Positions 1 to 64,000 of a DNA stretch of 64,000 bases are shown piece after piece. Numbering within the stretch: the first letter of the stretch is position 1; every line of letters begins with the position of its first letter. A model generated the notes under the pieces. That model saw only the letters and a program-made list of their open reading frames with translations, was not told where the DNA came from and made no database searches. The DNA comes from Liolophura sinensis (taxonomy: Eukaryota > Mollusca > Polyplacophora > Chitonida > Chitonidae). The stretch spans positions 33,573,979 to 33,637,978 of the forward strand of contig NC_088302.1 in assembly GCF_032854445.1 (NCBI RefSeq), in the 5' to 3' direction. The position numbers and the translations under genes are program-made.

Positions 1-1232
1 TTTTTTTCGATTTTGTTAGCAGCAGAACTCCAACACCGTTCAACATAGAAGTTCAAAATTTTGCACACATAATCTAGCGGAAATTTTCTAGGGGTATATT
101 TTTTTTTTTTTTGCTATGTCACGTGGTTCGGCCACCATATTGGATTTTGTGTATAATCTTTAAAAATCTTCTTCTCCAGAACAACTGAACCGATCATTGT
201 CAAATTTAACATGCAACTAGTAGGTCATGAGTTCTTTAAAGTTTGCGAAAATGGTTTACTTCCGATCAAAACTCTGGAAGCTCGCCATTGGTCGAATTTA
301 TGACGTCACAAAAAGTTCTCAAAGTTCATTTGTTCTGAACGAATTCTGATGTATCTTGAGCTGCTGATTCCGAATCTGGTTGTATTTTTTGCATATCTGT
401 GTAACTTTTTGAGATATGAGCAAAAAACTAAAAAAATTACGTAATTTCAATGGCGTTTTAATCGAGAACTATGGCAGCTAGAAATGTGCAAATTGCATGA
501 AAATGTAGTTCAAGACACGCTCTTTCGATCATTCGTCAACGGATTTGAGCTCCGATCAATAGTTTTCTCGCTAGAAGCGTTTAAAAAACAACACCGTTTT
601 TGTTTAGAAAAAGATGGGAATCCTATTGCTTTAACATGGAGTTAGATGGGGAATGGACTGGATTTGCAGTATTTGACCTGATGCTTTCGGCTACACTGTC
701 CGTGATCTCCCGAAACGGTTGTAGGATGACATTCAGCTATACAGTACTATATTAGATGGCGTAGAGATCTAACTACAACAGTAAACGGCATGCAACTGTA
801 AAAGTTAGCTTTGTTTTGCGTAGACCTCGTCCTCTTTACTATACGTTAAACAGACCAGGGTGATTGACAGATATGGACATGTGCCCTGGTATAACTGCTG
901 ACTTTCTAACGATGGCCGAGCTATCAGTGGAGCTGTGAGTCTGTGCATGGCAGGTCGTAGATTGAGATGTGAATCTTCAAACTTGCTGTTACACTGGTCG
1001 TGTTTTTGCCTTATTTCTTACAATTAGCGGGCTAAGTCTGCCAAGAAACGACCGTTTTTCACTAGGCATAGCGTAGCATCATCAAGGTCTCCGATCTATT
1101 CGAGGGAATGCAAATGACTGGCCGACTGCCTCAGTGACAAACGGTGTAAGGTCGCATGGAAACTTTAAAAGCCGTGTATGTGGCGCATGTATCCTTCGAA
1201 TTCGAACTTCGAAACATGAAGGAGAAAACGTC

Positions 1233-1287
1233 ACCGATCCGATCCGGGATCCCGGCCTAGGATCTGCTATTCGCAGATCCATTCTAG
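1233..1287 (+). mobile_element. Helitron-like 3' terminus, copy 1
   Basis: The palindrome CCGGGATCCCGG is followed by an 8-bp stem, GGATCTGC / GCAGATCC, with loop TATTC at 1260-1280. Then comes ATTCTAG, followed by T. A short hairpin a few bases before a CTRR end, inserted before a T, is the known signature of Helitron 3' ends. No Rep/helicase ORF is present, so the element would be non-autonomous. Confidence 0.55.
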
Positions 1288-2548
1288 TTATTATTATTAT
1301 TTTTTTTTCACCGACCTTGTTAGCAGCAGAACTCAAACACCATTCAATATATAGATCTCAAATTTTGTACACACAATCTGGCGGAGATTTTCTAGACATA
1401 TAATTTTTTTTTTTTTCTCATGTCACGTGGTTCGGCCGCCATATTGGATTTTGTGTAAAATCTTTAAAAATCTTCTTCTCCAGAACCACTGAACCGATCG
1501 TTTTCAAATTTGACATGCAGCTAGTAGGTCACGAGTTCTTTAAAGTTTGCGAAAATGGTTCACTTCCGGTCAAAATTCTGGAAGCTCGCTATTGGTCGAA
1601 TTTGTGACGTCACAAAAAGTTCTCAAGGTTCAAATGTTCTGAACGTATTCTGATGTATCTTGAGCTGCTGATTCTGAATCTGCTTGTATTTTTTTGGTAT
1701 CTGCAAAACTTTTTGAGATATAAGCAAAAAACTCAAAAAAGTTACGTAAGTTCAATGACCTGTAACTCGAGAACTATGGCAGCTAGAAATGTGCAACCTG
1801 CACCAAATTGTAGCCCAAGACATGCTCTTTCGAGCATTCGTCAACGGATTTGAACTCCGATCAAAAGTTTTTTCGCTACAAGCGTTTAAATGACAACACC
1901 GTTTTTTGTTTAGAAAAAGACGGGAATCCCATTGATTTAACATGGAGTTAGAAGGGGACTGGACTGGGATTGTAGTATTTAACCTGATGCTTTCGCCTAC
2001 ACTGTCCGTGATCTTACGAAACGGTTGTAGGATGACATTGATTCCAGTTCCCATCTAACTCCAGTACTCTATTAGATGGCGTAAAGATCTAACTACAACA
2101 GCCAACGACGTGGACCTGTAAAAGTTAGCTTTGTTTTGCGCAGACCTTGTCCTCTTTACTATACGTTAAACAGGCCAGGGAGATTGACAGATATATATAT
2201 GTGCCCTGGTCGAAGTGCTGACTTTCTAACGATGGCCGAGCTATCAGTGGAGCAGTGAGTCCGTGCATGGCAGGTCGTGGATTGAGATGTGAATGTACAA
2301 ACTTGCTGTTACACTGGTCGTGTTTTTGCCTTATTTCTTACAAATAGCGGGCTAAATCTGCCAAGAAACGACCGTTTTTCACTGGGCATAGCGTAGCATC
2401 ATTAGGGTCGCCGATCTATTCGAGGGAATACAAATGACCGGCCGACTGCCTCAGTGATAAACGGTGTAAGGTCGCATGGAAACTTTGAAAGCCGTGTATG
2501 TGGAACATGTGTCCTTCGAACACAGAACATGAAGGGGAAAACCTCATC

Positions 2549-2600
2549 GATCCGATCCGGGATCCCGGCCTAGGATCTGCTATTCGCAGATCCATTCTAG
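2549..2600 (+). mobile_element. Helitron-like 3' terminus, copy 2
   Basis: The same palindrome, 8-bp hairpin and CTAG end as at 1233-1287, exactly 1313 bp further on. It is again followed by a T and a TTATTATT run leading into the next repeat unit (TCACCGACC...). The head-to-tail joint is therefore well defined. Confidence 0.55.
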
Positions 2601-2778
2601 TTCTTATTATTATTATTTTTTTTTCACCGACCTTGTTAGCAGCAGTTACTCAAACACCGTTCAACATAGAGGTCTCAAATTTTGTACACACAATCTGGCG
2701 GAGATTTTCCAGGGGTACATTTTTTGTTTTTTTCTTATGTCACGTGGTTCGGCCGCCATATTGGATTTTGTTTAAAAC

Positions 2779-2809
<31 letters not shown>

Positions 2810-3795
2810 ACCGATCGTTTGCAAATTTGACATGCAGCTAGTAAGTCACGAGTTCTTTAAAGTTTGCGAAAATGGTTCACTTCCGGTCAAAACTCTGGAA
2901 GCTCGCCATTGGTCGAATTTGTGACGTCACAAAAAGTTCTCAAAGTTCAATTGTTCTCAGCGTATTCTGATGTATCTTGAGCTGTCGATTTCGAATCTGG
3001 TTGTATTTTTTGCATATCTGTGTAACTTTTTGAGATATTAGCAAAAAACTCAAAAAAGTTACGTAACTTCAAGGACCTGTAACTCAAGAACTAAGGCAGC
3101 TAGAAATGTGCAACCTGCACCAAAGTGTAGCCCAAGACATGCTCTTTCGAGCATTCGTCAACAGATTTGAGCTCCGATCAATAGTTTTCTCGCTAGGAGC
3201 ATTTAAATGACAACACCGTTTTTTGTTTAGAAAAAGATGGGAATCCTGTTGCTTTAACATGGAGTTAGATGGGGACTGCACTGGGTTTGTAGTATTTGAC
3301 CTGATGCTTTCGGCTACACTGTCCGTGATCTCCAGAAACGGTTGTGCTATGACATTCAGTCCAGTTCCCATCTAACTCCAGTACTCTATTAGATGGCGTA
3401 GAGATCTAACTACAACAGCAAACGACGTGGACCTGTAAAAGTTAGCTTTGTTTTGCCCAGACCTTGTTTTCTTTACTATACGCTAACCAGGCCAGGGTGA
3501 TTGACAGATATGGACATGTGCCGTGGTCCAGGTGTTGACTTTCTGACAACAGCCGAGCTATGAGTAGAGCTGTGAGTCTGTGCATGGCAGGTCGTGGATT
3601 GAGACGTGGAAGTTCAAATTTGCTGTTACACGGGCTGTGTTTTTGCATTATTCCTTACATAAAGCCAGCCAAGTCTGCCAAGGAATAACCGTTTTTTCAC
3701 TGGGCATAGTGTCGCATAGGGAATGATCGGCCGACTGCCTCAGTGACAAACGGTGTAAGGTCGCATTTAGACATTAAAAGCCGTGTAGCTAGTTA

Positions 3796-4772
3796 TGTGT
3801 TGATTTTCGACCAATAACTTATGTTCTCATATAAAAGATGAAAGCATAAAGAAAATTTGTATGTAGACTTGAAGTGAGGTTTGCGACTTCCTTGGGGACT
3901 ACGTGAGATATACAATAGTGTGGGTGGTAGGGGAGATGCTGGCGAAATTTTCTAAGACTTGACCTAATTACACAAGGATTTAAACGCTAACCGTCTTCCG
4001 TCTGCGTGGTGTGACGCCTGTCAGTCATGTCAGAGTTCGATCCCAGCTTAGCCAATTTGTCAGGGGATAAAAATGTTGTGAATTTTAAGGTTTCAAGTAG
4101 GCTGCTAGGCGTAGTTCGATGTTCTGATGACGAATTTGGTTGTTTTTCCTTTGTCCGACGCATGGTTTTGTCGCCAATTGCCATCAAAGTGCGAAAAAGT
4201 GCAATTTTTGCCCATGTTTGGCCGTCACGTGACACAAAACTGCTGCAGCTGTGGAGCTGAAAATCACTGAGTACAAAGGGCAATATGCGCACTGTAGGCG
4301 TGCGTAAAATCATGGAAGTGTGTCAATAAATGTGGGAGTTGCAATGCTTCAAATATTGTCCAAGGGCCGATTGGCTATATTTGGCACTTTGACGTCCCCA
4401 TGTTATATGATGCATTTTAAATGCATTTGCGACTGGGATAAAGGCACGAACAATGTAAGCATGCTACCCGACGTAGTTTAACGTCCTGATCATGAATCTG
4501 GAATTATTTCTTTCCGGAGACGCATAGTTTTGCTGCAAATGGCGATGAAAACGCGAAAAAGCGCAATTTTTCACCATATTTGGAGATCTATTGCGAGGAA
4601 ACCGTAACAGCCGTAAAGCTGAAAATCACCGAGTGCAAAGCGCTAAATACGTACACTATGTGTGCCGAAAATCTTTGATCTGTGTCAACAACCACAGGAC
4701 ATGCAGGGGAAAATGTCATCGATCCGATCCGGGATCCCGGCCTAGGATCTGCTATTCGCAGATCCATTCTAG
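3796..4772 (+). mobile_element. Divergent 3' segment of third Helitron-like copy
   Basis: After copy 3 stops matching, about 920 bp of different sequence leads to a third instance of the hairpin and CTAG terminus (4716-4772). It contains a diverged internal repeat. Roughly 4095-4310 resembles 4470-4680, sharing GACGCAT.GTTTTG, GCGAAAAAG.GCAATTTTT and GAGCTGAAAATCAC. No coding potential is recognised. It may be a related element with the same end but another body. Confidence 0.5.
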
Positions 4773-5770
4773 TTATTATTGTTTTTGTATTGAGACTTTG
4801 TCATTTTGACATCACGCATTCTGTGGGCTAGTGGTTGGTTTCCTAGTGAAGCACAGTGACCCAGGAGCCTCCCACCAGTGTGGTTGCTGTGAATGGGCAC
4901 GCACTGGTTTCTTCTAGCCATACACCTGATGTGGGTAATTTAAGAGAAAAATTCTTAAGTACAGCATTCAAGTAACTTGGAGAGCATGGGACTTGGCCAA
5001 TTGGGTACGATGTTTGTCTTTCATTGGCTAAGTCAAACTCATTTCAAACTTGTTCTCGGGCACAGAATTTTCAAGTTTCCTCTAGCTTTCATTGCTTTCG
5101 GTGTCATGGAGCCGTGGAGGTAATAATCGATTGATGGTATTGTCTTGTTTAATCTTACACAAAGTTGGCTGGTGAGACCACTTGCCTTTCATCATACAGG
5201 CCTCGGGTATACCGTGTCAAAAGCCAATGTCAGTCAGTGGTTTATTCTGGTTTTCTGAACAATTGCCTTATTTATTCAACCTTTTCAACCACCTAAGTTA
5301 CCAGTATTTCTTGAAAAGTTCTGAGAGAACTGTAGGGTGTAGAGAAATAATCTGCTTTTATGAAAACTTTCATCTTTAGTGACACAAACAAATCATTTTT
5401 GGTGTTATTTTCATAATTGTGTGCATAAATTACACCGAAAAAAGTGCTTTAGCAGTTGAAAAGGTTGTATATTTATGGTAATATTCTGCCCCATATTATA
5501 TGAGTGAAAAATACCCGAGTATGGCATTAAACAACAACAACAACAAAAAATCCTTTTTGGTATAAGTTATTTCCCCTTATAAATGGAGCCATTCTCATGG
5601 AAATAGATACTGGAAAGAAATTCACTTTATTACGGTTTCATGACCCAATCAGATTCCACCCTGGTTAATGATGGCAGATAAATCTTTGCTCTATTAATGA
5701 TGGATGAGCCTGTATATGTAAATACATGGTCTTCAAGTTTAACTGAAAAGGAATATATTGTTGGTTATAG
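4773..5770. other. Intronic or intergenic stretch with decayed SINE pieces
   Basis: No coding exon is recognised. A weak SINE-A match lies at about 4847-4980 (GACCCAGGAGCCTC, then TTCTTAAGTACAGC) and a tail relic at about 5495-5550. The N-terminal half of NCBP1 would be expected upstream of 5771 but is not seen here. Confidence 0.5.
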
Positions 5771-5908
5771 GTTCTGCACATGGTTTGCCTATCACTTGAG
5801 TAACTTTCAGTTTCGCTGGAGCTGGGAAGACTGGACTATAGCAACACAGTTAGACCCAGAGTTACCAAAACCCAAGTTTGTCCGAGAAGTCTTACATCGT
5901 TGTCTGAG
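5771..5908 (+). CDS. NCBP1: NCBP1 exon (first in window)
   Basis: Acceptor GGTTATAG, donor GTAGGT. Begins with the last base of an Arg codon, then [20 protein letters not shown], and ends at ...HRCL plus two bases of Arg. The in-frame ORF extends upstream to 5697, but the acceptor and the family alignment place the exon start at 5771. Confidence 0.92.
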
Positions 5909-8900
5909 GTAGGTGTCACATACTACTTGTTATGTCAACGATAATCATTTTTCTGTGTAGTTTAGTGAAATATTCTTGAGTACAGTGTAACACACCAGTC
6001 AAATAAATAAAAATATTCTGTTGAGTTCACGTTTCCAGGCTGCTCACTTGTGCTGTTTTCCAGTATTTTGCAGCAGTATATATTTAGTATAGCATACCTA
6101 ACCGCTCTTCCTACAGGTGGCTAGTCGGCACAAGCATTGTTTCTTACGCTTATTTCAAAGACATCATAGCCTGGAATTATGGAAAATTATGTTATTCCTG
6201 GAAGTTGCTTTTTTTTTTTTTTTTTTTTGTAAAGAGGCCTGACCCGCTAAGTCCTGTGGCTGAAACTTGCTCATAAATGTATGTCTGACTGCATTGTGGG
6301 ATGTTGTATAAAGTGATATTATTCTGGAGCCACTTTCACACAGCGTCAAGTGCATTTGCAATTGCTGCTTAAAGCTTAGCTACGTTTCCCTATATGCTCA
6401 GTATATAACTTTTTTCTAAAACAGGGCCTAGTGTATGGTAAAAAAAAAAAAAACAACAAAAAAAAAAATGAACCAAAAAATAAAGGCCATCATCAAGTAC
6501 AACTAAAAATGCCTTTTTAAAGGCATATAAATGTTAAAAGATATTATTTTCGGTGCTGAAACGTACAAGTTTCCAGTAGAATGTCATCCCATGTTCCAAG
6601 TAAACTTCAAAACACCTTTCTAAAATCAGAACTCACAGAATCAGGAAAAATGGGCAAGGTAGTCATGGACGATATTTATGGTATATGTGGAAAAAAACTA
6701 TTGGTCCTCTCATCGCAGGTTATCTTATCATCAGAGACTGGTAGACACCTGTCCAGAGAGCTTCTCCAGCCTTCTGCCCATCAAGCCTGCAGCATTTTAC
6801 AAGTACGACAGAGAGGGTGCAGGTGTGTACACATGTAAAAGTATTTGAGGTTAAAAGAAAAAATAAAATATGAAATGCATGCATTTAACTGGAGCTCTGT
6901 AAGCATGCTACATTTTCAGTTTGGTAAGAATGAGTATGAGTGATATATCCATGTATTCTAATTTCAGCAGGTCTCCTTAACTTCTGGGTTCTTCCACCTA
7001 TAAACTTGGCTGCCATCACATGAGTGAACAGTTATTGAGCATGGCATTGAACAGCAATCAGATAACTAAATGAATTTAATTAAGCACATATTTTTGATGA
7101 AGTGAAGATTGTATCAGGAAATTAAGATGTGAGAGCTGCTTTTGTGGCTTAACATCATAATCTTTCATTTTGCCTCTAATATATCGGCCATGTCAGCATG
7201 GGAATATCGAAGTTCAGTGGTCTCTCAGCTGCTCCAGCAGGTAGACGGTATGAAATTAGTGTGTTGAAGAATCTGCTTCTCTCAAGAAACATGAGAGAGT
7301 CAGGTCTGAACAATTCCTGCAGACCACTAGTATTTGCTTTTCCTCCAAAACTTGGAGATCTCTCATCCATTCTAGGTATTTTGGGGGAAAGGCCTGACTC
7401 TGGGTAAGTACAGATCATCTCTGATTGTGTTTGTAGGAGAGTTACCTGGCACGATGGTGGCTCACAAACTCATGCAGGCCATCAAATCCAAATGTTCTCC
7501 GGAGGAAGCAGCTGAAATACTGAAGGAATTACCCAACCCATTAGCAGAGGAAGAACGTGAGTATAGGGAGAAAGTAGCAGAGAGCTACTAAAAATAAGTT
7601 GCATTAAACCAATAGCGTTTAGATACACTGTCATAGGGCATATGCAACTCGGGTAAGACCACAAAAGAGCATCTCCTTGGCAGACAGAAGACCAAGGTTC
7701 AATCCTGAATTAGATCAAGTGTCAGACATCAAAATCCGCAATCCTCATCACATGGCACTCAGCATAATCAGTGGTCAAAATAATCTGCCTGTCTCAGAAA
7801 GGTAACTTTTTTTTCATCTTTCACTTAGAAAAATACCTTTCTGAGACAGGTGAATTTAAGATGACTGTTCTTGGATTTTTTTTTTTTTTTTTTTGATTGT
7901 TGTTTTGTGCCGTACTCAAGAATATTTCACTTATGCGACGGCGGCCAGCATTATGGTGGGTGGAAAACGGGCGGAGCCCAGGGGGAAACCCAAGACCATC
8001 CCACAAAGTTTTGAGAAAGTGTCACTACGTACCTCTGGCACATCTGTGTAATCGAACAGCCTGAAGACGACACTGGGGAGAGGGTACTGGACATCCTCAT
8101 GGTGCCCGGGGGGAATGATCTGAGGTAAGGTGTGCTGTAAATCCTCACTGAGCACGCTGTCAAACGCCAGGTACGGTCGTAACACCTGCTTCTCCAGCCA
8201 CTTGTTGTTCCGCAGGTTGGTGATTTGTGCCCACAATGAGTCCAGGTACTGTAGGACGAACGCAGGCAAAAATACATACATCACGTTTTTTCATCTGTCA
8301 CTTAGAAAAATACCTTTCGGAGACAGGTGAATTTAAGATGACTTTTTTTTTTTTTTTGATTGTTGTTTTATGCCATACTTAAGAATATTTCACTTATGCG
8401 ACGGCGGCCAGCATTATGGTGGGTGGAAACCAGGCAGAGCCCGGGGGATACCCACGACCATCCGCAGGTTGCTGACAGACCTTCCCACGTACAGCCGGAG
8501 AGGAAGCCAGCATAAGCTGGTCTTGAACTCACAGCGACCGCATTGGTGAGAGGCTTTTGGGTCACTACGCTGCGCTAGTGCGCTAACCGACTGAGCCACG
8601 GAGGCCCCTGACCATTCTTGGAAGTTTCTGAAATATTTTGGGACAAAATTCAGTATATTCATCTTAGAACTTAAGAATTTTCTTTTCAGTTTTGACACCA
8701 TCTGTTTTTTGGCCATTCTCTGTATTGAAAGTGCTGCATTTTTTTTCTATGGTAGGATTAAACTCATGACAATTATTGTTATCTTTACTTTGAAATGTAT
8801 GCAACAGTATCATGTAAATTAGGGATGAAAGGACCTGGCATGGTCATGACGGTAAGGCGAAGAATCAGACCCAGAAACGGATTATAAGAAAGTGCAAATT

Positions 8901-11900
8901 TCAAAATGCCAGCTCAGTTCTGTAAATTTTATAGAAGAGATGGTTGCTTAGTAATAACTGGCCAAATATGTACTCTCGATCAAAAACACCAAGTGTCGAA
9001 ATTTGAAAGACATCCTTCATGATACAGTGAACTAACAAAGTCACTGTGGAGAACGCGTAGCACTTGGAGAAAGAGTTCAAAAGAAGTGGTTTATTTCTCT
9101 TTCACTGGAAACATTTTTTTGTGTGAGTGAAGTGATAAGCTAACATTTATAAAATACATGAACGTGTTTTCATGAATCAGAATTAAGATACAGCTGTAAT
9201 TGTAAAAGCATGCTAATACATGTGGTAACTAAATCAAAATCATACGTCAGTCAGGCTGGACAGCACATGTGGTCGCCTATCATGACCTTACCATGCTACA
9301 GTATGTGTGATATGTACTATAATTGTAAGGCTGAAAGTTACATTTGTTATATATTTGTTTATAACTGGAAAAGAGAATTAAGGCAGAGCTGAAAACACAA
9401 GAGGCTTTACATTGCTATAGTCATTTTTGCTTTTTGAGGGGCACATTTTTTTGCACTTGGCCTGATTCCACCACACATCCCCTACCCCACCCGTATCATA
9501 CCAGGTCCTTTGCACCACATCAAAAAAGATCCTACAGTCGTTCACACAGTGACTTGTAATTTGTATTTTAAATCAAAGCAATACTGCAAGGATATTCTGT
9601 TTATGTTTTGCAGATGAGCCGTCCCATCATCCGCTGAAGATTGATGTTTTTGTGTCCACGTTACTTCATTTGGCTCAGAAGTCCTTCAGTCATTCCTTCG
9701 CAGCTATAGCCAAGTAAGCATGCTGTCTTGTCTGTAGGGAAGGAGGGGTATTTTACCAAACTGAGGTTATTAATAAAATAGTGGTTATTAATGAAAAAAG
9801 GACAGATGGTCTGGATGGTTGCCATGTATTATTAGCAATTGGGTGCTTTACATAGGTCCCTGGTTCGACACCCAGTATGTTTTGAGTCCGTGTTCTTCAC
9901 TAGAACCTGACTGTGCTGTACCCCGAACGTGTAAGTTCTAAACAGCGATAATGCTTCTACCAAAACTGCAACAACTGGTTGACTCATATCAGTATAATGG
10001 ATCGGCCCGCGCGGCTTGCTCACCTTCGGTAAGGTGTCTGAGTGAAGCAGCACTAGATAAAAGAGCGGTGGAAATCCGTCCTGTAACAAGGAGGCACATT
10101 ACATATGACTGAAAAATTTTTAAGTACAACACTAAACCCCAAGTACCCACACACTCACTCAATCTACCAAGACTGTTTTTAAATAACATTCACAAAACTG
10201 ATATGTTCATCTATGAAAGCTGTGTCATTACTGATCTTCCAGAGAAGTAATGCATAATCAACCAGTCAACTACCACCTATTTTTGGGAGACGCCTGTTGA
10301 CTGATTATTATTAGTTCGTTGACATGTGATTAGGTGTTTGACTTTGAGGTGGCTGGTTCCTGCAGTGGTTAGGTATATGTAATTTACAGCGTTATAACCT
10401 GCGGTTTACCCATGAAGTATCAATTCCAAATAGCAGTAAGATCACACCAATTTATATTTTTCTTATATGGGCAGAATAATTTTTTTTTAAATGTCAGAAG
10501 AAGGTTTCACAATAAAAATAAAACTGGAAAATCATCTTGTATGCGAGAAATGTGAAGTCATTAGGCCTCTTGAAGCCATATTTTCATGATCAGAAAACCT
10601 TGCACAAACAACACCCAAGATCAGATAAAATAAAAAGGTAGACCTTAATTTTTTTTTTTTTTCATTTTTGCCAGGAAATGTTGTTAGAACTCAACTTGCA
10701 TTTGAAAAGAAATTTGTCGAGTCGTACAGAACCCATACAAATCCATGATAACGTGTCGTTTTCTCTGACAAGATACAAACACCTTCAGCTTGCCCAGCTG
10801 TGAGATCAGTTGGGGTGACATCACCTGAAACTGTGATATTTACAGTCATTAAGGAGTTCTCAACTCCATTGCCTTAGTCTTTTCTTGGGTAGCCATGTAT
10901 GAATTCAGATGTTTTCCTACAGTTACATTTTGTGTTATACACCTGTTGATCCTCTGATAATTTGACTAGATTTGGTAAAGGTTGTGTTGATCTGTAAAAA
11001 AAGTAAAATAACCTACAACTAAACTCGTGATTTAAATTTTCAGATTTCACTTTCTGCTGAAAAGTCTGGCGGAATCAGAAGATGGTCAAATCTGCATTTT
11101 AAAAACAATGTTTGAAGTTTGGGAAACTCATCCACAGGTTTGTCGAACTTTTTGATACTTATTTGGATAAAAATCTTTCGGCAGATTTCACTTTTTGTTG
11201 AATAATTGTGGGCCAGAAAGCTTAAAGGCAAAGCCACATTTTTGTGGCAAAGTCATTGTGATATGTTTGTGTTAATGAGACTGAAGAATTATAATTATTT
11301 TCTTTGTTTTAGATGATGGTGGTGTTGGTGGACAAAATGCTGAAGACACAGATTGTGGAATGTTCTGCTGTGGCTAATTGGCTATTCTCAAATGAAATGC
11401 AGCCACAGTTTACCAGGTATGAGAGCAGGATCTGTCTCAATCTCAAATCTGTGATCTGTGTAATGATATAGAAACATTGTGGTCTCTGAGCACAGTGATG
11501 CAATGGAACTTGCCAACACCAACACTTCTGAAAACCGACATTGAGTCAATACAAACCATCTCACCTGGCCTACTTTTATCTCAATTTACCACCCGTGTTA
11601 TTTTTATTGAATAAACCACCGCTTGTGTATTGTGAATACCAATTGGCAGGGTTCTGCCCACAATCTTCGAGCGCACCCGGCACTAGGGTTGAGTGCCCAA
11701 TGTCAGACACAAAATCTTGATGTGCCCAGCACGCCCATAAAGTGTAATCATGTTAAAACGAACATTTTTTTGTGCTACCAGGCAGGATTGGTTTACACAA
11801 ATTTTATTTTATGAACTTTATGATCTCTGATTGTGATGGTATAAACTTTGTGATCCATGATTGTAATGGTAAAAACTTTGTAATCCATGATTGTAGTGAT

Positions 11901-14900
11901 ATAAACTTCGTGATCCGTGATTGTAATGGTATAAACTTTGTGCTCCATGATTGTAATGATATAAACTTTGTGATCCCTGATGGTGATGGTATAAACCTTG
12001 TGATCCATGATTGTAGTGATATAAACTTTGTGATCCCTGATTGTAATGGTATAAACTTTGTGATCCCTGATTGTAATGGTATAAACTTTGTGACCCATGA
12101 TTGTTATGGTATAAACTTTGTGACCCATGATTGTAGTGATATAAAGTTTGTGATCCCGGATTGTAATGGTATGAACTTTGTGACCCATGATTGTAATGAT
12201 ATAAACTTTGTGATCCCTGATAATGATGACACAGTGCCTCTTGTTATAGGTTCTATGTGTGGGAGATCATGCACAGCACAATTAAGAAGATGAGCCGTCA
12301 TGTGGAGAAGTTACAGGCTGAGGTGGATGATGCCCGGGACAGGCTAGAAGTGGCCCAGAGGAGGGTATGGCTTTATGCTGTCCAGTTGTTTCAGAGCTGT
12401 AGATTTTCTGTTTGTTGTATGTTACATGTATTTTTTTGAGTGTTGTACCTTTTTCAGCATCGCGTGATATGAGCGCTGCACCTTGTCAGTGATTTGAGTT
12501 TCACTGTTGTAGCTGAATATCTGTGTTCATATATTTCTTTGTTTTTCCTCAGAATTGTAAAATGTCATATCTGACCTTATCTTACATATGGTGTGTTTTC
12601 ATTCTGTATCTCATCTGCACTTGTTCTTAGCTTCTGTTGTCCGTCTCTTGTTCAGTTTTATTTTCAGTTTTCTTTTTAGTTCCTCATCCTGTGATGGTTT
12701 TTTCGGTCCACCATCTCATCCTCTGATGATTATTTTAGTTCTGTCCCATCTTCTGCTGTTTGTTTCAGTTTTCTGTCACACCCTTTGATATTTGTTTCAG
12801 TTTTCTGTTTCATCCTCTGATGCTTGTTTCAGTTTTCTGTCTCATCCTCTGATGCTTGTTTCAGTTTTCTGTCTCATCCTCTGATGCTTGTTTCAGTTTT
12901 CTGTCTCATCCTCTGATGCTTGTTTCATTTTTCTGTCTCATCCTCTGATATTTGTTTCAGTTTTCTGTCTCATCCTCTGATGCTTGTTTCAGTTTTCTGT
13001 CTCATCCTCTGATATTTGTTTCAGTTTTCTGTCTCATCCTCTGATGCTTGTTTCAGTTTTCTGTCTCATCCTCTGATATTTGTTTCAGTTTTCTGTCTCA
13101 TCCTCTGATATTTGTTTCAGTTTTCTGTCTCATCCTCTGATATTTGTTTCAGTTCTCTCAGATGATCTGTGTTTAAGCTATCTCGTCTCATCCTAAAATC
13201 TCTTAAAATCTGTGTCAGTTCTCTCATCTTTTTCTTGGTTATCGTGTCCTCTATGATCTGTGTCTCGGTTATCTCCTCCTCTTATGATCTGTCTTGGTTA
13301 TCTCCTCCTCTTATGATCTGTGTCATGGTTATCTCCTCCTCTTATGATCTGTGTCATGGTTATCTCATCCTCTTATGATCTGTCTTGGTTATCTCCTCCT
13401 CTTATTATCTGTCTAGGTTATCTCATCCTCTTATGATCTGTGTCATGGTTATCTCATCCTCTTATGATCTGTCTTGGTTATCTCCTCCTCTTATGATCTG
13501 CCTTGGTTATCTCATCCTCTTATGATCTGTGTCTTGGTTATCTCATCCTCTTATGATCTGTGTCTTGGTTATCTCATCCTCTTATGATCTGTCTTGATTA
13601 TCTCCTCCTCTTGTGATCTATGTCCTTGTTATCTTATTCTCCTATGATCTCTGTTTCCATTACATGTATCTCACTCACCTGTGATGCGTGTTTCAGGGAG
13701 AGGACATGGAGTACCGTGATGCAGACATGCCCACAGAGGAGATGATAGAAAGGATGGAGGAGAGACTGGAGACAGCGCAGACAGAGCAGAAGGGACTCTT
13801 CCTCATCATCTTCCAGGTTAGCCTTCACATGTTAAACCACAGTCCTGTGACTAATTGATGTTGTGAAAATGATCTATGTTGATTAGGTTAACAAAAAGAC
13901 ACTTGAATGTTAGCAAAGAATGTTAAAAGACAGTTTCACAAAGTAATTTAGAGTAGATGAATGATGAAGAAAGTTGAGGAGTTAGACATTGTGAACTGGA
14001 GAAGTTTCTAAAGAAAAGAGGTGTCATTTGTGTCACTGGAGCACAGCGAGACAGGTGATGGATAATTAATATTCACAACGATTTGCCTATCATATTTCAC
14101 AAGTCACGTGATAGAGTAGGACTGTTTATACCTTTACTCTCAGAAGAGTTCGATGTCAAAACTCCCCAATTAGATAGAAAACCTATTTACTACGGCATAC
14201 ATGCATACCTTTATGACAACTGTTTTGTGTGTTGATTTCAGCGATTCATCATCATCTTGACGAATCACCTGGCTCGCTGTGAGGGGGAGGGGATTGATTA
14301 CAACACACCCTGGTACAAGTGGGTTAGTGAGAGACTCCAGCAAATCTTCTTACAGGTGAATGGACATAACATCAGTATCTTATATACTGTGAAGTACATA
14401 TGGAACTAATTTTCGCAAATTTCACAGTCAGGAATTTACCGCGTGTAAACGAATTCCAGTGTAAACGAATTACAGTGTTGAGTCGTATATTACAAGCAGT
14501 AGTATCAATAAAGCTGGCAGGAGTGTGGAGAAGAAAACCTGGCAGGCCAGGTAAAGTTTAACAGCAGAGAGGGAAGATTAGGCTTCAAATATATGTATAA
14601 AAAATCAGATTACGAGGATTAGCGGCACTGCAGGAAACAAAAGAGGATTAGAGCCACCCTTGATTATACCTGTTTAACATCTGCTTTAGTAATTTTCAGG
14701 CCATTTTATTGCTAGGGCAGTTATACAGTTTTACTATTTTTTTCAGTAATGCCTTGATTAAATACACAAAAATTAATTCCTGCACCCATGTTTGAAGTAA
14801 ATCTGGGAAAATGAATTCCAGCGAATAATAAGTACTTAACATAAAATCTTTGGATTTCCCCTTGTGGCTTTCCCCTTGGGTTCTGCTCAGTTTCCTCCCA

Positions 14901-15586
14901 CCATACTGGTGGCTTCCATCGTATAAGTGAAATATTCTTGAGTACAGAGTAGAACTGCAGTTAAATAAAATAAATAAATATTGCTTCATAAGGCTGTAAG
15001 TCGGCAGGTTTGTCAGAATTGTGGAGGAGGTGGTCATGGGTTTGCTCAGGTCGCTCTTTATTTTTCCCCAGCCAGAAGTCTTCTTGCTCAAGTGTGAGTC
15101 AAAAATGCTTGAGTATGGTATTAAACACCAATCAAATAAATACATAAATTGTTCTTCCTTCTGGAGGACCTTAGCAGGGCAATAGTTGTTCATGCGTTCA
15201 TGAAGGTTACACTTTCAAAATGAAAAGTCTATCTTGGCTGACGTGTGCTGTATCATGTATAAATTGGAAGTTTGGAATGTATAGTGCCCATTGGATTTAG
15301 GGATTATGTGATTTTTTTATTTGATGGCATAATTTGTCATAATTTTAATGGTAGAGTTGTTAATCTATATCACAGCTCAACAAAATTCATTTGTTGTTTT
15401 TTTTTTTTGTTGTTTGAAATTTTTCTGTTTCATGAAAGATTTCAAAAGCTTATTTTTCTCTTTCCTTTTCAGCACCATGAGCTTGTGTTCAAGTACATCA
15501 GCACTTTGGAGACGTTGTTGTTTACCAGTGATATAGACATTCACATCCTGATAACCTTCCAACAGTTCTGTGCCCTTAGATCTTGA
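5771..15586 (+). CDS. NCBP1: NCBP1, C-terminal half, ten exons
   Basis: Large subunit (CBP80) of the nuclear cap-binding complex. With NCBP2 it binds the m7G cap of RNA polymerase II transcripts and couples capping to splicing, export and decay. Exons: 5771-5908, 6719-6822, 7437-7556, 9614-9713, 11044-11137, 11313-11416, 12250-12364, 13697-13816, 14242-14355 and 15473-15586. All have AG/GT borders, phases join, and together they encode about 374 aa. Family hallmarks: [103 protein letters not shown] and the C-terminal FQQFCAL. The human protein is about 790 aa, so the N-terminal half, including the first MIF4G domain, is missing upstream. A poly(A) signal lies at 15681. Confidence 0.96.
5954..6013 (+). 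repeat. SINE-A tail fragment
   Basis: Contains GTGAAATATTCTTGAGTACA and CAGTCAAATAAATAAA, the 3' end of the SINE described at 45648-45915. Confidence 0.6.
6719..6822 (+). CDS. NCBP1: NCBP1 exon
   Basis: Acceptor ATCGCAG, donor GTGTGT. Encodes [15 protein letters not shown]..., then [11 protein letters not shown]. The phase matches both neighbouring exons. Confidence 0.93.
7437..7556 (+). CDS. NCBP1: NCBP1 exon
   Basis: Acceptor TTTGTAG, donor GTGAGT. Encodes [19 protein letters not shown] and an acidic end, PNPLAEEE, matching the acidic segment at this place in the family. Confidence 0.92.
7788..7850. repeat. Perfect 17-bp inverted repeat
   Basis: CCTGTCTCAGAAAGGTA at 7788-7804 is the exact reverse complement of 7834-7850, with a 29-bp loop. 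The right arm and the following sequence recur at 8311 with one mismatch, but without the left arm. Confidence 0.85.
7804..8000 (-). repeat. SINE-A 3' fragment plus flank, left copy of direct duplication
   Basis: The flank (TTTCATCTTTCACTTAGAAA...) and a reversed SINE-A tail (ACTCAAGAATATTTCACTTA, GCGGCCAGCATTATGGTGGG) match 8284-8470 in the same order. The SINE breaks off at CCATCC, where the inverted NCBP1 exon fragment begins. Confidence 0.8.
8033..8248 (-). pseudogene. NCBP1: Inverted, intact NCBP1 exon inside an NCBP1 intron
   Basis: On the minus strand this is a full 216-nt exon of 72 codons in phase 0, bordered by acceptor GTCCTACAG and donor GTACGT. It encodes [52 protein letters not shown] and VPE. 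It aligns with the part of NCBP1 that precedes all the plus-strand exons here, around the end of the first MIF4G region. It has no stop or frameshift. Only about 33-37 bp of intron-like flank remains on each side. It cannot be spliced into the plus-strand transcript. It is a real local rearrangement, a captured exon copy, or an assembly chimera. Confidence 0.9.
8284..8609 (-). repeat. SINE-A, near full length, reverse orientation, with duplicated flank
   Basis: Read on the minus strand: a tRNA-like head (GGGGCCTCCGTGGCTCAGTC, B-box-like GAGTTCAAGACC), the conserved body and an ATATTCTTAAGTATGGC tail with a poly(A)-like end. The head lies at about 8609 and the tail at about 8343. Positions 8284-8342 repeat 7806-7866. 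Confidence 0.85.
8825..8965 (+). repeat. Dispersed repeat shared with 45590-46075
   Basis: AAAGGACCTGG...GGTAAGGCGAAGAATC and the following CAAATTTCAAAATGCCAGC...TTCTGTAAATTT match the reverse complement of about 45940-46070. It may be an old MITE. No termini were defined. Confidence 0.6.
9614..9713 (+). CDS. NCBP1: NCBP1 exon
   Basis: Acceptor TTTGCAG, donor GTAAGC. Encodes [18 protein letters not shown] then [10 protein letters not shown], one of the best conserved stretches of the family. Confidence 0.95.
9966..10166 (+). repeat. SINE-B, 5'-truncated copy
   Basis: Shares CAACTGGTTGACTCATATCA, GAAGCAGCACTAGATAAAAG and CGTCCTGTAACAAGGAGGCA, plus the AAACCCCAAG end, with the SINE-B copies at 27200 and 31711. 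The tRNA-like head is missing. Confidence 0.8.
11044..11137 (+). CDS. NCBP1: NCBP1 exon
   Basis: Acceptor TTTTCAG, donor GTTTGT. Encodes [15 protein letters not shown] and [10 protein letters not shown]. Confidence 0.94.
11313..11416 (+). CDS. NCBP1: NCBP1 exon
   Basis: Acceptor TGTTTTAG, donor GTATGA. Encodes [18 protein letters not shown] and [11 protein letters not shown]. Confidence 0.95.
11813..12225 (+). repeat. 30-bp minisatellite, about 13-14 units, in NCBP1 intron
   Basis: The unit is close to GTGATCCATGATTGTAATGG then TATAAACTTT. Because the period is a multiple of three, it keeps long open frames on both strands (plus 11772-12293, minus 11793-12188) reading as 10-residue repeats such as [10 protein letters not shown]. 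The plus ORF runs into the next NCBP1 exon in the wrong frame. These are taken as by-products of the repeat. Confidence 0.9.
12250..12364 (+). CDS. NCBP1: NCBP1 exon
   Basis: Acceptor TTATAG, donor GTATGG. Encodes [19 protein letters not shown] and a charged coiled-coil-like run. The 30-bp minisatellite ends about 25 bp before this acceptor. Confidence 0.94.
12690..13165 (+). repeat. 32-bp pyrimidine-rich minisatellite with repeated TTTCAG
   Basis: The unit is close to TCATCCTCTGATGCTTG then TTTCAGTTTTCTGTC, repeated about 13-14 times. Each unit has a pyrimidine tract and a TTTCAG, so it looks like a 3' splice acceptor. It lies in the intron before the exon at 13697. Confidence 0.9.
13236..13660 (+). 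repeat. 29-31-bp pyrimidine-rich minisatellite
   Basis: The unit is close to TTATCTCATCCTCTTATG then ATCTGTGTCTTGG, repeated about 13 times. It follows the 32-bp array and shares the TCATCCTCT core, so both probably grew from one seed. Confidence 0.88.
13697..13816 (+). CDS. NCBP1: NCBP1 exon
   Basis: Acceptor GTGTTTCAG, donor GTTAGC. Encodes a glutamate-rich helix, then [11 protein letters not shown]. The linker is shorter than I recall for the human protein. Its acceptor resembles the minisatellite unit just upstream. Confidence 0.93.
14242..14355 (+). CDS. NCBP1: NCBP1 exon
   Basis: Acceptor GATTTCAG, donor GTGAAT. Encodes [23 protein letters not shown] and ERLQQIFLQ. Confidence 0.95.
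14861..15150 (+). repeat. Two SINE-A 3' fragments
   Basis: 14861-14982 has GTATAAGTGAAATATTCTTG followed by AAATAAATAAATA. About 15078-15150 has a weaker copy ending in AAACACCAATCAAATAAATA. Both are in the last NCBP1 intron. Confidence 0.7.
15473..15586 (+). CDS. NCBP1: NCBP1 terminal coding exon
   Basis: Acceptor CTTTTCAG, stop TGA at 15584-15586. Encodes [17 protein letters not shown] to FQQFCALRS, the usual C-terminus of the family. Confidence 0.95.
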
Positions 15587-15680
15587 GTCAACCACCAGGG
15601 GACACACACATGAAAAGGAGGAAAACAGTTGTCCAGCAAAACTTTACCTGAGCTTAACTAGCAGTGTTTTGATGTTGTTC

Positions 15681-15686
15681 AATAAA
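15681..15686 (+). terminator. NCBP1 poly(A) signal AATAAA
   Basis: A canonical AATAAA lies 95 nt after the NCBP1 stop codon, giving a short 3' UTR. Cleavage site not determined. Confidence 0.6.
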
Positions 15687-15699
15687 AAGTTAAAGAGGG

Positions 15700-18600
15700 C
15701 ATTTTAGCTGTGACATTGTGATTTTTTTCTACATGTAAGTGCTTGTAAACCATTGGTAATGTTAGATGGAAATTTCTTTGTTTTGCCCGTGTTTGCCCAC
15801 AGCATGTTGTAGCCCAAATCATAGAGCACTATAAAGGGAAAGAATCAACAAAATATGATGTGTCAAAATGCATGTTGAAAGTGACCTGCACATGTTGAAT
15901 GAATTTCTGGAAAAAATCACATGAAAGTCTTATTAGAAGTCTTAAGAGATCGTTGCTTTTTTGATTTCATGCATCAGGTTTATCTCTGAACTAATTTTGC
16001 ATATCCCATACCCAACTAAGTCTTAATATTTTTCTTTACATCAACAGGTTCGTGTTGCAGTATTTGCATTGTGGAAGCTACATGTAGAGTACAATGTAAG
16101 GGTGCTAATTGCTGCACACCACCTTCTGATTTAGAAAGACAGGTTGTAGTTAGGTCTACTAGTTATAGTTTCAATTCTCCTTCATAAGTACGTGTCATAC
16201 AGGAAATTTTGAGTGTGTGGAGTATGGACCCTAGTTGTTAACTTCGAAGAGAGCTGTACTCTTACTATCAGTATGAATTTAGTCTGCATGAAAAGTTCAG
16301 GCTTGATTTTACATAGTAACTGCAGAGGAGAAATATGATTATAATGTTAAATGTTTTATCAAAAAAAAAAATTCTTCTGTTAGACTTAAAACGTATGCAG
16401 TACATGTACGAGTCTTCACAGTTGCATGCTTGACCATACATGAAGGCGGAACATATGAAGACACTGCTTAAACGTTATGTGTTTATCCATAGGCACATCA
16501 GATAATTTTCCTTTGATGTTGTATCAATTTAATCTACATGGAAATGTATGTGTCATGCTTGAGTGTATATGATAATTGCAGAAAATATGAAGATAAATTA
16601 CTTCAAAATGTGTATCAGTCAGCAGAATTAATTTTCTCCTGTTTTTCCTTGTAATTAAGATTATTAACACTACTGATGTCAAGATTTTCTTGTGATGGTA
16701 CACTGTGGAGTACATGTATATTTCATGAGCTCAGTATGTATTTTTGCGGACGTGGCTATATGTATTTGTTCAGTTTCAAATTTCAAAGATTTCAGATGAA
16801 GTTTCATACATAGCCATACTGGTAAGAAGTGGTATCAAAGTCAAAATGATAATTAAATGAAACTGTAAATGTTGTGGAATATCATTTCCAAAATAAACAT
16901 TTTATTTGTAGAAAAAAAAAAAGAGAACATTTTGCCAGTGTTGGGTCTTTAAATCTGTTCAAATGGAAGTGACACAATGGAAAATAAAGAACAAGAAACC
17001 TTTTATGCTTTACCTCTTCATTGGTAACAGAAATCTTGATTGTTGATACATACTGGGGAGTTGAAATGGAAAGCGGCAAAACTAAAATTTCCATGAGTGA
17101 GCACACTAAAATACATGCAAGTAGAGGAATTGTAGAAACATAGTGACTAAAGGTGGATTTGAACTTTCGATTGTGAGAGGTTTTCTGCTGAAAGTTTCAG
17201 TGTAAGTTAACCTTGAAACTAAATGTAAGCTGGAAGAATTTACTCATCAGCCAGTCACCCTCACGAGCATTGCCATGGATTGGTGGAGTCTAGTTCGAAC
17301 TAAATAAAGATTGGTGTGATGATAACGGCATGTACAAGTATCCTGCAGGATTTTTATCCCACATATGGAACCCATTTTCCTCAAGCCAGATAACCCTATC
17401 TTTTCACAATCCTTTTAGCCAAAGTATTCAAGTTATCAAAAGCCTTTAAGGAGCAGGCATGTCCCCCCAAATGCAACAAAGAGCCATGGAAAGGTGATTT
17501 TTGGTCCACCACTTGCTTAGTAATTAATACCAGAACATCAGCAGACTTAGTACTAGCTTCCATCAGCCTTTATCTGGTGAGGGTTATTGAATTGCTTATA
17601 CAATCAATACTTAGACAACACATGCACCTCAGGCAAGCAAGTTTGTTGCACATGAGCACAGGTCTAGCTTACACTGGTTTGTACACTGTCGGCAGTGGTC
17701 AAGAGGTTAGAGTGTAAATTCAATCCCGAGTCTGACAACGCTAAAAAATAATCAGTTAAAATGTTGCACTCTTGGTACTTGTTTGCCAGGTGCTCAGCAA
17801 ATTGTGAGTCTTAGTCCTCCCAATGTTTGCTTTCTAAGACTGTTTAGGACATTATGTCCAGCATCTTTGACAAGGCATTCCAGTGAAGCAGCAAAAATAC
17901 ACGTACACGTATGTCAGCATTAGGAATGATCTGCTGCAGTGCAACATTGTAGCAACATTAAACAGTACAACTGTCAGCAAACCAAATCTGCAATGTGCAG
18001 GTAACAATTCAGTTACCTTCATGTCATCAAATCAGATTTCAAATTGGTTGGGCCTACATGAAATTGTTTTCATTTCAGACTAAATCTAGCTATGTAGACA
18101 TTCTAGTAAGGTGATTTGTGTGCCGAGAATAAAAAAAGAAACCTTTAGGTCACTATTAAATTAAAAGAATTACATTTCTCATCCGCTGTCTTTTTCCAAC
18201 AAATGCCAAGACGACAAACATGACAAAAACTTAAGCAAGCGGACATGTCTCAGCCATCGTCAAGAATTTTGAATTAATTAGGGGCATGCTAAGAGACTGG
18301 TCAATGTTCTGTAAATAGTCTGAATGAAACCCGCATTCTCTTAGAATTAACATCGAACTGTAAAGGCCTTCTGGCCCAGCAAATAGGCTGTGGCTCTTCA
18401 GGTATGTACAGTCTAATCCCTGGCTTTATTGGCATATATAACCTGATCCCAGATTACGACTTACAGCCAAATATTATGGGTTATATGAATACGCTGGACT
18501 GCACTGGTGGCAGTTTTTACAACAAAAGGCTTACATTAATGGAAGTGGTCACTTTGTGACCTTATTATACATTTATGACAGAACTGGAAATGTGCCAGAG

Positions 18601-19718
18601 AGGTGAAGCCTGGACTTCTTTCTCACACTATCCATGACTGACCATACTGATATTTAAGAAGGGACGAAAAAAACGTAAAACTATGGTTTTTATAAATTTT
18701 TTTACTTCAGTGGCAAATTTAAATATAACCTAGCAACAGAAACAAAGGATGTGGACATCTCATTCAGGTCCAATAATGGAAGTGCATATAAATTGTTATA
18801 CACAGAATGGCTTTAATAAGAAGTCCACTGGCCAAAATCTGGCATAGGCACAAAGTAAACTGATCAATGGACTTTTTCTTCCAGCCTTAACACACTTGCT
18901 GAAGTCAAGGAAGATCACCATTATCACAAAAGTTGTCTCGTATACATTTACTAAAAATGAGTTTCCAAAACTGATCTTTGCTATAAATTAGTTCAACAAT
19001 TATACTTTGCATTATAAGTAATAACATGTTGATTTTCACACCAATTTCAACTCAAAAGAGAGCTATCCTAAATATATGTTACAAGCTATACAGCTGGACT
19101 CACACATGAAGACAACTCTTTAGCTGTGACAAGTAGCTGTGTCTGTCAATCAGACAGTCATATCCTTCAATTTTTAACATGAGATTCATTCACAATGAGG
19201 GGCCTGGGTGTAAGATAACATGGCTTTTTTACGGGATGTCGAGGCCACTACAAATCTACGCTTGTTATATTCACACAAGGGACATGCACACAACCGTTAC
19301 TGAAATAAATGTACAGTACATGACTTTTTGGCATGACAACCCCAAACGAAACCTGGAGGAAACCATATATCCCTTTGTCTGGTACCAGTGGCAAGCCTCC
19401 TAACTTAAGGCTACAGTCTTAACCACTATTGAACACATGCTACAGGATGTTTTGCAAAAGTCCTTGACATCACTGAGTACTGGTATATTAAAAAGAGAAT
19501 CTGTTCCCTAAAACAGATTGTTCCAAGATGCCTTAACTCATGCAGTGTCCTTTCTTTACAAATCCATCATCCCATTTCTGGCGACTTCTGCTTTGTGCGA
19601 CCAGTATTCATTCACCACTGTATGTCTGGTCACATGACAGGCACAACTCAGACTATAATTAATATAGAAATACTCGATCCACAAGTAGTTTGTGTCATAA
19701 ATGACATCAGGTGGGATG
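15700..19718. other. Intergenic stretch between NCBP1 and SDHAF4
   Basis: No exon, repeat array or RNA gene is recognised. The genes converge here, so SDHAF4 3' UTR on the minus strand must lie in its right part. TTTATT at about 18425 could be a distant minus-strand poly(A) signal, but nothing supports it further. Confidence 0.5.
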
Positions 19719-20020
19719 TCAAAAGTCTGTCACTCTGCCCTTTCTCTCCCAGTCTCCATATCGCGTTGGTTCGGGACCTCTAGGGCCACCGATTTCACCA
19801 GTTTTCGGGTTAACGTCATTAGGAAATCTTTCTAACGGTTCCTTCTCTTGGTTAGGATGGATATATTCCTGAGTGGCTGTTTCCACTTTGTCATCCAGTT
19901 TACCTGCTGGTGTCTTTCCCTTCTTCCTCTGTGTTTTAGAGTCCTCAGAATGGTGTCTTCGATTAACGGTGATCTCTGGTCTGACAGTAAGTAGGCTGCC
20001 TTCAGGAGATGGCCCGGTCA
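19719..20020 (-). CDS. SDHAF4: SDHAF4 exon 2 (terminal)
   Basis: Carries the charged linker ([14 protein letters not shown]) and the whole conserved C-terminal motif [18 protein letters not shown]. Confidence 0.95.
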
Positions 20021-20537
20021 CTGCACAAAAAAGCATTAGATGAAGACATCTCAGAAAAAAGAATGTACACAAAAGCTTTCATAATCAAAACCAAAATTGC
20101 AAAGCTGAAAAAAGTTTTCTTTTTTTTTAAATTTTTTTTAGAAGTTTGCATATTAAATAGGCCTACACGTACAAGTATCAAGATTTGGTTCCTTACTAGG
20201 CGAGCTTTATTCCAGGTAATGTTTTTGTGACTTTTGCCAAGATTTCCTTAAACTTCAGAAAGAGTTCTATGCTGATATTTTACATCAAATCAGTGTTAAA
20301 ATTCATCATTGTTGACGTTTTGACCTATGCCGTTATAGCAAGTACAGTTTTATGTCAAACTAGGCCTCGTTATCTTGGCAAATTGTTTCATTTTTAACCA
20401 TACATAGTTTATTAATTTTAAACAACAAAGCAACGCTTTAGTCGCAAAACCACACTTTGTTACAAATTATGTTACATACCAGAGACCGAAAATTTAGATC
20501 GCAAATTGTTACACAGCATCCTGAAGAAGGTTGACAT
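19719..20537 (-). CDS. SDHAF4: SDHAF4, succinate dehydrogenase assembly factor 4, two exons
   Basis: Mitochondrial matrix chaperone that binds flavinylated SDHA and helps it join SDHB during complex II assembly. Exon 1 is 20480-20537 (58 nt, ATG at 20537-20535, donor GTATGT). Exon 2 is 19719-20020 (acceptor TTTTGTGCAG, stop TGA). The phases join to give 119 aa; the human protein is 108 aa. The N-terminus [19 protein letters not shown] is basic with no acidic residue, as expected of a mitochondrial presequence. The family signature is at the C-terminus: [18 protein letters not shown], then [18 protein letters not shown], ending VTDF. The open frame of exon 2 continues upstream to an ATG at 20072, but that part is intronic. 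It is divergent from ETFA. Confidence 0.95.
20480..20537 (-). CDS. SDHAF4: SDHAF4 exon 1, presequence
   Basis: Start chosen as the first ATG that gives a basic presequence and a phase-1 donor matching exon 2. A second in-frame ATG lies five codons on. Moderately sure, since this part of the protein is not conserved. Confidence 0.78.
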
Positions 20538-20984
20538 CGTGATCTACGAAAAATCGTCTGCAATGACTACCCTCGCATAAAGTACCCGATTAAAGATGAA
20601 CCGCAAATTGTCTTACGTCATGGATATCCGTGTACGTTGAAATTGTTGCTTTTTTTAATGGAAAGTAATCCAGAATATTGCGATTTATTCCAAGAACTGG
20701 CATGAGCGCGTCAAACTACGGATCCATGAGGCGGTTAATTGAAGTCAAGTAAAAACAAGCGTAAATTACAAAATTTTTATATTAGGTCCTCGGTTGGAAT
20801 GAGCACCAGTAATGATGACGTTGCAAATACTGCACTTCACTATGGGGGCATTAAAGCGGTATATATTTTGACGGGGTAAACATTGGAGTTTGCCCATGTG
20901 AGCGTATCTGTTACCCAACAAGAGGTTATAAAACTTGTTTACTGGAAAGGGACGGGTCATTTAGCCAGGAGAACTCGAACGAAG
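20538..20984. promoter_or_regulatory. Shared divergent promoter region, SDHAF4 / ETFA
   Basis: 447 bp separate the two start codons, so both promoters and 5' UTRs must lie here. TTACGTCA at 20613-20620 resembles a CRE/ATF site and TGACG occurs at 20816-20820. No TATA box stands out. The sites are pattern matches only. Confidence 0.6.
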
Positions 20985-29438
<8,454 letters not shown>

Positions 29439-31709
29439 TGGCAGCACATGAAGTAACTGCAGGAGATTTTTCTATTATTGCATCATTGCTAGTTTATTCA
29501 GGGAGATAAAATGTCTGGTCTGCAGGATACTCAGGCTACGGGCCTACAGGGATATAAGTCCTCGGTATCAAAAGGCTAGATGATTGGTGGAAGAAAAATG
29601 GAAACTAAACACTTCAGATCTACCACAGTTTAGAACACTTGTTATTAAGCAATGTTGACGGACAGAGCATTGAAAGTAACCCGTACAGAAATGAAAAGAA
29701 GGGAGCCATCAAACATTTTGAAAATTGTGTGATGACTTCAAATGAACAATTGACCATCAGATAAATCTTTCGATCACAAATTAATGCAATTGTGTACATA
29801 AATTTGTTTGTATCAGATTTCTGAGTTACATTGTAGCTTGTAATTGACATCAAATACATTGAGATAGATACATATTTAATCTCCTTGTGTTTGTGTTTTT
29901 ATAATCCACTCTTCAACATATTGACCATGGTAATGTCTGGAAACATCTTGCCAGTGTTTGTACTTTATTACATACATTGAAGTCATTTGTTGAAATTACT
30001 CAAAGTACAGTGTAGTGGAAGATGTTAATTTTCAAGGTTCACCTACATTTTACAAATATCGCTAACTATTTAATAGGAGGAAATTGATTGGGGAGGGCAC
30101 AACTGTATTTTAAGCCACTACCTGACAAATGCACTCTGGAATTACCTTGAGCATTGAGACAAGTATCTATGTGGTGTTATACGGTCTTAATTACACGTAG
30201 AAAGAAGAAAAAAAATCAACATTGAAGCCTCATATGCCCTCCTCTGGGATTCCCTCCTTCTAGAATTCTGCACAGGGTTTTGCGAAATATCCTTCAGGGA
30301 TTCCCTTTTTTCCAGCATTCTGCAGAAGCTTTTGCTGATAGTCTTTCTTGATTCAGTAATTCATACTGAGGGAAATTTCATACCAAAAATTCAGCTATTA
30401 CAAATACTTGTGTAAATATTAAAGCCCTAATTCACCCACTATCACATATCATTAAGAACAAAAGTGAGACATAGGGTTTTGAACTTGAATGGACTAAAAC
30501 GTAGTTAACTGGAGGTTTATGTAAGGTCTTTAGACTGACATTGGCGGAGGATACCCAGGTTTTAGCGATTTAGCCGTAAGACAAGGTTCTGGTCTGGTGT
30601 GCTTTGGGTCTCCTCTGAGGAGAACAGGCCTGTGGGTGTGGGTGCCTATGGCCAAGTAGCGTGAGACTGATGGTTCTCGGGGAGCCTGACGGCATTGGTG
30701 GTGCAACCTCTTGGATGAAAGATTCTGGAACCTCGTGGATGTACATGTGTGCACTTTTACAAGTTATGGCGTAGGCCTATACGTAATCTCTCGCACGCAG
30801 CGCATTGAGAAAACCTTCCCTTTCAGTTATGCCTATTTTTTTATGCATCTGCAGAGTTGGACTTCAAACTGAGTCGCCAACTTATAATACGAATGTAAAG
30901 TTTGGTACTTATCGAACAAGTAAATAATGGGCAGTATGCTTTATCTCAGTGAAGTTCAGGCAAACTAGGAAGAACATCCACGTTTTATCTCAATTATAAA
31001 ACTTGATATAGTCTAAAGAGTTAAGGTTTCATCCAATAAATATCTGAACTTAAATAAGAGATGCCGATTATATGTCACGTTTGTTAATAATTTATCGACA
31101 GTACGGAATGACACTGTGTGAGTATACAACCCTAGTCAAAAGCAGCGGAACACATACTTTCTGCACTATTACTATAGATTTGGAAATTTAAGAGCATGCA
31201 TTGCCAAGAGCATTTTTTAAAGTTTACACAGATGGTATAATACGTTAAGTTCCTTTCATTTGGTTAAACTGTTATGCGCATATGGTCAGGTAATCCTTTC
31301 CTGCAGACCGTTTTTTTTCTTTCCATCATCCACATTTCTCCTATTTGGCTTGAATAAGTCAGTTCGATTTTAATACTTATAAGAACTTATTTTTTATGTT
31401 TTATATCAAAAAATTAACCTACCGCGTTGTGGATTGTGAACTTCTTAAATGTGGATATCAGGGGAAATAACTCTAATAAGATAAATTAACAGTTATGTTT
31501 CCAACAGATCAAAGAAAGGCATCATAACTGAATGCTTTAAGATATAGTACATATATATTCAAACGGCGGGCATGAATTAGGAAGAGAAAGCAACAAGCGA
31601 AATCGCCATCGTATAAGTGAAAATTCCTGATTACAGCGTTAAGTAACATTCAGGTTAGGAATAAAAACATGAGTAAATGAAATTATTCATCAAGGCAATC
31701 AACAGACCA

Positions 31710-32066
31710 TACTGCCCCCGATTGCACAGTTGGTCGAGCGTCAGTTTCGGGAGCGGTAGATCCACGGTCAACCCTGCGTCGAGTCACACCTAAGACTTTA
31801 AAAGAGAAAGTTGTAACTTCGTATCTTGGCGTTCAGCATGAAGGAGATAGTGCAACGACTGGTTGACCCATATCAGTATAATGGCTCGGGCAGGGCTACC
31901 TTATTTGCACTCGGTAAGGCGTCTCCGTGAAGCAGCACTAGATAAAAGGGTGGTGGAAATCCGCCCTGCAACAAGGTGGCACATTACATGCACTCTAAGA
32001 ATTCCTTCGTCGTCATATGACTGAAAAATTGTTAAATACGACGTTAAACACCAAGCTCTCACTCAC
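31710..32066 (+). repeat. SINE-B, full length, with 11-bp target duplication
   Basis: Matches the copy at 27200 along its length. TCAACAGACCA lies at 31699-31709 and again at 32067-32077, a perfect target-site duplication that fixes the element's ends. Confidence 0.9.
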
Positions 32067-32354
32067 TCAACAGACCACACATGTAAGTCAAGAAAGGTTA
32101 ATACGTGTCATACGAATGTTGGAACTGGTAATAGGTGTCGATGAATGCAGTAACGGTTGATAAGTGCCATTCGAATGTTGGAACTGGTGATGAATGTCAA
32201 CTGTATTTGGATTCTTAACTGAAAACGGATCACTGAAAACCTAGGCGCACAAATACACGTAACGAACGAGGACATTTGCACTTGTGATTTCTATACTTTC
32301 TAAACTATTATTACTATTTAAAAAGATTTATTTGATAGATTCTCATTACTAATT

Positions 32355-32561
32355 GTGTATAGTAAAACGTGTCACCCCACCAAAGCATTCTTGTGGGATG
32401 TCTTGTTCACTGAGTGGCTTGAAGTTATCATTGATAACATCTATGTGAAATTAGGGGAAACCATATATCAACAGTGTATAGGCATTCCGTTGGGTACAGT
32501 TTGTGCTCCAGCTTTGACTCACCTATGCTTGTTCTCGTATGAATACGACTACATTATGTAG
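32355..32561 (+). mobile_element. Reverse transcriptase fragment, probably Penelope-like
   Basis: A 68-codon open stretch reads FLWDVLFTEWLEVIIDNIY and YQQCIGIPLGTVCAPALTHL then FSYEYDYIM. This is the core block typical of reverse transcriptases with a QQ.GIP.GT.CAP motif. Similar sequences are found in Penelope-like elements, but the family assignment is from memory. The YxDD block is not seen, and the frame ends in a stop at 32559, so this is a dead fragment. Confidence 0.65.
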
Positions 32562-33085
32562 TGGATAAAGCACGAGAAACTGTGGATTGTTTGAAAATAA
32601 TCCACGAGGCGCGAAAATGCATTCACTTTCTAACCCCGACAATACCAGGACTCATCTCCATGTTACAAGGGAAGACTTAGTTCGTGTCGCTTTATATAAA
32701 GAACATCTTCAGGCACACCGACTTCCATTCACTTGAAGTGCTGGGATAATGCATGGCGATGCGAATAAGGTACCGCTGTATATAAGCCGAGCGAATGAGA
32801 CGCTTCATTCGATACATGGCATACACTGAGTGACTCGGTCTATGATTAATTATGCTGGAAAGTAACTCTGAATTGATTGAAGCTTACATGTAATCCGGGG
32901 AAGTCTGATAATAGATTATACAATTTCTGTCACAATTTCTGTATTTTCATAGAAAATAAATTTCACATTGATCAGAAAGGAATGGACCCTTCATATATAA
33001 CATTCTATGATCGGTTAGACAAAGGATTGACCTCATAGCAAACGTTTAAAGTCATCTAAAGGGAGAAAGTTGTGTGGTGTTTGTT

Positions 33086-33160
33086 CCCGGATAACTCAGT
33101 GGGATATTGGAATGTTTTAAAGCTTTGTGTTCGTGGGTTCGAATCCCACTCTGCCATACA
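33086..33160 (+). repeat. tRNA-like sequence, probably a SINE head
   Basis: An A-box-like GATAACTCAGTGGGATATTG and a perfect T-arm GTGGG-TTCGAAT-CCCAC followed by TCTGCCAT. The 5' end does not pair with the 3' end, so no functional tRNA cloverleaf is supported. Confidence 0.4.
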
Positions 33161-34319
33161 CTACTCGAAGGGGCACTCATGTTATACAAGCCCTTACCTT
33201 TCACCACTCAAACGACTAACTCGCAAGTGTGGATTCCCGAAAAATAATCAACTGCGCAGACAATAGCCTGATGTCACGCTTTATTATTTTTGATCAAGAG
33301 TATTCTTCATCCGGCTCGAACTTTCTCATTCACTAAATGGCATATTGAAGATTTGCTAGCTTTAAACATCCCATATATAGCTAATGTTGTGAAAGATATA
33401 TATCCACCTTTAAAGGAAACAACAGACCTTCCTGATGCATCTTAAATGAACTTACCCTTACTTTGACAACAACGTTCCGCATTCATGTTGTGGGTACATA
33501 TCTCGGCTTGCTAGCATTTGTTAGACTGTGTGTTTAGTGAGGGGTTTAATCAGCGTCACAAGTTATTGATGTAAAACTGGTAGAAAGACTACTATTCTCT
33601 TGTAAACAAATATGGACAGGTTATCCAGAATCTCTGACACTCCGTTTCATAATTTTGTCTAATTCCGCTTAATCCAGAGTTTGAGGCCGTACATCATTCA
33701 TCGTGTTGAATCTGATCACCAGGTTGGCTATACCGGTATGAATAGTTGCAATGAAAAACAAGATACTTTTTATATTGTCATAATTGGTATTTTACGGCCA
33801 TCATGAGCTGGTGTCAATGTGCTATACCAGAACGCTGACCACCATGCCTCGGAAGCCCCCCCCCCCAACCCCCCCACCCCAACTAAGATGTATATGCTTC
33901 TTTTTGCTTGAATCCGTCCTGATTTCTAACTTTATATACGGCCTTAATTCTCTGATGGCTTGTGTTGAACGTTGTTTTGGAAATTGGTCTTACCATTAAT
34001 GGCCCGGAACGTCCAGTTTGGTTGACGAAAGTATTATTTCGACGCCTAGATTCCTACGAATGTTGAATTGGTTGATGCCTTGTGAGTGAGTGCTGAGTTT
34101 CTTTAACATGGCCCCTCCTTGCAAATGACGTTGAGCATCAATAACACAAGTAATTCCGTAATAGAATTAACTGTCCAAGAAAGTTGAGAACAGCTTATTA
34201 TCGCTTCTAGCACGTAAACAGTCAGAATAACATAATTACCAGATTCGGTTGTGTGAAAGAAAGCATTACATTTTATGACGTAAATAGGTCGGTTTCCCGT
34301 CGTGGACCCAAGCGGTATC

Positions 34320-34428
34320 AGTCCAAATGCAAGGAATGGAAAGATATGTGTTATACTCACTGCTTTAGCCAATCAGTCCAAATGCAAGGAATGGAAAGAT
34401 ATGTGTTATACTCACTGCTTTAGCCAAC
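34320..34428 (+). repeat. 55-bp perfect-looking tandem duplication
   Basis: AGTCCAAATGCAAGGAATGG starts at 34320 and at 34375. The copies differ only at the last bases (AATC/AACC). Confidence 0.92.
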
Positions 34429-34615
34429 CCCTGGAAGATATTTGGATTAAATAATTTCCCAGTAACTTGCATAAACATTTTAATTGTGTTTGTGTGCTAA
34501 TTGTGATGACAACACAGCATTTCGAGTAATTCTGGACCAGTGTTGTAAGTAACATCACTGCATTTTTACACTGTCCTCGATGCTCTAGTTTTACTCTCTA
34601 GGTAGTAAATCTTCT

Positions 34616-34616
<1 letters not shown>

Positions 34617-34692
<76 letters not shown>
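34617..34692. repeat. (AT)n microsatellite
   Basis: About 75 bp of AT dinucleotides with one ACAT interruption near 34676. Confidence 0.95.
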
Positions 34693-34693
<1 letters not shown>

Positions 34694-36328
34694 CACTGTG
34701 TCAATGTCGCCAAAGTGCTCCTAGTGCTAAGCGTCAAGAGAGAGAGTTGTTATAATGTATATAATGGAACAATGTGACTCCAGATGTAGCACTTGTTTAT
34801 TATCATGGTTAATATTATCGATCTTCTACCATTTATTTATTTAACTATTTATTAATTTTTTTTTTGATGCCCTCTCGGAATATTTCGTCAATGCAGTTGT
34901 CCATACCACAAGTAACATATATATATTTAATGCATTGAAAAGGCAATATTTTTGTTATCTAAGTATCTAAATTGAAAAGTTGGCTTAAATGGAAAGACAA
35001 CACCAGACAACATGTACGCATTCATCGATAAAGCATCTCAAATAAAGCTTAAATCGAAATATTGCAACTTTTGCAGTTCAAAGTGAGCAAAATCGAGCAG
35101 ATTGAGAATATCGGAAGCGGCGCCATGCTATCAATTTTAACCTATCAGGTGTAAGTTATGTGTGTAACCCGACAGCACACCTGTTTCCGTTTACGTCACG
35201 TGGACAGCGTTTTGCCTTTTACCCATATGAGTTTGCGGCAGTAATACGACCTAGTGTTTCTGGTTTCTCTAACATGACTCAGTATCTCATGACCTCGTAA
35301 GAATTCCAGATTAAGAGTTGATTTTTAGAGTTAGCGAGCACGTCTGAACAAAATGGGTGTGGTCGTTTATAATATAATTAAAGATGTACAATATAATTAA
35401 AGACGTACTGTATAGAGAGCAAGACCAGACCATTTATGTCTGTTTTACCCCACTTCCTGATAGTTATATTATCTGTTTTCTATTCTTTAAAGATTCGAAC
35501 ACAACCCAGCAGCCAAGGTCGTTGTCCAGATGACATGTATCATAGCTGCAGAATTCATATTTATAGTACAATTCATATTTCATATTCTAATACAGAATGA
35601 TTTTTGGGCCAAGTTCAGTAATAAAGACTTGGCGATGTTAAATCTGGTATGAAGTCTTAAGACATGTTTGAACAACAGGGCACTGTAATCGGAAAGCCCA
35701 TTTGTTGTTGATCATATCAGAACAATTAATTAAGACCGACACTGGAGGATATGAAATATAGAGATTAAAACCACGCTGGTGAACGTGTCAAATTGCACCC
35801 ATTATTTCACATCGAAGTGTTAATCTTTGGAACAAAACTACGTGTTGTCTACAGTGGACACGCAGTATTCGCCTGGACTCACGTTTGTATTAAGATCACG
35901 GTCATCAAAATGAGGCCGATTTTCCTGCCATTGGTTAAATAGCCTACCTTGTTTGCGGCATGGCGCAGAATGAAAACTGATGAGGTTGGCGTCCTGTCGG
36001 AGATGCCTGGAGATCGATATCCTGACCGAAGCACATTTAAGGACTGGTGGAATTTCCGTGATTGTATTCCACACTTTCTTCCTTCTCTCGGACTATACCC
36101 CTCCCCCGCCCGTAACGCCCACCCCTGGAGCAGGGCAATGGTCACGCCGCGCCGAGCACATTTGTCATGGTGAAGTAAGTCTTCACTGACTGTTGTAATG
36201 TACATTTATCAGACACAAGTTATGGTTTCCATGAAAAAGAGAACCCCAGGGTTCGATTTTACGTAGCTGCAGATTAGTATGTGTGCCTATAATCACATCA
36301 ATGACAGCATGTACTTGTTTGCTTATGA

Positions 36329-36680
36329 GAGCGTTCCGTGGCCTATTGGTTACAGGTGGATGCTTTCAGTCGCTATAGGACACACGTCGAGTGCAGGTTC
36401 AACACCGGCCTTAGACAGAGAATTTGCAGATTCCTTGGCTCTCGCCACTTGTCAGGCATTGGAGATTACAAATGGGTGAGGAGTGCTTGCGCCGTCAAAC
36501 GTTGGGTGAAGGGCGCTCGTCTTCCATCGGTGTGGTGTACATATTTGTGAGAAGGTTAATCAGTAACTTCCTAAAGTGTGGTATTTTTATCCGGTTATTC
36601 TGGTTTTCTCCACAATAACACTGGGTGCCACTGTATCCGTAAAAAATTCTTAAGCGAAGGGTTAAACATCAAAAGACACA
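36329..36680 (+). repeat. Third SINE-like unit (SINE-C candidate)
   Basis: A tRNA-like start (CCGTGGCCTATTGGTTACAG, later GCAGGTTCAACACCGG) and an end similar to other SINE tails (AAAAAATTCTTAAGCGAAGG, GTTAAACATC). Only one copy is seen in this window. Confidence 0.45.
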
Positions 36681-38000
36681 GGGTCAGGGTAGAGCGTGTG
36701 GTATGGTATTGACAACCTTATGTCACATGGATTCGCTGTGTGCAAGATTTCCTTCCCCCAAACCCAACACACAGACTCTTGTTTGGAGGGGAAGAGGGGG
36801 TGTATTGATATGGACTTATCAAGCCACGTGCTTATTCGCAACTTTCTGAGGTGCTAACGTTTATGCCTTACTTGTGGCCAGTTTTCTCAACGCCCATAAA
36901 CGTCTTAAACAAGCCTATTTCTATTACACCAAGTAAATAACACGTGTATATCACTAATTTCCGGTTTATTACTTATTTCAGACCCGAGAAACGCCACCTG
37001 CAAGAGACATCGAGCATATGGTTGCCTCGTTGTATTGTCATATTGCCAGCTATCCTTGAATCTAAATTATACCGTTGATTAAAGGCGTTCCCAGTCTCAA
37101 ATATTGTAGTTATAATTTATGGTGTAACTCTAAGGACCAAAGGGTGTATGTAAAATCTGGTTTGGATGGATACAGGGTCATAGCCATCGTCTTATTGTTT
37201 GGGGTAAGTATCAATCTTCACTAGTTCTAAACAGAAGCCATGATTAAAATCATGAGTTTGTATTTAACGCCTTCTCAAAACGGAAGTGGTCCAGTGTCTA
37301 TAACCCTTTCATCTCTGGGCATCCACTAGCTCGTTTTCCCAAGCACGGCATGTCCAGCACTAGCCGCGGTGGCATCGCTAAGCTTTATTCATGCAGAAGA
37401 AAGCTGGGGAAACTTATCTCAATGACGTCAAGCATGAAACCCTTGTCAACCGCGATTACATCTGATAAGTGACTATGCCTATCAGCCTGATGTTAATGAA
37501 TGATCTGTTAGCATCTCTCAGTTGCAGTGATTTGGTGGTATGCAAAGCCATATGGCAGGCGCTGTTGAAGTCACCTTGACATCTCAGAGCGTTTGATTGT
37601 CGTTGTAGGGACAGACGCCTTTAGCCGGTTTGCTAGTCTGACTTAATTCCACTGAGACCTGGACGTGTTGGTAAATGCTGACTGCTAAAGCCATCAGGTC
37701 GGTTAGAAAGAGCAAATAGCCCTTATAGAAGATCGGTAGATTCAAGGCTACTGACTCGGACGAGGTGTTGTATCGATATGACTATTTCGCGATACCAATT
37801 GAGGTTGGAGCTCAGGGAAAGCTCTTGTGGATTGCATAAGCACGGCCGGTAAAGCAGTCGACTCCAGGTTGGTGGCGGTGTATTTGGGATCGAATAAGGG
37901 AAGTTTGTCCCTTCTAGGTTTATACCCAGTGCAATCTTGTCTTATATCGATACCTGTGGACATTAGCAGATGGCTTTGGAGAAGCCGTGAAACAGTCACA

Positions 38001-38107
<107 letters not shown>

Positions 38108-38336
38108 AAAGACAATAGTTTGCAATGTGTACTATTATTCACTATCCTGTTTGCAGTTGTGCTCTCTCTGTCCGATCGTTGTGATCATGGAAGTCTAGGC
38201 GGTAATAAAGACCAAAAGCAGCGGCCCGAGACTGCGGGGAAATTCATTGGCGCAGACGACCGTCTTGGGAGCCAGAGCAGGCCATAGGTGCGCAGGCTTG
38301 CACCGAGAAACAGTTCTGTGAGGAAGCGCTAGGAAT

Positions 38337-38416
38337 ATGGCCGACGAGGACTCCACCGAACAGACATCTTTACAGATTGACCCAGACACGGAGGAAGAAA
38401 CCCCGGAACCAAAAAC
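38337..38416 (+). CDS. Probable first coding exon of an unrecognised gene
   Basis: The ATG has a good context (A at -3, G at +4) and opens 26 codons plus two bases, followed by a consensus donor GTAAGT. The peptide MADEDSTEQTSLQIDPDTEE then ETPEPK is strongly acidic and probably disordered. The GC content is higher than in surrounding DNA and there is no in-frame ATG just upstream; a short uORF (ATGGAAGTCTAG) lies at about 38188. Downstream exons are not certain. A possible partner in the right phase lies at 60522. No family recognised. Confidence 0.5.
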
Positions 38417-39374
38417 GTAAGTGATTAGCTTTTACTTTTGATGCTAACTGTTTTTCATTCTCTTTAAAAGCTTTCAGGAAATTGTTACCAACAAACTGCC
38501 AACACCATGTGTTTTTTCCCTTCTCTATCTCTGCAAGTCCAAATACATGCCATTTGTTTTAAACTAGTGGGCTAACCCAGAGAGCGGATTGCATAATGTG
38601 TGATTTGTCAATAGGTCGAAGTCTTTGATACCTACAGCCTACCATGTAGTAGCGTAGAGAGGAACTGTATCTATTACACTTAAGCTTACTTAATGTATAC
38701 ATATATCATGGTCAAGCTTTGGTGATGATCTTTTTGTCTGAGCGTGCAATCAAACGAAAATGAAACCTTTATGTCGTATTTATATTCTGGGCCATATTTC
38801 GATATTGATCAAGCCTGAACTGTTTTAACCCAGTTAAAAATGTAAGCATTATTATGTGTGAAATCCATGTGTCTGTCTGTGGCTGAATTTTTCGTCTGTG
38901 GAAATCGCTGAACCCTTTTCAATTCAACTTAGTGTTGTACAGTATTTGTAGAAATAGATAGTAAAAGTCCATTTTCACAAGGGATATATTTGGCCTGCAA
39001 AGCAATATTTCTTTTAATCATTCTCTTTTGGGGCGATTTTCATTACTCCGAGGACAATGTACGACGAAATGGACGGGAGCTTAAACGCTAACATTGCATT
39101 AATTATCTCTTACCAACGTACCGGGTGATTGTGGTTATGTTGGCCCCACTAACCTGGTTATTGTAGCTCCACTAAGGAATGTCAAGGGACAATATTTAGG
39201 TAACAGACTTAGGTACAGAACTGTTTGTTGTTCTAAATTTGTGAGTAATCATTGAACTGATTGCTTTGGCATAAGTTGTAGGTGAAAACGGTTACGACAA
39301 AGATGAAACTTAGTACTTAAAATCAGGAATATGGCCAAAAGTTAAGACTAAATCCGTGCTAAGCTTAAGGCAGG

Positions 39375-39900
39375 ATGAACTGATATTATACAGCAAGCAA
39401 ACGTATATCATGTAAACCGAACGATCATGAAGCAGAGCCAATCGAATATCATGTTGCACCAAACCTATATCAAATTAAACCAAATGTATGTCAAGTAAAA
39501 CCACACGCACTACAGCGCAAAACCATTGAAAACGTGTTCCTTGTACAACTACGCCTATATTAAAGGGATACAGAATCGACGCTGATTGGCTGACAATGGA
39601 GTTTGAATTCCCTGGGTTAAACCCTACAACCTTGGTCACGCTTGAATAAATCCTCCATACCTGAAAGTCAGCTTAGGCTAGGCATATTCTGGACTTGTCT
39701 ATCTCTCACAGCACCCAATCAGAATCGATTCTTTATCCCTTTAAGCAAACCCAAACGTCTGTCTGGTAAAACCACGCGTATTGTAAGGGAAACCAATCAT
39801 CCACGAAGTAAAACCAATGAAAACGTGTACCATGTGTAACCAAACCTGTATCAAGTAAAGCCAGGTACATACAAAGTAAAAGCCCATGTACAAAGATATA
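39375..39900 (+). repeat. Degenerate 20-25-bp minisatellite, split by a MITE
   Basis: Units resemble AAACCAAACCTATATCAAGT with a variable spacer, seen at about 39410-39559 and again at 39745-39900 (both sides contain AACCA.TGAAAACGTGT.CC). The MITE at 39564-39740 interrupts the array. Confidence 0.7.
39564..39740. mobile_element. 177-bp MITE with TTAA target duplication (piggyBac-type)
   Basis: The left end AGGGATACAGAATCGACGC continues TGATTGG. The right end read in reverse is AGGGATAAAGAATCGATTC then TGATTGG. TTAA flanks both ends (39560-39563, 39741-39744). TTAA duplication is the hallmark of piggyBac transposition. No transposase is encoded. Confidence 0.75.
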
Positions 39901-40339
39901 TACGTAAGAAGCAAAGGTGACCAGGTATTGCAAGATACATGGAATCAGAGAAGACAAGACATACTGGATGGCTGGTATAAGGTGACCTGGGGTGAACGAT
40001 GTATTGATATTTCACTTTTGTTAGGCTTTTACTCCAACAGTGCGTTGATGGTTATGGTTCCGCGATGCTTTGCATCATCACGAGAAAAAACGCTGTATTC
40101 ATTAAGCACAGACGCAGTAGAGTAAATGTTACATCCATCCCTAGACGAAGAGCGTAAGCTTGAACAACTGATGTGTGTCAAGGAAGAGTTGATTAAAATT
40201 TATTTTTTGTTGGCCTTTGGTTTCAATATCCAATTTGCAGCAGATTGGTCTAAGTTGGTCTGTGTTTTTTCCAACAGATATAGATATGATCGCAAAAAGT
40301 GATTAAATTAGGTGGAAAACTGAAAGCGTTATTCAATAC

Positions 40340-40800
40340 AGTTGAAACTTTAATGATGAAGATGAAATTGGTTCATACTGTGTGTGCGAAGACGAAACAA
40401 CAAATTGTAGTTGGTGATACTTGTAAGTACGTCTTCAAGCCGTAAGTGTGTGGAAGTACAACCCAAGAGGTGGGTGAAGAAATTGACAGGTGACTCAAAC
40501 TGTAAGTGAAGCGGAGCACTAGCCAAATTGTAAGTGAGAAAACCGAGAGGGGGTGGGGGTCTCGGGGGGGATGGAGGTGTTGAAGTTCCAAGTGAAGTGA
40601 AAGCACCATCCAAACTTTTAGTGGTTGAAAAATAATAGAAAATTCAAGATAAAAATGAAGAGGAAATGCCAAGTTGTAGATGGAAATCCAAGTTGTAGAT
40701 GGTGAGTCTGCGGGTTCAAGCTGTATGCGAAGTTTAAGCACCATCTAATCTACAGGGGCAAATCCCATACAAGATTGTAAGCTGTAAAACTGAAGACGTA
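40340..40800 (+). repeat. Degenerate AAGT/TTGTAAGTG-rich repeats
   Basis: Loose recurrences of CAAACTGTAAGTGAAG, CAAATTGTAAGTGAGA and CCAAGTTGTAGATGG suggest an old tandem array. Minus-strand ORFs here (40350-40744) are taken as by-products. Confidence 0.45.
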
Positions 40801-43800
40801 CAGCACAGAGAGATCAGAGCAGCGACTACAGTGTTATAGCTGGCAAATGGTTACACGTAGCCGGTGAAATACGGTCTCTTGTCAATCAAGGTGTTAATCT
40901 GACTGTTAATATAAATGTATAAATAGTAGCAATTTACAGCAGAGTTAGGTGAAAAAAATGCAGTGACGTTGATTTAGTATACGTCAATTTAGTATACGTC
41001 ATTGGTGGCTGCAGGCAAACCTATGAATGATGACAGTGTCTTTGGTCAACACAAGAAACATATCGTAAAACTGTTAATTGCTAAAGCTGAAGAAATTTTC
41101 TGAATCATTAAACAAGCAGCCAAACCAGTGAATGACTCCACACGCAGGCTTGTTTGCCACGAGAATGGTTAACGGTACGAGTTGATGACAAAGTTGGCAA
41201 AGTTCGATATTCCATCGCGACGACTAACGGTGTGTTTCCACAAGAACTTATGTGACAAGCCTACAGAGCCTCTGGACCTTCATGTACCGTTATTTGTCGG
41301 ATTCACAGGGAGCTTTATTTGTCCTGTCCGCGGGCCCTTCCGCCACTACCCGAAGCGCCTGGCTCTTTCTCTCATTTTCTCGGATTGAAATTGTTCTCTA
41401 CGTCCGGACCACCATACACTTGCTGATCCCGCGTCACGCAGTTAACGTGGTTACTGGTGTTTGCGTGATGGCAGCCAATTGGACTGCATGTAACTATGAT
41501 GGCTTGATAACCGGACTAAGGGCTTGTCCACGCTGTGTTCCTTGTTTCCGGCTGTCACCGGAGAGACACGAAGTCTGGCCGAGAAGTTTTGATGACCTTG
41601 ATATATCTGCAGAAGTGACTCGGATCTCAATCTCAGTACATGTGGCGCATTAAAGCACTGCACCAATTACGTTTTAAAACAATAGTTTAATTGCAGAATA
41701 GTCGTTTTTGGACCCGTAAAATTTTTAAATGATACAACACACTTGGTTATTTTTCGCCGAGAATACCAGTAAAGATATAGCTGTTTTTTTGTTTTTTGTT
41801 TTCTTTTTTGTTTGTTTTCCTCTTCATTTTAATAAATTCATATTTACTTTTCCAGAATATATTGTTTTACTTCGAAAAACAAAACAAAACATATCGTGAC
41901 CAGTAGAAAACTGTCTCAAGTAAGACCTTAACTTGATTCAACGTTCATCTTATTCAACCTCTTTTAACAAAACGAAATGTATTTCATCCCTTGCATCTTA
42001 CGGTTGGCTTTCTACACCATGTTTGTATTGTTGAACATGAATGATGTCACAAGAACTTTCATTATTTTATATTTGGATATTTACAAAATTCTTGTGACGT
42101 AAATTCTATTATTGTCAAAAATATAAAGAGATGTTGAAAGTTGTATAGAGACAGCCATGACATGGATGGCGTCCAACATTTTCAGCTTGATTATGAAGCT
42201 CACCGTAGAATGAAAATATTAAAAAGCATGCTTATAATAATATTCAAGAAATATTTAAAACCATAATAATTATATGCACTAATAGATACAGTTTCCAGTG
42301 GGGCAACTGATGTTGATGACTGTTGCGATTTTGTTTTTGTTCCATGCATGAAGGACGTTTTATCGCATAAAGTATTTGCAAACAGGCCAGTCCGGTTTTC
42401 CACGTGGTTTCTGTTTTGTTCCCTGGGACGGATATAACAAATGTATAACAAGATTTATACAACAAATCTTCTATACATTACACTTTTCGTTCTTATCAAG
42501 TTTAGCTTTACCACATGGCTTCCAGCTTTGTTATTTACACTTAAGGCATTTCTTTTGACATTCACTACACCGGTTTTAAGGAAAACTAGATGGGATTGCC
42601 GGATTGCCCGCCCATTAACTATAATTTTCTTTTGCTCACGTGTTGCCGTTTTTGCAGACTTCACCATTTCCATGGCAACAATTTGAATTGGTGTGGTATC
42701 GATCGGAAACAGTTTATTAAATTGACATTCGCTTACTTTGCATCCTCCTTTTGCCATTTTCTTTTTTGGACAGAAAATTTCAAAGGATCAAATATCAGTT
42801 TCTTGCCGGTACTTCCGTCTTGAAATCTGTTTCCATTGGCGAAGACTTCCCAAGGTCACTTTTTGTAAGGGTCAAGGTCAAATACGTTATATAACGGTTA
42901 CTATAATGTCTGAAGGTCCATTATTTCATCTTATACGCACAATGAACGTTTTAAACTTTGGACAAAACACATGTATAATGTCGTTGAGTTTTTTACTACA
43001 AATGTATTTTAACATTAACGTATACCTGTATTTGCGCGCTCGTATTTCTTACGTTTGCTAGGTTGTCCTTAACTTTACGGTAACTGAACGGAGTGTAAAT
43101 AAATTATTGGGGTTAAGAGAATACAGCAGAACTATTTATTGTATTACGTTGTGCAGCATCGAAGTAAGGTGAATACTGTAAAGCTATTTAATGTGTTATG
43201 TTAATTGTGTTGCCATGTAGTAAAGTCATCGAAGTATAATATCTGTACTGGTATTATTTAGATTCTGTAGAAGTATTATTTATTGCATTAATGGACAAAA
43301 CAAAGTGAATAAACACGAGCTATTAAATGTGTTACGTTTTGTAGTCTCTACGTAAAATTGAATAGCCTCCATCTTGCCTGTACGGAGGATGATCTCGTTT
43401 GAAACACTTACACGACGCGATAACAGTAATAATCCAGTCTTCTACGAAATAACATACTGTTGAGTCAGCCGGGCTTTAATCCGTTGGTCCGAGCAGTAAT
43501 TCGAGGCCTAGGCACTCATTTCAGTGTGGACATCTTGTTAGCTTAAAAAGTCCAGGGCTGAAGTTCGTCCTGTGTATGTTATTGACACACCGCGAGGCCA
43601 GTGTATTGAGAAAGCTGGGTTTAGTGCTAACCTTTTCGACATTGATTAGGAACGATTCGCTGTAAAAAAAATCGATGGGAACCTTGATTTGGGGGCCTGC
43701 CATTGCCTGGTGGTATTTCTCGCATCGCACCACAACCCTGTCTGAGGGACAGGTGATGGCAACGAAACTGTGTGGTTCAGGCTTTATCTGACCCACGGTC

Positions 43801-45635
43801 TGGCTGGCAAATGATTGATACAGAACCGACGGTGTGTCCCTACCGCGTGTACTTTATGCCGAAGACTTTTGTACATATCATATTTATTTCTGCCTATACC
43901 GGTAATTATATGTCTAGCCATCCTTTTATAACCAAGCAATTGTTGCTTTTAGTGTATCCCATCATTTGTAATTTTATAGACCACAACATTTCGACACGTA
44001 TATTCTAGCTGTGTCTTTGATGTTTATACGGCCAGGTGTACCTTGTCACTCGGGTACTTTAGGAACGGTTGCGGGGTTCAAAGTATCTGTCCTTGATACG
44101 CAAGTGAAGGTTAGCCAGTGTCTGGGTTCTTTCCTCGGGGAGAGATGAATCCACTAGTTTTGATGGTCCTATCTTATGGATATAGAGGGAAAGTCGCCAT
44201 TTATCCTGTACGGCTGTACCCGCATGCCCTGGGATGAGATGGCTTTGGTAAATTTGCCAAAGTAGGGTATAGGGTATAGCTCCCGAGTTAATTTCCTAAA
44301 TACTGCTATCTCGTGTCTCAATTTCTGTCTGCATTTCACATTACTTTCTCCAGTATCAGTCGATCATTGAATTTCAATGAGGCAGCAACCCACCCGATTC
44401 ACATCAATTCCCCGTTCTTTTCACCTTTCAACAGTAGGTTTTAAATATTTAGATGCCAGCGTGTGCTATATTCCTGAGTATGGGTGTAATTCATTAGAAT
44501 ACGTCTAGTATTTTCGGCTGTTTGGTTTGTGTTTTTCTCTCCCCCCCCCCCAACCTCTGTAATATTCAACTTGTGAGAATGCTGTCAGGTAGTGTATATC
44601 TATATTTGATAAATGCTTATTAATAAAGCCTTACTCACAAATGTTTCACTTACATGTATCGATTACGCTGAAGTTTATGGGTGGGAGAAACTCAAGTTTA
44701 TGGGTGGGATTTCCCGGGTAAACCACAGGGCCTAGTTGTTCCAATGTGTTTTAGCTAATACTCGTATTAAGTCATATTTTATATTTAAAGGGACTGGTAT
44801 GGTAAAGCGGGGAATGGGCCCAGTGCAAGAAACTGTGCTCCCCAGGAATCGAAACTGACTATAGCTGTGAGTGGCAACTGCTGACACACTCGTAAAGCTA
44901 TTTCTTTTTTCAGTTCTGTTTTACTTTTCTTTTCCTGTAATATGGCAAGAATGCATTCAAGCAATGTATAGTTCATAAAAGTATTTTTGCAAAAAATTGG
45001 CACCAGTCACACTGAAATGTCTTTTTTTTGCATTAGACACTGTAGAATGAGGACAATCACTGCACCACAAATGTAACATTCTGAAAAATTCTTGAGCACG
45101 CAGTTATGCACCAATCAATTAAATACGTATGCAACAAATGTTCAGCCTTATCCGCTACTCATAACATGTTAATGTTAATGATAGCTAGAGTACCCCATAG
45201 TCTCATACAGGATTCACGTACGATTTGCTATATTTGCCACACCTTACGTAATGCCGTGGCTTAACAATTATCCATTCTAGTTCATGATAACACTTATTTA
45301 ATGCACAGCCTATATCTTTACTCACACAAAAAGTATGTTGCCAAAGAAAAACCTGTTCTCCAAAGTCACTTCGTAAATTCACTGTACTATGAAGGATGCC
45401 TGACAGACTATACAGATTTTAATGTTGCCAAAGTATGACAAAACAGATCACATTATAAAGTTTATTTTCTACATATGAAGAGGTTAACGAAAACGAAACT
45501 TTAACAGCATGTAGAACAATTCACGGGAAAGTTTTAGTAAAGATATTTTCCGATTAACGTTGATCTTACGTTAAATAAAAAACACTGTGCCTCTTTGGGT
45601 GCATTTTTGGAGGGTTATTACTAAGCAACCATGTC
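40801..45635. other. Stretch without recognised features
   Basis: Several ORFs of 70-130 codons (for example plus 41252-41653 and minus 42455-42757) lack family motifs, splice support or homologous copies here. Diverged 70-100-bp recurrences (CTATTTA.TGT.TTA.GTT, CATCGAAGTA) occur at about 43120-43340. A C-rich run lies at 44542-44552. Confidence 0.4.
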
Positions 45636-46075
45636 TTTAAGGCATTAGCGGGGCCTCCGTGGCTCAGTCGGTTAGCGCGCTAGCGCAGCGTAATGACCCA
45701 GGAGCCTCTCACCAATGCGGTCGCTGTGAGTTCAAGTCCAGCTCATGCTGGCTTCCTCTCCGGCCGTACGTGGGAAGGTCTTTCAGCAACCTGCGGATGG
45801 TCGTGGATTTCCCCCGGGCTGTGCCCGGTTTCCACCCACCATAATGCTGGCCGCCGTCGTATAAGTGAAATATTCTTGAGTACGGCGTAAAACACCAATC
45901 AAATAAATAAATAAATTTAAGGCATTATAACTTTCATCAGTGCTTCAAACTAGTTTTATACTTCTGATTCGGAAATTTACAGAATTGTGCTGGGAATTTG
46001 AAATTTTCACTTTTTTTAATCCTACCTCTCAGGGGCCGATTCTCCGCCTTACCGTATAAGGTCCTTTTTAGCAAA
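45590..46075 (-). repeat. Dispersed repeat, interrupted by SINE-A
   Basis: The outer parts match, in reverse, the sequence at 8825-8965 (GGTAAGGCGGAGAATC and CTGTAAATTT on the minus strand; GGTTATTACTAAGCAACCAT on the plus). SINE-A at 45648-45915 sits inside it, so it is the older element. Confidence 0.65.
45648..45915 (+). repeat. SINE-A reference copy, full length, 12-bp target duplication
   Basis: tRNA-derived SINE with head GGGGCCTCCGTGGCTCAGTC (A-box-like TGGCTCAGTCGG, B-box-like GAGTTCAAGTCC), then a conserved body (GCTGGCTTCCTCTCCGGCCG, ACCATAATGCTGGCCGCCGT) and the tail AAATATTCTTGAGTACGGCG ... CACCAATCAAATAAATAAAT. TTTAAGGCATTA at 45636-45647 recurs at 45916-45927. It resembles the widespread molluscan SINE families with a shared 3' domain; exact family name not claimed. 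Seven or more further copies occur in the window. Confidence 0.93.
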
Positions 46076-47576
46076 GTCCAGCAGCCAATTCAGTTCTCCA
46101 AAGTCCTGATGTTTTGCAAGTAAACTACATGCTTTCTCTCATGTAAAGAACAGATTTGCACATCACATCTGCGGAAGACAAATCTTATAAATCAGCCAGG
46201 CTGCGCATGCGGCCATACCAAGCAGCTTCGCCGAGTGGATCTACAGGTTCCTTGCCCAAGACTGCGTTAGAACCCGCACTCCAAGTGTCCTTGCGATTGA
46301 AAGACAAGCACCTCTAATCACTCACACAAAAAACACTTGTGTAAAAATCTAACACAACACGTTGTGCTGTTTTCATTCAACACAGGTGTCACCCAAAACA
46401 AACATCTGTTAAATAAATGTGAAGTACACTTGTTTGTGTTACAAAATAATAAAACACACACCAAAAATGCGAACCAAAACCAGTATTATGTTAAATTTAT
46501 TGTGTATAACATCCAACACATCTTGTGTTAAATTCTTTCAACAAAAAACGTTGTTTTAATTCAGTACAAGATAGAGTTGTGTAAGGCCACTACAGGCCAC
46601 AATGGAAAACCACTTTACTCGGTTGGAACAATTCATTAAAAAAAATCAAGCCGTTTTCCCGGACAGTGGTCAATCTAATATATACTTTGTTGGTGTTTTC
46701 TTTGCCTTTATAAATATGACACAAAGCTTTTGTTGGAAAGAACACAATATTGTGTTCATACAGCACAAATGATGTGTGTGTGCTATGTCACCATCCGCTC
46801 CCAATCAGGTTTATGGGTGGAGGAACCGGACAGAGCTGAAAGAAACGACAGCACCTTGACCAGGTGTCTTACAGCAACATGACGAATGGTCGCATCCAGT
46901 TCAGTGCTTTATTGAGTAGTTAAGAGATCTACAGTATCAAAATGAATAACTTGGCCGGCGACAAAAGAATTATCCAAATCTTTTAATCTTATTCGTGCCG
47001 ATTTCACTGAAAATAAATTGATTTGAAACGCTTGGTTTTTCTCAGTACCATCTACACATCCAACACCATGATCTTAGCTGACATAATCAAAAGTAAAATT
47101 GTCACGACATCGCAGGTTTGAGGCTGATAATTTGTGAGGACCGCAATTCTTCATTCAATCGGATGGAAACAAATTTTAATGACGTTGGTTTGTTAGAAAC
47201 CAAAATGGAACCTAAATTACTGTTTCGTTCAGTTATCGATTTCCAAGATCACTGCCTCACACATTATGAGCTAACATGGAATCTGTTTCTTGGCTGGGGA
47301 CTTGGAATTGTAGTTTACCTCTACTCTCTGTGGTCTTCGGGACGATAATCTCACTAGCGAACGATAAACGGGCAAACAACCACGCGGACTTCGTTCCCGG
47401 CCGCTTGCCTTCCGCCAGTATGACGAGCATACCTGCATGTAACATGTGGGCAAAATCGTCAGTAAATTCCGAAAGGCAGATGGTTTACCCCAGGCTTTCT
47501 CCACCCATAAATGTTAACGCTATCGTAGAAGTGAATATACCCCACGCCATCGTGGATAATAACAACGTTGATTGCA

Positions 47577-47685
47577 GAGCTATCTATACATTATGCGATG
47601 ACCCATCTATACATAATGGCATGACCTATCTATACATTATGCGATGACCTATCTATACATTACTGCATGGCCTATCTGTACGGGT
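47577..47685 (+). repeat. About 25-bp tandem repeat, four units
   Basis: GATGACCTATCTATACATTA and variants recur four times. One more CATGACCTATCTATAC lies at 54297, on the far side of the 95-bp satellite. Confidence 0.85.
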
Positions 47686-48250
47686 ACATTTGAATTTGAA
47701 GTCTTCGATGTTGTCCAAAAAGACCTACACATGTAGGCACAGAGGCTACCGCGAGATTCTTGAATACATCAATCTTCTATTGCTCTGAGGGTCGAAGATT
47801 GGCTGATGAGCAGTGCCCTCGATCAGACAATGAATGTCGGCTGGAATGAAAAACGTTATGGAGGGTAAGCTGACATCGACATGCTATAACTGCGTACAGA
47901 CTTTCCTTGTCTGCGTAAATGTATACAAACATTAAACGAACCAATTCTGTGTATTCAGCATAGAATTTTAATGTCCTTTTGCTGGTCTCTGGTATGAATG
48001 TCGTGTTCTTGAGCGCGTATAGAAGTGATTAGGGCGTGGTAAATAATGAAGTTGTAGAATTATCTCACCACCTGCCCTATATAGATTGCCATTCTCACTC
48101 TCTCTCACGAACGAATGCCATCATGCAACTAGTTGTCATGCATCAGTTGAAAAGAAATCTGTGTGTGGTATGAAAAACGTTACCGATGGTGTACATTTAT
48201 CTAGTTCCCCTTACAATAATGGCATATGTATAGTTGTGTAGTGTTGGGCA

Positions 48251-51200
48251 AAATATGACCCCTGAACGCTATTCCCATAATCACAAATGCCAGTGTAATG
48301 GTCTTTGCCCGTTGTATCAGTCGATGTACATGTATATAAGCAGTTAAATATGACTCCTGAACGCTATTCCCATAATCACAAATGCCAGTGTAATGGTCCT
48401 TACCCGTTGTATCGGTCGATGTACATGTATATAAGCAGTTAAATATGACTCCTGAACGCTATTCCCATAATCACAAATGCCAGTGCAATGGTCCTTACCC
48501 GTTGTATCAGTCGATGTACATGTATATAAGCAGTTAAATATGACTCCTGAACGCTATTCCCATAATCACAAATGCCAGTGCAATGGTCCTTACCCGTTGT
48601 ATCAGTCGATGTACATGTATATAAGCAGTTAAATATGACTCCTGAACGCTATTCCCATAATCACAAATGCCAGTGCAATGGTCCTTACCCGTTGTATCAG
48701 TCGATGTACATGTATATAAGCAGTTAAATATGACTCCTGAACGCTATTCCCATAATCACAAATGCCAGTGCAATGGTCCTTACCCGTTGTATCAGTCGAT
48801 GTACATGTATATAAGCAGTTAAATGTGACTCCTGAACGCTATTCCCATAATCACAAATGCCAGTGTAATGGTCCTTACCCGTTGTATCAGTCGATGTACA
48901 TGTATATAAGCAGTTAAATAGGACTCCTGAACGCTATTCCCATAATCACAAATGCCAGTGTAATGGTCCTTGCCCGTTGTATCAGTCGATGTACATGTAT
49001 ATAAGCAGTTAAATATGACTCCTGAACGCTATTCCCATAACCACAAATGCCAGTGCAATGGTCCTTACCCGTTGTATCAGTCGATGTACATGTATATAAG
49101 CAGTTAAATATGACTCCTGAACGCTATTCCCATAACCACAAATGCCAGTGTAATGGTCCTTGCCCGTTGTATCAGTCGATGTACATGTATATAAGCAGTT
49201 AAATATGACTCCTGAACGCTATTCCCATAATCACAAATGCCAGTGTAATGGTCCTTACCCGTTGTATCAGTCGATGTACATGTATATAAGCAGTTAAATA
49301 TGACTCCTGAACGCTATTCCCATAACCACAAATGCCAGTGTAATGGTCCTTGCCCGTTGTATCAGTCGATGTACATGTATATAAGCAGTTAAATATGACC
49401 CCTAAACGCTATTCCCATAATCACAAATGCCAGTGCAATGGTCCTTACCCGTTGTATCAGTCGATGTACATGTATATAAGCAGTTAAATATGACTCCTGA
49501 ACGCTATTCCCATAATCACAAATGCCAGTGTAATGGTCCTTACCCGTTGTATCAGTCGATGTACATGTATATAAGCAGTTAAATATGACTCCTGAACGCT
49601 ATTCCCATAATCACAAATGCCAGTGTAATGGTCCTTACCTGTTGTATCGGTCGATGTACATGTATATAAGCAGTTAAATATGACTCCTGAACGCTATTCC
49701 CATAATCACAAATGCCAGTGTAATGGTCCTTACCCGTTGTATCAGTCGATGTACATGTATATAAGCAGTTAAATATGACTCCTGAACGCTATTCCCATAA
49801 CCACAAATGCCAGTGCAATGGTCCTTACCCGTTGTATCAGTCGATGTACATGTATATAAGCAGTTAAATATGACTCCTGAACGCTATTCCCATAATCACA
49901 AATGCCAGTGTAATGGTCCTTACCCGTTGTATCAGTCGATGTACATGTATATAAGCAGTTAAATATGACTCCTGAACGCTATTCCCATAACCACAAATGC
50001 CAGTGCAATGGTCCTTACCCGTTGTATCAGTCGATGTACATGTATATAAGCAGTTAAATATGACTCCTGAACGCTATTCCCATAATCACAAATGCCAGTG
50101 TAATGGTCCTTACCCGTTGTATCAGTCGATGTACATGTATATAAGCAGTTAAATATGACTCCTGAACGCTATTCCCATAATCACAAATGCCAGTGTAATG
50201 GTCCTTACCTGTTGTATCAGTCGATATACATGTATATAAGCAGTTAAATATGACTCCTGAACGCTATTCCCATAATCACAAATGCCAGTGCAATGGTCCT
50301 TACCCGTTGTATCAGTCGATGTACATGTATATAAGCAGTTAAATATGACTCCTGAACGCTATTCCCATAATCACAAATGCCATTGTAATGGTCCTTACCC
50401 GTTGTATCAGTCGATGTACATGTATAGAAGCAGTTAAATATGACCCCTGAACGCTATTCCCATAATCACAAATGCCAGTGTAATGGTCCTTACCCGTTGT
50501 ATCAGTCGATGTACATATATATAAGCAGTTAAATATGACTCCTGAACGCTATTCCCATAACCACAAATGCCAGTGCAATGGTCCTTACCCGTTGTATCAG
50601 TCGATGTACATGTATATAAGCAGTTAAATATGACTCCTGAACGCTATTCCCATAACCACAAATGCCAGTGCAATGGTCCTTACCCGTTGTATCAGTCGAT
50701 GTACATGTATATAAGCAGTTAAATATGACTCCTGAACGCTATTCCCATAACCACAAATGCCAGTGCAATGGTCCTTACCCGTTGTATCAGTCGATGTACA
50801 TGTATATAAGCAGTTAAATATGACTCCTGAACGCTATTCCCATAATCACAAATGCCAGTGTAATGGTCCTTGCCCGTTGTATCAATCGATGTACATGTAT
50901 ATAAGCAGTTAAATATGACCCCTGAACGCTATTCCCATAACCACAAATGCCAGTGTAATGGTCCTTGCCCGTTGTATCAGTCGATGTACATGTATATAAG
51001 CAGTTAAATATGACCCCTGAACGCTATTCCCATAACCACAAATGCCAGTGTAATGGTCCTTGCCCGTTGTATCAGTCGATGTACATGTATATAAGCAGTT
51101 AAATATGGCTCCTGAACGCTATTCCCATAATCACAAATGCCAGTGCAATGGTCCTTACCCGTTGTATCAGTCGATGTACATGTATATAAGCAGTTAAATA

Positions 51201-54174
51201 TGACCCCTAAACGCTATTCCCATAATCACAAATGCCAGTGCAATGGTCCTTACCCGTTGTATCAGTCGATGTACATGTATATAAGCAGTTAAATATGACT
51301 CCTGAACGCTATTCCCATAATCACAAATGCCAGTGTAATGGTCCTTACCCGTTGTATCAGTCGATGTACATGTATATAAGCAGTTAAATATGACTCCTGA
51401 ACGCTATTCCCATAATCACAAATGCCAGTGTAATGGTCCTTACCTGTTGTATCGGTCGATGTACATGTATATAAGCAGTTAAATATGACTCCTGAACGCT
51501 ATTCCCATAATCACAAATGCCATTGTAATGGTCCTTACCCGTTGTATCAGTCGATGTACATGTATATAAGCAGTTAAATATGACCCCTGAACGCTATTCC
51601 CATAATCACAAATGCCAGTGTAATGGTCCTTACCCGTTGTATCAGTCGATGTACATGTATATAAGCAGTTAAATATGACTCCTGAACGCTATTCCCATAA
51701 CTACAAATGCCAGTGCAATGGTCCTTACCCGTTGTATCAGTCGATGTACATGTATATAAGCAGTTAAATATGACTCCTGAACGCTATTCCCATAATCACA
51801 AATGCCAGTGTAATGGTCCTTACCCGTTGTATCAGTCGATGTACATGTATATAAGCAGTTAAATATGACTCCTGAACGCTATTCCCATAACCACAAATGC
51901 CAGTGCAATGGTCCTTACCCGTTGTATCAGTCGATGTACATGTATATAAGCAGTTAAATATGACTCCTGAACGCTATTCCCATAATCACAAATGCCAGTG
52001 TAATGGTCCTTACCCGTTGTATCAGTCGATGTACATGTATATAAGCAGTTAAATATGACTCCTGAACGCTATTCCCATAATCACAAATGCCAGTGTAATG
52101 GTCCTTACCCGTTGTATCAGTCGATGTACATGTATATAAGCAGTTAAATATGACTCCTGAACGCTATTCCCATAATCACAAATGCCATTGTAATGGTCCT
52201 TACCCGTTGTATCAGTCGATGTACATGTATATAAGCAGTTAAATATGACCCCTGAACGCTATTCCCATAATCACAAATGCCAGTGTAATGGTCCTTACCC
52301 GTTGTATCAGTCGATGTACATATATATAAGCAGTTAAATATGACTCCTGAACGCTATTCCCATAACCACAAATGCCAGTGTAATGGTCCTTACCCGTTGT
52401 ATCAGTCGATGTACATGTATATAAGCAGTTAAATATGACTCCTGAACGCTATTCCCATAACCACAAATGCCAGTGCAATGGTCCTTACCCGTTGTATCAG
52501 TCGATGTACATGTATATAAGCAGTTAAATATGACTCCTGAACGCTATTCCCATAATCACAAATGCCAGTGCAATGGTCCTTACCCGTTGTATCAGTCGAT
52601 GTACATGTATATAAGCAGTTAAATATGACTCCTGAACGCTATTCCCATAATCACAAATGCCAGTGTAATGGTCCTTGCCCGTTGTATCAATCGATGTACA
52701 TGTATATAAGCAGTTAAATATGACCCCTGAACGCTATTCCCATAACCACAAATGCCAGTGTAATGGTCCTTGCCCGTTGTATCAGTCGATGTACATGTAT
52801 ATAAGCAGTTAAATATGACCCCTGAACGCTATTCCCATAACCACAAATGCCAGTGTAATGGTCCTTGCCCGTTGTATCAGTCGATGTACATGTATATAAG
52901 CAGTTAAATATGACCCCTGAACGCTATTCCCATAACCACAAATGCCAGTGTAATGGTCCTTGCCCGTTGTATCAGTCGATGTACATGTATATAAGCAGTT
53001 AAATATGGCTCCTGAACGCTATTCCCATAATCACAAATGCCAGTGCAATGGTCCTTACCCGTTGTATCAGTCGATGTACATGTATATAAGCAGTTAAATA
53101 TGACTCCTGGACGCTATTCCCATAATCACAAATGCCAGTGTAATGGTCCTTACCCGTTGTATCAGTCGATGTACATGTATATAAGCAGTTAAATATGACT
53201 CCTGAACGCTATTCCCATAATCACAAATGCCAGTGCAATGGTCCTTACCCGTTGTATCAGTCGATGTACATGTATATAAGCAGTTAAATATGACCCCTGA
53301 ACGCTATTCCCATAACCACAAATGCCAGTGTAATGGTCCTTGCCCGTTGTATCAGTCGATGTACATGTATATAAGCAGTTAAATATGACTCCTGAACGCT
53401 ATTCCCATAACCACAAATGCCAGTGCAATGGCCCTTACCCGTTGTATCAGTCGATGTACATGTATATAAGCAGTTAAATATGACTCCTGAACGCTATTCC
53501 CATAATCACAAATGCCAGTGCAATGGTCCTTACCCGTTGTATCAGTCGATGTACATGTATATAAGCAGTTAAATATGACTCCTGAACGCTATTCCCATAA
53601 TCACAAATGCCAGTGTAATGGTCCTTACCCGTTGTATCGGTCGATGTACATGTATATAAGCAGTTAAATACGACTCCTGAACGCTATTCCCATAATCACA
53701 AATGCCATTGTAATGGTCCTTACCTGTTGTATCGGTCGATGTACATGTATATAAGCAGTTAAATATGACTCCTGAACGCTATTCCCATAATCACAAATGC
53801 CAGTGTAATGGTCCTTACCCGTTGTATCAGTCGATGTACATGTATATAAGCAGTTAAATATGACTCCTGAACGCTATTCCCATAATCACAAATGCCAGTG
53901 CAATGGTCCTTACCCGTTGTATCAGTCGATGTACATGTATATAAGCAGTTAAATATGACTCCTGAACGCTATTCCCATAATCACAAATGCCAGTGCAATG
54001 GTCCTTACCCGTTGTATCAGTCGATGTACATGTATATAAGCAGTTAAATATGACTCCTGAACGCTATTCCCATAATCACAAATGCCAGTGCAATGGTCCT
54101 TACCCGTTGTATCAGTCGATGTACATGTATATAAGCAGTTAAATATGACTCCTGAACGCTATTCCCATAACCAG
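48251..54174 (+). repeat. 95-bp satellite array, about 62 units, with 1805-bp higher-order period
   Basis: The unit is AATATGACTCCTGAACGCTA, TTCCCATAATCACAAATGCC, AGTGTAATGGTCCTTACCCG, TTGTATCAGTCGATGTACAT, GTATATAAGCAGTTA. Units differ by only a few bases: TCAC/CCAC, GTGTAA/GTGCAA, TTACC/TTGCC and rare private variants. There are no spacers. The period is not a multiple of three and stops occur, so it is not coding. Each unit contains TATATAAG, which looks like a TATA box. Variant units recur at a spacing of 1805 bp (19 units). Confidence 0.98.
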
Positions 54175-55526
54175 AATATGAACCATCATACATATATTGT
54201 TGGCGTGAAACATTAGCCATGCTAGTGGTAAATGTCATGCAGTTGGCCTGGGCATTTTCTCCACAGGAGTTTAATATGATTGAGATGACATCACACCATG
54301 ACCTATCTATACCTGTTTTGTGAGATGATGATTTTGATGATTCTGTTGCAGTGAAGATGACAATAGTAATGGCCCAGTGTTCTGCAACTTTCTTAATCGT
54401 TGTCTTTTGGATAATGGTGAAGGAATGATAATAGTGATGATGATAATGGCATTGGTAGTGAAGTGTCTAGACACTTTCAATGTTGTTGACATTCGGAAGG
54501 GTACTGATATTACATTTATTTAAATTCGGATAATGCTGATTTGTTGATGGGGATGATGCTGATGATGAAATGTTCGGGCGCATTCCACATGGCTGACATT
54601 CAGAGAAGTAATTATGTGATGATAGTTATACTTAGGACAATGTTGATCAGCTATACTTTTAGTACTGTTGACATTTGGAAGTGGTGATAACTATTTTGAC
54701 AGGGATGATACTAAAGTAATGATGGTGTCGATGTTGATGTTTAGGTAAGTTTACTGTCAGTATCGCTGAAATAGCATTGTTTTGATGACTGTTTGAATAT
54801 TTCATTTTGATGCCGACGTGTTGATCGTGGTAATGTTAATTACGAAGCCAAGTGGTCGAGCATTTCCCCTTCTTTCTAGCTTTCCATCAGGCACTCGTGA
54901 AGGCGGGGGCGTATATTAATATCAATCAGGGTAGTCAGAGCGATGCTGTCGTGCTACCAGACTTCATTAGGAATCAGATTTGCTTTGCCCCGTCCACGGA
55001 TCTCATGTTACATAGCAGCTATTTTTAAAGACATATGATGTGACTGGCTATGCACTTGGTTTATCAGGACATGACAAATGTTAACTCTTCTCCCCAATAT
55101 GTTGTGGTATATGCAGTCCTTTCTGATTGGTATCGCGGAACACATGATCTCAGATCCACAGAAGAGTGAGATCCGTATCATCATTGTGTATCTGATGCAT
55201 GCAATACTTGAGCTGTGGATTTTGCTTTGCTTATTGGTTCCTTTGCATGGTTTTCATGTGATTGTTAGTTAAATGTGATTGTTAGTTAAATGTGATGACA
55301 ACACAGCATTTGGAGCTTTTCTAGACCGATGACGTCAAATAAATTTCAATTAGTGCCTCTGTATTTTTTTACCTAATTTTCCTTAAGCTGTGGTGCTAAG
55401 GGACGTGTAAGTTGCTACGCAGTATGCATTTACATGAACAGTTAGAACAAAACCCTAATGGGGCTAAACTGAAAAGACTGGATTTCAGTGCTTACGCGAG
55501 AGCATTTGTAAACTGGGGGGGGGGGG

Positions 55527-55793
55527 GCTCCGTGGTTCAGTTGGTTACCGCGCTAGCGCAGCGTAATGACACAGGAGCCTCTCTCCAGTGCGGTCGCTGT
55601 GAGTTCAAGTCCAGCTCATGCTGGCTGCCTCTCCGGCCGTAAGTGGGAAGGTCTGACAGCAACATGCGGATGGTCGTGGGTTTCCCCCGGGCTCTGCCCG
55701 GTTTCCTTTCGCCATAATGCTGGCCGCCGTCGTATAAGTGAAATATTCTTGAGTATACCGTAAAAAATCAAATAAATAAATAAATAAATAAAT
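55527..55793 (+). repeat. SINE-A, near full length, after a G run
   Basis: CTCCGTGGTTCAGTTGG to GAGTATACCGTAAAAAATCA and (AAAT)n. The ACACCA part of the tail is lost. It is preceded by 14 Gs (55515-55528), which probably grew from the GGGG start of the SINE. Confidence 0.88.
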
Positions 55794-57887
55794 TTCTCAA
55801 CTGTCATCGCTCGTCTTGGCTTACTCACTATTATGCTGTAGTCTTTTTTATTGCATGGTGAGATGTTTAGCGTGGCCATCCAGACTACCTTTGTGTACTC
55901 TCCAGTGTGACATTTTCCTTGCCTAAGACCCCAGATTAAGATTTACACAAAAGTTACTCTGCATCTTTAATCAAGTTTTTTAGCTTACATTACCATTATC
56001 TTCTGCCAGAAAGTCTGTAATAAAGTGAAACGTTTGGTGTAATAAAACACTACACGAAACAATTGTCCAGATACTTAGCGGCTCGCAAAGGATGTCGTTA
56101 ATTCTTAAAGCCTTTTCGGTGCCGAGCTAAATCTGCTGTTGTGGTCCTTTTCCGTATTCAGTACAAGTACCGTTGTAAATTAGCATCAACCGAACTGCCC
56201 CATCGTATTATCGCTTTTCACGACCAATTCCGCATCAGACAACGACTCTAGGGAAACATTATTTGCTAGGCGAACGTTTACCAGGTCAAACATTTCACAT
56301 CGACCAACGGCTGAAGTAAAATTTTGAACTTAGAATACTGCTGGGAAAAACCGCAGCAGTTTACGCACTTCAGATGCAGTCGTTAATCAGACTCGGAAGA
56401 GTCGTACCTTTGCGAGGGCTGTTCAATATTTTACAAGTAAACCCGATCATTTAGTGCTTCTAAACACTTAGAAGTTGCTCCAATGGGCTATTTCCAGTCA
56501 AACTGAAAAAAATATGGGGACTTAAGCCGATGTCTTGTTCGATGTTCAGTGTCAAACATGTTATAAATATCTTTTTCCTCAAGCAGTGATCAATTGGCAC
56601 GTAAAGTATTTTTAATTCAACTTTCTTATAAAGCTGGAAGGAGGAGGTGGCTGAAAAAGTTCGATTCAGCAGCTGGACAAAAAGCTTATCAATACCAAAG
56701 TGTACTCTGAATTAGTGATACGTTCACCAGGCTCCATAATCTCACAGAAAGTGGCCAAGTCTTGTTTGGTATTTACATCGCTGTCATCAAAACTAATTTA
56801 CGCACTGACCTGAAAAGAAACCATCCTTTCTGCTGACCTTCCTGTTAGCTCTTCTGTGCCTCCAACTTCAGACAATGTCCACACTCAGCTTGTGTCTACT
56901 ATACCAATCTATAGGGATAGTCAACACCCAAAAGGTTCTTGGTTCCAGACTGTCTGACCAGATGACCATCGCCAGGTTACGGCATTCCGCTGTACTGGAC
57001 TGAACAAAGGATCTCATTGACCGCCTGTAAATGAATAAGTCTTGCCAGGCGGACTAAATTATGGGAAGCCTTGTGCAGGCACAGGTTCTGTGCCATTCAA
57101 GACGCTGGCATTTGACTCGTGCCTGGTGTTTGGTACTGACCAATAGAAAGGCCATGTATTATGGAACGTGTATTAAGGCCATATTTGGGCAGTACAACAA
57201 TATTGTATCTCGAAGAGTGGTTCTTGGTTTTCATTGGTCAATACACGGTCACATGATATTCAAAGATAACGCAGGATGTACAACGATAACGCGCTCAAGC
57301 AAAGCAACGTCAGGCGCACAAGACGTCTAACGTTTGCGTGGCAAGATCCATCGATCTCGCGCTCAGTAATATCCAACGATCACGTGCGTTTATTCCACTA
57401 CAGTTACCTCCCTTCGTGTGCTCACCGACGGCTACTTGTTTGTAAAGTGAACAACCGGATGGTTGCTAGCTCCGAACGTCCAAACTCAGTGACTTAATGT
57501 GTCAACGGAGCAATTATGCCGTTTCTGTATAATAAAACACATAGTGCATGCTTGGGGATGGGAAAACAGCAATGCCCAGATCTCGACAAGTGATATATTC
57601 TCTTGAACTTACAGTTCCTGATAGGGATATGCACTGTCTGTATAATGTATATATCTTGATAAAGGCAAATTACCAGCTGTTGACAATTCGACATATGATC
57701 CGTAAAATGCAGTAAAAAGGCATCCTGTGTGGTGACCCCGCAGGTTCTAGAAGTGTGAATATATTTTTTTTATAAGGAATAAAACATAGGTTAATCTGAT
57801 ATAGCAGTGTTGTAAATTATATAACATGGCTACTTCATGGGATGTAGGTTATTTGTAGCTCCACGAACCTCTGCACCTTCGCTAACA

Positions 57888-58265
57888 CTACGAGGTACAG
57901 CTACACAACGTTCTGTTTGATTTTAAGTGGAGTAGTGCTAGAGTTCTGCAAACTCGCACCTCAGGCACTTTTCTCATGCCTCCTGCGTAAGTACAGACCA
58001 AGGCAAATATGCGCGCTACAATTTCGGCGGCCTCACCTTCATTCCTTAGGAGATTGACGGCCTCGAAGATCACCACCCCGTGATAAAACAAGGCCTGCAC
58101 GTCATGATGGCCGTTCTGAGTGTAAACAATGTCGCCTCCTGTGTGTGGAGAGTTCCCACCGAAGTCGCCTTCAGCTAGTTCATTTTGAAGCCTCCAACTG
58201 CTGCAATATTTCACTGACACCTGTGTGGTCACTAATTCAGGTCTGCAAAATTTTAAAGGGGCCAA
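57888..58265 (-). CDS. Unrecognised 125-codon ORF, part of an inverted duplication
   Basis: An open frame with mixed hydrophobic and charged content, including GHHDVQALFYHGVVIFEAVN and LLRNEGEAAEIVARIFALVC. I recognise no family. A stretch of it (57991-58072) recurs inverted at 58357-58440, where the frame is broken by a TGA. It could be an exon of a repeated gene, or a fragment of a mobile element. No splice or poly(A) evidence. Confidence 0.25.
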   Translation of the reverse strand: MAPLKFCRPELVTTQVSVKYCSSWRLQNELAEGDFGGNSPHTGGDIVYTQNGHHDVQALFYHGVVIFEAVNLLRNEGEAAEIVARIFALVCTYAGGMRKVPEVRVCRTLALLHLKSNRTLCSCTS

Positions 58266-58440
58266 ATGCTACGAAAGTCACTAGTCATTGCTAACACATT
58301 GCCTACGGCAGGTCGCCGTCGCCATTACAGGTTGGTTTTGTTTTAACACGCGACAATGATCTTTGAGGCCGGCAATCTCCTAAGGAATGAAGATGAGGCC
58401 GTCGAAATTGTAGCGTGAATACTTGAGTTGGTCTGTACTT
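57991..58440. repeat. Inverted duplication, about 82-bp arms, 285-bp spacer
   Basis: The minus strand of 57991-58072 and the plus strand of 58357-58440 share TCTCCTAAGGAATGAAG.TG, AGGCCG.CGAAATTGTAGCG and TTGGTCTGTACTT, roughly 80-85% alike by eye. Confidence 0.85.
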
Positions 58441-60521
58441 GTGCTAATGAGCGGATGTTCGTGTGTCACACCTAAGGAACGTCAGTTACGTACCAAAGGA
58501 TGGTATTTTATCGGTATTTGTTTTCTTTAGGTTGCCACCACCGACAAAATGAAGACATCGTATAAATGAAGTAAGGTTTTGAGTTAAACAACAATGAAAT
58601 AAATAATTGAATGAATAAATAAATAAATAAATTTCTTTTCAAATTTTTTTTTTAAAATGTTGGATATCTTAAAATGGGAAACACACTAGTCTTGATTCTC
58701 CACCTACTTGGTGCACATGTTTCACAGTCACCTCGTGTCCTTCTCGTGTGTTAGCTGGATGCATGTGATCAACGTCCCGTTATTAATTTTGGCTATATGC
58801 TGCTGATGGATTAACTGCTGGATTAAGCTTGAATACTTGTGAATTTCAACATTAATTTCGATCAGTGGCAATTTTGGGGAATTTCTCAGCTCAATGTCGT
58901 GCTCTATGTAAAGAGCTACCTCACAGGTACATACGAATGAACTACTACTGAGCAGTTGCCATGGCAACTGTTACTTTCACCAGCTTTATCAAAATTGTTT
59001 ATTTCTGCATCATACTATAGAAAAGGAGTTTCTTAGATAAGTTAGTTGATTTAACGGAGCTATTTATAGGAAAAGAAGTGTCATTTTCCTTCGACGACGT
59101 CGTAGCTCAGTTGCAGACATTTTGGCATGCGTAAGAAGCGCTTTTATCTTGTAATATCTTCGAAACCAGCTGCGTAAATATTTTAATGAAGAAGGTACCC
59201 ATTTTGTCTTTTCAGTGAAATTTGATTTCTCAGTAGGGGTGAGGTTTTTTAAAAGCATATTGTGTTTTTCAGTTGCAATAAAAACATGTACTTTTTTTAG
59301 CGAATCTTTGAAGTAACGTCAAGTGATGTGTTATTGCGTGTCATTACGCTATGGTTTATGCCTACTCTAGATTACACCCACTCAAGATGTGCACTGAAAT
59401 ATATTTCCGCAAAGATCAAAAGCAGCTAAGAAGCTCTTATCGATATTTTTGTCTCATAACTCTAATAACCACAATGACCGTAAATATTTAGAATTAATAT
59501 CACGTCCTGTATTGTTACTTCCGATATACCCGCCGTTTTAGGTAGCACTAAATAAACTGTGTCAAATTATTCCCATGTCCTGTGGATATCAGAAAGACGG
59601 AAATGTCAATATGTAAAGCAAGAACTTTGTTGACGTCATGTACATTCAATCAGTGCGATCAATGGGGAATAATACTCTCGTCCTCACAAGGTGCATTAAG
59701 AAGGCACAGCTTTGTTACCAGGCGGATAACAGAGAGATTAGCGTTGTATCTTGGCGCTCTGTAGTAGAGTGAATCAAAACAAACACAAGTAAATGATCAA
59801 TGCCTTAAAAACCAGCTCCTTTGTTAAAACCGTCCATTTACGCTGAGTTACAAAATCCCGTTGTTAAAACCCATGACTTATTGCGTTCAGCAGAGTTCTG
59901 GCCAATCTCATATTCCAGGATTTTCCTAAAATTGCTTCTGGGAATCCCATCCCTTCTGCCGGGTCAATGAATAACATGGACGTTCGACCAACTGCTGTTA
60001 TGTATATATTCCCTTTGCGTGTCACCGCCTTCTATAGAACTGGCTACTTAGAAAAACAAGCACCTCTGAAAGAATTGATAAAATAAATCTGGTCAGAAAT
60101 GTTAAATGTTTGCTGGGTATTGATGCAGGTTACATGAAAAATGCCATTCGGTTACTACAGAGTGGTTGTGATATGGCGGAGTCAAGCAAATCAGTTTGTG
60201 CCGATGAAAGCATCCGCTGTGCTAGTTATAAAATTGACTACACTGAAAATTGGAGGCATTAGCACGTTTCACAAGTGAATAGTACAAATATTCGAAATCA
60301 GTTGCGCTGATTTATTTGACATTTAAATAATCCACACCATTCAGTATACGACATCTCAAAAAAGAGCACTTCCGTCAGTTATTAGCAATATTAGCGTTAG
60401 CGAACCCAAGCATGCGTGATTTTAGTCCATCAAACAAAACTTTATGTTATTCTTGACCTTCGGTCACGTGACCTGAGCCTACACATCTGTCTGCATTGTG
60501 GCGTAAACTGACCCATGTCAG

Positions 60522-60810
60522 AAAAGCAATAAACCGAGCAGGATTGCATGACGTCATAGCCTTGAAGCAGTGGGTGGTGTTACTGTATTTGAAACACGTC
60601 CGTGATAGCGTTGCCAGACTGTCCGCTGGACCCTCAGGAAGCACGAAACAAGATGATGTTCCCCTAAGACCAACTGATCGACTGCACAAGATGTTGCGTT
60701 ACACGTATGCAATGCAGATTGAGGCGTCTTTTCTCCTGCTAATCATGTTGATCGCCTTTATTCTATTAATCATCAAATCGGGGATGAAAGTTCACTGTAA
60801 TCGGGACTGA
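60522..60810 (+). CDS. Candidate terminal exon or small membrane protein
   Basis: An open frame (from 60472) ends at TGA 60808-60810 with AATAAA at 60926. Near the C-terminus IEASFLLLIMLIAFILLIIK is a convincing single membrane helix followed by the basic tail SGMKVHCNRD. If it starts inside this stretch, the first good ATG is 60691 (39 aa). Alternatively the AG at 60520-60521 is an acceptor, which would fit the phase-2 donor at 38416. No family recognised. Confidence 0.3.
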
Positions 60811-60925
60811 AAAAATAATTAGTACAGTCCCTTGGTGCAATTACCAGGAAATTTATATTGTATGAACGGAAACTAAACATTTTGTGCATAAATATTTATT
60901 TCATTGAGACGTTTAAATGAATCTG

Positions 60926-60931
60926 AATAAA
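60926..60931 (+). terminator. Possible poly(A) signal AATAAA
   Basis: Lies 115 nt after the stop of the candidate membrane-protein frame. Such hexamers occur by chance in AT-rich DNA. Confidence 0.3.
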
Positions 60932-61197
60932 GACAAAAAGTTTAGCCGGTCTTGTTTTTATTAAAAATATCTCGTGGATACGTACACAAATAAATGGAAC
61001 AAGAAAACAGCGTGTAAGACTTTAGGCATTTTTTGAGAATTAAACAATAGTTTTATTCACTAGGAAAATTAGTCAGTTGCATATATACACATGTTGGGAA
61101 TGTCAAAGGAAATTGACGGTTCAATAACCCGTTTTATAAATCAGTCATAACTCGCACCTTGCGTAACATCCATGACAACACATATATGGCGAATATA

Positions 61198-61428
61198 CAG
61201 GGTGTCCCAGAAATCGCGCACCATCCAGGTTGAGGTTGAATGCTTGAGCTACAGAGCGGTGTGTTGCCCCATCTCTTCCAAACATGAAAAAACCAATTCA
61301 ACCCTTTCTGGTACTGTTAGTTTATTAGCCATAATTAACTCTGAAAGAGAGAGAGAGAAAAAATTAAAATCAGTAATAAATTGGAAACACAGAAAAACAA
61401 TTAAAAATCAGGATGGTGGGACACCCTG
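61198..61428. mobile_element. 231-bp MITE with TA target duplication (Tc1/mariner-type)
   Basis: Perfect 12-bp terminal inverted repeats CAGGGTGTCCCA (61198-61209) and TGGGACACCCTG (61417-61428), flanked by TA on both sides (61196-61197, 61429-61430). The TA duplication and size suit a non-autonomous mariner-like element. The interior has an (AG)n run and no transposase. Confidence 0.85.
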
Positions 61429-63693
61429 TATAACTCTCCATGTTAAATGCGCTTGACGCTGCCCTGTGACAGCTTAGGAAAACTGACACTTTAAGTATCA
61501 GTTTACTTTGTCTGGATTTATGGTTTACAGCTTACGTTTGTGAGAGGTTCTTGATAATCACGAGCTTTGGTTCAAGGCCCTTTTCAAGGTCAAAAATTGG
61601 CGAAAAGAAAGCAGACATCTTGACTGCAGTAACTCTTGTCTCGGACAAAAGACCATGGAAGTACATCTCATTGTCATGCTGCTGTTAAAACACACCTGAC
61701 TTTCTGGTGCATATGGCCTGTGTTGTTCTAGGAATGGATTCACACGTTTGTTTTGTCTGAAGGTTGTAGGACCATTATATTTCTGGAGTTGGGGATGTTG
61801 CGAATGCGTGAGACGGTTCTCTGATCAAACTAACCTGTCAAACGTCCTGACCACACAGATCAATATGATCCATTCACCAAACACGAATCACCAGTCGTTA
61901 CAAGCTTCACAATGTTCTGCATTGATTCGATTTGCTTTATCGCTAGTTTATGTCATCCTCATTACGTCTGATAGCCGGAAGATGCCGATTGAAGCTTGCC
62001 CACGCTTCTAATGGCCTATAAGCCACCAAAACGATGCAACAGCGGAAATAGACTTTCACGACTCACAATCGAATGATAATGGAATTAAAGTCAGTTCCGC
62101 TCAGAATCTTCCATCTGAAAGCTGAATATGGCATGCGAAATATAGTGGTTTATCTGGTGACATTCGAGTCAAAGGCTCCGGATTTATCTAATGACGTATA
62201 CCAACTTTTTTTATTACACCCGAAGGGCTTCCTGTGGACGAGTTATTCATTATCCTGGAAGACAACTAGATATTGACCAATGGAGACGCGTGTTTGCTGT
62301 CAGTTCACTTTGGTGTGGCTGTGGCTTTAAGTAGGGCGGTCAAGCTTTCTTGTCCGTTAAGGTGTTTTTTTGCGGGCTGTACGCGCTTTATGCCAATCAA
62401 ACAAATCTGACTGAAGTACTTTTGAGTGGGATTAAGATAACGATCAAACAAACAAGTAAAGCGTAGTCATAAATAACAGAACTATTTATATATTTGACAT
62501 CCACCTATTCTTACCTTTTATATATGCACCTTTTTAAAAAATCCTTAATGTTTCTTGATTCGTTTGTTTATGGAATGAGCCTACTGTTTCAGGTATTTAC
62601 ACTAAAAGTATGCTTTAAAATGGTTTGCATTATGTGGCTGGATAATTTCACTGTATTTCCAGACATGCAGAGTGGAGTGTAAATATGAAAATGGACATTG
62701 TCGAAACCATCGATTATGTATACAGAAACTTATTTGAATACGTGCTGAACATATTGCTGCTTGGGTGTCGGTCACTGACGTACTGTTCATTTTTTTTGCC
62801 CATCACTCGTCAGTCAGGAAAATTTTCTTAGGTAGAAAACTCGGAAGAAATCAGAGCGCTTCGCAATGTGTACCTTAAAAAAAACCTTAAGACCGCAGCC
62901 ACGCTGGGCAGAGTTTGATTCGAACATGCTACCTCGTTGGTGATAGGTAATTCTTTGTACTGAGGCAGTCCACACGGCTCGGTCATTATGATTGTGGTTT
63001 GAATGCATAACCACGTCAGTTATGTCATCTTGGCTGTAAAGTGTGGACCGAGACTTGTTTGTCTTTGGCGGGTTGAAGAGATTTCCATGTGAATCTTAGG
63101 GTCCGTGTGATGCTAATCGGTTCTTACTCACCGGCCCTCATAAATGTTCATGGTGAACGGATTGAATAATTCAGGGGTTTTCCGTCTACCGAGCTAGCCC
63201 GCCGATGGTGATCGTGGTGAGACACCAAGGGGCAGCGGGGTGTAACTACTAAATCCTACAACTTGCCATTTGGTGCGGTTGTCAGAATAATCCCCAAGAG
63301 GATTTGTAGGCTGGTTTTAACGGCATCCAGAATACATCAGTGTTCACATATGGAAAAGACTTTCCGCTCCAAAAATCAAACTTTACCTGCAGGACAGGGA
63401 TTAATCTATTTCTGAGAGTGGATCTAGATCTGGTCGTTTGTGAAGCCCGACTGATCTTTGTTAGTTGGTCAAGTCATTTACAGATTAACAGCTTAACAAC
63501 CATGCCTGTTTACTGTCCAAAAATGACGAAGATAAGCAGCGGCCCTCGCTGAAACAGTCGACTGAGCCTTTTTCTCTCGCTACAACCGATCAGCAACTGA
63601 CCACTGAGGTCATAGGTTTGAATCCATTTTCCGGTACAAGCTTTGACTGCAGATTTTTCTGTAAGGGCCACCGATAAAATCTGGGCGCTCTGG

Positions 63694-63893
63694 TTATTTA
63701 TTTATTTGTTCGATTGGTGTTTTACGCCGTACTCAAGAATATTTCACTTATACGACGGCGGCCAGCATTATGGTGGGAGAAAACCGGGCAGAGTCCGAGG
63801 GAAACCCACGACCATCCGCAAGTTGAGGGAAGACCTTCCCACGTACGGCATGAGAGGAAGCCAGCATGACCTGGCCTTGAACTCACGGCGACC
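63694..63893 (-). repeat. SINE-A, partial, reverse orientation
   Basis: TATTTATTTGTTCGATTGGT, ACTCAAGAATATTTCACTTA and GCGGCCAGCATTATGGTGGG match SINE-A on the minus strand. The tRNA-like head is lost. Confidence 0.85.
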
Positions 63894-64000
63894 TTAGCGC
63901 TCTGTTTACCCCAGCCACCAACCTGACGGCCGTCCTATTATGAAAAAAGTCACTTATTGTCGTGCAGCGTGAAACACCAATAAAATATACATGTGTCTAT

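Follow-up and report, generated by a model that had tools for sequence, protein, structure and literature searches.

An inverted NCBP1 exon in an intron of NCBP1, probably left by an old error-prone DNA repair event

The locus described here raises the question of how a complete exon can come to lie in reverse orientation within an intron of its own gene, and whether such an exon has any function there. The stretch of DNA analysed, referred to below as the window, is 64 kb long. Translation of its minus strand at 8033-8248 gives a frame of 72 residues without a stop codon, which corresponds to a 216-nt exon. These residues were matched to positions 228-299 of human NCBP1/CBP80, with 45 of 72 positions identical and an E value of 1.5e-26; the human chain used for the comparison has 790 residues. 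Seven PDB sequences were matched by the exon at E<=0.001, all of them NCBP1/CBP80 (E from 1.5e-26 to 1.8e-26), and this protein match rules out a chance open frame. AG stands directly before the exon and GT directly after it, the neighbouring sequences being TCCTACAG immediately upstream and GTACGTAG immediately downstream. When the three minus-strand frames of positions 1-15000 were scanned, the exon was recovered in one frame, and the other two frames gave no NCBP1 match at E<=0.001. Translation and protein match thus confirm the preliminary description, which had placed a stop-free 216-nt exon with both splice sites on the minus strand. Pfam returned no family for the 72 residues of the exon. 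Ten frames were compared with Pfam, namely the exon and nine of the 21 stop-to-stop frames of at least 110 residues. At E<=0.01 a frame overlapping an (AG)n stretch at 38005-38107 matched Atrophin-1 above its curated cut-off and two other families below theirs, and no other frame matched.

The gene in which the inverted exon lies is NCBP1 itself. On the plus strand, nine NCBP1 stretches were found in order in the three frames of positions 1-15000, running from human residue 412 (window position 5769) to residue 757 (window position 14373). One of them, at 7439-7555, is weak when taken alone (3.3 bits) and was accepted for its position in the order and for its splice sites. The three plus-strand frames of 1-5762 gave no NCBP1 match at E<=1, and no plus-strand NCBP1 before residue 412 was found within the window. 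The inverted exon therefore encodes a more N-terminal part of the protein (residues 228-299) than all plus-strand matches (residues 412-757), as had been claimed earlier. Its identity to the human protein (62%) falls inside the range of the sense stretches (44-75% in the seven of nine stretches measured), which is as expected for a little-changed copy. A DNA comparison at E<=1e-3 revealed no second copy of the inserted segment within the 64-kb window, that is, in 8 kb upstream and 55 kb downstream. Since neither a second copy nor NCBP1 sequence before residue 412 was found, any donor inside the gene would lie more than 8 kb upstream. The introns between NCBP1 exons at 11810-13650 also contain three arrays of 30-32 bp repeats with about 14 copies each. 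Further along the window, a 95-bp satellite occupies almost 6 kb at 48251-54170 (about 62 copies, 97% matching) and overlaps the greater part of a block in which GC skew is negative.

Table 1. Coordinates of the features making up the compound structure (window positions).
Feature	Position	Strand	Remarks
Host intron of plus-strand NCBP1	about 7557..9613	+	edges read by eye, GT/AG beside matched stretches
Quasi-palindrome	7788..7850		17-nt perfect arms, 7788-7804 and 7834-7850
Left direct copy	7809..8001		about 53 bp of flank, then one half of the probable target-site duplication, the T tract and the 3' portion of the minus-strand SINE; ends in CCATCC
Probable target-site duplication, left half	7862..7875	+	TGACTGTTCTTGGA; adjoins T tract of left copy; 12/14 with right half
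Insert	8002..8285	-	284 bp: exon plus adjoining intron (37 bp upstream, 31 bp downstream); only copy found in window
Complete inverted NCBP1 exon	8033..8248	-	72 codons, human residues 228-299; open frame, AG/GT flanks
Right direct copy	8286..8463		10/162 substitutions relative to left copy outside T tract; flank-to-T-tract stretch 14 nt shorter
SINE	8343..8608	-	full length as judged by relatives; tRNA-like head at 8608 end, tail at T tract
Probable target-site duplication, right half	8609..8622	+	TGACCATTCTTGGA; adjoins SINE head

The insert that carries the exon lies within an intron of the plus-strand NCBP1 gene and is enclosed by direct copies of a segment composed of flank and SINE (Table 1). 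The similarity shared by the two copies after CCATCC ends at 8001 in the left copy and at 8463 in the right one, and the right copy begins in a T run at 8286. The insert therefore extends from 8002 to 8285. A fragment between two repeats had been described before with a length of about 281 bp; the fragment is present, and the corrected edges give 284 bp. The earlier observation that the left copy ends at CCATCC, a motif also contained in the right copy, holds as well, as the similarity stops at exactly this point. CCATCC and, to the same degree, the T6 run at the opposite junction are candidates for junction microhomology. Since the left copy has a similar run (T8) at its own left edge, the T6 run at 8286 may be part of the duplicated flank. 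The exon has retained intron on both sides, which indicates that the insert is genomic sequence and not processed mRNA, and which rules out a retroposed cDNA. At the ends of the insert no inverted repeats of at least 20 nt were detected. The insert is a non-element sequence exceeding 50 bp that interrupts a transposable element, as its 284 bp lie between parts of one SINE, a part of which is present twice. A whole exon is held by about 15% of 284-bp fragments of the region 5700-14700, a value based on approximate exon edges and on eight of the nine sense stretches. The view that the capture of a whole exon is too improbable to be random was rejected on these grounds, and no special mechanism is needed to account for it.

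The direct copies adjoin the insert immediately on both sides (7809-8001 and 8286-8463). Their flank parts are 477 bp apart (7809 versus 8286), in agreement with the repeat spacing given previously, and the SINE bodies are 463 bp apart. This 14-bp difference in spacing arises because flank and T tract lie closer together in the right copy. Outside the T tract the copies diverge at 6.2% of sites (10 of 162). The flank common to both copies had no other match in the window, save for the self-match of the palindrome and some weak matches that extended into no more than its final 16 bases. Moreover, at positions 7908 and 7935 the two copies have T and G, respectively, as against C and A in all four of the other aligned SINE copies; more partial or diverged relatives were excluded from this alignment. 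These shared private changes indicate that both copies derive from one SINE, and together with the shared flank they rule out two independent SINE insertions. In the SINE part, the changes acquired after the duplication comprise four substitutions and one indel in the left copy and three substitutions in the right copy, with one ambiguous change, to which two substitutions in the flank are added. The alignment indicates a single SINE that was duplicated, after which both copies changed.

The head of this element, at its 8608 end, contains an A-box-like word (TGGCTCAGTCGG) and a B-box-like word (GAGTTCAAGACC), as judged against the usual box consensus. ARAGORN (tRNA) and Rfam reported nothing within the window. 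Further copies of the SINE were observed at 22271-22524, 45650-45915, 55523-55788 and 63697-63893, with 84-92% identity to the right copy in the portion that matched, and the window also contains more partial copies. Among mollusc SINEs, the superfamilies V, Meta and Deu are named in a work on bivalve transposons (PMC10294476). On the two sides of the structure stands a 14-bp repeat, the halves of which match at 12 of 14 positions; a match of at least 12/14 occurred in 0.014% of 400,000 random pairs of 14-mers from the window, the register of the observed match having been picked by eye. This repeat is probably what the original SINE, while still single, left as its target-site duplication; it now brackets the compound structure. 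Its position on either side implies that the SINE came first and that the duplication with the insert came later.

On the left, the duplicated segment begins within a quasi-palindrome, in the T run that separates the two arms. The DNA fold of this hairpin has a predicted energy of -20.9 kcal/mol (z -7.25), which was equalled by none of 200 shuffles. After low-complexity filtering it is the sole perfect inverted repeat in the 64 kb with arms of at least 15 nt lying less than 45 nt apart. The hairpin may have been the cause of a break, or it may itself be a scar of template switching. The hairpin, the probable target-site duplication and the 6.2% by which the copies diverge are additions to the preliminary description.

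The structure as a whole is probably best accounted for by an old error-prone repair event that combined a templated insertion with a tandem duplication. In the proposed course of events, a tRNA-derived SINE would have entered the NCBP1 intron on the minus strand, with the probable 14-bp target-site duplication still visible in the sequence. Later, a DNA break would have occurred in or beside the SINE, perhaps at the hairpin. During the repair of this break, the flank and the SINE would have been duplicated over about 180-190 bp, and an inverted copy of a 284-bp stretch with one upstream NCBP1 exon would have been placed between the resulting repeats. This arrangement is directly visible, and the donor would presumably lie upstream in the gene. 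Serial template switching could have been the pathway; alternatively, a staggered break may have been filled in and have received a templated insertion. Finally, the two copies would have diverged by about 6%. Repair by template switching or fill-in is suggested by the intron on both sides of the exon, by the inversion and by the direct duplications of the receiving site. Two findings speak against repair: the donor, if it lies in the gene, is more than 8 kb away, and the tandem copies of about 180-190 bp exceed the less than 100 bp mainly discussed in the literature.

The preliminary description had left the choice between template switching at a microhomology and a chimeric assembly, and of these two, template switching during copying into a break has the better support. 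A chimera of assembly or library, in which a reversed exon fragment became joined to a second allele of the SINE segment, is unlikely. In a highly polymorphic animal the two copies, which differ by 6.2%, could represent alleles, and two alleles of the same SINE, if joined, would share the private changes too. However, the joining of two alleles alone leaves an inverted 284-bp exon segment unexplained, and the shared private changes, the separate changes in each copy and the one bracketing probable target-site duplication fit a locus evolving as a unit, which weakens this possibility. A DNA transposon or a Helitron that captured and carried the segment, or retroposition, is among the least probable explanations. 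The insert does adjoin mobile DNA, and the hairpin lies near one edge of the duplicated segment, but the insert ends lack an inverted repeat of at least 20 nt, the retained intron is foreign to a processed mRNA, the flanking copies of about 180-190 bp are far above the usual length of a target-site duplication, and the window holds no second copy of the insert.

A function of the inverted exon itself, either as an antisense exon or through in-cis decoy pairing with the sense exon that would hide its splice sites and lead to skipping, editing or circular RNA, is very improbable. In its favour are the intact frame and both intact splice sites, the identity to the human protein within the range of the sense stretches, and the case of human ACSBG2, where an inverted exon is described as transcribed antisense (PMC2671141). 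Neutral simulation, however, keeps frame and splice sites intact often. Of 20,000 simulated neutral copies of the insert, 65% remained intact at 3% substitution, and 25% when indels were included; the assumed 3% is half of the copy divergence, indels were assumed to occur at 15% of the frequency of substitutions, and a single indel inside the exon counted as fatal. With so high a neutral survival of the frame, intactness is weak evidence for selection, and the simulation leads us to reject it as proof of selection. Moreover, according to the account in PMC2671141, coding constraint was not detected for the inverted ACSBG2 exon. The earlier proposal of an antisense exon or an RNA duplex is thus left without support, as an intact frame is fairly likely by chance and the ACSBG2 parallel shows no detected coding constraint. 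That the inverted copy has been kept specifically as an in-cis antisense decoy is most doubtful. If this were true, nascent NCBP1 RNA would hold the exon and, more than 8 kb further on, its reverse complement with both splice sites; folding could then mask the exon, induce editing or promote circular RNA, and so tune the level of the cap-binding protein. Most likely, the inserted exon is inert intronic sequence.

An event consistent with the repair explanation has been published. Pace et al. (2009; PMC2671141) describe ACSBG2 exon 7 copied in inverted orientation into an intron of the gene it comes from; its frame is intact, and it is transcribed antisense in human. This was the only match in a literature search for a duplicated exon in opposite orientation, and searches on the antisense-copy mechanism, mollusc templated insertions and SINEs gave no match. 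The repair-mediated duplications of that work resemble the NCBP1 case in that a short genomic segment was copied into an interrupted transposable element. That class is also marked by a single further copy serving as donor, by breakpoints with microhomology, filler or a deletion, and by insert ends free of poly-A/T tracts; at the NCBP1 insert, CCATCC and T6 are the candidates at the junctions. Among the human candidates, the donor lies within 5 kb in 824 of 1,136, and the authors state confidence in these only. The NCBP1 insert falls outside this proximal class (donor at <=5 kb): whereas the confident class has its donor less than 5 kb away, the NCBP1 segment has no copy within the window, and any in-gene donor would lie more than 8 kb off. 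The NCBP1 case further differs in having a tandemly duplicated flank-plus-SINE segment, and the set of Pace et al., as presented there, comes from vertebrates, whereas the NCBP1 case, to judge by the type of its SINE, probably comes from an invertebrate.

Tandem duplications are known to arise at breaks with overhangs (PMC8355091, PMC5730883), and Vaughn and Bennetzen (2014) are cited in these works on staggered-break tandem duplications formed by fill-in and end joining. The direct duplication at a repaired break is common to these and to the present locus. In PMC8355091, however, such duplications are discussed mainly as insertions of less than 100 bp, whereas the NCBP1 copies measure 178-193 bp with the 284-bp inverted insert between them. 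A further parallel is provided by a DMD exon, the inversion of which was ascribed to template switching (PMC4303224; exon 50 in the results, exon 44 in the abstract), a FoSTeS/MMBIR case in which an exon is likewise inverted within its own gene and short microhomology is present at two junctions. There, in contrast, the inversion affected 4,260 bp at their original position and was flanked by deletions (618 bp and about 12 kb), whereas the NCBP1 exon lies in a different intron and is presumably an extra copy.

Summarizing, the NCBP1 locus is a new example of a published kind of event and not a new kind. It is a well-preserved case, in which the order of events can be read, of break repair that would have placed a whole exon with its splice sites at another site in its own gene. 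It may be used for timing exon copying and for asking whether inverted exon copies affect splicing.
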